DNA of 48,784 bases from Gammaproteobacteria bacterium (GTDB taxonomy: Bacteria > Pseudomonadota > Gammaproteobacteria > UBA5861). Each line of letters opens with the position of its first letter. Positions within the stretch are counted from its first letter, which is position 1. Under the pieces are notes generated by a model, which was not told where the DNA came from, did not search any database, and saw only the letters and a program-made list of their open reading frames with translations. This document shows positions 1 to 48,784 of the stretch, one piece after another. Position numbers and translations under genes: made by a program. Location of the stretch: assembly GCA_022360445.1 (NCBI GenBank), contig JAKSCV010000103.1:1-48784 (forward strand), given 5' to 3'.

Positions 1-348
1 ATCGGGCTAGATCAAAACAATAAACAATTTGGCCAAGTGGATATTCAGCAGCTCCGCGGTTTCTGTCAAATTCTTGTCGACTACATTGCATTAGGTCATT
101 TTGAAATTTATCAGCGGATTATCGAAGGGGAAGAACGTCGGGTTGTCGTTCAACAGGCGGCCAAAGATGTTTATCCGGCGATTGCTGAGTCAACGGATTT
201 ATTGGTGGATTTTAACGACAAGTATGATGATTACGTTTCGGAAGAGGATGAGAGCGAGTTATTTCAAGACCTGTCTAAGGTTGGTGAGGTGCTTGCAATC
301 AGGGCCGAACTTGAAGACAAAATTATCTTGTCTTTAAAGCAGGGTTGA
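1..348 (+). CDS. rsd: Rsd/AlgQ-family anti-sigma-70 factor, 5' end cut by window edge
   Basis: The reading frame is open from base 1 to the TGA at 346-348, so the gene starts before the window; the GTG at 37 is internal. The visible 115 residues carry the helical Rsd/AlgQ pattern, including LVDYIALGHFEIY and LLVDFNDKYDD, and end in an ELEDKIILSLKQG tail. Family knowledge: Rsd/AlgQ proteins bind the primary sigma factor RpoD and shift RNA polymerase toward alternative sigma factors; in Pseudomonas AlgQ also affects alginate and siderophore genes. The visible part matches most of the C-terminal two thirds of a roughly 150-160 residue protein. It converges with znuA, with only 44 bp between stop codons. 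The family call is firm; Rsd versus AlgQ function cannot be separated here. Confidence 0.85.
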   Translation: MGLDQNNKQFGQVDIQQLRGFCQILVDYIALGHFEIYQRIIEGEERRVVVQQAAKDVYPAIAESTDLLVDFNDKYDDYVSEEDESELFQDLSKVGEVLAIRAELEDKIILSLKQG

Positions 349-392
349 GTTTGGGTGCCCCTGTAGTGGACAGCTAGAGAGGCGCTTTTCGT

Positions 393-1337
393 TTACTTTC
401 CAAGATAGCAGCTGTAAAAGGCATCTGCTATCTTTTCCATCAGTTCAATGTAGGTGTTTTTACCTAAGGGTATTTGATACCCGATAGGGTCGATCGTACC
501 CTTAATCATGTGCTTGTGTTTACTGAATAAATTGTCTGCGAGACGTTGCTGGGATTGTGGCTCAGAAAGGAAACACAATGTTTCTGCTCCTGATACCCGC
601 TTTTGAAGTTCCCTAAGGTGGCGTGTTCCCGGAGCATGTGCCTCGGTTGCTGAAACAAAGCCGGCAATGGTGATGCCATAAAGGCGTTCAAAATATTGAA
701 AAGCATCGTGAAACAGAATAATGCGGACATTATCTGTTTTTGCCGCATCAAGCTTTTTATGAATGGATTGATCCAGTTTTTCGAGTTGAGATAAAAACGT
801 CGCCTTGTTTTGTTTATAAAGGGCTTTATTTGTGGGATCCAGCTCAGATAGCTTTCGTTCAATTGCGTGTGCCAGAGTGCGTACATTATTGGTATCCAAC
901 CAAAGGTGTAAGTCATGATGCTGGCCATGCTTTAGTGGCATAGTTGTTGGATGTTCCTCATGTATGCGGTTGACATGCGAGCTGCTTGCACGTGCAGGGA
1001 GAATATTCACGCCGTTAAGTTGGGAAAAAGTGATAATGGGCACTTGGCCTTGCAAATTGTTGATGGCTTTGCTGAGTAAGCCTTCAAGCTCGGGACTTAC
1101 TCTTACAACAAGATGTGAACGTGAGAGTTGTGACAGTGTTGATGGTCGTAGCTGCGCATGATGGGGAGATTCACCATCCCGCACAAGTTGGGTGGGGGGA
1201 GGCAGACCATCCATCAGCTCGGTAACAATGGCATGCAGTGGTTTGATAGTTACGCTGACGCGCAAGTCTGCAATAGCTGGCCGGTGTAAAAGCAAAGCAA
1301 GCATTAATAGAAGAGTGATTCGAAAGGGGGACTGCAT
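393..1337 (-). CDS. znuA: Zinc ABC transporter periplasmic binding protein ZnuA
   Basis: This 314-residue protein is the zinc-capturing periplasmic part of ZnuABC. A signal peptide covers about residues 1-23, with likely cleavage after AIA. H59-H60 lie in the ESPHHAQLRPS motif and H210 in FHDAFQYF, as expected for metal ligands, and D283 lies in TIDPIG. A histidine-rich loop (about residues 121-144, including H121, H126, H129, H137, H140, H141, H144) is typical of ZnuA and separates it from manganese-binding relatives. Two cysteines, in ETLCFL and near the C-terminus (FYSCYLGK), could form the usual disulfide. The gene is divergent from zur, and the Zur box at 1361-1377 lies 23 bp upstream of its ATG, so repression by zinc-loaded Zur is expected. 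Confidence 0.95.
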   Translation of the reverse strand: MQSPFRITLLLMLALLLHRPAIADLRVSVTIKPLHAIVTELMDGLPPPTQLVRDGESPHHAQLRPSTLSQLSRSHLVVRVSPELEGLLSKAINNLQGQVPIITFSQLNGVNILPARASSSHVNRIHEEHPTTMPLKHGQHHDLHLWLDTNNVRTLAHAIERKLSELDPTNKALYKQNKATFLSQLEKLDQSIHKKLDAAKTDNVRIILFHDAFQYFERLYGITIAGFVSATEAHAPGTRHLRELQKRVSGAETLCFLSEPQSQQRLADNLFSKHKHMIKGTIDPIGYQIPLGKNTYIELMEKIADAFYSCYLGK

Positions 1338-1360
1338 GTGGTATGTTCCATCTATATCCT

Positions 1361-1377
1361 ATGTTATAAAATAACAT
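1361..1377. promoter_or_regulatory. Zur box between znuA and zur
   Basis: The sequence atgttataaaataacat is a perfect palindrome of two 7-bp arms (ATGTTAT / ATAACAT) around AAA. It fits the AT-rich GTTAT-ATAAC core of proteobacterial Zur operators. It lies 23 bp from the znuA start and 26 bp from the zur start, in the only intergenic space of the divergent locus, so one bound Zur dimer could repress both directions. The position and the genes on either side make this call strong; no binding data are available. Confidence 0.88.
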
Positions 1378-1403
1378 CTGGGGCAAGGGGATAGAAGCAT
1401 CGA

Positions 1404-1877
1404 ATGGATAAGCAATCGTCTAATACGCTTAGTCGAATAATGACATACGCTGAAAAGGAGTGTCAGGCTAGGTCATTACGGTTAACCCCCGTTCGTAGAC
1501 GGGTTCTCGAAATGCTGGTGAAACACAAACACCCAGTGAGCGCTTATCAACTATTGGATGAACTGGTTGAAGAAGGCCACAAACCGGCGCCTCCTACCAT
1601 CTACCGCGCGCTTGATTTTCTGTTGGAACAGGGATTTATTCATCGTTTGGCGACTCAAAATAACTTTGTAGCCTGCACGCATTTGGGCACGCTGCATATG
1701 GGTGTTTTTTTAGTCTGTAAGCGTTGCAAAAAAACGGTGGAACTTCTGGGTGATAGTATCCGAGAGACGTTGGTAGATCAGGCAGATCAAAATGAGTTTT
1801 CTCTTGAAGAGGCTTTAGTTGAGGTGAATTGTCTCTGTCAGCCTTGCCAAAGCCAGCAAGAAAGAGATCAACCTTGA
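1404..1877 (+). CDS. zur: Fur-family zinc uptake regulator Zur
   Basis: This 157-residue Fur-family repressor has an N-terminal winged helix (LTPVRRRVLEML, then PPTIYRALDFLLEQG as recognition helix and wing) and a C-terminal metal and dimerisation domain. The structural zinc site is visible as C105-x2-C108 and C145-x2-C148, with C143 adjacent. Location opposite znuA, overlap with znuC and the Zur box upstream all point to Zur rather than Fur. With zinc bound it should repress znuA and its own operon zur-znuC-znuB. The ATG at 1404 gives the normal length for the family. The stop codon overlaps the likely TTG start of znuC. Confidence 0.95.
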   Translation: MDKQSSNTLSRIMTYAEKECQARSLRLTPVRRRVLEMLVKHKHPVSAYQLLDELVEEGHKPAPPTIYRALDFLLEQGFIHRLATQNNFVACTHLGTLHMGVFLVCKRCKKTVELLGDSIRETLVDQADQNEFSLEEALVEVNCLCQPCQSQQERDQP

Positions 1878-2611
1878 GTGTTTTAATAGCGTGTGAAGGT
1901 GTCTCTGTTAGATTCGCTGATGCAACGGTATTAGAGCAGGTTGACCTGGCCGTATCAGAAGGAGAGGTGGTGACGCTGATTGGCCCTAATGGCTCTGGCA
2001 AAACCACACTAATTCACGTCTTAATGGGGCTGTTAAAGCCGAATCGTGGATCGGTCTGGCGTGCGTCGGACCTGAATATTGGTTATGTCCCACAAAAGCT
2101 GGTGGTGGATTACACCATGCCTTTATCCGTAGCCCGGTTTCTCTCGCTAGGTTCTAGTACGGCTAAAAAGTTCACTGATGTTGCACACACAGTGGGTATT
2201 GAAAATCTCTTAGATCGGCAAATCCACCATGTGTCCGGTGGGGAAATGCAACGTATTTTGCTGGCGAGGGCATTATTAAAGCAGCCAAACCTGATGGTGT
2301 TGGATGAACCTGCCCAAGGCGTTGACTTTCAAGGGCAATCGGAACTTTACCATTTGATCGGTGAAATCAAAAAGACATGGAGCTGTGCGGTGCTTATGGT
2401 TTCACATGACCTCCATTTTGTCATGTCTGCTACAGACAGAGTGATTTGCTTGAACCATCATGTATGCTGCAGCGGCCAACCGGAGTCTGTCACGTTACAT
2501 CCTGAGTATCAGCGCCTTTTTGGCAACTCCAAGCATAATTTTGCGATTTATAACCATCATCATGATCATTACCATGACTTACATGGCAACGTCATTGGAC
2601 CAAAACCATGA
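1874..2611 (+). CDS. znuC: Zinc ABC transporter ATPase ZnuC
   Basis: This is the cytoplasmic ATPase of the zinc importer, about 245 residues from the preferred start. The frame is open further upstream to a TTG at 1829, but that start would lie deep inside zur. The TTG at 1874 overlaps the zur stop as TTGA, has a purine-rich stretch upstream and gives the usual ZnuC length. From that start, Walker A (GPNGSGKT) is at 37-44, the signature VSGGE at 120-124, Walker B with LDEP at 140-146 and the switch histidine in VSHD near 168. The C-terminus is histidine-rich (NHHHDHYHDLH), which is common in ZnuC and may bind zinc. The 3' end overlaps znuB by 4 bp (ATGA), so the two are translationally coupled. 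Confidence 0.93.
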   Translation: MSVLIACEGVSVRFADATVLEQVDLAVSEGEVVTLIGPNGSGKTTLIHVLMGLLKPNRGSVWRASDLNIGYVPQKLVVDYTMPLSVARFLSLGSSTAKKFTDVAHTVGIENLLDRQIHHVSGGEMQRILLARALLKQPNLMVLDEPAQGVDFQGQSELYHLIGEIKKTWSCAVLMVSHDLHFVMSATDRVICLNHHVCCSGQPESVTLHPEYQRLFGNSKHNFAIYNHHHDHYHDLHGNVIGPKP

Positions 2612-3411
2612 TGGAATGGTCGTTGGATCACTTTCTTGTCCGAGCGCTTCTGGGAGGCCTACTCATTGCAGTAACTGCGGCGCCAATAGGATGCTTCATC
2701 GTTTGGCGGCGTATGGCTTATTTCGGAGAAACGTTATCCCATTCAGCCTTGTTAGGGCTTGCGCTTGGCTTTTTACTTGGAATACAGCCCGTTCTTGGTG
2801 TGCTCGCCGTGGGTGTGGCGGCAGGCGGTGTGTTAATCACCATGCAGCGCCGCAGGCAGTTGGCGACAGATACCTTGCTTGGGATTATTGCGCATGGAAG
2901 TTTGGCGCTGGGGCTTGTCGTATTATCGTCGCAAGAAACGCTGCGCATCGACTTGTTCGCTTATTTATTTGGGGACATTTTAACTGTCGGGAAGCAAGAC
3001 CTTGCTGTCATTGCGCTCGGTAGTCTTGTGAGTCTGGGTGTATTGCTGTTTTTATGGCGCCCCCTATTGCTGATGACTATTAATGAAGAGTTGGCGGCTG
3101 TCGAAGGGGTGAACCGAACATTGATGACACTTTTATTTACTTTCCTGGTTGCGCTCACAGTAGCCTTATCAATGAAGGCCGTTGGTATTCTACTGATAAC
3201 ATCTCTATTAATTATTCCATCAGCGGCGGCGCGTAAGCTGTCCCGAACACCAGAAATGATGGCGGTTGGTGCAGTGATCTTTGCAGCACTATCGATATGT
3301 GGCGGATTAGGGGCGGGCTTACTTTGGGATTTGGCAGCAGGGCCGTCAATCGTTGTGGTTGCAACCGCATTGTTTGCAATCACTTATTATTTGGTGCCTG
3401 GGCGAGCATAA
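2608..3411 (+). CDS. znuB: Zinc ABC transporter permease ZnuB
   Basis: This 267-residue integral inner-membrane protein belongs to the ABC-3 permease family. It has about seven or eight hydrophobic spans from residue 10 to the C-terminus and conserved family patches such as RRMAYFGETLSHSALLG near the N-terminus and KAVGILLITSLLIIPSAAAR near residue 190, where the ATPase normally docks. It is the last gene of the zur-znuC-znuB operon and starts within the znuC stop. Together with ZnuA and ZnuC it completes a high-affinity zinc importer. Nothing unusual is seen. Confidence 0.95.
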   Translation: MMEWSLDHFLVRALLGGLLIAVTAAPIGCFIVWRRMAYFGETLSHSALLGLALGFLLGIQPVLGVLAVGVAAGGVLITMQRRRQLATDTLLGIIAHGSLALGLVVLSSQETLRIDLFAYLFGDILTVGKQDLAVIALGSLVSLGVLLFLWRPLLLMTINEELAAVEGVNRTLMTLLFTFLVALTVALSMKAVGILLITSLLIIPSAAARKLSRTPEMMAVGAVIFAALSICGGLGAGLLWDLAAGPSIVVVATALFAITYYLVPGRA

Positions 3412-3467
3412 CCCTTATAATCAAAAAAATTTACTGAATAAAAACTTTTCTTGTTTAAGGAGGATAT

Positions 3468-4259
3468 ATGAACTACGAATTCCTGAAAGTGGATGTCGAT
3501 CAGCACGGCATTTGCACACTGATGCTAAACCGACCTGATGTACGCAACGCACTAAATGATCGGGTGGTGACAGAGCTTCGTGACGCGGTTAAAAAAATCG
3601 GGGCCAATGACAGTATTCGTGTACTCGTACTGACAGGTGCGGGCTCTGCTTTTTGTGCGGGCGGTGATTTCCGCTGGATGACCGCTATGAAACAACAAAC
3701 GCGCGAGGAACGTGTTGCTGGTGGTTTAGAACTTGCTCATTTGTTTGTTGACCTTGAGCAATTGACCATGCCGATTGTTGGCCGGATCAACGGGGATGCG
3801 TTTGGGGGCGGAACAGGGTTAACTTCGATTTGTGATTATGCGTTTGGTTCACGCAATGGAAAAATGAGTGTGAGCGAAGTGCGAATTGGGCTGGTGCCTG
3901 CGAATATTGCACCTTACCTTGTTAGGCGCATGGGGTTGCGAAACGCCAAAGCCACCATGCTCAATGGCGTACCGCTTGAAATGGATGAAGCTGTTGCTGT
4001 TGGGTTGTTAAACGAAGCGGTAAATCCTGAAGAATTGGATGATGCCGTCGAAAACCAGATTGCCAAATACCTCCGAGCATCCCCTGTTGCGATTGCCGCA
4101 ACTAAAAAGTTGATTGAGTTTGTGTCTAAAACACCTTGGGATCAGACACAGGATTACACGGCAAATTGTATTGCAGATGCTTGGGAAACTGAGGATGCCA
4201 TTGAGGGCATGAATGCGTTCTTTGAAAAACGTAAAGCGAATTGGTGGATTGAACGTTAA
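3468..4259 (+). CDS. Enoyl-CoA hydratase/isomerase family, methylglutaconyl-CoA hydratase-like
   Basis: This 263-residue crotonase-fold enzyme has a strong ribosome site (AAGGAGG) 6 to 7 bases before its ATG. The CoA-binding and oxyanion-hole motifs are GSAFCAGGDF (59-68) and GDAFGGGTGL (109-118). The usual first catalytic glutamate after GGG is absent (threonine and glycine there), while the second is present as E137 in SEVRIGLVPANIAPYLV. That combination and the SEVRIGL(A/V)P segment resemble bacterial LiuC/AtuE hydratases of leucine and acyclic terpene breakdown rather than FadB-type hydratases. The reaction would be hydration of a methylglutaconyl-type CoA; this is inference from motifs. 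It stands alone after znuB and faces a second crotonase gene. An MCC/GCC-type carboxylase lies 42 kb away at the right edge. Confidence 0.8.
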   Translation: MNYEFLKVDVDQHGICTLMLNRPDVRNALNDRVVTELRDAVKKIGANDSIRVLVLTGAGSAFCAGGDFRWMTAMKQQTREERVAGGLELAHLFVDLEQLTMPIVGRINGDAFGGGTGLTSICDYAFGSRNGKMSVSEVRIGLVPANIAPYLVRRMGLRNAKATMLNGVPLEMDEAVAVGLLNEAVNPEELDDAVENQIAKYLRASPVAIAATKKLIEFVSKTPWDQTQDYTANCIADAWETEDAIEGMNAFFEKRKANWWIER

Positions 4260-4267
4260 AAACAAAT

Positions 4268-4298
4268 GTGATCCCGGCGGTACCTACACCGGGGTCAC
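4268..4298. terminator. Stem-loop between convergent hydratase genes
   Basis: A 10-bp stem with one G-T wobble (GTGATCCCGG with CCGGGGTCAC) and an 11-base loop lies 8 bases after the stop of the upstream gene and 22 bases from the stop of the convergent one. There is no clear T-run on either side. It is probably a bidirectional termination or mRNA-end structure; that role is inferred from position. Confidence 0.45.
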
Positions 4299-4320
4299 AG
4301 ACATCAATATTGACACTCGA

Positions 4321-5100
4321 CTAATCTTTAAAGACAGGTTTGCGCTTTTCTAAGAATGCTGTCACGCCTTCTCGGGTATCTTCTGTCGCAAACAGGAACG
4401 GCATGGCCGCTTTTGCATATGCCATTTCTTCTCCCCCCAGACCGCGGTTGTAGGCCGCTTTTCCAAGCGCCACTGTTAAGCGTGGTTTGGAGGCAATTTT
4501 TTCAGCCAGTGCCATCGTTTCTTTCATAAGATCATCATGTGGGACAACTCGGGTCGCAATACGAAGCCGAACAGCTTCTTCTGCTGAAATAGGTTCGCCC
4601 GTCAGTGAAAGCTCTTTCGCTTTTTGACGACCTACGATTTCTTTTAATCGTACGATCGCGAAGCCGGGCAATAACCCCAAGTCAACTTCCGGTACGCCAA
4701 ACTTGGCTTTGTCAGAAGCAATGACAATATCACTGCCGATCGCTAACTCGAAACCACCACCTAAGGCTAATCCATTGACGGCCGAAATAACCGGTTTAGC
4801 GCATGTCTCGCCAATAGCGAGAACACCTAAAACATCGTCCATGAACTTTTGAGTCGCTTCGGGTGAGAAGTCAAACCCGCTTATATCAGCACCGGCACAG
4901 AAAGCCCGTCCCGATCCGCCAGTAAAAACGATGACCCGAATCTGATCATCTTCCTCCGCTGCCTTTACACCTTCTCTGATGCCTTGTCGGATCCCGGCGC
5001 TCAGAGCATTGAGCTTTGATGGTTCATCAAGGGTCAGGATGGCAATTTTGCCTTTTTTTTCGTAGTTGACACTGCCAAATCGCATAGTCATTGTCTCCAT
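4321..5100 (-). CDS. Enoyl-CoA hydratase/isomerase family protein
   Basis: This crotonase-family protein of up to 259 residues has both catalytic glutamates of classical enoyl-CoA hydratases: E118 in GGGFELA and E138 in VPEVDLGLLPG, the expected 20 residues apart. The oxyanion-hole motif GRAFCAGADISGF is near residue 65. It most likely hydrates 2-enoyl-CoA in beta-oxidation of fatty or related acids; exact substrate unknown. Three in-frame ATGs lie close together (5100, 5091, 5085). A GGAG sits between the first and second and is best spaced for the third, so the protein may begin at 5085 (254 residues). It is transcribed away from the transporter operon that follows. Confidence 0.85.
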   Translation of the reverse strand: METMTMRFGSVNYEKKGKIAILTLDEPSKLNALSAGIRQGIREGVKAAEEDDQIRVIVFTGGSGRAFCAGADISGFDFSPEATQKFMDDVLGVLAIGETCAKPVISAVNGLALGGGFELAIGSDIVIASDKAKFGVPEVDLGLLPGFAIVRLKEIVGRQKAKELSLTGEPISAEEAVRLRIATRVVPHDDLMKETMALAEKIASKPRLTVALGKAAYNRGLGGEEMAYAKAAMPFLFATEDTREGVTAFLEKRKPVFKD

Positions 5101-5433
5101 AATTTATAGTTCCCAAGAAATTGTTAATGGTTGGTCCTTTTAAAAAAATAACTTTTTACTATTGCCTCCGCTAATGATTATTCTCCACATCGCCCGCCCG
5201 CTTTCCTGAAGAAGTCTAAATCGCTCTCTTCGCATAAAGCAACATTACCCTAATAAAATTCACGACTTATGTGGAGCTTTACGTGGGGAGTGTGCCCTTG
5301 GTGCTCATCACCTGCTGTTTCTGGCTGCTTGCATCAATGCGGATAAAACGATAGCCTTCCGGGCCACATTGTGAGGAATTTGTTTTTTTGCTTTATCTAA
5401 GCTTCTCTGTGAATCTCGAGTAAAGCAACTCAC

Positions 5434-5448
5434 ATGCCTCTGAGGCAT
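5434..5448. promoter_or_regulatory. 15-bp palindrome upstream of operon 1
   Basis: ATGCCTC and GAGGCAT form perfect 7-bp arms around one T. The site is about 93 bases before the likely TTG start of the first operon gene, a normal place for a dimeric regulator. No regulator gene is adjacent, so the protein that would bind is unknown. It could also be chance; the odds are lowered by the second palindrome directly after it. Confidence 0.4.
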
Positions 5449-5449
5449 A

Positions 5450-5472
5450 CAAACATCAACACCTCATGTTTG
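5450..5472. promoter_or_regulatory. Inverted repeat CAAACAT-N9-ATGTTTG upstream of operon 1
   Basis: Two perfect 7-bp arms flank a 9-base spacer and start one base after the palindrome at 5434-5448. The arms contain CAAAC/GTTTG, which recalls operators of the fatty-acid regulator PsrA of pseudomonads, but the spacing is different, so no regulator is assigned. It lies 69 bases upstream of the operon's first start codon. Confidence 0.4.
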
Positions 5473-5541
5473 GGCGCTTCTTTATAGGCATCTACACATG
5501 AGAACAAATTGTAAAATCTTTAAATTAAAGAGGGATGTATT

Positions 5542-6336
5542 TTGACGGGTGCGGCGGTGCAAAAAGCAGATGATAAGTTGTTGATCTGCGATAATATTGA
5601 ACGCTATTTTGGTGGTTTGAAAGCATTGAGCAATATCTCTATCCACGTAAACCGAGGGGAGATTTTTGGCTTAGTAGGGCCCAATGGTAGCGGGAAAACA
5701 ACTATGGTCAATGCCATCACAGGGTTTTATCCTCCGCAAAGTGGGAAAATAATACTGAATGGCGAAGACATTACTGGCCGAAAGCCCCACGCGATAGCCA
5801 AGATGGGGGTGGCACGAACCTTCCAAAATCTTGCCCTCTTCAAGGGAATGAGCGTCCTGGATAACATTTTATTAGGCCGACATATACATATGAAGCCCAG
5901 TGTATTCGGTACGGCTTTGTACTGGTGGGTTGCTCGCAAGCATGAAGTAAAAAATCGTAAAATTGTTGAAGAAGTGATTGACTTTTTGCAATTGCAAAGT
6001 GCGCGCAATGAGCCAGTTGAGACGATTCCTCTCGGCTTGCAAAAACGTGTCGAGTTGGCACGCGCGCTTGTCGCCGAGCCAAGCTTTCTCGTACTCGACG
6101 AACCCATGGCTGGGATGAATCAGGAAGAAAAAGAATACATGGCCAGGTTTGTCTTGGACGCGCGCGATGAAATGGGGATGACCATCTTCTTGATTGAGCA
6201 TCATATGGATGTTGTCACCGGCATTTGTGACAGGATGGTGGCATTAAGTTATGGTGAACTCTTAGCTGAAGGTATCCCAAAAGATGTGATTGCACATCCA
6301 CGGGTGGTCGAGGCGTACCTAGGGGGAGCTCACTGA
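5542..6336 (+). CDS. LivG-type ABC transporter ATPase, operon 1
   Basis: This 264-residue ATPase belongs to the branched-chain amino acid/amide (HAAT) importer class. Walker A GPNGSGKT is at 46-53, the Q-loop at Q95, Walker B with LDEP at 181-188 and H-loop histidines at 220-221. The ABC signature is unusual: where LivG proteins have a sequence like LSYGEQRR, this has IPLGLQKR (162-169), with proline in place of the serine that contacts ATP in canonical proteins. The start is a TTG with AGAGGGA upstream; the paralogue at 12992 also uses TTG. The next gene begins one base after its stop. It should energise import by the LivH/LivM-type permeases downstream. Confidence 0.88.
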   Translation: MTGAAVQKADDKLLICDNIERYFGGLKALSNISIHVNRGEIFGLVGPNGSGKTTMVNAITGFYPPQSGKIILNGEDITGRKPHAIAKMGVARTFQNLALFKGMSVLDNILLGRHIHMKPSVFGTALYWWVARKHEVKNRKIVEEVIDFLQLQSARNEPVETIPLGLQKRVELARALVAEPSFLVLDEPMAGMNQEEKEYMARFVLDARDEMGMTIFLIEHHMDVVTGICDRMVALSYGELLAEGIPKDVIAHPRVVEAYLGGAH

Positions 6337-6337
6337 T

Positions 6338-8281
6338 ATGACACAGCAAGTGAAAATGGCTGAAGGGACGGCTATTCGGAAAGCAGATTTTTCCAACGAT
6401 ACAACAGTCGTTGGGTTGTTAGCTCGAAATGCCAAAGAAATAGGTAGCCAGGTGGCCCTTAAAGAAAAAGATTTCGGCATATGGCAAGAATATACTTGGC
6501 AGGATTATCTGGATAAGGCGATCTACTTTGCCGCTGGTCTTGAAATCTTAGGGTTTCAGGCTGAAGAAGCGTTGCTGTTGATTGGCGATAACCGCCCTGA
6601 CCTCTATTTTGGAACCGTAGGTGTTTCTGCCTTGCGTGGTAGCCCGATGCCAGCTTATCCTGATGCAAACCCGCAAGAAATATTGAATTTTGCTCATGAA
6701 AGTCGTGTTCGTTATGCGTTCGTTGAAGACCAAGAGCAAGTTGACAAACTCCTTGACCTACGTGAAGACATTGGGACGCTAGAGTACATTATCTATTCCG
6801 ATCCGCGTGGCCTAGCTGCGTACTCTGCACCGGGCCTCACCTCTTATGCCGAGGTGATTGAAAAAGGGCAGCAAGCTATCCAAGCTAACCCTGCCTTGTA
6901 TGACGATTTAGTGAACCGTGCTCAACCAAGTGATGCAGCCATATTTGTCCACTCTTCGGGTACAACGGGTAAACCGAAAGGGGTTATTCTTAAACATCGA
7001 AATGTACTCGCAGGCGTAAGAAATGGTTTTGAAGGCGGTAGCCTTGAAAAAAATGAAGTGATCATGGGCTATTTGCCTATGGCCTGGATTGGTGATTATG
7101 CGTTTACAGTTGCCGCAGGTATCGCATTACAGTGGAAGCTCTGTATTCCTGAACAACAAGAGACACTGCTACGTGATATGAGAGAAATCGCGCCGACGTT
7201 TTATCTGGCGGCTCCTCGGTCCTGGGACAATATGCTCACCAATATCCAAGTAGGTATGCAGGATGCGCCTCGATTTAAAAAGGCGGTTTATCATTACTTT
7301 ATGGATCTTGGATTCAAGGTCGAGAAGAAGCGGTTTGAAGGAAAGGCTCCCTCAATATGGGAACGAATTAACCGGATAGTGGGCGAGTTTTTTGTATATG
7401 GCCCAATTAAAGACGCGATGGGACTGTCGCGGATCCGTACAGCCTACACTGGCGGTGAAGCTATGGGCGAAGACACCTTTCTATTTTATCGGTCACTGGG
7501 AGTCGCGCTCCGACAACTCTACGGGCAAACAGAGAGTAGTGCTTTCAATTCAACGCAATCTGCAGATGAAGTGAGACTGCATACCGCAGGTAAGCCGCTA
7601 CCAGGTGTAACCGTTAAAATTGATGACTCAGGTGAGCTACTGCTGAAATCCGAAAGCAACTTCGAAGGTTACTATGAAAATGAAAAAGCAACAGTAGAAA
7701 CTTTGGTAGATGGATGGCTTCATACCGGTGATGCTGGCTATCTGGAGGAAGATGGGCATATTGTTGTGCTTGGGCGTCTCTCAGAAGTGGTATATACCGC
7801 AAAAGGGGAGCGCTTTATACCAAACTATATCGAAAATAGAATTAAGTTCAGTCCGTATGTGAAAGACGTTGCCGTGTTAGGCCGGGACAGGGATGAACTG
7901 TGTGCCATGGTGTGTATTGATATTGATGCAGTGGGTAACTGGGCAGAGCTTCAAGGTATTTCGTATATATCGTACGCCGATCTTTCTCAAAAACCGGCTG
8001 TGTATGATTTGGTTCGTGATGCGATTGCACATGTCAATGAAACATTGCTCGAGCCACTGCAAATAAAAAGATTTAGTAACCTGCACAAGGAGTTTGATCC
8101 GGATGATGGTGAAATAACTCGTACACGTAAGTTACGCCGGAAAGTGGTTGAAGAACGTTATACAGACGTTATTGAAGCACTTTACAGTGATAAGAAAGAA
8201 ATCACTGTGAAAGCGCAGATTACTTATGATACGGGTGAAACCGGTACGATTGAACGTAACTTGTCCATACGCGAGGTTTAA
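6338..8281 (+). CDS. AMP-forming acyl-CoA ligase (long-chain type), operon 1
   Basis: This 647-residue cytoplasmic adenylate-forming enzyme should join a carboxylic acid to CoA at the cost of ATP. The ATP-binding loop HSSGTTGKPKG is at 205-215, YGQTES at 395-400, and LHTGD with the ribose-binding aspartate (D465) at 461-465; the C-terminal hinge and lysine-rich segment reads GEITRTRKLRRK near residue 605. Length and C-terminal pattern fit the long-chain (FAA1/FadD15-like) group more than short-chain acetyl-CoA synthetases or phenylacetate ligases. It sits between the ATPase and permease genes with one-base gaps, which argues that uptake and CoA activation of one substrate are coupled. The actual acid is not known. 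Confidence 0.88.
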   Translation: MTQQVKMAEGTAIRKADFSNDTTVVGLLARNAKEIGSQVALKEKDFGIWQEYTWQDYLDKAIYFAAGLEILGFQAEEALLLIGDNRPDLYFGTVGVSALRGSPMPAYPDANPQEILNFAHESRVRYAFVEDQEQVDKLLDLREDIGTLEYIIYSDPRGLAAYSAPGLTSYAEVIEKGQQAIQANPALYDDLVNRAQPSDAAIFVHSSGTTGKPKGVILKHRNVLAGVRNGFEGGSLEKNEVIMGYLPMAWIGDYAFTVAAGIALQWKLCIPEQQETLLRDMREIAPTFYLAAPRSWDNMLTNIQVGMQDAPRFKKAVYHYFMDLGFKVEKKRFEGKAPSIWERINRIVGEFFVYGPIKDAMGLSRIRTAYTGGEAMGEDTFLFYRSLGVALRQLYGQTESSAFNSTQSADEVRLHTAGKPLPGVTVKIDDSGELLLKSESNFEGYYENEKATVETLVDGWLHTGDAGYLEEDGHIVVLGRLSEVVYTAKGERFIPNYIENRIKFSPYVKDVAVLGRDRDELCAMVCIDIDAVGNWAELQGISYISYADLSQKPAVYDLVRDAIAHVNETLLEPLQIKRFSNLHKEFDPDDGEITRTRKLRRKVVEERYTDVIEALYSDKKEITVKAQITYDTGETGTIERNLSIREV

Positions 8282-8282
8282 G

Positions 8283-9176
8283 ATGGGATTTGACTGGATT
8301 TTTGCAGGTGAGCTTGCCATTAATGGCGCCTTATCTGGGCTGATGTACAGTTTGATTGGGTTGGGTATTGTGCTTATTTATAAGTCATCCGCAGTGCCTA
8401 ATTTGGCCCAAGGGGCACTGGCGATGCTCGGTGCCTATATTGTTTTGGCCTTTTTTGATGGCATAGGTCTCCCGATGTGGGCAGCGATTCCTCTTGGTAT
8501 GGTCGTTATGTTTGGTGTAGGGACAGGTATTGAGCGCTTCACTCTCAGAAGGATGGCTGGACAACCCATCGTCATGATCCTAATGTTGACGCTGGGTTTG
8601 GATATTTTTTTCCACGCAGTGACGCTGACACTTTGGGGTGGGACAAACCGCTCTTTAAGCTACGGTATTCCAGATGATGCGGTTGAAGTGGCCGGTATGC
8701 TGATCGACTTCACTTACCTTGCCGGTGGCATCATTGCTTTGATTCTTGTGGCTTTCTTTACTTATTTCTTCAAAACCCGGAAAGGTATTGTTTTACGGGC
8801 AATTTCGGATGATCCAGTTGCGTCTTGGTCTGTAGGTATCTCTGTTGAAAACGGTGTAGGACTATCTTGGGCCATGTCCGCGGTCGTGGCGGCTGTTACT
8901 GGTATTGTTTTTGGAGCTATCCAAGGTGTTGATTACACATTGGCGCTGTTGTTACTCAAAGGTATTGCTGTGGCTGTGCTTGGCGGGCTAGATAGTGTGT
9001 TGGGCGCCGTAGTTGCGGGCGTTTTATTAGGTGTTTTAGAAGGTATGGCTTCTGGTTTTCTGGATCCACTTGTCGGTGGAGGAAGTAAAGACTTAGTTGT
9101 CGCAGGGGCTATTATTTTGACCATTATTGTTCGGCCTCATGGCCTGTTTGGTCGCGAAGATATCGAGAGGGTTTAG
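8283..9176 (+). CDS. LivH-type ABC permease, operon 1
   Basis: This 297-residue membrane protein has about eight hydrophobic spans and the LivH-family signature segments LAQGALAMLGAYIVL near residue 41 and a C-terminal ILTIIVRPHGLFGRE. The ATG at 8283, one base after the ligase stop, is preferred over an in-frame upstream codon inside the ligase gene because the family alignment starts here. It should form one half of the permease with the LivM-type protein that follows two bases later. A close paralogue is at 15752. Confidence 0.9.
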   Translation: MGFDWIFAGELAINGALSGLMYSLIGLGIVLIYKSSAVPNLAQGALAMLGAYIVLAFFDGIGLPMWAAIPLGMVVMFGVGTGIERFTLRRMAGQPIVMILMLTLGLDIFFHAVTLTLWGGTNRSLSYGIPDDAVEVAGMLIDFTYLAGGIIALILVAFFTYFFKTRKGIVLRAISDDPVASWSVGISVENGVGLSWAMSAVVAAVTGIVFGAIQGVDYTLALLLLKGIAVAVLGGLDSVLGAVVAGVLLGVLEGMASGFLDPLVGGGSKDLVVAGAIILTIIVRPHGLFGREDIERV

Positions 9177-9178
9177 TT

Positions 9179-10252
9179 GTGTTTTATCGACAAGCAGGTG
9201 TTCACCATTCAAATTACAAGACAGACAGTGCGCTATTTCCAATACCTTTTGATAAGTGGTCCATTTATACCATGCTTGCATTAGGTATATTCGCGCCTGC
9301 TATTTTTGGTAGCTTTGCACTGACGAGTTATTTATTACCTTGGATGATATGGGCGGGTGCTGCCCTTTCACTCAATCTTTTGATTGGTTGGGCGGGCCAA
9401 TTCCACTTTGGGTACGCAGCCGTTATGAGTATTGGTGGCTATACCGCAATTCACGCCACGCTCGCGGGCATTCCCTTTGAAATTGCGCTCATTTTGGCGG
9501 GTTTAATGTCCATGATCGTTGGCGTTATTTTTGGTGCAGCGGCGATGAGGGTAAAAGGCTTATACCTAGCATTGGCCACTTTGGCGATGCAATTCGTTGT
9601 TGACTGGGTTCTGACCCACGTACCTGCGATTGGTGGTGGTGCCTCTGCAACACTTCAGGCACCTGACATGACCCTGTTGGGTTTCAAAATCACAAGTGAA
9701 GTTGGATATTATTATGTTGCATTTGGCTGGTTGCTGCTGGTCACTATTTTCCTTTTAAATATGCGGCGGACTGGCTTCGGCCGAGCACTTGTTGCAGTGA
9801 GAGAAAAAGATTACGCCGCTTCAATTCTAGGTGTCAATAGCTTTTACTTTAAATCTGTGGCATTTGCTGTTTCTTCTTTTATGGGGGGTGTTTCAGGAGC
9901 AATTTTAGTCTTTTGTTTTTATCATGCGGTGACGCCTGAACAGTTCACAGTTAATGTCTCCATTCAGCTTCTCGCGATGGTGATTGTTGGTGGGCTGGGG
10001 AGTATTATCGGAAGCTATTTCGGTGCGGCGTTTATCTTATTATTACCAGGTGCTTTGAATAGTTTAGTTGCTTATGTCAGCGAGTTACTGGGACTGCAAA
10101 TTGGCATCGAAACACTGGCCCACTTACCTAACTTATTTTATGGCATACTCATTATTGGGTTTTTATTATACGAACCGTTGGGGCTTGCCAAAGTGTATGA
10201 CAATATACGTAAGTATTTGATGGTCTGGCCATTTGGTTATTCTAAACGGTAG
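9179..10252 (+). CDS. LivM-type ABC permease, operon 1
   Basis: This 357-residue permease subunit starts with GTG, as its paralogue at 16667 does. It has around ten hydrophobic segments and LivM-family features: SLNLLIGWAGQFHFGYAAVMSIGGY near residue 65, RVKGLYLALATLA near 125 and TGFGRALVAVREKD near 200, the last being the ATPase-docking loop. The C-terminus (YDNIRKYLMVWPFGYSKR) is almost the same in the paralogue and appears particular to this operon type. It pairs with the LivH-type permease in the inner membrane. Confidence 0.9.
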   Translation: MFYRQAGVHHSNYKTDSALFPIPFDKWSIYTMLALGIFAPAIFGSFALTSYLLPWMIWAGAALSLNLLIGWAGQFHFGYAAVMSIGGYTAIHATLAGIPFEIALILAGLMSMIVGVIFGAAAMRVKGLYLALATLAMQFVVDWVLTHVPAIGGGASATLQAPDMTLLGFKITSEVGYYYVAFGWLLLVTIFLLNMRRTGFGRALVAVREKDYAASILGVNSFYFKSVAFAVSSFMGGVSGAILVFCFYHAVTPEQFTVNVSIQLLAMVIVGGLGSIIGSYFGAAFILLLPGALNSLVAYVSELLGLQIGIETLAHLPNLFYGILIIGFLLYEPLGLAKVYDNIRKYLMVWPFGYSKR

Positions 10253-10297
10253 TATTTACTGAGTTTGAACCACAACGACAATACGGGAGTAAATGTG

Positions 10298-11551
10298 ATG
10301 TTGAAAAGAGTCAAGTTATTATTAGCCAGTGCAGCGTGCGCGTTGGCCATTGGGCAGCCGGCATTTGCTGCAGGTGAGCCTGTTAAAATTGCAGGGATTT
10401 ATGATCTATCGAAAGTTTATACTTTCATTTCTCCGCAAATCGCTCAAGGGGCAACAGATTACATCAACTTAGTAAACAGCAGAGGTGGAGTTGAAGGTCA
10501 TCCTGTTATTTACAGCGTGGGTGATCATGGTAATGAGCCTCAGCGAGGAATTGAAGGTTATGAAAAGTTCAAGCGTGAAGGTTACGTATTATTCGATTTC
10601 CTGAGTTCGCCTGTTTCACGTGCCGTTCTTCCACGGGCAATGAAAGATGGTAATCCCATGTTGCAGACATTTGTTGGTCGGGCTGATGCGGTTGACGGCG
10701 ACGTGTTCAATTGGATTTTCCCCATGGCCCCAACCTATTGGGGGCAGGCTGCCAATATCGTCAAATTTATTGAAGACCAGGCCGGTGGTGATGCGAAGGG
10801 TAAAAAAGTGGCCTTTTTGTACCTGGACTACGCTTTTGGACAAGAGCCCATTCCAATTTTAAAAGCATTAGCAGAGAAGAAAGGTTTTGATCTTCAATTA
10901 TTCCCTTATCCTTTGCCGGGTACTGACCAAGCTTCTGCGTGGACAGGAATACGCCGTTATAAGCCAGATTGGGTTGTTCATTGGAGTTTTGCTGGCCTTC
11001 ACGTGATTGCTTCTAAGCAAATGAAGCGTAATAAAATTCCAATGTCTAAGTTCATCTCAGTAAACTGGATTAATGAAGTTGATCTGAAAAACATCGGGCA
11101 TGAACGTGCAAAAGGCTTAAAACGTTCTGAACCTGTTGTTGCAGGTCGGGAACCTGTCATCATTCAGGAAATTCTGAATGAGCTGTATGCTAAGGGTAAA
11201 GGGAGTGGTGATGTAGATAACGTCGGACAGACATACTACAACACTGGTGTTGCGATTTATGCCATTGCGCTTGAGGGTATAAGAAACGCGGTTAAATCGG
11301 GAGCCTCTTTCCCATTGACTCCGGCGGCTGTTAAGGAAGGTATGGAAAGCATCCAAGGATTTGATGTCCATGGCCTCATGCCTCCGGTCAACCTGAGTAG
11401 CAGCAACCACGGTGGTGATGGTAAAACCAGAATCAGTGAATGGGATGGTGAAAAGTGGGTGCCTTTAACTGACTGGTTTGTGGCGGACAGTGACTTGGTT
11501 TGGCAAGAAGTTAAGAAGCACTCAGCTGAGTACGTTAAGTCTGGTAAATAA
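10298..11551 (+). CDS. Periplasmic substrate-binding protein, operon 1
   Basis: This is a Peripla_BP_6/LivJ-type binding protein of 417 residues. The ATG at 10298 is chosen because GGGAG sits 8 bases before it and the product then starts with a regular signal peptide (basic MLKRVK, a hydrophobic core, cleavage after AFA near residue 26). An upstream in-frame TTG at 10265 would place 11 extra polar residues before the signal. It shares family segments with the two binding proteins of operon 2, for example GNEPQRGIE, FGQEPIPI and LPGTDQ, but is more distant from them than they are from each other. It should capture the acid in the periplasm and deliver it to the permeases. Confidence 0.88.
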   Translation: MLKRVKLLLASAACALAIGQPAFAAGEPVKIAGIYDLSKVYTFISPQIAQGATDYINLVNSRGGVEGHPVIYSVGDHGNEPQRGIEGYEKFKREGYVLFDFLSSPVSRAVLPRAMKDGNPMLQTFVGRADAVDGDVFNWIFPMAPTYWGQAANIVKFIEDQAGGDAKGKKVAFLYLDYAFGQEPIPILKALAEKKGFDLQLFPYPLPGTDQASAWTGIRRYKPDWVVHWSFAGLHVIASKQMKRNKIPMSKFISVNWINEVDLKNIGHERAKGLKRSEPVVAGREPVIIQEILNELYAKGKGSGDVDNVGQTYYNTGVAIYAIALEGIRNAVKSGASFPLTPAAVKEGMESIQGFDVHGLMPPVNLSSSNHGGDGKTRISEWDGEKWVPLTDWFVADSDLVWQEVKKHSAEYVKSGK

Positions 11552-11554
11552 ATC

Positions 11555-12343
11555 ATGGATGTTTTAACGCTAAACAATGTAGAAGTTATCTACGATAGTG
11601 TTTTTCTTGCGATTAAAGGTGTTTCGGTCGTAGTGCCTGAGGGGGGTATGGTTGCCCTCCTCGGCGCCAACGGCGCAGGTAAAAGCACCACATTAAAGTC
11701 TATCAGCGGTTTGCTCAAGAGCGAACGTGGCGAGGTTACCCGAGGGGAAGTGACTTTTTTGGGCAAGGAAATTAAACAGATGCCGCCGGCTGAACGTGTC
11801 AAGATGGGTTTGTCCCATGTTTTAGAAGGTCGGCGTGTATTCGAAAACTTAACTGGTGATGAAAATCTGACGGCTGCATCAGCGGTCCACCCTCGTTCAA
11901 ATCAAGCTGAATTAAAGGAAATGGTTTACAACTACTTCCCTCGTTTGGCTGAACGCAGAGACTCCAAATCGGGTTACCTGTCCGGTGGCGAGCAGCAAAT
12001 GCTAGCAATCGGCCGGGCGCTGATGACTCAGCCAAAACTCTTGATGCTGGATGAGCCGAGTTTAGGTCTGGCCCCATTTCTTGTTCACGAAATTTTTGAT
12101 ATTCTCAAAAAGATTAACAAAGAGCAAGGCATGAGCATTTTGGTTGTTGAGCAGAATGCCGCAGCGACTCTTGAGGTTGTTGATCATGCTTACATGATTG
12201 AGAATGGTCGGGTAGTGATGAGTGATACAGCAGAAAAACTCAAATCCAACCCCGATATTCAAGAGTTCTATCTTGGTGGTGGCGAAGCGACGAACTTTCA
12301 TGAGGTTAAGCATTACCGCAGACGTAAGCGCTGGTTGTCCTAA
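11555..12343 (+). CDS. LivF-type ABC transporter ATPase, operon 1
   Basis: This 262-residue ATPase is the second nucleotide-binding subunit. It has Walker A GANGAGKST near residue 33, a canonical signature YLSGGEQQ near 145, and Walker B LLMLDEPSLG. A short repeat, RGEVTRGEVTF, occurs near residue 55. The C-terminus is extended past the usual LivF end by a basic tail with RRRKRWLS. Only one LivF-type gene exists for the two paralogous operons, so it may serve both. It starts 3 bases after the binding-protein stop. Confidence 0.9.
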   Translation: MDVLTLNNVEVIYDSVFLAIKGVSVVVPEGGMVALLGANGAGKSTTLKSISGLLKSERGEVTRGEVTFLGKEIKQMPPAERVKMGLSHVLEGRRVFENLTGDENLTAASAVHPRSNQAELKEMVYNYFPRLAERRDSKSGYLSGGEQQMLAIGRALMTQPKLLMLDEPSLGLAPFLVHEIFDILKKINKEQGMSILVVEQNAAATLEVVDHAYMIENGRVVMSDTAEKLKSNPDIQEFYLGGGEATNFHEVKHYRRRKRWLS

Positions 12344-12368
12344 CGACTAAAAATTAAAACGTTTCTTT

Positions 12369-12395
12369 GGCAAGGGCATACTCGACGCTCTTGCC
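12369..12395 (+). terminator. Terminator-like hairpin after operon 1
   Basis: A 9-bp stem with one G-T wobble (GGCAAGGGC with GCTCTTGCC) and a 9-base loop lies 25 bases after the livF-type stop. The bases after it (ttcttcag) are pyrimidine-rich but not a clean T-run, so it may be a weak intrinsic terminator or an mRNA-end stabiliser. Confidence 0.45.
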
Positions 12396-12493
12396 TTCTT
12401 CAGTCTATCGCAAACTCTTTCGCATACAGCTAGGTGCCCCCTTTTCGGGAAAACGGATCGATCAAAAACAACTCGCTTGAGTCTATTTCTCTT

Positions 12494-12520
12494 TATTGTT
12501 AAGAACCTAGCTTAACAATA
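12494..12520. promoter_or_regulatory. Perfect 10-7-10 inverted repeat between operons 1 and 2
   Basis: Arms TATTGTTAAG (12494-12503) and CTTAACAATA (12511-12520) match perfectly around AACCTAG. It lies 151 bases after operon 1 and 471 bases before operon 2. Length, symmetry and AT-rich arms suit a dimeric repressor operator (for example of a TetR- or GntR-type protein); as RNA it would also form a hairpin, without a good T-run. Which of these it is cannot be decided from the sequence. Confidence 0.5.
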
Positions 12521-12991
12521 ACACTTTTCTTCTACTGTCTTGTCATCTGTTACGTATATTTTTTTGTTGTATTCCAATCGGAATTATCGGCATGTCTAAT
12601 CTCCAATGGGCGCCTCATCGCAGGAAAAGCGGCGAAGATATTCAACACTTGCGATGATTCACGTCATTAACTGGGTGTCGTTTCTGTAAATTACCTGTGG
12701 GACGAGGGATGTCGTCATAACATGTCACTATTGGTTGAACCTTTTTGCGCGATAGATGATTTTAATGAGTTGTCGGCCCATGTTCACATTTTCCTTCTCC
12801 TAAACAGCGGTATGTCCATAAATACTCAGGCTTTTTCTTATTCATCCATGTTTTTATATCTTCCTAATATTTAAATAAACTTGGTTTTTAGGCGGAGCTT
12901 TGATTAGTATTACCTTGCTGATACACAATTAGACTCAGCAGCTAAAAAGCTGGGCATGATAAATAAAAAATATATTTGGAGGAGGTGTGTT

Positions 12992-13783
12992 TTGAACATA
13001 TCCAAGTCAGCAGAGCCACCTAAATTGCTTTCTTGTGAGCAAATAGATCGTTCATTTGGTGGGCTAAAAGCACTCAACGGTGTTTCGTTGAGTGTTTCAC
13101 GAGGCGAGATTTTTGGCTTGGTAGGGCCCAATGGCAGTGGTAAAACGACGATGGTGAATGCGATCACCGGTTTTTACCCTCCAGACGCCGGGAAAGTGAT
13201 TTTTAATGGTCGGGATATTACGGGTATAAAACCCTATCTCATTGCGCGTTTAGGAGTTGCGCGGACTTTCCAGAACCTGGCACTGTTTAAAGGTATGAGT
13301 GTCCTTGACAATATTTTGCTTGGGCGACACGTGCACATGAAACCAGGCGTCTTAAGTACCGCACTTTATTGGTGGATGGCACGGAAAGAAGAAGTAGCTA
13401 ATCGCCAGTTTGTTGAAGAAATCATTGATTTTCTACAACTACAAAGCGCGCGGGATGAACCTGTCGAAACGATTCCAATCGGTTTACAAAAGCGGGTAGA
13501 GCTTGCACGGGCTTTGGTTGCCGAACCTACCTTTTTGATTCTTGACGAGCCGATGGCTGGTATGAATCAGGAGGAAAAAGAATACATGGCCCGCTTTATT
13601 CTGGATGCCCGCGATGAAATGGGTGTGACCGTTTTTCTAATTGAGCACCATATGGATGTCGTAACAGGCATTTGTGATCGAATGATTGCGCTCAGTTACG
13701 GCGAAATGCTCGCCGAAGGTTCGCCCAAAGAGGTCATTACACACCCAAGAGTTATTGAAGCATACCTAGGAGGCTCTCATTAG
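12992..13783 (+). CDS. LivG-type ABC transporter ATPase, operon 2
   Basis: This 263-residue ATPase is the paralogue of the one at 5542, with long identical runs around Walker A and in the region following the Q-loop. The TTG at 12992 is chosen over an upstream ATG at 12956 because GGAGGAGGT lies 5 bases before it and the product then aligns end to end with the paralogue. Walker A is at 45-52. The altered signature is conserved here as IPIGLQKR, so it is not a random mutation. The stop touches the ligase start directly (TAG then ATG). Confidence 0.88.
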   Translation: MNISKSAEPPKLLSCEQIDRSFGGLKALNGVSLSVSRGEIFGLVGPNGSGKTTMVNAITGFYPPDAGKVIFNGRDITGIKPYLIARLGVARTFQNLALFKGMSVLDNILLGRHVHMKPGVLSTALYWWMARKEEVANRQFVEEIIDFLQLQSARDEPVETIPIGLQKRVELARALVAEPTFLILDEPMAGMNQEEKEYMARFILDARDEMGVTVFLIEHHMDVVTGICDRMIALSYGEMLAEGSPKEVITHPRVIEAYLGGSH

Positions 13784-15736
13784 ATGCAATCTGCAAGTTC
13801 CCTTGTTCAAACTGTCGAATCCACCTCACCTAACTTATCTGATGCTAACCTCACTCTGGTTCAACTGGTTGCGCGTAACGCAAATCAGCATGGCGCGGGT
13901 ATTGCGTTCCGGGAGAAGGAACTGGGATTATGGAAAGAGTATAACTGGCAGGATTATTTAGATAACGTAACTTGCCTTGCAGCGGGGTTGGAATCGCTTG
14001 GTTTTCAGCCAGGTGATACGCTGATGGTCATGGGCGATAATCGGCCGAAGCTGTATTGGGCGATGATCGCTGCCGGCGGCCTGAGAGGCAAGGCAATGCC
14101 TGTTTATCCCGATGCAGCACCTGATGAGGTACTGCATTTCTGTAAATTATCTCAGCTGCGTTTTGTGATCGCAGAAGATCAAGAGCAAATTGATAAGCTG
14201 CTGGATTTACGTGAAGAAATTGGCACAATCGAGCATGTCATCTATGTAAAACCGAGAGGCATGCGCAGTTATCAAGTTCCCGGTCTGGTGGGTTATGACG
14301 AATTGATCGAACGAGGCCGTCAACGGTTAGATGCAGATGCTCAACTCCGGGACAGTATCATCAACCGTTCTCGCCCGGAGGATCCGGCGATCTACCTCCA
14401 CTCTTCAGGAACAACTGGGTTACCGAAAGCCATTGTCATACAAAATCGAAGAATTCTTTCAGGCGTTTTGAGCGCCTATGAAGGTGAGCGATTTCGACTG
14501 CATGAAGAAATTATTGCCTATCTGCCTATGGCGTGGGTGGGTGATTTTGCCCTGACAGTTGCTGCGGCAATCGCCTTGAGGTTCACAGTGAATATTCCTG
14601 AAGGCCAGGAAACTGTCTTGCGGGATATGAGAGAAGCCGCTCCCACATTCTATTTGGCAGCCCCGCGCAGTTGGGACAATATGCTCACGACGATGCAGGT
14701 TCGTATGCAGGAGTCGACACCGATTAAAAAGTGGCTTTACGACTTCTTCATGGGCTTAGCCCTTGAGAGAGAGAAGCGGCGCTTTAATTCAGAAGAGCCC
14801 ACCATCATACAAAAACTGCTGAAGCCCATTGGTGAGATCATGGTGTATGGCCCCATCAAAGATAACTTTGGTTTAAGCCGTGTCAAAAATGCTTTCACTG
14901 GAGGTGAGGCCATGGGAGAGGATACTTTCCTGTTCTATCGGGCCTTGGGAATACGGTTAATGCAGCTTTATGGGCAAACCGAAAGCAGTGCTTTTACATC
15001 GACACATCAGGCGGATGAGATTCGGTTGCATACGGTGGGAAAACCGCTGCCGGGTGTCGAAGTCAAAATCAGCGAATCGGGTGAAATACTGGTGCGCTCC
15101 AACAGTGTTTTCGATGGTTATCAAGGAAATGAAAAGGCCACAAACGAGACATTGGTAGATGGCTGGTTGCACACAGGTGATGCAGGTTACCTTGAGGAGG
15201 ACGGACATCTCGTTGTGCTGGGACGGGTTTCGGAGGTTGTTTATACCGCGACAGGCGAGCGCTACATCCCGAACTATATTGAAAACCGAATCAAATTTGA
15301 TCCGATCATTAAGGATGTTGCTGTCTTTGGGCGAGATCGTGATTATCTCACGGCGCTCGTTTGCATTGACCTGGACTCTGTGGGTAACTGGGCGGAGCAG
15401 CATGGCGTTTCTTACATATCCTATGCCGATTTATCCCAGAAACCGGAAGTTCTGGAGCAGGCTCAAAAAGCGCTTGAGCACGTCAATGACGTTTTACCAG
15501 AGGCGCTGAAAATTAAACGTTTTGCGAATTTACACAAAGAGTTCGACCCGGACGATGGTGAAATCACGCGAACACGAAAGTTGCGACGCAAGGTCGTTGA
15601 AGAGCGTTATCAGCCGATTATTGATGCCTTATACGGTGGTCAGTTGGATGTCACAATGCGTGCGCAAGTCACATATGACACAGGTGAATCAGGTTCGATC
15701 GAGCGTATTCTTGCGATTAAAGATTTAAATAGGTAA
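13784..15736 (+). CDS. AMP-forming acyl-CoA ligase (long-chain type), operon 2
   Basis: This 650-residue adenylate-forming ligase is paralogous to the one at 6338 over its whole length. It keeps the ATP loop (HSSGTTGLPKA), YGQTES, LHTGDAGYLEEDGH and the C-terminal GEITRTRKLRRK segment, so it should be active. The loop has LPKAIV where operon 1 has KPKGVI, and the middle region (about residues 300-360, expected near the acyl pocket) differs most by eye, which would allow a different substrate range. It starts exactly after the ATPase stop and should activate the acid brought in by operon 2. Confidence 0.88.
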   Translation: MQSASSLVQTVESTSPNLSDANLTLVQLVARNANQHGAGIAFREKELGLWKEYNWQDYLDNVTCLAAGLESLGFQPGDTLMVMGDNRPKLYWAMIAAGGLRGKAMPVYPDAAPDEVLHFCKLSQLRFVIAEDQEQIDKLLDLREEIGTIEHVIYVKPRGMRSYQVPGLVGYDELIERGRQRLDADAQLRDSIINRSRPEDPAIYLHSSGTTGLPKAIVIQNRRILSGVLSAYEGERFRLHEEIIAYLPMAWVGDFALTVAAAIALRFTVNIPEGQETVLRDMREAAPTFYLAAPRSWDNMLTTMQVRMQESTPIKKWLYDFFMGLALEREKRRFNSEEPTIIQKLLKPIGEIMVYGPIKDNFGLSRVKNAFTGGEAMGEDTFLFYRALGIRLMQLYGQTESSAFTSTHQADEIRLHTVGKPLPGVEVKISESGEILVRSNSVFDGYQGNEKATNETLVDGWLHTGDAGYLEEDGHLVVLGRVSEVVYTATGERYIPNYIENRIKFDPIIKDVAVFGRDRDYLTALVCIDLDSVGNWAEQHGVSYISYADLSQKPEVLEQAQKALEHVNDVLPEALKIKRFANLHKEFDPDDGEITRTRKLRRKVVEERYQPIIDALYGGQLDVTMRAQVTYDTGESGSIERILAIKDLNR

Positions 15737-15751
15737 CGGTGAGGGGATAGT

Positions 15752-16651
15752 ATGGATTTGGATTGGTGGTTTATAGGTGAGCTGATTGTCAATGGCGCAA
15801 ACGCTGGGCTCATGTACTCACTGGTGGCACTGGGCATTGTACTGATTTACAAAGCCTCAGGTGTTGCTAACTTGGCCCAGGGCGCATTGGTGATGACCGG
15901 TGGCTATGTCGTGTTAGCGCTGGCATATGATGCCGGCTTACCCATGTGGTTAGTCATACCCTTGTCGATGGTCATCCTGTTTTTCTTCGGTATGGGCATT
16001 GAACGGGTTGTACTGAGACGAATGGCGGGCCAACCGTTGATTATGATCATCATGTTGACGCTCGGTTTAGAAATATTGCTGCGAGGGATTGTCCCTGCCG
16101 TATGGGACCGAGGGGGCCAGTCACCCATTATTCCGATCACCCTGCCGGCAGATGCCATTTTTATTGGGGATATGCTCATCAACACCTCCTATTTGTTGGG
16201 CGGAGTGATTGCTATTTTCCTGGTGATATTATTTGTCTACTTTTTTCGGACGCGGATTGGTGTGGTTTCGAGAGCGGTTTCCGATGACCCTGTTGCCGCC
16301 TGGTCTGTGGGCATTTCTGTCGAGCGCTCCATTGCCTTGTCCTGGGGGCTGGCGGCTGTTGTTTCTGCCATCGCGGGAGCACTATGGGGGTCTATTCAAG
16401 GGGTGGACTGGACGCTGTCTCTTTTACTCCTAAAAGCCGTGGCCGTGGCGATATTGGGTGGTCTTGACAGTATCATCGGCGCCATCTTGGCAGGATTCAT
16501 GCTCGGGATTGCCGAAAACCTGGCAGCAGGCTTTTTAGATGATATTGTAGGAGGAGGTACAAAGGAGCTGGTTGTCGCGTCGGTGATCTTACTGACTATC
16601 CTGATTCGTCCTCACGGTATGTTTGGTCGTGAAGATATTGAAAGAATATAG
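15752..16651 (+). CDS. LivH-type ABC permease, operon 2
   Basis: This 299-residue, eight-span permease subunit is paralogous to the protein at 8283. Family segments include LAQGALVMTGGYVVL near residue 43, RRMAGQPLIMIIMLTLG near 90 and the end IRPHGMFGRE. A ribosome site (GAGGGGA) precedes the ATG. The spacing to its neighbours is 15 bases on each side, looser than in operon 1. Confidence 0.9.
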   Translation: MDLDWWFIGELIVNGANAGLMYSLVALGIVLIYKASGVANLAQGALVMTGGYVVLALAYDAGLPMWLVIPLSMVILFFFGMGIERVVLRRMAGQPLIMIIMLTLGLEILLRGIVPAVWDRGGQSPIIPITLPADAIFIGDMLINTSYLLGGVIAIFLVILFVYFFRTRIGVVSRAVSDDPVAAWSVGISVERSIALSWGLAAVVSAIAGALWGSIQGVDWTLSLLLLKAVAVAILGGLDSIIGAILAGFMLGIAENLAAGFLDDIVGGGTKELVVASVILLTILIRPHGMFGREDIERI

Positions 16652-16666
16652 CAGTAGGAGATAAAC

Positions 16667-17740
16667 GTGTTTTATAGACAAGCGGCAATTCGTCATACCA
16701 GTTATGACCAGACAAAAAAACTCTACCCGATCCCTTTTGATAAGTGGTTAGTGGTTGCTGTATTACTGGTGGCCTTGCTGGCCCCTTTTATGATGTCGGG
16801 CCTTTATTTGAACTCCTACTTATTACCTTGGGTGATTTGGAGCACCGCTGCGCTTTCACTGAATTTATTGATGGGGTACGCCGGGCAAATTCACTTGGGT
16901 TATGCGGCGGTCATGGCCATTGGTGCCTATAGTTCGGTTCATGCTATGCGCTTAGGTGTCCCCTTTGAGTTTGCACTGATCCTCGGTGGTGCAACAGCGA
17001 TGATTATCGGTGTGGGCTTCGGCTTTACTGCGCTCAGAGTGAAAGGCCTTTACCTCGCGATCAGTACGCTGGCTGTGCAATATTTGGTTGACTGGGTGCT
17101 CACGCATGTGCCGGCGATCGGTGGTGGCACGCAAGCAACCTTGCAAACACCGACTCCGGCATTACTCGGGTTTGAGATTACAACGGACATCGGGCGTTAT
17201 TACCTGGCTTTTGGTTGGTGTGCCTTAGTGACCATTTTTATGTTGAATGTTAAACGTACCGGGCTTGGTAGAGCGCTCATTGCGGTTCGAGAAAAAGACT
17301 ACGCAGCCTCTGTTCTTGGCGTCAATAGCTATTACTACAAACTCATTGCATTTGCTGTCAGCTCTTTTTTTGGTGGGGTTACCGGAGCCATATTAGCCTT
17401 TACTTTTTTTGGTGCAGTGACGCCAGAACAGTACTCGATTGACATCTCCATACAAATTCTTGCAATGGTGGTCGTGGGTGGGTTAGGTAGTGTACTGGGT
17501 AGCTTTTTTGGCGCTGGATTTATCTTACTCGCGCCTCTGTTTCTCAATAATATGGTCACGGGCATGGCGGAAGCCTATGACTTTGGAGTCTCAAGGTCCA
17601 TCCTTTCCCATATTCCCCTGATTTTATACGGTGGCTTAATCATGCTCTTCCTGCTATTCGAGCCATTGGGGTTGGCCAAAATATACGACAATATTCGAAA
17701 ATACTTTTTGGTATGGCCCTTTGGGTTTTCCAGGCGATAA
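16667..17740 (+). CDS. LivM-type ABC permease, operon 2
   Basis: This 357-residue permease is exactly as long as its paralogue at 9179 and also begins with GTG (AGGAG 8 bases before). It shows about ten hydrophobic spans, SLNLLMGYAGQIHLGYAAVM near residue 65, RVKGLYLAISTLA near 125 and the docking loop TGLGRALIAVREKD. The C-terminus again ends in a WPFGFSRR motif. It should form the membrane channel with the LivH-type subunit. Confidence 0.9.
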   Translation: MFYRQAAIRHTSYDQTKKLYPIPFDKWLVVAVLLVALLAPFMMSGLYLNSYLLPWVIWSTAALSLNLLMGYAGQIHLGYAAVMAIGAYSSVHAMRLGVPFEFALILGGATAMIIGVGFGFTALRVKGLYLAISTLAVQYLVDWVLTHVPAIGGGTQATLQTPTPALLGFEITTDIGRYYLAFGWCALVTIFMLNVKRTGLGRALIAVREKDYAASVLGVNSYYYKLIAFAVSSFFGGVTGAILAFTFFGAVTPEQYSIDISIQILAMVVVGGLGSVLGSFFGAGFILLAPLFLNNMVTGMAEAYDFGVSRSILSHIPLILYGGLIMLFLLFEPLGLAKIYDNIRKYFLVWPFGFSRR

Positions 17741-17786
17741 AACGCTTTCTAATTTTTATAAAAGTGAGTTTGTAAGGAGGATAAAG

Positions 17787-19028
17787 ATGTTCAAGAAACA
17801 ATTGCTTACACTGATGCCGGCTGTTTTGCTTATCTTTGCGGGTAATGCAATCGCGGCAAAAGAGCCGATTAAGTTTGGTTTAACACTGGACTACACCAAA
17901 GCCTATGTATTTGCAACGCCTTCATTTGGTCAAGCGATCGAAGATTATGTGAAGTACGTGAATATGAAAGGCGGTATTGATGGGCACCCGATTGAGTTGC
18001 TTAATAGTGACCATGGCAATGAGCCTCAACGAGGCATTGAAGCTTACGAACGTAAGAAGCGCGAAGGTGCGATTGCGTTTGAGCACTTGAGTACGCCTGT
18101 TTCAAAAGCCGTTTTGCCAAAGGCAATGAATGATAAAGTGGTGATGATGCAAATGTTAACAGGGCGTGCGGATGCTGCAGACGGCGAAGTGTTCCCTTAT
18201 ATTTTCCCAGTAAGCCCAACGTATTGGGCGATGGCGGCAAACATCATCCAATACATTGCTGAAAGCGTTGATGATATCAAGAAAGCAAAAGTTGCGTTCA
18301 CGTACCTTGATTACCCCTTTGGCCAGGAACCTATCCCAATTTACAAAGCTTTAAGTGAAGAATTGGGTTTCGAATTAAAGCTTTTCCCCATTTCATTGCC
18401 GGGCACAGATCAGTCCGGCGTTTGGAGTAATATCCGCCGTTTCAAGCCAGATTATGTGATTTCCTGGAGTTTTGCCCAGTTACATAACATTGCCATGACG
18501 GAGATGAAACGTAACCGGATACCGGTTGATAAATACATCTCTGTGATTTGGATCAGTAAGAATGATCTAAAGTCGTATGGCTTTGAAAAGGCGAAGGGAG
18601 TCAAGAGGGTCGAAGGTGTTGTGACGGGTACAGACAGCCCGATTGTCCAGGATATATTGAAGACACTTTATGACACCGGTCAAGGGTCAGGGCCGCGTGA
18701 AAACGTTGGCTTGCTCTATTACATGGCCGCTTTTACCGAGATGGTTACCGTCGTTGAAGGTATGCGCTTAGGACTGGAAAAATACGGTGCGCCTTTAACA
18801 TCGGAGAAGCTGAAAATGGGGTTGGAATCGCTCAAAGGCTTTGATGCCAAGGGTTTGATGGCACCTATTACCATTACACCGGCTGACCACCAGGGTGGGG
18901 GGCAAACCCGTATCGCTGAATGGGATGGTAGTGAATGGGTCCCTCAAAGCGATTGGAATGCGGCTTACAGTGACCTCGTCTGGCGAGTGATTAAAGAGCA
19001 CTCAACAAAATATAAGAGCGGTCAATAG
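17787..19028 (+). CDS. Periplasmic substrate-binding protein A, operon 2
   Basis: This Peripla_BP_6-type protein has 413 residues from the ATG at 17787, which has a strong AAGGAGG 7 bases upstream. An in-frame codon at 17721 would start inside the livM-type gene and is rejected. The signal peptide is MFKKQ plus a hydrophobic core, with cleavage after AIA near residue 24. Segments such as PIKFGLTLDYTKAYVFATPS, SDHGNEPQRGIEAYERKKREGA and LPGTDQSGVW are shared with the binding protein at 19192. An intrinsic terminator follows 24 bases after the stop. Confidence 0.88.
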   Translation: MFKKQLLTLMPAVLLIFAGNAIAAKEPIKFGLTLDYTKAYVFATPSFGQAIEDYVKYVNMKGGIDGHPIELLNSDHGNEPQRGIEAYERKKREGAIAFEHLSTPVSKAVLPKAMNDKVVMMQMLTGRADAADGEVFPYIFPVSPTYWAMAANIIQYIAESVDDIKKAKVAFTYLDYPFGQEPIPIYKALSEELGFELKLFPISLPGTDQSGVWSNIRRFKPDYVISWSFAQLHNIAMTEMKRNRIPVDKYISVIWISKNDLKSYGFEKAKGVKRVEGVVTGTDSPIVQDILKTLYDTGQGSGPRENVGLLYYMAAFTEMVTVVEGMRLGLEKYGAPLTSEKLKMGLESLKGFDAKGLMAPITITPADHQGGGQTRIAEWDGSEWVPQSDWNAAYSDLVWRVIKEHSTKYKSGQ

Positions 19029-19052
19029 TATAGGAGAGTGATTGATAGTTAT

Positions 19053-19080
19053 AAAAAGGTTGGAAATGTCCAACCTTTTT
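19053..19080 (+). terminator. Intrinsic terminator between the two binding-protein genes of operon 2
   Basis: A perfect 12-bp stem (AAAAAGGTTGGA with TCCAACCTTTTT) with a 4-base AATG loop ends in a run of five T and lies 24 bases after the stop of binding protein A. Because the stem starts with A5 and ends with T5 it could work in both directions. It should end most transcripts of operon 2 before the next binding-protein gene, or protect the mRNA end upstream. Confidence 0.8.
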
Positions 19081-19191
19081 ATTGGTGACTTCGACTCTTC
19101 AGAACCCTTATAGGTGGCACAAGCGTATGGCTGTCCAGACCAAGAGTAATTTTTTGAAGATGTCTAGTGAATAAAAACCATGGAGATGAGA

Positions 19192-20430
19192 ATGAAAAAA
19201 TCATTAGCTGTATTAGTTTCTATTTTGATAACTTTTTCAGGTACTGCATTGTCTGATGAAAAAGCACCGATCAAATACGGGCTGACGCTGGACTACACGA
19301 AGTCTTATGTCTTCGCGACTCCTAGCGTTTCTCAGGCTATCGAGGATTACCGGAACTACCTGAATGCAAGAGGAGGGATTAACGGTCATAAACTTGAGAT
19401 ACTGAACAGTGATCACGGTAATGAGCCACAGCGTGGCATTGAAGCCTACGAGCGCAAAAAGCGGGAAGGCGCTATTGTTTTTGAACACTTCAGTACACCT
19501 GTCTCCAAAGCGGTTTTGCCAAAAGCAATGAAAGACAAAAATGTTATGCTACAGACGTTGACAGGACGATCAGACGCCGCAGATGGTGAGGCTTTTCCCT
19601 ATGCGTTCCCAATAGCCCCTACGTATTGGGCGATGGCAGCCAACATTATTCAGTATATTGAAAACAACACGAAAGATATCAAGAAAGCGAAAATTGCCTT
19701 TACTTACCTAGACTTTCCTTTTGGACAAGAACCGATACCTGTCTTACAAGAGCTGCAAAAGCAACTTGGTTTTGAGCTGAAGCTATTTCCCATAGCCTTG
19801 CCCGGCACTGATCAGTCCGGCGTATGGAGCGGTATTCGCCGATTTAAACCGGATTATGTTGTCGCGTGGAGCTTCTCAGCCCTGCACAACATTGCACTGA
19901 CTGAGATGACACGTAATCGGATTCCCCTTGAAAAGTATATTTCTGTGGTGTGGGCCAGTCGTTTGGATTTGAAGTCTTTCGGCTATGAGCGAGCGAAAGG
20001 CGTTAAGCGGGTTGAGGCAGTGGCCACTGGCACGGAAATACCCATTATCCAAGAAATTTTGAAAGCGTACGACGCAGGGAAAGGCGCGGGTCCACGAGAA
20101 AATGTTGGTACGATCTACTACATGGGCGGTATTGCTGAAATGAGTATACTTACTGAAGGGGCAAAACTTGCACTGAATGAATTCGGCGCACCTTTAACGG
20201 GAGAAAAGCTTAAAAAAGGTTTGGAAATGATTCGGGACTTTGATGCCAATGGGCTTATGGCGCCGGTCACGATCACCAGTAGCGATCATCAAGGGGGCGG
20301 AAAAACTCGCATCTCGGAGTGGGACGGTGAAAAGTGGGCGCCTGTTACAGATTGGGAAGCCGCTCACGAAGAGCTCGTCTGGAAGACGATCAAAGAGCAC
20401 TCAGCAAAGTTCACCAAAGAAAATCAGTAA
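19192..20430 (+). CDS. Periplasmic substrate-binding protein B, next to operon 2
   Basis: This third Peripla_BP_6-type protein has 412 residues from the ATG at 19192, which has GGAG 6 bases before it; in-frame ATGs at 19180 and 19186 would add four or two residues. The signal peptide is MKKSLAVLV plus a hydrophobic core, with cleavage near ALS-DEK. It is a close paralogue of the protein at 17787, with many identical runs, so a recent tandem duplication within operon 2 is likely. It sits beyond the terminator at 19053-19080 and may have its own promoter or depend on read-through. No permease gene follows, so it should feed the operon 2 or operon 1 permease. Confidence 0.87.
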   Translation: MKKSLAVLVSILITFSGTALSDEKAPIKYGLTLDYTKSYVFATPSVSQAIEDYRNYLNARGGINGHKLEILNSDHGNEPQRGIEAYERKKREGAIVFEHFSTPVSKAVLPKAMKDKNVMLQTLTGRSDAADGEAFPYAFPIAPTYWAMAANIIQYIENNTKDIKKAKIAFTYLDFPFGQEPIPVLQELQKQLGFELKLFPIALPGTDQSGVWSGIRRFKPDYVVAWSFSALHNIALTEMTRNRIPLEKYISVVWASRLDLKSFGYERAKGVKRVEAVATGTEIPIIQEILKAYDAGKGAGPRENVGTIYYMGGIAEMSILTEGAKLALNEFGAPLTGEKLKKGLEMIRDFDANGLMAPVTITSSDHQGGGKTRISEWDGEKWAPVTDWEAAHEELVWKTIKEHSAKFTKENQ

Positions 20431-20443
20431 CGGGTCAAAAAGA

Positions 20444-20489
20444 AACATGTGTGCCGCAGGTGTTCATACATTTGCGTTACACACATGTT
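20444..20489. terminator. Long-loop inverted repeat between convergent genes
   Basis: Perfect 10-bp arms AACATGTGTG and CACACATGTT flank 26 bases that can fold further through CGCA/TGCG. It starts 14 bases after the binding-protein stop and ends 12 bases before the stop of the convergent gene. There is no T-run; a bidirectional terminator or mRNA 3' end structure is the likely role. Confidence 0.45.
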
Positions 20490-20500
20490 AGATACGAACC

Positions 20501-21496
20501 TTATTGAGAACCTGCTAGTTGGTCGAGCAGCGCTTCTGCTTCGTCAATGATATCAGTGACGATTTGTGCCGCGCCCTTAATCGAATGAATCAAGCCGGAG
20601 CCTTGTCCGGCTGGTAGAGAGCCTCTCTCAACATCACCTTCTAAGCGGCCAGATCTGGAAGCCGGCCCGCCAACGTGCTGTAACTGGAGTGGAAACGGTT
20701 CTATTTCATGCTCCCGACCCTCCCAGGCTGCAGTGAACTGATTTTTTATCAAGCGTGCTGTTTTGCCACTGTGGCAGCGTGTCACAATTGTACCGGCAAT
20801 GTCGGTGGCTACAATCTTTTCGCCATAATTTTTATGAGCATTGGCTTCCGGAGTTGCAATAAAGCGGGTGCCCATCCAGACTCCTTGCGCACCGAGTGCG
20901 AGTGCAGCCACGAGCCCCCGCCCATCGGCGAGGCCGCCTCCTGCAATCACAGGCACTTTGACAGCGTCGACCACAGCGGGGACGAGAGTCACTGTGGAAA
21001 TATTGCCCACATGACCTCCGCCTTCACTGCCTGAGGCAATTAACACATCAATGCCTGCGTTTTCTAGGGTTCTGGCTTGACGAAGGTTACCGATCACCGA
21101 CATAACAAGAATCCCGCGTGCATGTGCATCTTCAATGATGGCTTCCGGGCTGCCCAAGCCAGAGATTAAAATAGGAACTTTTTCTGTTAATGAGACATCA
21201 ATTTGTGCCTGGATATTCTTGGAATAAGCGTTCGCTTCAGAATGATCGACTTGGGGCTTGCCAAATAGGATGTCGACAGCAAAAGGTTTGTCAGTGATCT
21301 GTCTGACTGTTTGAATTTCCTGGCGCAATTCGTCGGGTGTCATATACCCCGCACCGATGACGCCTAGTCCGCCTGCCTTGGAAACTTCGCCCGCTAACTG
21401 ACCTGTGGCAACTAAGCCCATTCCGGCCTGCATCACAGGATAACGAATGCCGAGTTTCTGACATATAGCGGTATCAAGTGCGCTTTTTTTTCTCAT
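20501..21496 (-). CDS. FMN-dependent nitronate monooxygenase / FabK-like enoyl reductase family
   Basis: This 331-residue TIM-barrel flavoprotein starts with an ATG behind a strong GGAGG. Family marks are PVMQAGMGLVATGQLAGEVSKAGG near the N-terminus (as two overlapping short motifs), the FMN phosphate-binding GGGLADGRG and the SEGGGHVG motif near residue 160, whose histidine is the catalytic residue in nitronate monooxygenases. The same fold serves FabK enoyl-ACP reductases and related acyl-handling enzymes, so 2-nitropropane dioxygenase is a family name rather than a proven role. It converges on the acyl-uptake operon, so a link to acyl metabolism is possible but not shown. Confidence 0.8.
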   Translation of the reverse strand: MRKKSALDTAICQKLGIRYPVMQAGMGLVATGQLAGEVSKAGGLGVIGAGYMTPDELRQEIQTVRQITDKPFAVDILFGKPQVDHSEANAYSKNIQAQIDVSLTEKVPILISGLGSPEAIIEDAHARGILVMSVIGNLRQARTLENAGIDVLIASGSEGGGHVGNISTVTLVPAVVDAVKVPVIAGGGLADGRGLVAALALGAQGVWMGTRFIATPEANAHKNYGEKIVATDIAGTIVTRCHSGKTARLIKNQFTAAWEGREHEIEPFPLQLQHVGGPASRSGRLEGDVERGSLPAGQGSGLIHSIKGAAQIVTDIIDEAEALLDQLAGSQ

Positions 21497-21513
21497 CGTA
21501 AATTTTCCTCCAG

Positions 21514-21542
21514 ATAATATGAGCTATTATGTATTGCCTCAA
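21514..21542 (-). promoter_or_regulatory. Candidate sigma-70 promoter of the nitronate monooxygenase-like gene
   Basis: On the minus strand TTGAGG (21537-21542) and TATTAT (21514-21519) are spaced by 17 bases. The -10 region is one arm of the inverted repeat ATAATA-TGAGC-TATTAT (21514-21530), a possible operator. A start site at the usual distance would fall on the GGAGG ribosome site (21507-21511), leaving a leader of only about ten bases, so the call is tentative. Confidence 0.3.
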
Positions 21543-21653
21543 TTGGGCGATTAACTTTTGGCAGGCCTTTATTATTTTCTAAATGGCGAACCGTTGTCTC
21601 CGAGCTTCATGAATATTCTTTTATGGTGCTCCCGGGGCCCATGTTGAGCGCGG

Positions 21654-24353
21654 TTACACGGATTGCAGTTGCCGTAAGCGAAGGCGTAATTGTTTTTCAG
21701 TTTCTATGATGGTAAAGAGTGCAACGCCAAGGCAGAGAATAAGGATACCATCAAAAAATGACACGGGGTGTGTGCCGAATATCCCTTGCAAGGGCGGGAA
21801 GTAAGTGATGATAAACTGCGCACCTGTGATGGCAGCAACGGTTGCCCAAACAACCTTTGTCCCGCGCACAGCCTTCCATGTGAGTGATGTCCCGTAGATA
21901 TTTCGGATAAAAAAGAGGTGAAATATCTCCATGACCACGAGAGTGTTCATGGCCATGGTGCGAGCAAGATCAATGGGGTGCCCGCGGTCAATGGCATAGG
22001 CATAAATACCGAATACACCGCCAAGAAACAGGGTGGATACAAAAATTATATGCCACCCCAACTCAGCGGTCAGAAGCGGTTCATTCCTCTGCCGGGGCGG
22101 GCGCCGCATGGTATTGTCTTCTGTTGGTTCAAAGGCCAGCGCCATGCCTAGCGTGATTGCAGTAATGAGGTTGACCCATAGAATCTGAACGGGCGTAATT
22201 GGAAGGGTCATCCCGAAGAGTAAGGCGACAATAATGGTCATTGCTTCGCCTGCGTTAGTCGGTAAAGTCCAGCTGATCACTTTTTTGATATTGTCATAAA
22301 CGGTTCGCCCTTCTCGTACTGCCGCTGCGATCGATGCGAAATTATCGTCCGCCAGAACAAGCTCGGCCGCTTCTTTGGCCGCTTCGCTCCCCTTGAGACC
22401 CATCGCGATGCCGGCATCGGCGCGCTTAAGTGCAGGTGCATCATTGACACCATCTCCTGTCATCGCAACGGTCATACCGTGTGCCTGCAACGCCATTACG
22501 AGCCGGAGTTTATGTTCCGGGCTGGTGCGCGCAAATATATCGGTATCAAGGATGTTGGCGCTTAGTCCCGCATCATCCAACTCATCCAGGTCAGCGCCAG
22601 TAAGGACCTTGTGGGGGTTTTGTAAACCAATTTGCTGACCGATGGCCGCAGCGGTTCCCCGGTGGTCTCCTGTGATCATTTTGACGCGGATACCGGCACG
22701 ATGACATTCATTCACCGCTTCAATGGCTTCTGGCCGTGGGGGGTCAATCAACCCGACCATGCCCACCAAAGTCAAGCCTTTTTCAACGTCTGAGAACTCA
22801 AGCACGGTATGTTTAGGGTTGACCGGCTTTACCGCAAAGGCAAGAACGCGCTGGCCTTGTGAGGCGATATTTTCAGCTCTGGCAAGCCAGTAGTCAGTGC
22901 TGAGTGGCTCGGTGTCGTTTGTTAGGGCACGCTGCTCACCGCACATTAAAAGTATTTGTTCCGGCGCTCCCTTAACGGATACGAAGGCATGATCTTCATG
23001 GTCGTGGTTCAACGTGGCCATGAACCTGTGTTTCGCGTCGAACGCTATGGCATCTGTTCGCGTCCAGTTGGTAATCTCCTTACGTGTATCGATGCCCACT
23101 TTGCCCGAGAGCGCAAGAAGCGCCCCTTCCATTGGGTCACCCTCGACATGCCAAACGTTGTCTCGCTCGTGTAAAGATGCGTCATTGCAAAGGACTGCTG
23201 ATCGACCAAGCTCTTCAAGAATACGATGTTCAGATATACTCACGTCTGTGTTATCTCGCTGAATCGTCCCTCGTGGCTCGTATCCGGTGCCGCTTAACGA
23301 GAAGGTATGCGCATTTGTGATCACTGAGGCAACCATCATCTCGTTGCGGGTCAGTGTTCCGGTTTTGTCTGTACATATCACTGAGACGGAACCGAGTGTT
23401 TCGATAGCTGGTAACCGCCGAACAATAGTATTACGCTGCGCCATTGCCTGTACTCCGACAGCCAGCGTGATGGTTAGAACGGCCGGTAACCCTTCGGGTA
23501 TGGCGGCCACCGATAAGCCCACAACTGCCATGAACATTTCAGCAAATTCAGAATGTTGGACGAAATAACCAAAGATCAATAAAGCCGATGCAATTAAAAG
23601 GATCAGAATGGTGAGCCATTTTGCAAATGCATCCATTTGCCGGACAAGTGGTGTGGTGAGCGTTTCGACGGTGGAGAGCATGTCGTTGATCTTACCAATC
23701 TCGGTATTGGCTCCCGTGGCGACCACCACGCCTCGACCTTGCCCGTTGGCGATTAAGGTGCCGCTAAAAGCCATACAAGCCCGATCCCCTAGCGGGGCTT
23801 CAGGTTTAACCGGTTTGATCTGTTTTTCTACCGGAACCGACTCCCCCGTCAGTATGGCTTCTTGGATTTGAAGTCCGCTGGCTTGAAGGAGGCGGAGGTC
23901 TGCCGGCACCTTATCCCCCGCTTCAAGCAAAACAATATCACCGGGGACGAGGCTGTCACCTTCGACCGTTCTTCGCTCTCCGCTACGCAGTACAGAAGCC
24001 TTCAATGCAAGCATTTGACGGATAGCGTCCATTGCCTTTTCCGCCTTGCCTTCTTGTATAAAGCCAATGATTGCATTAGCGACAACTACTGTCAGGATTA
24101 CAATCGTATCAATGAAATGGCCAAGCGCCGCTGTGATAACGGCAGAACCCAGTAGAACGTAAATAAGAATATTGTGAAAATGGAGAAAAAAGCGAATAAG
24201 AACGCTGCGCTTTGCGGGCACGGGCAGGCGGTTTGGACCGTATTTTTCAAGCCGTACCAAGGCGTCATCCGTCGACAGGCCATGAGCATCGACATTTAAG
24301 ATATCAAAGGCATTTTCAGCGGTTAGTATGTGCCAGTTACTGTGATTTTCCAT
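21654..24353 (-). CDS. P-type cation-transporting ATPase (P2A calcium-type)
   Basis: This 899-residue inner-membrane pump has the P-type order: N-terminal cation-ATPase domain (about 1-65), first membrane pair, actuator domain with TGES (169-172), second membrane pair with PEGLP (286-290), phosphorylation site DKTGT with D329, nucleotide-binding domain with KGAPE, hinge GDGVNDAP, and a C-terminal bundle of about six spans. PEGLP and the overall size match PMCA/SERCA-like bacterial ATPases that move calcium, though related proteins move sodium, potassium or manganese. The gene stands alone with 157 bases to the next gene downstream. No metal-binding N-terminal CxxC was seen, so copper- or zinc-type pumps are ruled out. 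Confidence 0.9.
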   Translation of the reverse strand: MENHSNWHILTAENAFDILNVDAHGLSTDDALVRLEKYGPNRLPVPAKRSVLIRFFLHFHNILIYVLLGSAVITAALGHFIDTIVILTVVVANAIIGFIQEGKAEKAMDAIRQMLALKASVLRSGERRTVEGDSLVPGDIVLLEAGDKVPADLRLLQASGLQIQEAILTGESVPVEKQIKPVKPEAPLGDRACMAFSGTLIANGQGRGVVVATGANTEIGKINDMLSTVETLTTPLVRQMDAFAKWLTILILLIASALLIFGYFVQHSEFAEMFMAVVGLSVAAIPEGLPAVLTITLAVGVQAMAQRNTIVRRLPAIETLGSVSVICTDKTGTLTRNEMMVASVITNAHTFSLSGTGYEPRGTIQRDNTDVSISEHRILEELGRSAVLCNDASLHERDNVWHVEGDPMEGALLALSGKVGIDTRKEITNWTRTDAIAFDAKHRFMATLNHDHEDHAFVSVKGAPEQILLMCGEQRALTNDTEPLSTDYWLARAENIASQGQRVLAFAVKPVNPKHTVLEFSDVEKGLTLVGMVGLIDPPRPEAIEAVNECHRAGIRVKMITGDHRGTAAAIGQQIGLQNPHKVLTGADLDELDDAGLSANILDTDIFARTSPEHKLRLVMALQAHGMTVAMTGDGVNDAPALKRADAGIAMGLKGSEAAKEAAELVLADDNFASIAAAVREGRTVYDNIKKVISWTLPTNAGEAMTIIVALLFGMTLPITPVQILWVNLITAITLGMALAFEPTEDNTMRRPPRQRNEPLLTAELGWHIIFVSTLFLGGVFGIYAYAIDRGHPIDLARTMAMNTLVVMEIFHLFFIRNIYGTSLTWKAVRGTKVVWATVAAITGAQFIITYFPPLQGIFGTHPVSFFDGILILCLGVALFTIIETEKQLRLRLRQLQSV

Positions 24354-24981
24354 TTGTTCTCCACGACCCTCATACCCGGTGAAAAAACTGTTGGTTGCAA
24401 CTCTGCCTGTAATGGTTCTGACCGCCTTGTACCTGTCAATTGGTATAAAAAGTGGGCCGCATAGGCTCGTTTACACTTGAGGATACGGAATGGCAGTTTG
24501 TTTTGCTTCATTACAAATGTTTTGTCGGTGTTCGTCATCACGCCACCAGTCTGAACGGTCATACAGCTCTCGCTATCGGTGCTCTGATGGGGTTAAGAAT
24601 ACCATTCTGTTTTGCTAATCTGAGTGATGAAATAAACGCTCGCCAAACATAAGCTTTCGCAACGAAGTGCCAGAGGTCACGAGTGTGTTCGCCAATCAGT
24701 GGTTTGGACTGCAAGCTTCGTCATCTCCATTATGGGAAAGATTAAGCCTGTGCTCAGCAGGTTATCGTCTCAATGTACCAAATTAAAAGGGCCGGGTCAT
24801 AAGGCGTTTAACATTCATTTTCGGTATGAACATACTTGTGTGTGGCATGCGGAAAAATTACGAAGCACGAAAGCAGAGTGGATTTTTTTCTTGATTGATG
24901 TTGGCAGAGGATACCCTTTGTCAGAGTGATAAAGGGTTGAGGCTAGTCTCTTGGCAGGGCTCCGGAGCTATCTTTAGAAGT
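24354..24981. other. Intergenic region between P-type ATPase and hemE
   Basis: These 628 bases hold only short frames on either strand (up to 79 residues) without a recognised motif, without convincing ribosome sites and unlike any family I know. One hairpin is seen near the hemE side (24913-24937). The promoter of the leftward P-type ATPase should be at the left end. The stretch could hide a small RNA or gene remnants, but nothing in it is specific enough to call. Confidence 0.55.
24913..24937. terminator. Hairpin downstream of hemE
   Basis: ACCCTTT (24913-24919) and AAAGGGT (24931-24937) pair perfectly; a G-T wobble and TCA/TGA extend the stem to 11 bp with a 3-base loop. It lies 44 bases beyond the hemE stop on the leftward transcript. 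A T-run is missing, so intrinsic termination is uncertain. Confidence 0.45.
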
Positions 24982-26040
24982 TCAGGTGTGTTGATAGCTA
25001 TGGACTGCATCAACCAAGGTAGCGACTTTTTCAGGGTCAATATGCTGGTGAATACCGTGACCAAGATTGAAAATGTGCCCAGGTCCATTGCCAAAACTCT
25101 TCAGGACTTTATGAGCTTCTTTACGGATTGTTTCGTGAGAGGCGTACAGGGTGCAGGGGTCAAGATTGCCTTGAAGTGCGACTTTATCCCCGACACGCTC
25201 ACGGGCTTTTTTTATGTCTGTTGTCCAGTCGAGTCCCAGTGCGCTGCACCCTGTCTCGGCCATTGACTCCAGCCATTGCCCACCATTTTTGGTAAATAGA
25301 ATATTGGGGACCGGACGACCTTCGTTTTCTTGAATCAGGTTATCTACAATCTTGTGCATGTAGCGGAGAGAAAATTCTGCGTAATTAGCGGGTGAGAGTA
25401 CACCGCCCCAAGTATCGAAGATCATAATAGCCTGTGCGCCGGCCTGAATTTGTGCGTTCAAATATTCGGTGACAGCGGCTGTGATTTTTTCAAGCAATTG
25501 ATGAAGCGCTTTGGGCTGATCAAATAGCAGTGCTTTGGCACTGGCAAAGTCTCGCGAGCTTTGTCCTTCGATCATGTAGGTGGCAAGCGTCCAAGGGCTG
25601 CCTGAAAAGCCAATTAACGGCACGCGGCCGCTTAGTTCGCGGCGAATGGTACGGACCGCATTCACAACGTAAACCAGTTCGCCTTCAGGGTCCGGTATGG
25701 GCAGGTTTTGAATGTCTCGTATGGTTTCGATGCGTTTCTGGAAGCGGGGCCCTTCGCCTTCAACAAAATAGAGGCCTAAGCCCATGGCATCAGGGATGGT
25801 CAGGATGTCTGAGAAAAGAATAGCGGCATCCAGAGGGTAGCGCTCAAGGGGTTGTAATGTCACTTCGCAAGCGAGTTCAGGCGTTTGGCATAAGGTCATA
25901 AAGTTGCCGGCACGGGCGCGCGTATTTTTGTACTCTGGTAAATACCGCCCCGCCTGCCGCATGATCCAAATCGGTGTTTGGTCAACCGGCTGGCGGGCGA
26001 GTGCGCGAAGAAAGCGATCATTTTTTAAGTCAGTCATCAC
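24982..26040 (-). CDS. hemE: Uroporphyrinogen decarboxylase HemE
   Basis: This 352-residue cytosolic enzyme decarboxylates uroporphyrinogen III to coproporphyrinogen III in heme synthesis. The N-terminal substrate loop [16 protein letters not shown] (around residues 22-37) and the central [16 protein letters not shown] motif are diagnostic, and the C-terminus carries FNLGHGI with the conserved histidine. The length is normal for the family. It lies 15 bases downstream of gltD on the same strand, a pairing known in pseudomonads where both follow gltB. The same window holds ferrochelatase (38019), so two steps of the heme pathway are visible. Confidence 0.96.
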
Positions 26041-26055
26041 AAACGGCTATCCGCT

Positions 26056-27501
<1,446 letters not shown>

Positions 27502-27592
27502 TTACTAATAGTACATTGATTGCGCGCGTGAGACTACTCGATACTGAGGATTCGGTGGCCTCTGATTTTCGTTGGGCGTGCAGATTAATGAT

Positions 27593-28051
27593 TCAGGGGG
27601 TGTTTAATAAAGCTTTTATTTGTTGACTGACTTTCGCCAAGTCTGCACGACCTTGTATTTCGGGTTTCAGGTAGGCCATGACTGTACCCATATCTCGAAT
27701 AGAGCTGGCATTGTTCACTGAAATCGCTTCTGTGATGAGCTTTGTGAGTTCCTCAGCAGTCAGCTCAGCAGGGAGGTAAGACTTGATGATCTCAAGTTCA
27801 AAGGCTTCCTGTTGAGCAAGATCGTCGCGATTGGCTTTCTCGTACTGTTCGATAGACTCGCGCCGTTGTTTACACATTTTATCCAGTACCGTGATCACTT
27901 GCTCATCATCAAGCGCTACACGTTCGTCCACTTCCCTTTGCTTAATGGCGGCACTGATCAGGCGTATAACGCCCAACCGAGATTTGTCGCCACTTTTCAT
28001 AGCGGTCTTGGTATCAGTGGTTATTCTGGACTTGATGGAAGTGGCGCTCAT
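27593..28051 (-). CDS. yqeY: GatB/YqeY domain protein
   Basis: This 152-residue soluble helical protein matches the YqeY family, which resembles the tRNA-binding tail domain of the amidotransferase subunit GatB. It shows the family segments LGVIRLISAAIKQREVDER near residue 25 and the C-terminal MGTVMAYLKPEIQGRADL. Its molecular role is unsettled. It is 7 bases downstream of rpsU, as in many gammaproteobacteria. The usual next genes dnaG and rpoD are not present; gltD-hemE follow instead. Confidence 0.92.
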   Translation of the reverse strand: MSATSIKSRITTDTKTAMKSGDKSRLGVIRLISAAIKQREVDERVALDDEQVITVLDKMCKQRRESIEQYEKANRDDLAQQEAFELEIIKSYLPAELTAEELTKLITEAISVNNASSIRDMGTVMAYLKPEIQGRADLAKVSQQIKALLNTP

Positions 28052-28058
28052 AATGGGT

Positions 28059-28274
28059 TTAGTACAGTTTGATGCGCCGTGCCTGCTCTTTGGAGAGTTT
28101 CTTTTGGTAGCGTTTTACGGCCGCAGCAGCTTTACGCTTTCTTTCAGATGTGGGTTTTTCATAGAACTCACGACGGCGTGATTCTGTGATGATGCCTGCT
28201 TTTTCACAGCCACGTTTAAATCTGCGCATGGCTTGTTCAAATGCTTCATTTTCCTTTACACGAACATGGGGCAT
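28059..28274 (-). CDS. rpsU: 30S ribosomal protein S21
   Basis: This small basic protein of 71 residues is the complete S21. It starts with the typical [21 protein letters not shown] and ends with a highly basic stretch of [14 protein letters not shown] type. S21 binds the small subunit near the 3' end of 16S rRNA and supports initiation. The gene has GGAG a short way before its ATG and leads the rpsU-yqeY pair. The divergent region toward tsaD contains a large hairpin described separately. Confidence 0.97.
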
Positions 28275-28325
28275 GTCTGATCATATCTCCTCAAAAAAGC
28301 TATAGGTAACTGAGCATTTTATAGT

Positions 28326-28375
28326 AAGCGACACTGTAAAACGAGTACTTTGTTGCCTGTCGCTTCAGTTTTTTT
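28326..28375 (+). terminator. Large hairpin with T-run between rpsU and tsaD
   Basis: Perfect 8-bp arms AAGCGACA (28326-28333) and TGTCGCTT (28358-28365) enclose 24 bases that are themselves imperfectly palindromic around AGTACT. Three bases later a run of seven T follows (28369-28375), so on the plus strand it reads as an intrinsic terminator. It sits in a divergent promoter region with no plus-strand gene ending before it, so it would act as a leader attenuator for tsaD, stop stray antisense transcripts, or be a protein-binding palindrome of the rpsU promoter. Confidence 0.5.
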
Positions 28376-28439
28376 GTCGGTGAGGTAGTATGGGCATGGA
28401 GTTAACAGTTTGATGAAGGTAAGTGAGAGTGTAAAAAAC

Positions 28440-29462
28440 ATGCGGGTATTAGGAATTGAGAGTTCATGTGATGAAACCGGTATTGCCGTGTATGAGGCAG
28501 GCTTTGGCTTACGGGCACACTGTATTTACAGTCAGGCCAATATGCACAGCGAATACGGTGGTGTTGTTCCTGAGTTGGCGTCTCGGGATCATGTACGAAA
28601 GATTCTACCTTTGATTCAACAAACACTTTGTGAAGCGAATGTCGATAAAAAGTCACTGGATGGCGTAGCGTTTACAGCAGGTCCGGGCCTGGTCGGTGCG
28701 CTCATGGTGGGGGCATCTGTGGCGAGGAGTTTTGCCTGGGCTTTAGGGGTTCCTGCCTTGGGAATCAATCATCTGGAAGGGCATTTATTAGCCCCCATGT
28801 TTGAAAAAGAACCCCCTGATTTCCCCTTTCTCTGTTTGTTGGTCTCCGGTGGTCACACGCAAATAGTTCTCGTGAAGGAAATCGGCCGCTACAGTTTACT
28901 AGGTGAAAGTATTGATGATGCTGTAGGTGAGGCGTTTGATAAAACAGCGCAATTGCTGAAATTGGGATATCCGGGTGGACCGGCATTGGCCAATATTGCC
29001 GAGAGAGGTGACTCTGAACGCTACCGTTTCCCAAGACCTATGCTGAACAGAGAGGGATTTGACTTTAGTTTCAGTGGCCTGAAAACCAGTGTTATTACAG
29101 CCTACAAGAAGTTACCTGACGAACAAATGGAACAAGAAAAATCGCACATTGCCAGAGGTTTTGAAGAAGCTGTTGTGGAAACGCTGGTTACAAAAACGCA
29201 ACGGGCTTTAGAAGCCGCGCAAGTGGATCGATTGGTTGTCGCAGGTGGCGTGGCGGCGAACAAGCGGTTGCGCGCGGCAATGATCCGAATGGCTGATATG
29301 AGCCGGATTAACGTTTTTTTCCCGCGTTTTGAGTTTTGTTCGGACAACGGAGCGATGATTGCCTTGGCAGGTTGTCTGCGATTGATGGCTGGGCAATCGG
29401 ATACTCTGGAAATCAGAACATCCGCACGATGGCCACTGCTATCACTTCAGCCGCTAGCTTAA
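28440..29462 (+). CDS. tsaD: tRNA threonylcarbamoyladenosine biosynthesis protein TsaD
   Basis: This protein transfers the threonylcarbamoyl group to A37 of tRNAs reading ANN codons, working with TsaB and TsaE. The start at ATG 28440 is chosen because family proteins begin MRVLGIE(S/T)SCDETG; an in-frame upstream codon at 28410 would add ten residues. The product is then 340 residues, normal for the family. Metal ligands H111 and H115 are seen in [10 protein letters not shown], with the ATP-binding SGGHTQ and the C-terminal SDNGAMIA with the third metal ligand. It is convergent with plsY, overlapping by 4 bp. Confidence 0.96.
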
Positions 29463-30064
29463 CGGCCAATTTTACTTTCGGTACCTTGTAGCAAATTCTT
29501 AATATTGGCTTTGTGGCGCCAGAAAAGCAGCATGCTGATGATAATGCTGCCCACGACAAAATCATCATTGGCTGTCGTTATCCAGAGATAAAACGGTGTT
29601 GCCGTGAATGTTATCAATGCCGCCAGGGAAGAAATCCTAAAAGTCAGGGCAATTGCTAGCCAAGTAGCGATTGCCAGCAGACCCACAATCCATGATGTGC
29701 CGATGAGTACACCGAGAGCGGTTGCGACCCCTTTTCCGCCTTTAAAGTGAAAGAAGGCAGGAAACAAGTGACCTAAAAAGGCACCAAGGCCGGCGAGGTA
29801 AATCAAGACATTGTCCTCTGTCAGTAAGCGTGCAAACAAAACGGCCATTAAGCCTTTAGACATGTCGCCCAGTAGTGTAATAGCCGCAGCTTTTTTACCA
29901 CCTAATCGAAGGACATTAGTGGCACCCGGATTGTTTGATCCGGTGCTGCGAGGGTCGGGTAGTGATAAGACCTTACAGGTGATGATGGCAGCAGAGAGGG
30001 ACCCTAACAGGTAGCCAGAGACCGTGAGCAAGAGAGCATTGACGACCGAATATTCGAGAAACAT
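29459..30064 (-). CDS. plsY: Acyl-phosphate:glycerol-3-phosphate acyltransferase PlsY
   Basis: This 201-residue integral membrane enzyme makes 1-acyl-glycerol-3-phosphate from acyl-phosphate. It has about five hydrophobic spans and the three PlsY motifs on cytoplasmic loops: [12 protein letters not shown] near residue 41, [13 protein letters not shown] near residue 106 and the C-terminal [14 protein letters not shown]. It is a neighbour of tsaD, as in many gammaproteobacteria; folB, often adjacent, is absent. The gene overlaps tsaD at the 3' end by 4 bp. Confidence 0.95.
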
Positions 30065-30127
30065 AATTCTTGTCAGTTATTGTGTTGAACAAAGCCGCCT
30101 TGTCTTGAGGCGGCCTGAACGGGGGTA

Positions 30128-30997
30128 TCAGGCACTTTTAATCATTGCCTTTTGGAGTTTTTTCAGCGCATTTTTTTCGATTTGTCGAATACGCTCAGCC
30201 GAGACACTGTATTCATCGGCTAACTCGTGAAGGGTGGGTTTGTTGTCCTCGAGCCATCGGCGTTGCACGATGTCCTGGCTGCGCTCATCAAGTGTGGCCA
30301 GGGCTGAAACCAGGTGTTCATGGTTGTTAGAGAGCTGATTCTCTGCTTCAACCAGGGTTGCCGGATCCGCGTTTTCTTGCATCAACCAGTTGGCTGGCGC
30401 AGTCAGCCGGTCTTCGTCATCGCTACCGGCCGGGAGGTCAAACGAAGTATCTTGTCCACTCATGCGGGACTCCATTTCAATCACTGTTTTTTGCTCCACA
30501 CCGAGGTCTTCTGCAACAGCTTTGATTTCATCCGCTGTGAACCAGGTGAGTTCTTTTTTAGCGCTGCGAAGTTTAAAGAACAATTTACGCTGCGCTTTGG
30601 TCGTTGCAACTTTAACAATACGCCAGTTGCGTATGACAAACTCATGGATTTCGGCTCGGATCCAGTGTACAGCGAACGATATGAGTCTAACACCGACATC
30701 TGGATCAAAGCGTTTCACCGCCTTCATCAGACCAATATTACCCTCTTGAACAATATCGTTCATGGGTAAGCCGTATCCTGAGTAACTGCGGGCAATGTGA
30801 ACAACAAACCGTAAGTGTGCCAGAATCAACTTCTGGGCTGCCTCAATGTCGTCATGGTCGCGGAGACGACGTGCCAGTTGCTGCTCCTCTTCTTCGCTCA
30901 GTAACTCAATCGTGCGAATGGTTTGCAAGTAACGGTCAAGGTTTCCCGTTGCTGATGGAAGATTGACAGTTGGGGCAACAGTTAATGCCATCGTCAT
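30128..30997 (-). CDS. rpoH: RNA polymerase heat-shock sigma factor RpoH (sigma-32)
   Basis: This 289-residue sigma factor lacks region 1.1 and has region 2 with [18 protein letters not shown] and [19 protein letters not shown], the RpoH box [10 protein letters not shown] (about residue 137), and region 4 with [20 protein letters not shown] at the end. These identify the heat-shock sigma group. It is downstream of ftsX, as in Escherichia coli and Pseudomonas. A perfect CIRCE element lies 59 bases upstream of its ATG and overlaps a candidate promoter, so HrcA control is likely. The ATG at 30997 has GGAG upstream; a second in-frame ATG is two codons later. Confidence 0.96.
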
Positions 30998-31053
30998 CGT
31001 TTGGCTCTCCTAACAGTTAAAATGTGCGAAGTGATTGTTTCGCTTTTGCGTCT

Positions 31054-31083
31054 ATTTTAGCACTCAGGTAATTAGAGTGCTAA
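31054..31083 (-). promoter_or_regulatory. Candidate sigma-70 promoter of rpoH overlapping CIRCE
   Basis: On the minus strand TTAGCA (31078-31083) could be a -35 element (4 of 6) and TAAAAT (31054-31059) a -10 element (5 of 6), separated by 18 bases. The CIRCE arms coincide with both elements, so a bound HrcA dimer would block polymerase. The elements are moderate, and another promoter further up inside or before ftsX is possible. Confidence 0.4.
31057..31083. promoter_or_regulatory. Perfect CIRCE operator (HrcA site) upstream of rpoH
   Basis: The arms TTAGCACTC (31057-31065) and GAGTGCTAA (31075-31083) around 9 bases match the CIRCE consensus TTAGCACTC-N9-GAGTGCTAA at every arm position. CIRCE is bound by the heat-shock repressor HrcA, usually before groESL, dnaK or hrcA. 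Here it is in the 130-base gap between ftsX and rpoH, 59 bases before the rpoH start. HrcA is not encoded in the window. Confidence 0.93.
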
Positions 31084-31127
31084 CGGCAGGAATAGTTCAT
31101 TCTATACGGTAATTTAACGAACGGTTG

Positions 31128-32099
31128 TCAGCGGGGTTTGATTTGCGCCAAGTGACGGCTGACAGCAAGCCATGCACCCAGTAGTCCCAAAAGTGAACTG
31201 CTGACAAGCAATACCAGTAGCATGGATGGCGACAGGGTGTGTAAGCTGAACTGACTGTTGTAGAGCGTGGCCAGTGTTTCAATCGGGCCTTCGAGCAGCA
31301 TCAATGCGAGACTGATCAGCAAGATGGCAAAGAACCCGCCAAACAAACCGTACCAGAGCCCACCATAGAGAAATGGGCGCCGGACAAAAGCATCTGAGGC
31401 ACCAATCAGTTTGATGACAATGATTTCTTCCTTTCGCGCCAGAATATCCAGCCGAATGGTGTTACCTACCGCGAGAAGTACTGCAAGGCACAGCAGGCTG
31501 GCGACAATCATTACGGCAAACTGGATGACATCCAGAATCGCATACATGCGGGCCACCCATTGGGTATCAAACACAGCCAGCTCAATATTGGGCATGTGCT
31601 CGAATTCGTTGACTAGATTGATCAGTTGCGTGGACTGGTGTCTGCTGAGGTTGGGTTTGGCAATGATTACGCCGGGCAGGGGGTTCGTGCTCAGCGCGTC
31701 CAGTACGCCTCCAAACCCTGAGTGCTGCTTGAACTCGGTCAGTGCCTCTGACTGGCTGATGTAACGTGTAGAGATGATTTCTGCTCGGTCTGCCAACGCG
31801 GAAGCGATCGCTTGACCCTGTTCGTCACTTATGTCTTGGCTCAGGTATAGAGAGATTTGTGCCGAATCATCCCAGGACTGACTCACGGCTTGGGCGTTTT
31901 TGAGGAAATGATAAAAGGCCCCCGGTAGTGCCAGGGCGATGCCAATCACCGCGATGGTCATGAAGCTGGCGACAGGCGCTTGGAGCAGTTTCCCCAGGCT
32001 AAAGGTGGCCACTTCTCTGTGATGGGACAGATAAGCGTGCAGCCGGTTCGAGGGCTGTTGAGCTCGTGACTTGCGACGGTTTTGACGTTGTTGTCTCAT
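31128..32099 (-). CDS. ftsX: Cell-division ABC transporter permease-like FtsX
   Basis: This 323-residue inner-membrane protein has a cytoplasmic basic N-terminus, a first membrane span near residue 50, a periplasmic domain (about 75-190) and three further spans to the C-terminus, the FtsX plan. It works with FtsE to regulate amidase-driven septal wall splitting through EnvC and to hold the divisome. Its start overlaps the ftsE stop by 4 bp. The order ftsY-ftsE-ftsX-rpoH is conserved among gammaproteobacteria. Confidence 0.95.
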   Translation of the reverse strand: MRQQRQNRRKSRAQQPSNRLHAYLSHHREVATFSLGKLLQAPVASFMTIAVIGIALALPGAFYHFLKNAQAVSQSWDDSAQISLYLSQDISDEQGQAIASALADRAEIISTRYISQSEALTEFKQHSGFGGVLDALSTNPLPGVIIAKPNLSRHQSTQLINLVNEFEHMPNIELAVFDTQWVARMYAILDVIQFAVMIVASLLCLAVLLAVGNTIRLDILARKEEIIVIKLIGASDAFVRRPFLYGGLWYGLFGGFFAILLISLALMLLEGPIETLATLYNSQFSLHTLSPSMLLVLLVSSSLLGLLGAWLAVSRHLAQIKPR

Positions 32100-32776
32100 T
32101 GCGGTCGCTCGCTACCGAGTTCGTTGCGAATCAGCCGACCTTGCTCGAGTGTCAGCTGAGGGTAATTTAACGGTTCGATCAATGAAAGATCGTGCGTGGC
32201 AATGAGCACAGTGACCCCCACGGCATTAAATTGTCTAAACAGGGTCATGATTTCATTTGAAAGCTCAGGGTCGAGGTTCCCAGTTGGTTCGTCTGCGAGC
32301 AATAAGAGGGGACGATTGACAACAGCTCGGGCAATGCCGACACGTTGTTGTTCACCGCCCGACAGGGTAACCGGGTTAACTTTTTCTTTGCGCAGCAGGC
32401 CGACTTTATCCAGCGCAGCTCGTGTCCGCCGTTCGATCTCGGAGAAATGATAGCCTGCGATTTTTAAAGGGAGCGCAACATTATCAAAAACACTGCGGTC
32501 ATACAGCAGTTGGTGATTTTGGAAAACAATGCCCATTTGTCGGCGGAGTGCAGGGACTTGCGAAGTTTTGATACGGGATAAGTTCGCCCCATTGACGGTC
32601 ACCTGGCCGCGAGACGTGAACTCAATCCCTGTAATCAGTTTGAGCAGTGTGCTCTTTCCCGCGCCGGAGTGTCCTGTCAAAAAAGCCATTTCTCCCATGG
32701 GTAAGTGGAAATTAACGTCGGTCAACGTATCCTTTTGTTGGCCGTAACGCTTGCTCACATGCTCAAAATAAATCAT
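32096..32776 (-). CDS. ftsE: Cell-division ATP-binding protein FtsE
   Basis: This 226-residue ABC ATPase has Walker [11 protein letters not shown] (about 35-44), a signature [14 protein letters not shown] near residue 140, Walker [13 protein letters not shown] and the H-loop in IATHDLSLI. Length and motifs match FtsE. It pairs with FtsX at the membrane and controls periplasmic cell-wall hydrolysis at the septum. It starts 9 bases after the ftsY stop and overlaps ftsX by 4 bp, so the three are one operon. Confidence 0.96.
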
Positions 32777-32785
32777 GAGGTGCCA

Positions 32786-33769
32786 TTAATTTTTAGGGCT
32801 GCTGAAAAGGGCATCAACAAATTCGATCGCATCAAATGTCCGCAAATCTTCAACTTTTTCACCCACGCCAATAAAGCGAATGGGAAGCGCCAGCTTTTTC
32901 GCGACCGAAAAAATAATCCCGCCTTTTGCTGTCCCGTCCAGCTTGGTGATGGCCAGCCCGGTGAGCGCCAGCGCATCGTTGAATTGTATAGCCTGGTTGA
33001 GCGCGTTCTGGCCGGTGCCACCGTCCAACACCATCAAGATCTCATGGGGTGCCTCGGGGTCAATTTTACCGAGTATGCGTTTAACCTTTTTTAATTCGTC
33101 CATGAGCCCTGATTGTGTATGCAACCGCCCTGCAGTATCGGCAATGAGTACATCCATGTTTTTTGCCTTGGCGGACTCAAAAGCATCGTAAAGGACGGCC
33201 GCGGAGTCGGCACCAGGGTGTTGCGCAACCACAGGGATCTGATTGCGAGCCCCCCAGCTTTGCAGCTGTTCAACAGCAGCGGCCCGGAAGGTATCTCCCG
33301 CGGCGAGCATAACGTTGCAATTTTGATCTTTGAGTCGTTTGGCCAGTTTGCCGATCGTGGTGGTTTTACCGGCGCCATTTACACCCACCACCAGAATGAC
33401 ATAAGGCCGGACGGTGTCCGGTATCTCCAACGGGACTTCACAGGGTTTTAGGATGTCAGATAAAAGCTCGCGTAACAGGTGATTAAGAGCCTCTGCGTCC
33501 GATACCGATTGTCTGGCAATGCTTTTTGATAAGGTCGAGATGACCTCCTGAGTTGCATCAAAACCTACATCCGCCATAATCAGCTGATCTTCAAGTTCTT
33601 CAAGCAAGGTTTCGTCAATGGGTTTGTTGCCTAAAAAGAAATTTAACAACCCATCCCGAAAGCGCGCGCGAGTTTTGGTTAGTTTTTGGTCCAGCGCGTC
33701 AGTGGATGACGGTTCCGTAATGCTTTTCTCTGGAACTTTCTTTTTCTTGCCGAAGCCGAATATGCTCAT
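32786..33769 (-). CDS. ftsY: Signal recognition particle receptor FtsY
   Basis: This 327-residue SRP receptor GTPase docks ribosome-SRP complexes at the inner membrane. The NG domain is complete: an N domain of helices from about residue 30, G1 GVNGAGKTTTIGKLAKRL (about 133-150), DTAGRLHTQ, and TKLDGTAKGG near the C-terminus. The acidic A domain found in Escherichia coli FtsY is almost missing; only about 25 residues precede the N domain, including a basic KKKK stretch that may help membrane contact. It is first in the ftsY-ftsE-ftsX operon and divergent from the M16 peptidases. Confidence 0.96.
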   Translation of the reverse strand: MSIFGFGKKKKVPEKSITEPSSTDALDQKLTKTRARFRDGLLNFFLGNKPIDETLLEELEDQLIMADVGFDATQEVISTLSKSIARQSVSDAEALNHLLRELLSDILKPCEVPLEIPDTVRPYVILVVGVNGAGKTTTIGKLAKRLKDQNCNVMLAAGDTFRAAAVEQLQSWGARNQIPVVAQHPGADSAAVLYDAFESAKAKNMDVLIADTAGRLHTQSGLMDELKKVKRILGKIDPEAPHEILMVLDGGTGQNALNQAIQFNDALALTGLAITKLDGTAKGGIIFSVAKKLALPIRFIGVGEKVEDLRTFDAIEFVDALFSSPKN

Positions 33770-33860
33770 ACAATATTTACCCGGTTGTTGCGAGTTTGAT
33801 TCATTTCATGAGCCCCTATTTTAACGCAGGTATGTGGTTAAAAAACGTATAGGATAGATT

Positions 33861-35213
33861 ATGTTGAGAAAAATAACGTTGATCTTGCTGGTTTTGTTCG
33901 TCACCCAGGCGAGGGGGGCAGAGCCTGCCAAAGTGCATGCGCATCAGCTCGAAAATGGGTTAAAAGTCCTGGTACAAGTCGACTCGCGCTCTCCCATCGT
34001 TGTGCAACAGGTGTGGTACAAAGTGGGCAGTAGTTATGAGACCGATGGCATTACAGGCATTTCGCATGTGCTGGAGCACATGATGTTCAAAGGAACTGCA
34101 CGATTTAAGCCGGGTGAGTTCTCTGAAATCATTGCCCGTAATGGCGGGCGAGAAAATGCTTTCACCGGCCGTGATTACACCGCTTATTTCCAGACTGTTG
34201 CCAAAGACCGTCTTCCACTGGTGATGGAAATGGAGGCCGACAGAATGCAAGGGCTGCAGCTGGATGAAAAAGAATTTATGAGAGAGATTCAAGTGGTCAT
34301 TGAGGAGCGCCGTTCACGCACAGACGATAAACCCCGATCAAAACTGTTTGAGCAATTTGCAGCTACGGCATTCCTGACCGACCCGAAACGAAACCCAATC
34401 ATTGGTTGGAGGGCCGACATTGAGGCGTTGACCTTGAATGACTTACAGGCGTGGTACCAAAAGTGGTATGCGCCGAACAATGCAACGCTCGTGGTGGTGG
34501 GGGATGTTGATCCGCAAACGGTGTTTCAACTGGCTCAAAAGTACTACGGCCCGCTCAAGTCCATGCCTGTTGGGCAACTCAAACCACGACCAGAAATTCC
34601 CCAAAAGGGTACACGTCGCTTGCGGTTAGAGATCGAGGCGAAGCTGCCTTACTTGTTGATGGGCGTTAAAGTGCCAACGGTTTTTGATGCGGTTGAATCA
34701 TGGGAGCCTTATGCACTAGCTGTACTGGCCGCGGTGCTGGATGGCGGTGAAAGTGCACGTTTTGCAGATAGACTGGTGCGGGGGCAGCAAATCGCTAACC
34801 AGGCCGGTGCCGGATACGACATGTTCGATCGGGGCACTGGGCTTTTTCTGTTTGACGGCACACCGACCAGCGGGCAAACGGTTCAGGCGGTTGAAGAGGC
34901 TTTACTTGAGCAGATTGCGCTGGTCCAAAAAGAAGGTGTGGGTGAGGCTGAACTGGAAAAAGTCAAAACCAATGTAGTCGCCAGCGACGTTTATGAGCGC
35001 GATTCAGTGTTTTATCAGGCGATGAAACTGGGGCGCTTGGAAACGGTCGGGTTGAGCTACAACACACTGGATGATTACATCGATAAAATCCGTGCGGTGA
35101 CAGCCGATCAGGTTCAGGCTGTGGCAAAGAAATATTTTTTGTCTGAGAACCTGACCGTTGCGGTACTGGAGCCATTGGAAGCGGACCCTGACAAGGAGCA
35201 AGAGAAGAAATGA
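33861..35213 (+). CDS. M16 family zinc metallopeptidase (catalytic partner)
   Basis: This 450-residue secreted peptidase has a signal peptide (cleavage near ARG-AEPAK, residue 20) and the inverted zinc motif HxxEH as H69-V-L-E72-H73, with the further glutamate ligand in VIEERRSR near 148. It is therefore expected to be active in the periplasm, degrading or trimming peptides. The following gene is a second M16 protein without the motif, and such pairs usually form a heterodimer, as in PA0372-PA0371 of Pseudomonas aeruginosa. The stop overlaps the next start (ATGA). Confidence 0.92.
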   Translation: MLRKITLILLVLFVTQARGAEPAKVHAHQLENGLKVLVQVDSRSPIVVQQVWYKVGSSYETDGITGISHVLEHMMFKGTARFKPGEFSEIIARNGGRENAFTGRDYTAYFQTVAKDRLPLVMEMEADRMQGLQLDEKEFMREIQVVIEERRSRTDDKPRSKLFEQFAATAFLTDPKRNPIIGWRADIEALTLNDLQAWYQKWYAPNNATLVVVGDVDPQTVFQLAQKYYGPLKSMPVGQLKPRPEIPQKGTRRLRLEIEAKLPYLLMGVKVPTVFDAVESWEPYALAVLAAVLDGGESARFADRLVRGQQIANQAGAGYDMFDRGTGLFLFDGTPTSGQTVQAVEEALLEQIALVQKEGVGEAELEKVKTNVVASDVYERDSVFYQAMKLGRLETVGLSYNTLDDYIDKIRAVTADQVQAVAKKYFLSENLTVAVLEPLEADPDKEQEKK

Positions 35214-36541
35214 AGATGAGAGTGAAATTATGGACATGCCTCTGGATATTATTGCTCCTGTCGGCAGGGTTTAAGACTGCTTTTTCAGCCCCCACTATCC
35301 AGCAGTGGCAGACAAAGAATGGGGTCAATGTGCTTTATGTGCCGGTTACCCAACTGCCCATGGTGGATATCCGTATTGTGTTTGATGCAGGTAGCGCGCG
35401 CGATGAGGGGAAGGCGGGTTTAGCCCGCTTGACCAGCAATCTTTTGATGACGGGGGCTGGCCAGTGGGATGCCGGGCAAATCGCAAACCGGCTAGAGTCC
35501 GTTGGTGCTCGGCTTTCGACAGGTGCGCGAACCGACATGGCTTGGTTGAGCTTGCGTAGTTTAGTGAACTCGGGACCGCTCGAGCAGGCGTTGTCTGTTC
35601 TTGAGTCTATCCTGGTAACCCCCACTTTTGCAGAAACAGAAGTGGCACGTTTGAAAAAACAAATGCTGATTGCACTGGATAACATTGAACAGTCTCCAGA
35701 TCAGGTTGCCCAGCGGGCTTTTATGGCTGCAATGTATGACAACCATCCTTATGGATCACCCAAAGAAGGTACTCCGGAATCCGTTGAAGGCTTGACGAGA
35801 AAAGCTGTTGTAGATTTTTTCAATCAGTTCTATGTCGCTCAAAATGCCGTCGTTGCCATTGTGGGTGACGTCAGTCGAGCGGAGGCCGAAGCTCTGGTGG
35901 AGCGATTGATGGGCCGCATGAAGACGGGTGAGCCGGCGCTTTCGCTACCAGAAGTCTCTCCATTGAAGGCGGCTAAAACCACCCATATTCCTTTCCCATC
36001 CACCCAATCTACGGTTTTGATTGGGCAGCCCGGCATGGCAAGGGGGGCGGATGATTACTTCCCGCTTTATTTAGGTAATCATATTTTTGGTGGTGGTGGT
36101 TTTTCGTCAATCTTGATGACCGAGATACGGGAAAAGAGAGGCCTGGTCTATAGCGTGTACAGCTATTTCATACCCATGGCTGAGGATGGGCCTTACACCA
36201 TAGGGTTACAAACGCGCCATACGCAAGTCGAGACGGCGTTGAATATTGTGCATGACAATCTGAAGCGATTTATTGAAGAAGGCCCCAGCGAAACACAACT
36301 GCAAGCATCGAAGCTGAACATTACCGGCAGTGAACCTTTGCGCACGGATAGCAACAGGAAAATTGTGGAATACCTGGCCATGATGGGGTTCTACCGGTTA
36401 CCACTCGATTACCTTGAAACCTTTAGTGAGAAAATCAGAGGGGTTTCACAAGCTGATATTCAAAAGGCTTTTCAACGCAAGATACAAGCAGACAAGCTGG
36501 TGACTGTGGTGGTCGGTGGTGAAAAAGCACCGTCACCTTAA
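35210..36541 (+). CDS. M16 family peptidase-like protein, non-catalytic partner
   Basis: This 443-residue M16 protein has a signal peptide (hydrophobic core about 8-26). At the place of HxxEH it reads GLARLTSNLL, so the zinc ligands are missing. It keeps the R/Y region GGGFSSILMTEIREKRGLVYSVYS of M16 C-terminal domains near residue 300. It likely completes the substrate chamber of the active protein encoded just upstream, as in mitochondrial processing peptidase. Translation is coupled by the 4-bp overlap. Confidence 0.92.
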   Translation: MKMRVKLWTCLWILLLLSAGFKTAFSAPTIQQWQTKNGVNVLYVPVTQLPMVDIRIVFDAGSARDEGKAGLARLTSNLLMTGAGQWDAGQIANRLESVGARLSTGARTDMAWLSLRSLVNSGPLEQALSVLESILVTPTFAETEVARLKKQMLIALDNIEQSPDQVAQRAFMAAMYDNHPYGSPKEGTPESVEGLTRKAVVDFFNQFYVAQNAVVAIVGDVSRAEAEALVERLMGRMKTGEPALSLPEVSPLKAAKTTHIPFPSTQSTVLIGQPGMARGADDYFPLYLGNHIFGGGGFSSILMTEIREKRGLVYSVYSYFIPMAEDGPYTIGLQTRHTQVETALNIVHDNLKRFIEEGPSETQLQASKLNITGSEPLRTDSNRKIVEYLAMMGFYRLPLDYLETFSEKIRGVSQADIQKAFQRKIQADKLVTVVVGGEKAPSP

Positions 36542-37112
36542 ATTTTCCTCGCACTCGGAGGCTGGAGATAATCGCTTGCGTATTATCGGTGGGCAATGGC
36601 GAGGGCGCGTGTTGAAATTCCCAAATGCTCCGGATCTTAGACCGACAGGTAGCCGTGTGCGGGAGACACTATTTAACTGGCTTCAACACTGTATTCCGGG
36701 AAGCCATTGCTTAGATTTGTTTGCAGGAAGTGGGGTACTGGGTATTGAGGCTGTATCTCGTGGCGCTGAATCGGCCACCTTAGTGGATAGCCATCCGAAA
36801 GTGGTACGTGTGCTCTACAACACGATTGCGGAACTGGAGAGTGACTCACTTTTTGTTGTGCAGGATACTGCGTTGAATTTTCTTAGAGCGGTCACTCAGC
36901 CTTTCGATATTGTGTTTCTAGATCCCCCTTTTTCTGACAACGGATTGCAAACTTTAGTAGCAGCCTTGACGCAAAAGACTATAAAAAAAAATGGATACAT
37001 CTATATTGAGCAGGGTAAATGGGCGAACATTCCTGAACTGCCTGAAAACTGGGAAATTTTAAGAGAAAAAACGTTCGCGAATGTAAAGTGCTGGTTAGTG
37101 GTCGTGCATTAA
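36516..37112 (+). CDS. rsmD: 16S rRNA (guanine-966-N2)-methyltransferase RsmD
   Basis: This SAM-dependent methyltransferase modifies G966 of 16S rRNA. The N-terminal RIIGGQWRGR and PTGSRVRETLFNWL motifs, the SAM-binding LDLFAGSGVLGIEAVSRGA and the catalytic FLDPPF are all present. The longest frame starts at a GTG at 36516, overlapping the previous gene by 26 bp, for 198 residues. A TTG at 36576 with GGAG 8 bases before it would begin right at RIIGGQ and give 178 residues; many homologues have a short N-terminal extension, so both starts are possible. The M16-M16-rsmD-coaD order matches Pseudomonas-like genomes. Confidence 0.93.
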   Translation: MVKKHRHLKFSSHSEAGDNRLRIIGGQWRGRVLKFPNAPDLRPTGSRVRETLFNWLQHCIPGSHCLDLFAGSGVLGIEAVSRGAESATLVDSHPKVVRVLYNTIAELESDSLFVVQDTALNFLRAVTQPFDIVFLDPPFSDNGLQTLVAALTQKTIKKNGYIYIEQGKWANIPELPENWEILREKTFANVKCWLVVVH

Positions 37113-37208
37113 CCTGTATTGCGATGATTAGACAAATCGTGTAGCTTGCCGGGCCAAAGAGCTTGTCAAGGGGATGCTGTCTGTTCCCGCATGTGGAGGA
37201 ATGTAATA

Positions 37209-37697
37209 ATGCAAATAAAAGCGGTCTACCCTGGAACATTTGATCCTATGACCAATGGACACATCGATGTTGCCAAACGCGCCTGCAAAATGTTTGAAAA
37301 AGTAATCCTGGCGGTATCGTCTAACCCGGGTAAAAATCCTTTTTTCTCTTTAGATGAGCGGATTGCCCTGGCTAAAGAGGCTTTGGCCGATGTGGACAAT
37401 ATCGAAATCAAAGGCTTTACAGGCCTTCTTGTGGATTGTGCGAGGGAAGAAGGCGCACGTGTTATTGTTCGTGGTCTTAGAGCTGTTGCCGATTTCGAAT
37501 ATGAAGTGCAGCTGGCCGGTCTGAATCGGCAAATGGCACCCGAAATTGAGACAGCTTTTGTATCAGCTGCGCATAAATATGCTTTTGTATCATCCAGTTT
37601 ACTGAGAGAGATTGCACAGCTGAGTGGTGATGTTACACAATTTGTGCATCCGGCGGTCCAAAAAGCCATGTTGGAAAAATTAAACAGGGCTGACTAG
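37209..37697 (+). CDS. coaD: Phosphopantetheine adenylyltransferase CoaD
   Basis: This 162-residue cytosolic enzyme makes dephospho-CoA from 4'-phosphopantetheine and ATP, the penultimate step of CoA synthesis. The nucleotidyltransferase motif T/HxGH is seen as T15-N-G-H18 in YPGTFDPMTNGH, and the SSSLLREIA segment is near residue 128. The ATG at 37209 with GGAGG upstream fits the family start; an in-frame codon at 37146 would add 21 unrelated residues. Confidence 0.97.
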   Translation: MQIKAVYPGTFDPMTNGHIDVAKRACKMFEKVILAVSSNPGKNPFFSLDERIALAKEALADVDNIEIKGFTGLLVDCAREEGARVIVRGLRAVADFEYEVQLAGLNRQMAPEIETAFVSAAHKYAFVSSSLLREIAQLSGDVTQFVHPAVQKAMLEKLNRAD

Positions 37698-37721
37698 CGT
37701 CCACATTTTATTTACGATTAA

Positions 37722-37982
<261 letters not shown>

Positions 37983-38018
37983 ACGGTGTAGAGCAAACGC
38001 TCTTCTCAATCGATTGGC

Positions 38019-39050
38019 ATGGCTCAGTTTATCAATAACAGCACCAACAAAATTTATGACGCCGGCGAAAAAGTGGGCGTCCTGTTAGTCAATCTCGGCA
38101 GTCCCGATCAACCGGATGCATCTTCTGTTAAGCGCTACCTAGCGGAATTTTTATCTGATCCTCGGGTGGTGGAATTTCCTCGCTGGTTTTGGTGGTTGGT
38201 TTTAAAAGGCATCATTTTGCGTGTGCGTCCTGCCCGGAGCGCGAAAGTTTATCGCAAAATCTGGACAAAGCAGGGCTCCCCACTGCTGGTTAATTCGAAA
38301 AAGCAGCGAGATCAATTGCAAGAGCGGCTTGCTCCTCGGTTTTCGAGTGCGGTTGTCTGCGAATGGGCTATGCGCTACGGGCACCCATCCATTGCGCAGG
38401 CTTTGGACCGCTTATCTGAGCAAAGCATTACCCGCTTATTGGTGTTACCACTCTACCCCCAATATTCGGCAACGACGACTGCCTCGGTCATTGATGGAGT
38501 CAGCCAACAGCTTGCCAAGCGACGTTTCATTCCTGAGCTGCGGTGGGTTAATCACTACGCCAGTGCGCCGGGCTATATCCAGGCGCTTGCAGATAGTGTG
38601 CGCCGTCACTGGAATGAAAAAGGTCGTCAGGATAAGTTATTGCTTTCTTTCCATGGGATTCCTGAACGTTATGTGAAAGCGGGTGACCCTTATGAGGAAG
38701 AGTGCAAAACGACAGCTCGGCTTCTGGCAGAGGCTTTGGCTTTAAAGCCACATGAGTGGATGCTGGTTTTTCAGTCGCGATTTGGCCGAGAGCCCTGGTT
38801 GCAGCCTTACTGCGACCAAACACTCGAAAGCCTACCCAGTCAGGGCGTGAAGTCTGTTGATATTATATGCCCCGGATTTTCATCTGATTGTTTGGAAACA
38901 CTCGAAGAGATCAATATGGAAAACCGTCAGGTATTTTTCGCAGCTGGCGGTCAGCGGTACGAATACATACCGGCGTTGAATGATGATGAACAGCATATGC
39001 AATTTTTAGAAACGCTCGTTTGTCAGCACTTGCAAGGGTGGCTGCCCTAA
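38019..39050 (+). CDS. hemH: Ferrochelatase HemH
   Basis: This 343-residue enzyme inserts ferrous iron into protoporphyrin IX, the last step of heme synthesis. It shows GVLLVNLGSPDQP near residue 21, the catalytic histidine motif LLSFHGIPERYVKAGDPY near residue 208, and the C-terminal CPGFSSDCLETLEEI, with the acidic residues that bind metal. There is no C-terminal membrane anchor, as usual for gammaproteobacterial forms. It lies 36 bases after the ferredoxin gene and may be cotranscribed with it. Confidence 0.95.
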   Translation: MAQFINNSTNKIYDAGEKVGVLLVNLGSPDQPDASSVKRYLAEFLSDPRVVEFPRWFWWLVLKGIILRVRPARSAKVYRKIWTKQGSPLLVNSKKQRDQLQERLAPRFSSAVVCEWAMRYGHPSIAQALDRLSEQSITRLLVLPLYPQYSATTTASVIDGVSQQLAKRRFIPELRWVNHYASAPGYIQALADSVRRHWNEKGRQDKLLLSFHGIPERYVKAGDPYEEECKTTARLLAEALALKPHEWMLVFQSRFGREPWLQPYCDQTLESLPSQGVKSVDIICPGFSSDCLETLEEINMENRQVFFAAGGQRYEYIPALNDDEQHMQFLETLVCQHLQGWLP

Positions 39051-39148
39051 GGAGACTCTGTTAAGTCCATACGGTTTCTGCGTGATCTGAAGCGTGCCGT
39101 TACAAGGTGCAAAGCGAAGGCAATGACTTTAGTTCTTGGCGAGTTTTA

Positions 39149-40189
39149 TCAATGCGTCGGGCAAGTAGGGGGAGGTATGCAACTCAGGGCTGCTTTGGGT
39201 GGCATAGTCAGTTTGGTTAGCGTTTGCCGGTATTGCTGATTATCTGGCGCAAGTGCTATGGCACATTGTGCAGCTTGAGCAGCGGGCTCATGACAGCCTT
39301 GGCGAGCGAAGGCGTTAGCGAGGTTGTTCCAGGCAGGGCTGGATCGGGCGTCTGCTGCAATGGCTTGTCGGTAAGCTGTTTCTGCGTCTTGGAATGCCCT
39401 GTTTTGATAATGGGCGTTACCCAAGATCAGCCAGGTTAGGGGTGTCTCTGCCCATGTTTTTGTTGCTGTCTCGTAGGCGGTTTGGGCTGCGTCCACTTGG
39501 CCAGTTTTTTCCAGCGCATGCGCAGCCTTTAAGTAAGCATGCATGTGTGCGGTGGCCGGTGGTTGCTGTGCAGGTGATACGATCACCAATCCCCAGTTTT
39601 GAGCACGCCTCCAAGTGTTTTCGAAAGCCGAGAAAGCCGTACGCCGTGATGGATGGGTACCTGATCTAAGAATGAATGTTCGGTTGTTTTTTTCGTAACC
39701 TACGACGACTGCAAAATGCCATCGGGGCAACCAGTCAAGGCCAAGGTTCTGCATCACCAAGACGGGATTCCCCTCGCTGACTTCGTGTATCAAGCCATTG
39801 AGTGAACCGGTGATAGGGTAGGTTAGCATGCCATACCGCCGGGCGGCAGCGGTTATTTCAATTTGTAGACTGCCTTTTTTGTCGGGGATATAGAGTATGC
39901 TTTTGAGGGCATCCGGGGTTACGGCATGCCCCCGGTAATTCAGTATGGTAGCCAGCGCAGCCGGGCCACATTGGTAGGCTGTTTGTGGAAAGAAAGGAAC
40001 GTCCTTGATCAAGAACGTTTCAGGTGCGTCTGGCCATTGAGTTTGCAGCCGGTGAGTTTGTGGACCAGCGCAGGAAGCTAACAGGAAGGCCACCGCCGAC
40101 AGCACTAAACCAATGTGAGTTTTCACAAAATCGACGAGCTTACTGATTAACAGGTCGAATGAAGGGGAAAATATCGGTTGCTCCAACAA
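39149..40189 (-). CDS. PA2778-family C39-like cysteine peptidase lipoprotein with TPR repeats
   Basis: This protein of up to 346 residues has a hydrophobic segment ending in the lipobox LLASC (C40), so it is likely a lipoprotein. A papain-like C39 peptidase domain follows, with catalytic C74 in TAYQCGPAALATIL and H158 in RWHFAVVVGY. The C-terminal 130 residues hold tetratricopeptide-like helices (for example YQNRAFQDAETAYRQAI). The ATG at 40189 overlaps the upstream gene by 50 bp; a GTG at 40126 would shorten the part before the signal core and gives a more regular signal peptide (VKTHIGLVLS), so the start is open. C39 peptidases cut leader peptides at double glycine; here the substrate is unknown. 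It is coupled to a PA2779-type gene, as in Pseudomonas. Confidence 0.85.
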   Translation of the reverse strand: MLEQPIFSPSFDLLISKLVDFVKTHIGLVLSAVAFLLASCAGPQTHRLQTQWPDAPETFLIKDVPFFPQTAYQCGPAALATILNYRGHAVTPDALKSILYIPDKKGSLQIEITAAARRYGMLTYPITGSLNGLIHEVSEGNPVLVMQNLGLDWLPRWHFAVVVGYEKNNRTFILRSGTHPSRRTAFSAFENTWRRAQNWGLVIVSPAQQPPATAHMHAYLKAAHALEKTGQVDAAQTAYETATKTWAETPLTWLILGNAHYQNRAFQDAETAYRQAIAADARSSPAWNNLANAFARQGCHEPAAQAAQCAIALAPDNQQYRQTLTKLTMPPKAALSCIPPPTCPTH

Positions 40190-40541
40190 TGTCTGTTATG
40201 ACAAAAAGCGTAAAGATGAAAAGTGCAATGCCTACAGCATCAGCCCCTCCGGCAGGTAAGTCCTTGAGGTGAGTCTGTAAAGCCAAAGCTTCTTCGTTTG
40301 TGAGTGATTGAACGCGCTGGATGGCATCTTTCGGTGAAACGCCCATACTCACCAACTCGGCTTCAATGGCTTTGGTGTTTAAGGTTTCGATTAAAGTGTG
40401 TTTGAAAGATTCGGGTTGGCTATTGCTCAGTAATACTTGGGTGCCGACAATGTCCGTATTTGCGCTCACAATAGTGGATAGAAGAAAAAAACTGATGAAT
40501 ACTGTGGAAACGAGCCGCAATAACGTCTTTACTTTATTCAT
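40140..40541 (-). CDS. PA2779-family small membrane or exported protein
   Basis: This 133-residue protein has an N-terminal signal or anchor (about 8-27), a helical middle and a hydrophobic C-terminal span (about 103-123). It resembles the PA2779 family, which is encoded next to PA2778-type peptidases. A double-glycine (PAGGADAVG) sits just before the C-terminal span; as C39-like peptidases often cut after two glycines, this protein could be the substrate of its neighbour, an idea from position only. Its molecular role is unknown. Confidence 0.8.
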   Translation of the reverse strand: MNKVKTLLRLVSTVFISFFLLSTIVSANTDIVGTQVLLSNSQPESFKHTLIETLNTKAIEAELVSMGVSPKDAIQRVQSLTNEEALALQTHLKDLPAGGADAVGIALFIFTLFVITDIVGATDIFPFIRPVNQ

Positions 40542-40592
40542 GAAATGCTCCTAATTAATCTATTATTTAAATAAAGGTGGTTTTTTTTGCAC

Positions 40593-40612
40593 AGTATTTA
40601 AATACAAATACT
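40593..40612. promoter_or_regulatory. AT-rich inverted repeat upstream of the PA2779-type gene
   Basis: AGTATTT (40593-40599) and AAATACT (40606-40612) are perfect 7-bp arms around 6 bases. The site lies 51 bases upstream of the leftward PA2779-type gene and 141 bases upstream of the rightward kinase gene. It could be a regulator site for the peptidase pair; AT-richness makes chance symmetry more likely than for the other palindromes. Confidence 0.35.
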
Positions 40613-40752
40613 CATTTTATCAGTGTAATGGTGACGTGTTTATTTTGGTTGCGTCAATCAATCTGTTTCAATATTTTCAACATTTGCCGATATGCAGAGA
40701 GTGTAAGTCTTTGAAATAAAACTCTAACAATAATTTTAGGCTATTACCCTGA

Positions 40753-43104
40753 ATGAGTTCTAAGCATATAGACTATTGCAGTGTTTTTCACTTCAGTCCT
40801 GTGGCGTCGCTGGTTCTTGATGTAAGTGGTGCTGTTTTAGCAAGCAATGCTACGGCACAAACGCTGTTACAGTTGCCAAAATCCAACCCAATACAGTGGC
40901 TGGACTTTCTAAAAGCACCAGAGGATTTTTCTCAACTGGCCCAGTCAGCGGTTTGTCATGGCGAGGTTTGTTTTTCTGCATCCACTGCCGCCGGGCAGTG
41001 CCTGGATGTCCGTCTGGTTTCAATTCTGCACTCTGATCAAGATTTCCCCCATATCGCTGCTTTTTTTAACGAATTACCTGCTGGAGCGTTGATGGCTCCA
41101 ACAGAAGCGAGTCAGTGTTCTGGCCAGGAAAGCTTGGATGCTTTCAATATTGACGCCATGGAGTACTGGTTGAAAAACGCGAACCTTGGGCTGGTTTGTT
41201 GTGATGAAGATGGAACTATTTTGTCCATAAGCTCCGTTGCAGCCGATATTCTGGGGTTTGCGGATGGCCATGACGCTGTTGGCGAGTTGATCACACAGTT
41301 CCCTGTTGATGACTATAAACCCATGCTGGCAAGTATTCGCTATAAGCTGGTTAATGATTTGGGGCCAAGCGGTAAAGCTATTGAGGCGTTGATCATAGAT
41401 AAAACAGGCCAACAGCGCTGGGTGGAAGTCTTCCCCGTACCAGAAGCCAGCCGCGCTTGGTCACGTTCAATATCAGTGATCTGCGATATCACTGAACGTA
41501 TGCAGCGAAGGCTGGAGCTGAAGCAAACACGAGAGATGTTTGATGAGGTACAGTCAATGGGCAAAATTGCCTGTTGGCGCACTTTTTTTCAGACGAAAGA
41601 AGTTATTTGGTCCTCAGGGATGTACGCCTTATTTGATCTTGATCCCGAGCAGTTTCGCCCAACGTTCGGCTCAACGCGGCAGTTTGTACATCCCGAGGAT
41701 CAAGTGCTGGTTGAACAATTATTAAGCCGTGTCCTCAATGCGTCCGAGAGCTTGCTTCAGGAAGCCTACTCGGCTGAAGCACGTATTATTACCGCCTGTC
41801 ATACGGAAAAGTATGTCTACATGACAGGCTGTGTCGTTGTGGATGAAAAAAGTAAAAAGTCACACTTTGCAGGCAGTCTCCAAGACATCACGGTTCGCAA
41901 GCAGACTGAGTTAGCATTAAAAGCCAGTCAAGACCGTTTTGATCTGGCGGTAAGAGGGTCTGCGGCGGGGGTATGGGAGTGGTATGCCGAAACGGGCTCC
42001 CTATGGTTGTCACCTCGAGCCTATGAACTATTAGATACAGAACAATCATCAGACAACAAAACGCTGATGAACGTTGTGCAACAACGCATGCACCCCGATG
42101 ATGTTCACCGCGTTGCACACTATATTCAAGATCAGCTGCGCACCAAAAGCATACTCAATGTTAATTACCGTGTTCGTAAAAAAGATCAAACATATGCTTG
42201 GGTCAATATTCGCGGTGCCGCTGTTTGGAATGAAGACGGGCGGGCAAGCAGCGCTGCTGGCACGATAATTGATATCGATGTTCAGAAAAAGGCAGAGGAA
42301 AAACTGCTCGACTATCAAAATCATTTAGAGCAGATGATTCAAGACAAAACCAAAGACTTGATTCTGGCAAAGGATTTAGCAGAGAAGGCCAATCATGCCA
42401 AGTCGGAATTCCTGGCCAACATGTCACACGAATTGCGCACGCCTATGCATGCCATTCTGAGTTTCTCTCAATTTGGATTAAATAAAATTCAGCATGTTGA
42501 TCGTGAAAAGTTGGAGACCTATTTTCAGCGCATTCATGATAGTGGTTCCCGATTACTTGATTTATTGAACGATCTTTTGGATTTGTCGAAATTAGAGTCT
42601 GGTAGAATGCAGTTTGATATGCAAAAGGCGTGTATCAAGGATCTCTGCGAAACAGTGATGAGCGAGCTGGAAAGCCTGATAGAAGACCGGAACCTGAGAT
42701 GTGAACTAGCCACGAGTGGGCATTCCTTTCTGGCGCATTGTGACCCTGGCCAGATGGCACAAGTGATCAGAAATCTATTATCAAACGCGATTAAATTCAC
42801 CCTAGAAAGCTCTAATGTGCACATTCGTATTGATGTCATAGATGCGAGTTGTGAACACTCTGGTGGTGTTTTGTGTGCTGTGGCCGATGAAGGGCCGGGA
42901 ATTCCATCCGGCGAACTGGAGGCCATTTTTGATAAGTTCATTCAAAGCAGTCAGACGAAATCCGGTGCGGGTGGGACCGGCCTTGGGCTGTCAATCTGCA
43001 GGGAAATTATGGCCGCTCACCAAGGGAACATCTGGGCCGAAAATAAGCTAAAAGGCAACGGAGCTGTGTTTAAGTTTTTCTTGCCAATTAACGCGGCTCA
43101 TTAA
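40753..43104 (+). CDS. Soluble multi-PAS sensor histidine kinase
   Basis: This 783-residue protein has no membrane span. PAS-like domains are seen at about 10-100, 130-250 (ending in ICDITERM), 260-385 (ending in LQDITVRK) and 390-510 (ending in IIDIDVQKK), then a short coiled coil (about 510-550). The dimerisation domain carries the phospho-acceptor H559 in FLANMSHELRTPM. The ATPase domain has the N-box NLLSNAIKF, G1 DEGPGIP and G2 GGTGLGLSI. There is no receiver domain and no response regulator gene nearby, so the partner is unknown. It may sense a cytoplasmic or redox signal. The 3' end overlaps the convergent lon-type gene by 17 bp. Confidence 0.9.
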   Translation: MSSKHIDYCSVFHFSPVASLVLDVSGAVLASNATAQTLLQLPKSNPIQWLDFLKAPEDFSQLAQSAVCHGEVCFSASTAAGQCLDVRLVSILHSDQDFPHIAAFFNELPAGALMAPTEASQCSGQESLDAFNIDAMEYWLKNANLGLVCCDEDGTILSISSVAADILGFADGHDAVGELITQFPVDDYKPMLASIRYKLVNDLGPSGKAIEALIIDKTGQQRWVEVFPVPEASRAWSRSISVICDITERMQRRLELKQTREMFDEVQSMGKIACWRTFFQTKEVIWSSGMYALFDLDPEQFRPTFGSTRQFVHPEDQVLVEQLLSRVLNASESLLQEAYSAEARIITACHTEKYVYMTGCVVVDEKSKKSHFAGSLQDITVRKQTELALKASQDRFDLAVRGSAAGVWEWYAETGSLWLSPRAYELLDTEQSSDNKTLMNVVQQRMHPDDVHRVAHYIQDQLRTKSILNVNYRVRKKDQTYAWVNIRGAAVWNEDGRASSAAGTIIDIDVQKKAEEKLLDYQNHLEQMIQDKTKDLILAKDLAEKANHAKSEFLANMSHELRTPMHAILSFSQFGLNKIQHVDREKLETYFQRIHDSGSRLLDLLNDLLDLSKLESGRMQFDMQKACIKDLCETVMSELESLIEDRNLRCELATSGHSFLAHCDPGQMAQVIRNLLSNAIKFTLESSNVHIRIDVIDASCEHSGGVLCAVADEGPGIPSGELEAIFDKFIQSSQTKSGAGGTGLGLSICREIMAAHQGNIWAENKLKGNGAVFKFFLPINAAH

Positions 43105-45496
43105 AAGCCACAGAAAACACATCGTCAAATGTTTTGGCAAAATGAACCTGTAAACCTTGTTGGATATACCCAGGTAGCTCATCGTAATCCCGTTTGCAAG
43201 GCTCTGGCAAGATCAACTGGCTGATATTTTCCCGCTTGGCAGCGATGACTTTTTCCCGTATTCCACCGACGGCTAATACTTGCCCGGTTAACGTGATTTC
43301 CCCAGTCATCGCCAGGTTCTTTCTCACAGGTTTATTCAGAGCGAGGGAGGTCAGCGCTGTTGCCATGGTGATTCCCGCACTGGGGCCATCTTTAGGTGTA
43401 GCACCTTCAGGAACATGGAGGTGAATAAAGCGTTTATTGAAAAACTCGGTGTCGCCGCCATACTTTTTGACGTTGGCATGAATATAACTAAATGCAATTT
43501 CAGCTGACTCGCTCATGACTTTCCCCAGTTTGCCTGTTAGCTTGAAACCACGCTGGGTCTCGTGCACAGCAGTGGCTTCTACAGGGAGTGTCGCACCGCC
43601 CATTGACGTCCAAGCCAGGCCAGTGACAATTCCGACGCCCTGGAAGGGGGCTTTTTTGCGAAAAACAGGTTGGCCGAGGTAGTCTTCCAAGTTCTTGAGG
43701 TTGACTTGGATTTTGTCAGTGTCCTGCTCAAGCATTTGTACAACAGCTTTGCGGATGATTTTACTCAATTGCTTCTCCAGATTGCGCACACCTGCTTCGC
43801 GTGCATATCCTTCAATAATTTGCCTGAAGGTTGCGTCCCGCATCTGGATTTGTCCCCGCTTTAACCCGGCCTTTTTCAATTGCTTTGGCCACAGGTGCTT
43901 TTTGGCAATCGCGACTTTTTCTTCTGTGATATAGCCCGCCAGACGGATGGTATCCATCCGGTCCAGCAGGGGGGCGGGAATGGTGTCGAGTCGGTTTGCA
44001 GTACAAATAAAGAGAGCGTTGGAGAGATCAAGCCGTAAATCAAGGTAGTGATCCAGAAACTGGCTGTTCTGTTCAGGGTCCAGCACTTCTAACAAGGCTG
44101 AGGCAGGGTCGCCTTGATAAGAACTGCCAATTTTGTCAATTTCATCGAGCATGATGACTGGATTGCTGACGCCGGTTTCCTTCAGCGCCTGAACGAGTTT
44201 TCCGGGCATGGCGCCGATATAAGTCCGCCGGTGCCCCTTGATTTCAGCTTCGTCGCGCATGCCCCCCAGGCTAAAACGGTAGAATTTACGCCCCAAAGTT
44301 TCTGCGACCGAGTGGCCAATAGATGTTTTACCCACGCCGGGTGGGCCAACTAACAGGAGTATGGAGCCGGATACCGTACCTTTATGGCTGCCTACGGCGA
44401 GAAATTCGATGATGCGATCTTTAATGTCGTCCAGCCCGGCGTGTGCTTTGTCGAGCGTTTTACGCGCATTGGCAAGGCTGAGTTTGTCTTTTGAAAACAC
44501 TCCCCAAGGCATTAAGGTGGCCCAATCGAGGTAATTCCGGGTCACCGCATATTCAGGCGAACCTGTTTCCAAAACAGAAAGCTTTTTCAGCTCGTCTTCA
44601 ATTTTCTGCTGCGCGGCCTTAGGGAGTTGTTTGTTTTTTAGGCGTTCTTGGAACGCTTCGATATCAGCGGTGCGGTCATCTTTGGAAATGCCCAACTCTT
44701 TTTGGATAATTTTGAGCTGTTCACGCAAGAAAAACTCACGCTGGTGTTTGCCTAGATTTTTTTCGACTTGTGTGCTGATGGTTTGCTGCAAACGGGCAAT
44801 TTCAACTTCATGCTTGAGCATTGGAAGTACTTTTCCCATCCGTTTGAGTAAGGGGATAGTTTCCAAAACGTGTTGAAGCTCGTCACCGGGGGCTGTTGTC
44901 AGAGCGGCGGCAAAGTCAGTTAATGCAGAGGGTTCGTTCGGGCTGAAATGACGCAGGTAATTTTTTAACTCCTCACTGTATAGAGGGTTCAGCGTCAAGA
45001 GTTCCTTTATGACGTTGATAATGGCAATGGCATAGGCTTTTTGCTCATCAATATTTTCGTCAGTGCTTTCCAGATATTTGACTTCAACAAGATAAGGTGT
45101 TTCTTTACGCAGCCAGCGGACGATTTTGAAACGCTTGATACCCTGTGCAACGACTTGCAAGTGATGGTTTTCCTGTGAAACATGATGGACTTTGATCGCA
45201 CATCCAATTTCGGCAAAGTCACCAGGCATCACTTCTTCGGATACCATTTCACTGCCCACGTAACAAAGGCCGAGTGTATGGTGCGGCATATCCTTAAGTT
45301 TCTTGACCGTACTCCCCCATGCTTTGTTATCAACTAAGATCGGGAGAGCCTGTCCAGGGAAGAAGGGACGGTTCGTTGCTGGCAGCAGGTAAAGCCGTTC
45401 AGGTAGGCTGGTTTCAGGCAGAATCAATCCCTTTCCGGAAGTAGGGTCTTGTTCTGTGATGACTTCGGGTGCCACGGTTTCGTTATCTTTGTCCAT
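43088..45496 (-). CDS. Lon-family ATP-dependent protease, probably a second Lon (AsrA-like)
   Basis: This 802-residue protease has an N-terminal substrate domain (about 30-230), a helical linker, an AAA+ module with Walker A GPPGVGKT (384-391) and Walker [12 protein letters not shown], and a C-terminal peptidase domain with the Ser-Lys dyad S706 (KDGPSAG) and K749 (GGIREKV). All parts needed for activity are seen. The canonical lon of gammaproteobacteria lies between clpX and hupB; neither is near, and the N-terminal domain ([14 protein letters not shown]) recalls the Pseudomonas AsrA-type Lon, which has been linked to the heat-shock response. It starts 30 bases after the AEC permease gene stop, so both may be cotranscribed. 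Confidence 0.88.
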
Positions 45497-45526
45497 GGCA
45501 CTTATTTAGCGTCATTTAGTTCGATT

Positions 45527-46465
45527 TCAAGTGGCATTAATCAGCCATAAAACAAAACTCAGTGTCACCATGGAGCTGGCAATTGAAATAAAAATTGTCG
45601 TGCTGGCAAGATCGATACCGGTTTGTTTTTGGTTGGCAAACATCAGCATATTGATGCCGACAGGCACGGCAGCCATGCAAATCGCTATTTTTTCCCAAAA
45701 CGGGTCAATGCCGTCAATAAAGCTGAAGATAATCCAGACAATGGCCGGATGGAGAAGGTTTTTTAAACTGGCCAGATAAATCGCAGGTGCAATGCGTCCG
45801 CGAAGGCGGAAGCTGGCCATTTGAGCTCCGATGAGGAACAGCGACAGCGGGATTACCGCATGAATGATTTGCGCAAACATATCTGCGATAGGTGAGAAAA
45901 AGCCAAAGCCTGACATGTTGTAAAGCACGCCCACTAATAAACTCGCGACAATGGGGTTCTTTAATGCGTTCGAGAGTGTGTTGAACGCCGTATGTAAAAC
46001 AGACACGCCGCCTTTGACGTCATACTCAATGACCAGCGTTGCCAAGGTTAAAAAGATAGCTCCGTGGAGGCTGATAATCAAAAAAGCTGGGAGCGTGGAT
46101 GCCTCACCAAACACAGAAAAGAGCACAGGCAGGCCAACCAGTGTATAGTTCGCATAGCAAGCGCCCAAAGCGCCAATAACAACCTCTTTATGAGAAAACA
46201 AAAAAAGTTTTTTGGACGTTACCAGCGCCAGACAAAATACCAGTAAAATACTTAAGTAATAGAAAAAAAGAAACTTAGCAGGAAATTGGGCTGGTAACGT
46301 TAAAGTCGCCATGGAATAGAACAGAAAGGCCGGAAGCCCCAGGTTAAAAACAAAGCTTGCTAAACCTTGTGCCCCATATTGTGAGATGAAACCTGTACGA
46401 GTGGCAATATAACCCAGGCAGGCAATCAAAAAAATGGGTGAAACGGCAGAAAGTGTACTGAGCAT
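45527..46465 (-). CDS. AEC (auxin efflux carrier) family transporter
   Basis: This 312-residue inner-membrane protein has about ten hydrophobic segments in two halves with the AEC family pattern, including PIFLIACLGYIATR at the N-terminus, NYTLVGLPVLFSVFG near residue 125 and AVPVGINMLMFANQ near residue 275. Bacterial members (for example MdcF/MleP-like) transport malonate, malate or related carboxylates; the substrate here is unknown. It lies upstream of the lon-type gene on the same strand and is divergent from the acyl-CoA carboxylase genes, which would fit export or import of a carboxylate, but this is only context. Confidence 0.87.
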   Translation of the reverse strand: MLSTLSAVSPIFLIACLGYIATRTGFISQYGAQGLASFVFNLGLPAFLFYSMATLTLPAQFPAKFLFFYYLSILLVFCLALVTSKKLFLFSHKEVVIGALGACYANYTLVGLPVLFSVFGEASTLPAFLIISLHGAIFLTLATLVIEYDVKGGVSVLHTAFNTLSNALKNPIVASLLVGVLYNMSGFGFFSPIADMFAQIIHAVIPLSLFLIGAQMASFRLRGRIAPAIYLASLKNLLHPAIVWIIFSFIDGIDPFWEKIAICMAAVPVGINMLMFANQKQTGIDLASTTIFISIASSMVTLSFVLWLINAT

Positions 46466-46588
46466 TCAATCTCCTCTGGGCGAACCGTCGCGCGGGCTAG
46501 TATGATTTCTGGGCGTATTATTTTGGTGTCCTACCCTTTACTAATAAGGGCGGGGACGATAAGCTCAGCACATTTTTAAGTGCGCAAC

Positions 46589-46613
46589 GGCCAAAAGATA
46601 AGGCCTTTTTGGC
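46589..46613. repeat. Hairpin upstream of carboxylase beta gene
   Basis: GCCAAAA (46590-46596) pairs with TTTTGGC (46607-46613) around a 10-base loop. It covers the upstream in-frame TTG at 46609, making that codon a poor start, and lies 43 bases before the preferred ATG at 46657. It may be part of the leader or an old terminator-like structure; function is unknown. Confidence 0.35.
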
Positions 46614-46656
46614 ACCGATGAGTTATGAAATTAAACAAGTTAAAAGAGTGTTATTG

Positions 46657-48264
46657 ATGGATGTTATCAAATCGAGTGTAAACACGTCGGACCCGGAGTA
46701 TCAAGCCAACTACGAAGCTTTTAAACAAAGAGTTGAAGACCTTTACGCACGACGTGCACGTGCCAGTGTTGGAGGGAGTCAAAAGGCCCGAGATTTACAT
46801 AAAGAGCGGGGGCAACTTTTGCCTCGCGAACGAATCAACGCAGTACTAGATCCTGGTTCACCTTTTCTGGAATTGATGCAACTTGCCGGGGAAGGCATGT
46901 ATGAAGATGTCCCTCCCAGTGGCAGCATGGTCACCGGCGTTGGTTTGATTCACGGTCGGCCTGTGATGTTATTGGTGAACGATGCCACGATTAAAGGCGG
47001 CTGTTACTATGGCGTTACTTGCCGCAAACACGTAAGGGCACAAAAGTTTGCCTGGCAATATCGTCTGCCATGTATCACCATGGTGCAAAGCGGCGGGGCT
47101 TTCTTACCCGATATGGAAAACATCTTCCCCGATGATGGAATGTTTGGTTCGATTTTTTACAATCAAGTCAGAATGTCTGCAGAAGGGATTCCTCAAATAG
47201 CCATTGTTCATGGGCGTTCTACAGCGGGTGGTGCTTATATTCCCGCAATCTGTGATGAAGCGGTTATTATCCGAGAACAAGGTGCGATGTACCTTGGTAG
47301 CCCCGAGTTGGTTTACGCCGCAACAGGTGAGCAGGTCGACTCAGAAAGCTTAGGTGGTGCACAGATGCACTGCAGCGTCAGTGGGGTGACAGACCACATT
47401 GCTGAGAACGACAGCCACGCCATGCAAGCTACTCGGAATATTGTGGCAAACCTTGGCACATTGCCTTCTGTTCGCTGGGATGTTGCCGAAGCTAAAGAGC
47501 CACTTTACGATCCCAACGAGATTTATGGCATTATTAGCCGGGACCCTAAGCACCCCACGGATATGCGTGAAATTTTGGCCAGATTAGTGGATGGCAGTGA
47601 ATTTCAGGAGTTCAAAACGCTCTACGGCGATACGTTAATTTGCGGTTTCGCAAGAATCAAAGGCTTTGAAATTGGAATTTTAGCGAATAACGGTGTGATG
47701 TTTACCGAGAGCGCAACTAAAGGGGCACATTTTATGGAGTTGTGCACCAAGCGTGATATTCCTTTGCTGTTTATTGCCGATGTGAATGGTTTTATGGTGG
47801 GTAAAGAGGCAGAAGAGTCCGGTATTGCTGCAGCAGGCGCGCGATTTATTACAGCGATGATTTCTGCCAATGTGCCTCGGTATACTTTAATAGCTGGTGG
47901 TTCCTACGGAGCTGGTTATCTTGCCATGTGTGGTCGGCCAATGAAGCCGGATGCCATGTTGATGTGGCCCACAGGCCGTGCTGCAATCATGGGACCGGAT
48001 CAGGCCGCGACCACGTTATCACTGGTGCGTAAGGCCGCTAATGAGCGGGATGGCGTAGCTTGGACAGCAGAAGAGGAAGAAGCTTTTAAAGCACCGGTGC
48101 GTAAAACTTATGAAGAATTTTCCGATGCCTATAACTTTGCAAGTAAAACGTGGTGTGACATGGTAATTGAGCCTGCCGAAACCCGCGATACTCTAGCAAT
48201 GCTGATGGAAATGGCAGGCCGGATGCCGGCGAAGAGAACAGATTTTGGCGTATTCAGGATGTGA
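46657..48264 (+). CDS. Acyl-CoA carboxylase beta (carboxyltransferase) subunit, MCC/GCC type
   Basis: This subunit moves the carboxyl group from carboxybiotin to an acyl-CoA. The frame is open back to TTG 46609, but the ATG at 46657 gives 535 residues, the normal length for methylcrotonyl-CoA carboxylase beta subunits, and a typical start (MDVIKSSVNT). Two crotonase-like domains are seen with NDATIKGGCYYG, GRSTAGGAYIPA and GGSYGAGYLAM, and the end TDFGVFRM is characteristic of MCC/GCC proteins. The active-site segment reads QSGGAFLPDMENIFPDD, not the DSGGANLP usual in MCC. The substrate could be methylcrotonyl-, geranyl- or a related branched enoyl-CoA. The alpha subunit follows 2 bases later. 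Confidence 0.88.
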   Translation: MDVIKSSVNTSDPEYQANYEAFKQRVEDLYARRARASVGGSQKARDLHKERGQLLPRERINAVLDPGSPFLELMQLAGEGMYEDVPPSGSMVTGVGLIHGRPVMLLVNDATIKGGCYYGVTCRKHVRAQKFAWQYRLPCITMVQSGGAFLPDMENIFPDDGMFGSIFYNQVRMSAEGIPQIAIVHGRSTAGGAYIPAICDEAVIIREQGAMYLGSPELVYAATGEQVDSESLGGAQMHCSVSGVTDHIAENDSHAMQATRNIVANLGTLPSVRWDVAEAKEPLYDPNEIYGIISRDPKHPTDMREILARLVDGSEFQEFKTLYGDTLICGFARIKGFEIGILANNGVMFTESATKGAHFMELCTKRDIPLLFIADVNGFMVGKEAEESGIAAAGARFITAMISANVPRYTLIAGGSYGAGYLAMCGRPMKPDAMLMWPTGRAAIMGPDQAATTLSLVRKAANERDGVAWTAEEEEAFKAPVRKTYEEFSDAYNFASKTWCDMVIEPAETRDTLAMLMEMAGRMPAKRTDFGVFRM

Positions 48265-48266
48265 CT

Positions 48267-48784
48267 GTGTTTAAAAAAATACTAATTGCAAATCGCGGCG
48301 AGATAGCATGCCGCATCGCTCGAACGTGTAAAAAACTTGGGGTGGAAGTTTCGACAGTACATTCCAGTGCGGATAGAGACAGCTTGCATGTCAAAACCGC
48401 AGGGGAAAGTATTGAAATCGGAGGTGCGGCAGCAGCAGATAGCTACTTGAAGATCGATGCTGTCATCGCTGCGGCGAAAGCCACCGGAGCTGAAGCGATT
48501 CATCCTGGATTCGGTTTTCTGGCAGAAAACCCAGCATTTGCCCAAGCGGTTGAAGACGCGGGCTTAGTTTTTATCGGGCCGAAGTCCGATACCATTGAGC
48601 GCTTAGGCGACAAGGCTTCAGCCAAACAAGAAGCGATCAAAGCTGGCGTACCCGTGATCCCCGGCAGTGAGAAGCCAAGTGCTGAGGCTGACGAAGTTGC
48701 TGGTATCGTAAAAGGCATGAGCTTGCCAGTCATGCTCAAAGCCGCTGCAGGCGGCGGCGGAAAAGGCATGCGTATTCTGGAAAG
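48267..48784 (+). CDS. Acyl-CoA carboxylase alpha (biotin carboxylase) subunit, 3' end cut by window edge
   Basis: The gene starts at a GTG two bases after the beta-subunit stop and is open to the end of the window, giving 172 residues. These cover the biotin carboxylase N-terminal domain, with KKILIANRGEIACRIAR at the start, GAEAIHPGFGFLAEN near residue 75, and the ATP-grasp loop AAAGGGGKGMRI at the end. Full-length proteins of this class have about 650-670 residues with a C-terminal biotin lysine, which cannot be seen here. With the preceding gene it forms a two-subunit acyl-CoA carboxylase. Confidence 0.92.
   Translation, partial: MFKKILIANRGEIACRIARTCKKLGVEVSTVHSSADRDSLHVKTAGESIEIGGAAAADSYLKIDAVIAAAKATGAEAIHPGFGFLAENPAFAQAVEDAGLVFIGPKSDTIERLGDKASAKQEAIKAGVPVIPGSEKPSAEADEVAGIVKGMSLPVMLKAAAGGGGKGMRILE

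Follow-up and report, generated by a model that had tools for sequence, protein, structure and literature searches.

Tandem HAAT-type importer operons with an embedded acyl-CoA ligase and a basic LivF tail that may link import to CoA activation

Introduction

Branched-chain amino acid import is the routine annotation for HAAT-class transporters; what, then, is an acyl-CoA ligase gene doing inside such a transporter operon, twice in a row? The question is raised by contig JAKSCV010000103.1 of a gammaproteobacterial genome (GenBank GCA_022360445.1), of which a stretch of 48,784 nucleotides, here called "the window," was analysed. We consider it probable that an ABC importer of the HAAT type and a dedicated ligase are encoded in each operon, so that a carboxylic acid would be imported and activated with CoA. 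A bolder reading, which we hold only tentatively, is that these operons belong to a widespread bacterial ABC importer that carries its own ligase on a LivF tail, making import and CoA activation one coupled step.

Rhodopseudomonas palustris already provides examples of fatty- and aromatic-acid importers of the HAAT class with CoA-ligase genes nearby: in R. palustris, HAAT binding proteins for benzoates, coumarate, fatty acids, and dicarboxylic acids lie beside CoA-ligase genes (PMC3223731). In the original prediction, amino acids or amides were the usual substrates of HAAT-type transporters; this is overstated, because the R. palustris proteins bind acids next to such genes.

Operon layout

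Both gene sets were found at the predicted coordinates on the + strand. Each has the HAAT (LIV-type) make-up of two BPD_transp_2 permeases and a Peripla_BP_6 binding protein. The start codons of LivH1, SBP1, LivG2, and SBP2 are likely ones, chosen by ribosome-binding-like sequence and homology. The features are:

4321..5100, - strand: enoyl-CoA hydratase family gene, divergent from operon 1 (PF00378)
5542..6336, + strand: LivG1, ATPase of operon 1, TTG start (ABC_tran and BCA_ABC_TP_C)
6338..8281, + strand: ACS1, acyl-CoA ligase within operon 1, 647 aa (AMP-binding and AMP-binding_C_3; motifs and catalytic Lys)
8283..9176, + strand: LivH1 permease, likely ATG at 8283, longest ORF from 8226 (PF02653)
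9179..10252, + strand: LivM1 permease (PF02653)
10298..11551, + strand: SBP1, periplasmic binding protein with signal peptide, likely ATG at 10298, longest ORF from 10265 (PF13458)
11555..12343, + strand: LivF1, ATPase, sole LivF of both operons (ABC_tran, LivF-like; own-genome search)
12293..12340, + strand: LivF1 C-terminal tail, residues 247-262, NFHEVKHYRRRKRWLS (block confined to linked LivF, conserved in 79)
12992..13783, + strand: LivG2, ATPase of operon 2, likely TTG at 12992, longest ORF from 12956 (ABC_tran and BCA_ABC_TP_C)
13784..15736, + strand: ACS2, acyl-CoA ligase of operon 2, 650 aa (AMP-binding and AMP-binding_C_3; modelled ANL fold)
15533..15562, + strand: ACS2 acidic loop HKEFDPDDGE, directly ahead of catalytic Lys 599 (kept in linked ligases, missing in four non-linked controls)
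15635..15727, + strand: ACS2 C-terminal beta-hairpin extension, residues 618-648 (in 94 ligases, missing in controls)
15752..16651, + strand: LivH2 permease (PF02653)
16667..17740, + strand: LivM2 permease (PF02653)
17787..19028, + strand: SBP2, binding protein, likely ATG at 17787, longest ORF from 17721 (PF13458; modelled)
19051..19082, + strand: strong hairpin between SBP2 and SBP3, flanked by A and T runs (fold -17 kcal/mol)
19180..20430, + strand: SBP3, second binding protein of operon 2 (PF13458; 69% identity to SBP2)

The predicted twofold order of ATPase, ligase, LivH, LivM, and binding protein therefore stands, with two omissions: LivF in operon 1 and the second binding protein in operon 2. 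Operon 1 (5542-12343) consists of LivG, ligase, LivH, LivM, binding protein, and LivF; operon 2 (12992-20430) has LivG, ligase, LivH, LivM, and two binding proteins. As LivF occurs only in the former and a second binding protein only in the latter, they are not identical units.

The ligase gene lies inside the transporter operon. In operon 1 the gaps are 1 base (LivG/ligase), 1 (ligase/LivH), 2 (LivH/LivM), 45 (LivM/SBP), and 3 (SBP/LivF); in operon 2 they are 0 (LivG/ligase), 15 (ligase/LivH), and 15 (LivH/LivM). Short gaps do not demonstrate the fixed stoichiometry that had been read from them. The hairpin at 19051..19082, which a simple scan did not pick up, is a putative terminator or attenuator.

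Linkage of the ligase to Liv genes

The ligase gene lies within the Liv operon in five of the nine Liv-type transporters of the source genome, and every gene of this ligase type there (5/5) is so placed. In a comparative search, the best 80 relatives from other genomes, spanning several phyla, all adjoin Liv genes. Because all five genome copies and these 80 relatives sit with Liv genes, the position of the ligase among them is systematic and beyond chance, and the linkage is old and conserved.

The ligases carry the marks of ANL acyl-CoA ligases (PF00501 domain, SGTTG P-loop, YGQTE, TGD, and the catalytic Lys), and 104/106 ligases retain the adenylation motifs and catalytic Lys. In the structure models, ACS2 (pLDDT 90) adopts the ANL fold, and SBP2 (pLDDT 92.6) is nearest to structure 4ru0 (Z 50.5).

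In this analysis we define a ligase-linked HAAT subgroup by a ligase gene among Liv genes and a LivF with a basic C-terminal tail. The ligase gene is present in both operons; the tailed LivF is present via LivF1, operon 2 being without its own.

The two copies compared

The two operons arose by an old tandem duplication, and purifying selection acts on both copies. Identity between the copies is 82% for LivG, 61% for the ligase, 60% for LivH, and 62% for LivM; among the binding proteins, SBP1 shares 52-54% with SBP2 and SBP3. The branches are about 0.62 each, and in another genome of the genus the tandem is preserved in full, with 95-99% protein identity and dN/dS 0.01-0.07. The original prediction placed the divergence in the middle region of the ligase and took it as a hint that the copies may handle different acids. 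The location is only partly right: ACS1 and ACS2 differ throughout the N-terminal 350 residues (34-62% identity in 50-residue windows), except near residues 249-324 (70-76%), and share 60-90% beyond residue ~350.

Could the copies be redundant, or dosage copies for one substrate with no specialisation? A single LivF would serve both operons, LivG and the C-terminal half of the ligase are well conserved, and in relatives a single transporter set is served by two or three binding proteins. We nonetheless find this rather unlikely, given the age of the split, the concentration of divergence in the N-terminal half of the ligase and in the binding proteins, and the purifying selection that maintains both.

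The original prediction overlooked LivF, its absence from operon 2, and its tail. The own-genome search returned LivF1 as the closest LivF in the source genome for operon 2; most likely, both transporters draw on it, with LivG1 or LivG2 as its partner. The similarity of LivG1 and LivG2, as the largest positive residual of 210 pairs, was considered as proof of sharing and is suggestive only, since the scatter is wide and similarly diverged pairs reach 79.8%. The absent LivF of operon 2 was counted against our main reading.

Gene neighbourhood and substrate

Relatives of these operons are located in beta-oxidation and CoA-thioester gene clusters, with acyl-CoA dehydrogenases, hydratases, thiolases, CoA transferases, CYP153, methylcrotonyl-type carboxylases, and B12 acyl-CoA mutases as neighbours (a paper on pivalyl-CoA mutase reportedly deals with Xanthobacter). 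A PaaK-like ligase is found in 50/93 loci examined, mostly directly after LivF; the window has none. Nor does the full pathway lie beside the operons, which counts against our main reading: among the window neighbours are only one FabK-like reductase gene and two hydratase genes. The hydratase at 4321-5100 is likely a pathway partner of operon 1: counterparts with 64% identity adjoin the corresponding operon in two relatives (L051 and L062), and the hydratase link is limited to this gene and those loci. The window hydratases are not the hydratase pair of the plasmid islands (23-30% identity), and the gene at 20501 is nearer to FabK enoyl reductase than to nitronate monooxygenase.

The substrate is probably a hydrophobic, aliphatic or branched carboxylic acid. 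The fold of the binding protein does not name it: 4ru0 is 31% identical to SBP2 and has a title that mentions no ligand, and below it amino-acid and aromatic-acid binders score alike. We therefore dropped this approach. A conserved Arg lies close to the predicted ligand site of the binding proteins, and the residue aligned with Glu226 of E. coli K-12 LivJ, the amino-group anchor, is I, V, N, or W in 43 sequences, in a single remote profile alignment.

These residues bear on the view that the transporters import amino acids or amides, with the ligase working on a deaminated product such as the branched-chain acid from leucine. LivJ/LivK do belong to the HAAT family, some members have methylcrotonyl-type carboxylases and a LiuC-like hydratase nearby, and the valine-bound 3lkb is among the closer folds to SBP2. 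Yet the Glu226 position has no acidic residue in that remote alignment, aminotransferases are missing near the locus in most annotated relatives, and the CYP153, CoA-mutase, and PaaK-like neighbours fit free acids; we regard amino-acid import as improbable.

The LivF tail and a possible docked ligase

If a free carboxylic acid is imported, SBP1 would hand it to LivH1/LivM1, while SBP2 and SBP3 would hand it to LivH2/LivM2. In the cytoplasm the acid would be adenylated and then joined to CoA by the neighbouring ligase, and formation of the CoA ester would trap it and supply beta-oxidation-type enzymes.

Where a transporter is linked to the ligase, its LivF has a basic and nearly invariant tail at the C-terminal end, VKHYRRRKRWL, a signature beyond those in the original prediction. 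In the source genome it is present in 4/4 linked LivF versus 0/4 unlinked LivF, and it is missing in 14 unlinked LivF taken from ligase-bearing relatives. Among 274 genomes of the class, 13 of the 14 with the tail also have the ligase (Fisher p about 3e-15), and the tail accompanies the ligase family across differing gene orders. Because it tracks the ligase in this way, the tail suggests a coupled machine that imports and activates a carboxylic acid. CoA activation would then occur at the membrane, as the acid enters, with the ligase docked on the basic LivF tail, perhaps against its own acidic DPDD loop, and possibly with channelling. Such docking is a prediction in which we place limited confidence. 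The C-terminal beta-hairpin of ACS2, which has no Pfam match, was also considered as a universal, sole docking partner; this is ruled out, since linked ligases on contigs C56 and C34 are without it while their LivF have the tail. We found no description of the embedded-ligase operon or of the LivF tail in the open-access papers searched.

A competitor to docking is that import and ligase are co-regulated and uncoupled, the ligase being a free cytoplasmic enzyme that takes the first catabolic step. To this we give slightly less than an even chance. The tail could then serve another role, for instance in regulation, with the acyl-CoA product exerting feedback control, or in contact with the membrane. 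Operon linkage alone would explain co-expression, catabolic genes are neighbours, and LivF retains its tail where the linked ligase has no hairpin. Against this, it is the ligase and not other pathway genes that is fixed within the transporter operon, and the tail goes with the ligase family whatever the gene order.

Relation to known systems

The R. palustris HAAT binding proteins RPA3723-3725 are similar in that they take fatty and dicarboxylic acids and number more than one per transporter; they adjoin pimFABCDE, which includes the PimA ligase, whose substrate range agrees (PMC3223731). There, however, the ligase is in an adjacent operon, whereas here it is inside the transporter operon. 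The hba and RPA1789 (coumarate) systems likewise lie near CoA ligases, and their HAAT binding proteins recognise benzoates or coumarate (PMC3223731); these, however, are aromatic acids, and the ligase gene is not part of the transporter operon. E. coli LivJ/LivK-LivHMGF shares subunit make-up and fold, and differs in its amino-acid ligands and in having no ligase.

For import followed by esterification to CoA, the peroxisomal ABCD transporter CTS, reported in one complex with the LACS6/7 synthetases, is comparable (PMC4900756). It belongs to another ABC class, has no binding protein, and cleaves acyl-CoA in transit; the analogy is one of working, not of kinship.

In vectorial acylation by E. 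coli FadL/FadD, CoA activation at the membrane drives uptake, though without an ABC importer. A docked-ligase importer, if true, would be its ABC-driven counterpart, and the LivF tail would be a short peptide bearing on the physical coupling of import and activation. As a simple sequence mark, the tail picks out a large group of transporters whose probable role is to bring in carboxylic acids for activation. Predicted substrates would thus shift in many Alpha-, Beta-, and Gammaproteobacteria, including for plasmid-borne importers of algae-associated marine bacteria.

Operon content and layout

Two operons lie head to tail at 5542-20430, and Pfam and NCBIfam identify in both LivG, an AMP-binding ligase (ACS1, ACS2), LivH, LivM and a Peripla_BP_6 binding protein (SBP). 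The original prediction of two operons uniting a Liv-type (HAAT) importer with an acyl-CoA ligase is thus borne out with corrections: LivF is the last gene of operon 1, and operon 2, which has no LivF, ends in a second binding protein (SBP3). With gene starts revised by sequence inspection (LivH1 8283, SBP1 10298, LivG2 12992, SBP2 17787), LivG1, ACS1, LivH1 and LivM1 in operon 1 are separated by 1, 1 and 2 bases. Other features of the window are as follows.

393-3411, ordinary zinc uptake genes: ZnuA, Fur-family regulator, ATPase, permease
3468-4259, + strand, crotonase, alone upstream of operon 1; next-best family gamma-carboxygeranoyl-CoA hydratase, LiuC/AtuE-like
19051-19082, hairpin between SBP2 and SBP3, a strong fold (-17 kcal/mol)
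20501-21496, - strand, flavin enzyme
30128-33769, - strand, consecutive genes for a sigma-70-family factor (RpoH-like), FtsX, an FtsE-like ATPase and an FtsY-like GTPase
46609-48264, + strand, carboxyltransferase beta gene, methylcrotonyl/geranyl-CoA type

Given the hairpin, the expression level of SBP3 may differ from that of the other operon 2 genes.

The copies share 61% identity in the ligase, 60-62% in the permeases and 82% in LivG; SBP1 is 52-54% identical to SBP2 and SBP3, which are 69% identical to each other. In a 94-ligase tree ACS1 and ACS2 group as sisters (SH-aLRT 95, branches of ~0.62 each), which marks the tandem as an old duplication. They differ mostly in the first 350 residues, a conserved stretch at ~249-324 excepted, and little in the C-terminal half. 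The tandem is present whole in one genome of the same genus, against which dN/dS is 0.01-0.07 across all twelve genes.

Linkage of ligase and transporter

The source genome holds 22 matches to the permease family, which we sorted by the adjoining ATPases into nine Liv-type systems and two of sugar type; a ligase of the ACS1/ACS2 family sits inside five of the nine. Taking one genome per species, at least 536 relatives were confirmed, and among the best 80 the ligase adjoins Liv genes in every case and LivG in 79; at locus L068, cut at a contig end, it precedes LivH, LivM and LivF. Two main gene orders occur: LivG-ligase-LivH-LivM, in the clade that includes the window ligases (49-62% identical), and ligase-LivG-LivH-LivM-SBP-LivF (~40-44%). 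Because the best 80 were chosen by likeness to linked ligases, the edge of the family was checked separately on plasmids. There, members down to 28-30% identity still lie within Liv operons; other relatives, found in Rhodococcus, Photobacterium and Paraburkholderia at 23-29% identity, lie outside them. The linkage is not due to chance.

The ligases retain the adenylation motifs, with the catalytic lysine in 104 of 106 aligned sequences, and the model is a confident ANL fold (pLDDT 90). An acidic loop (DPDD or DHDD) immediately ahead of that lysine is a family feature, absent from four non-linked control ligases. A C-terminal extension of ~30 residues, a predicted beta-hairpin without a Pfam match, occurs in 94 sequences and is missing from the non-linked controls and the most distant linked ligases.

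A tail on LivF

When linked and unlinked subunits were compared, only LivF had a substantial block confined to linked operons. Linked LivF runs ~20 residues beyond the usual end, terminating in VKHY[RK]RRKRWL[SA], and this tail is conserved at 0.76 vs 0.72 for the LivF body (n = 79). In the source genome it is found in 4/4 linked and 0/4 unlinked LivF; among the genomes inspected, 14 unlinked LivF likewise have no tail. We searched 274 genomes of the class with a DNA pattern for YRRRKRWL, using the reversed pattern as control. The pattern occurs in 14 genomes, always at the end of LivF, and the control in 5. The ligase (E < 1e-70) is found in 23 genomes, including 13 of those 14 (Fisher p 2.6e-15, counting genomes as independent despite their relatedness). 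In the exception, G061, the operon around the tailed LivF reads SBP-LivF-PaaK-like and is cut off on its other side by the end of the contig. Most ligase genomes lacking the strict pattern have variants: YKRRKRWL, YHRRKP/YHRRRP (distant members) or RRWKKKKNWR. A linked LivF was sought in genomes G094 and G214 and none was found. We infer that the tail could plausibly couple import and CoA activation physically.

Likely substrates

The SBP2 model (pLDDT 92.6) is nearest in fold to 4ru0 (Z 50.5), followed by 3eaf, 3lkb (valine) and 4n03, the last deposited as a fatty-acid ABC binding protein. In a profile alignment, the position of LivJ Glu226, which anchors the amino group of the ligand, holds a non-acidic residue beside an invariant Trp, and 36/43 sequences have an Arg within the stretch aligned to the LivJ ligand site. 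These residues tentatively favor a ligand that bears a carboxylate but lacks an amino group. The proposed reading as acid importer plus ligase is partially supported overall, import followed by CoA activation being likely.

In relatives, the operon neighbors acyl-CoA dehydrogenases, hydratases, thiolase, CoA transferases and ETF; it is accompanied by a CYP153 alkane hydroxylase in Polaromonas and, in some relatives, by methylcrotonyl-type carboxylases or B12 acyl-CoA mutases (closest solved relative, 2-hydroxyisobutyryl-CoA mutase). In the window, a hydratase at 4321-5100 is divergent from operon 1, with 64%-identical counterparts in the same place in two relatives. The carboxyltransferase gene is one of about ten of its type in the source genome, an unusual number. 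Together, these genes point to aliphatic or branched acids and fit no one acid in particular.

At ligase loci L137, L142 and L163, on plasmids of Xanthobacter, Diaphorobacter and Roseovarius, linked operons adjoin B12-dependent acyl-CoA mutase genes, a lead that hints at branched or tertiary acids.

Free-acid uptake by the HAAT class is already known, since R. palustris has such transporters, with genes adjoining CoA-ligase genes, that serve benzoates, coumarate and fatty or dicarboxylic acids (PMC3223731). Here, in contrast, the ligase lies inside the operon, the arrangement is conserved across phyla and LivF bears a tail. The likeness to peroxisomal ABCD transporters with LACS6/7 is an analogy of working only (PMC4900756).

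Additional observations

Loci L131-L135 are plasmid-borne catabolic islands of marine Roseobacter and Nitratireductor with the fixed order SDR-LivG-ligase-LivH-LivM-LivF-SBP-SBP-ECH-ECH-EtfB-EtfA (ECH, enoyl-CoA hydratase). The Pfam label of the flavin enzyme, nitronate monooxygenase, was set aside, FabK enoyl reductase being nearer; similar genes adjoin other linked operons. The gene order at 30128-33769 resembles that beside livJ in E. coli.

Follow-up and report, generated by a model that had tools for sequence, protein, structure and literature searches.

The window analysed here is a stretch of 48,784 nucleotides (positions 1 to 48,784 of contig JAKSCV010000103.1, assembly GCA_022360445.1) from a draft genome of a Gammaproteobacteria bacterium (UBA5861), which comprises 3.46 Mb and is 97.9% complete. 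It contains a complete gene for the heat-shock sigma factor RpoH, an ftsX-like gene, and between them a perfect CIRCE element, TTAGCACTC-N9-GAGTGCTAA (Table 1). The ftsX-like gene was named from a reading of the open reading frame and from gene order (ftsX occupies this place in E. coli), with no family search. Because this gene has the orientation of rpoH and stops before the element is reached, only rpoH is downstream of the site, and the rpoH ATG is located 59 bases beyond the end of the CIRCE. A second CIRCE within 3 mismatches was found neither in the rest of the window nor in 100 dinucleotide shuffles of it (chance expectation, 0). An earlier note on this DNA had reported the element directly upstream of rpoH, with its arms overlapping a plausible sigma-70 promoter, and both observations were reproduced. 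An Rfam search of the window gave no match, and a fold test of the rpoH leader and early coding region, which is a weak test for an mRNA thermosensor of the E. coli type, gave a z score of -0.83.

Table 1. Predicted features of the rpoH control region, in window coordinates.
Feature	Position	Strand	Basis and remarks
rpoH, heat-shock sigma factor, 289 aa	30128..30997	-	TIGR02392, 404.6 bits (cut-off 323.1); complete
Putative extended -10 of sigma-70-like promoter, TGCTAAAAT	31054..31062	-	TGCTAA from right CIRCE arm; TAnnnT in 163/183 sites
CIRCE, predicted HrcA operator	31057..31083	-	9-base arms and 9-base spacer; 0 mismatches; kept at rpoH across Gammaproteobacteria with hrcA
Putative sigma-E type -10, TCTAA	31072..31076	-	16 bp from -35; TC in left CIRCE arm, TAA in spacer
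Putative sigma-70-like -35 hexamer, TTAGCA	31078..31083	-	Inside left CIRCE arm
Putative sigma-E type -35, TGAACTA (consensus GGAACTT)	31093..31099	-	Position conserved in 110/183 sites; weak alone in source genome
ftsX-like gene upstream of rpoH	31128..32099	-	ORF, reading and gene order; 5' limit of control region

The sigma-70-like promoter consists of TTAGCA, a spacer of 18 bp, and TAAAAT with a TG ahead of the -10, so that TGCTAAAAT follows the pattern TGnTAnnnT of a sigma-70 extended -10 promoter. A second, putative overlapping promoter, which the earlier note had missed, is of the sigma-E type and has the form TGAACTA-N16-TCTAA. GGAACTT and TCAAA are sigma-E promoter motifs (PMC4890791), and the arrangement GGAACTT, 16 bp, TCTAA reads as a sigma-E promoter. 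The pattern is not significant in the source genome alone, where about 2000 matches occur at 2 mismatches; since it is this common by chance and the -35 of the window is two bases off consensus, the call at the window site rests on the conserved layout described below. From the geometry of the two promoters, transcription of rpoH would be expected to start about 68 and 50 bases ahead of its ATG. A sigma-32-like promoter was also looked for at rpoH, and none was found. Elsewhere in the source genome, a consensus sigma-32-like promoter, CTTGAA-N14-CCCCAT, lies ahead of grpE where hrcA ends (L003, about 2210-2240).

The earlier note had proposed looking in the same genome for hrcA and for further CIRCE sites. 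A single copy of hrcA is present (C84:8894-9565; TIGR00331, 337.7 bits) with a grpE-like gene after it, and the whole draft genome contains two CIRCE sites within 3 mismatches, one before rpoH and one before groES, with none at hrcA itself. The only rpoE gene above the family cut-off was found at C77:10750-11319 (316.7 bits), adjoining an rseA-like gene.

Absence of hrcA from the genome and lack of conservation in close relatives had been named in the earlier note as points against control of rpoH by HrcA, and neither was observed. Among 80 relatives of RpoH, CIRCE elements with 0-2 mismatches were located ahead of rpoH in Granulosicoccaceae, Methylococcales, an Alcanivoracaceae bin and a Steroidobacteraceae bin, and were not found in Psychrobacter, Moraxella or Alkanindiges. 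In a class-wide sample, a CIRCE (up to 3 mismatches) was present at 116/125 rpoH loci of genomes with hrcA versus 4/24 without it. A hold-out set of genomes with lower rpoH score rank, mostly picked for having hrcA, gave 62/71 versus 1/9. Pooled over both sets (229 loci from 227 genomes), the counts were 178/196 versus 5/33 (Fisher test, 6e-19, with loci counted as independent). When tip pairs on separate branches were compared without a support filter (n=12), 9 were concordant and none discordant (p 0.004); a co-loss test limited to well-supported branches had 5 pairs, which lacks power, and was not significant. The earlier note had regarded the rpoH layout as a departure from most gammaproteobacteria, but CIRCE at rpoH is the usual state in sampled Gammaproteobacteria with hrcA, and E. 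coli and other lineages lacking hrcA are the exceptions. The presence of hrcA in the source genome, the conservation of the element in relatives and the way its presence tracks hrcA together make HrcA control of rpoH very likely; HrcA would bind the CIRCE and repress the gene. Its position between ftsX and rpoH might be taken to mean that the site instead serves ftsX or another transcript; this is hardly credible, as both promoters face rpoH, the gene that the site accompanies in many genomes.

Exceptions occurred in both directions. One of the five CIRCE-bearing loci from genomes without detected hrcA belongs to G081, in which hrcA was probably missed in the assembly because its groES CIRCE is perfect. 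Eighteen rpoH loci of genomes with hrcA have no CIRCE. Two genomes, G030 (L196, L211) and G159 (L214, L163), carry two rpoH copies each with a CIRCE at one only, the loci without it being second copies. Upstream regions of rpoH without CIRCE in genomes with hrcA were noted at L305, L318, L330, L335, L340, L348, L369, L375 and L377. At L306 (G275) an extra GAGTGCTAA half site stands immediately before the full rpoH CIRCE and perhaps forms a double operator. A record titled Streptomyces cinereus JCM 3040 (L029) contains a gammaproteobacterial RpoH (57% identity) and is probably mislabelled or contaminated.

A conservation profile was generated from CIRCE-bearing sites only, aligned on the CIRCE. 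Outside the element, conserved bases at rpoH were GGAACTT at -16 to -10, T29, and the triplets that immediately follow the left arm (TAA) and follow the right arm (AAT); the right arm plus AAT forms TGCTAAAAT, the extended -10, whose TAnnnT is retained in most sites (Table 1). GGAACTT with up to 2 mismatches was found at one offset in 110 of the 183 sites and at any other tested offset in at most 20, and its conservation was reproduced in the hold-out half. Sigma-E-like promoters were predicted in 91 of 116 CIRCE-bearing upstream regions, versus 2.8 expected from shuffles. The motif also follows the sigma factor: each of 37 tested genomes carrying the sigma-E motif has rpoE, versus 19 of 37 without the motif, the other 18 having none (p 5e-7). 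As a control, 25 groES CIRCE sites were profiled; the operator sequence and 9-base spacer of this familiar groESL system are identical to those at rpoH, but the surrounding promoter bases are of another type (CTTGA/TTGAC around -28, with TATTA immediately ahead of the operator), and GGAACTT is missing at -16. The composite arrangement was seen on another heat-shock gene at L276 (G062:C8:47853-47895), where TGAACTT-N9-perfect CIRCE precedes a clpB-like gene; the rpoH of this genome has no CIRCE. Two further lines were rejected: scanning the phylum for the compound pattern with 3 mismatches allowed lacked selectivity and picked up groES sites as well, and covariation of the rpoH and groES operators in family f11 did not hold consistently.

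The layout bears on whether HrcA might control the sigma-70 promoter only, with the GGAACTT sigma-E promoter working independently and the overlap a historical accident. In a minor class of sites the sigma-E promoter is shifted about 15 bp upstream, so its -10 need not overlap the operator, and some Methylococcales sites have a CIRCE without the GGAACTT motif. The overlapping spacing nevertheless dominates, and an operator that covers the -10 or closely follows it should impede promoters of both classes, which leaves independence an unlikely explanation.

Lineages without hrcA can apparently retain the promoter elements while the CIRCE palindrome decays. In G147, hrcA was not detected (the genome is absent from the 205 hrcA matches), whereas its congener G242 has the gene; the rpoH region of G147 retains GGAACTT, the sigma-E -10 and TGCTAAGAT, and its left CIRCE arm is broken. 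In G067, also without detected hrcA, the left arm and TGCTAAAAT are retained at rpoH and the right arm is shifted. Neither genome has a CIRCE at groES. Persistence of these elements after loss of hrcA could be taken to mean that the palindrome is retained mainly as promoter sequence, the left arm for sigma-E and the right arm for sigma-70, rather than as an HrcA operator. This is very improbable, given that the palindrome is mostly gone without hrcA while promoter elements remain in several such genomes, and that right-arm positions needed by neither promoter (e.g. GAG) are 90-98% conserved. In a control search of E. coli, no hrcA match was obtained and the ftsX-rpoH gap contained no CIRCE. 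The gap does contain GAACTT-N16-TCTGA, which is the rpoH promoter P3, known to be driven by sigma-E (PMC8103513); P3 would fit a remnant of the composite site left after loss of hrcA.

The reading preferred here, which we hold with considerable though not full confidence, is that HrcA represses a composite sigma-E/sigma-70 promoter of rpoH and is released on titration of GroE. Two promoters would read into rpoH, one used by sigma-E (envelope or heat stress) and one by housekeeping sigma-70 with an extended -10, and the -10 elements of both overlap the one predicted HrcA operator. Binding of HrcA is supported by GroE, which unfolded protein titrates (PMC6032397). HrcA kept active by free GroE would sit on the operator, cover both -10 elements and block both promoters; when unfolded proteins titrate GroE, HrcA would leave and sigma-70 transcription of rpoH would increase, and if sigma-E is active while the operator is free, it could use its own rpoH promoter. 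RpoH would then raise the chaperone genes, and refilled GroE would restore HrcA. With HrcA covering both -10 elements, rpoH is expected to rise when chaperonin is short, and the sigma-E input would be gated by HrcA. The earlier note had placed HrcA, as the negative system, above RpoH, the positive one; HrcA control stands as very likely, but the hierarchy appears too simple with a sigma-E promoter -10 in the operator. The composite-site reading is weakened by the 18 rpoH loci without CIRCE in genomes with hrcA and by the co-loss test on supported branches. A broader proposal, to which we give slightly less than an even chance, is that the rpoH promoter of ancestral Gammaproteobacteria acted as a coincidence gate, in which sigma-E input counted only once HrcA, reporting GroE load, had left the overlapping operator, and that E. 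coli-type control of rpoH transcription is what was left over after hrcA was lost, several times.

A CIRCE at rpoH has been predicted before, in Geobacter sulfurreducens in 2004 (a perfect element about 51 bases ahead of the gene; PMC545781). This is a single prediction in another phylum, and the part of the report that concerns it mentions no sigma-E promoter. The fused sigma-E/HrcA/sigma-70 site was not found described in the literature searched, a search with most subscription papers outside its coverage. Repeated loss of hrcA provides a natural series for studying how an operator decays when it shares bases with promoter elements. What is taught about regulation of the heat-shock sigma factor comes from E. 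coli, an organism without HrcA. Should the composite site behave as proposed, the negative HrcA system and the positive RpoH system would be joined in a single circuit in most Gammaproteobacteria that have hrcA, and a chaperonin signal would gate an envelope signal at a single promoter.
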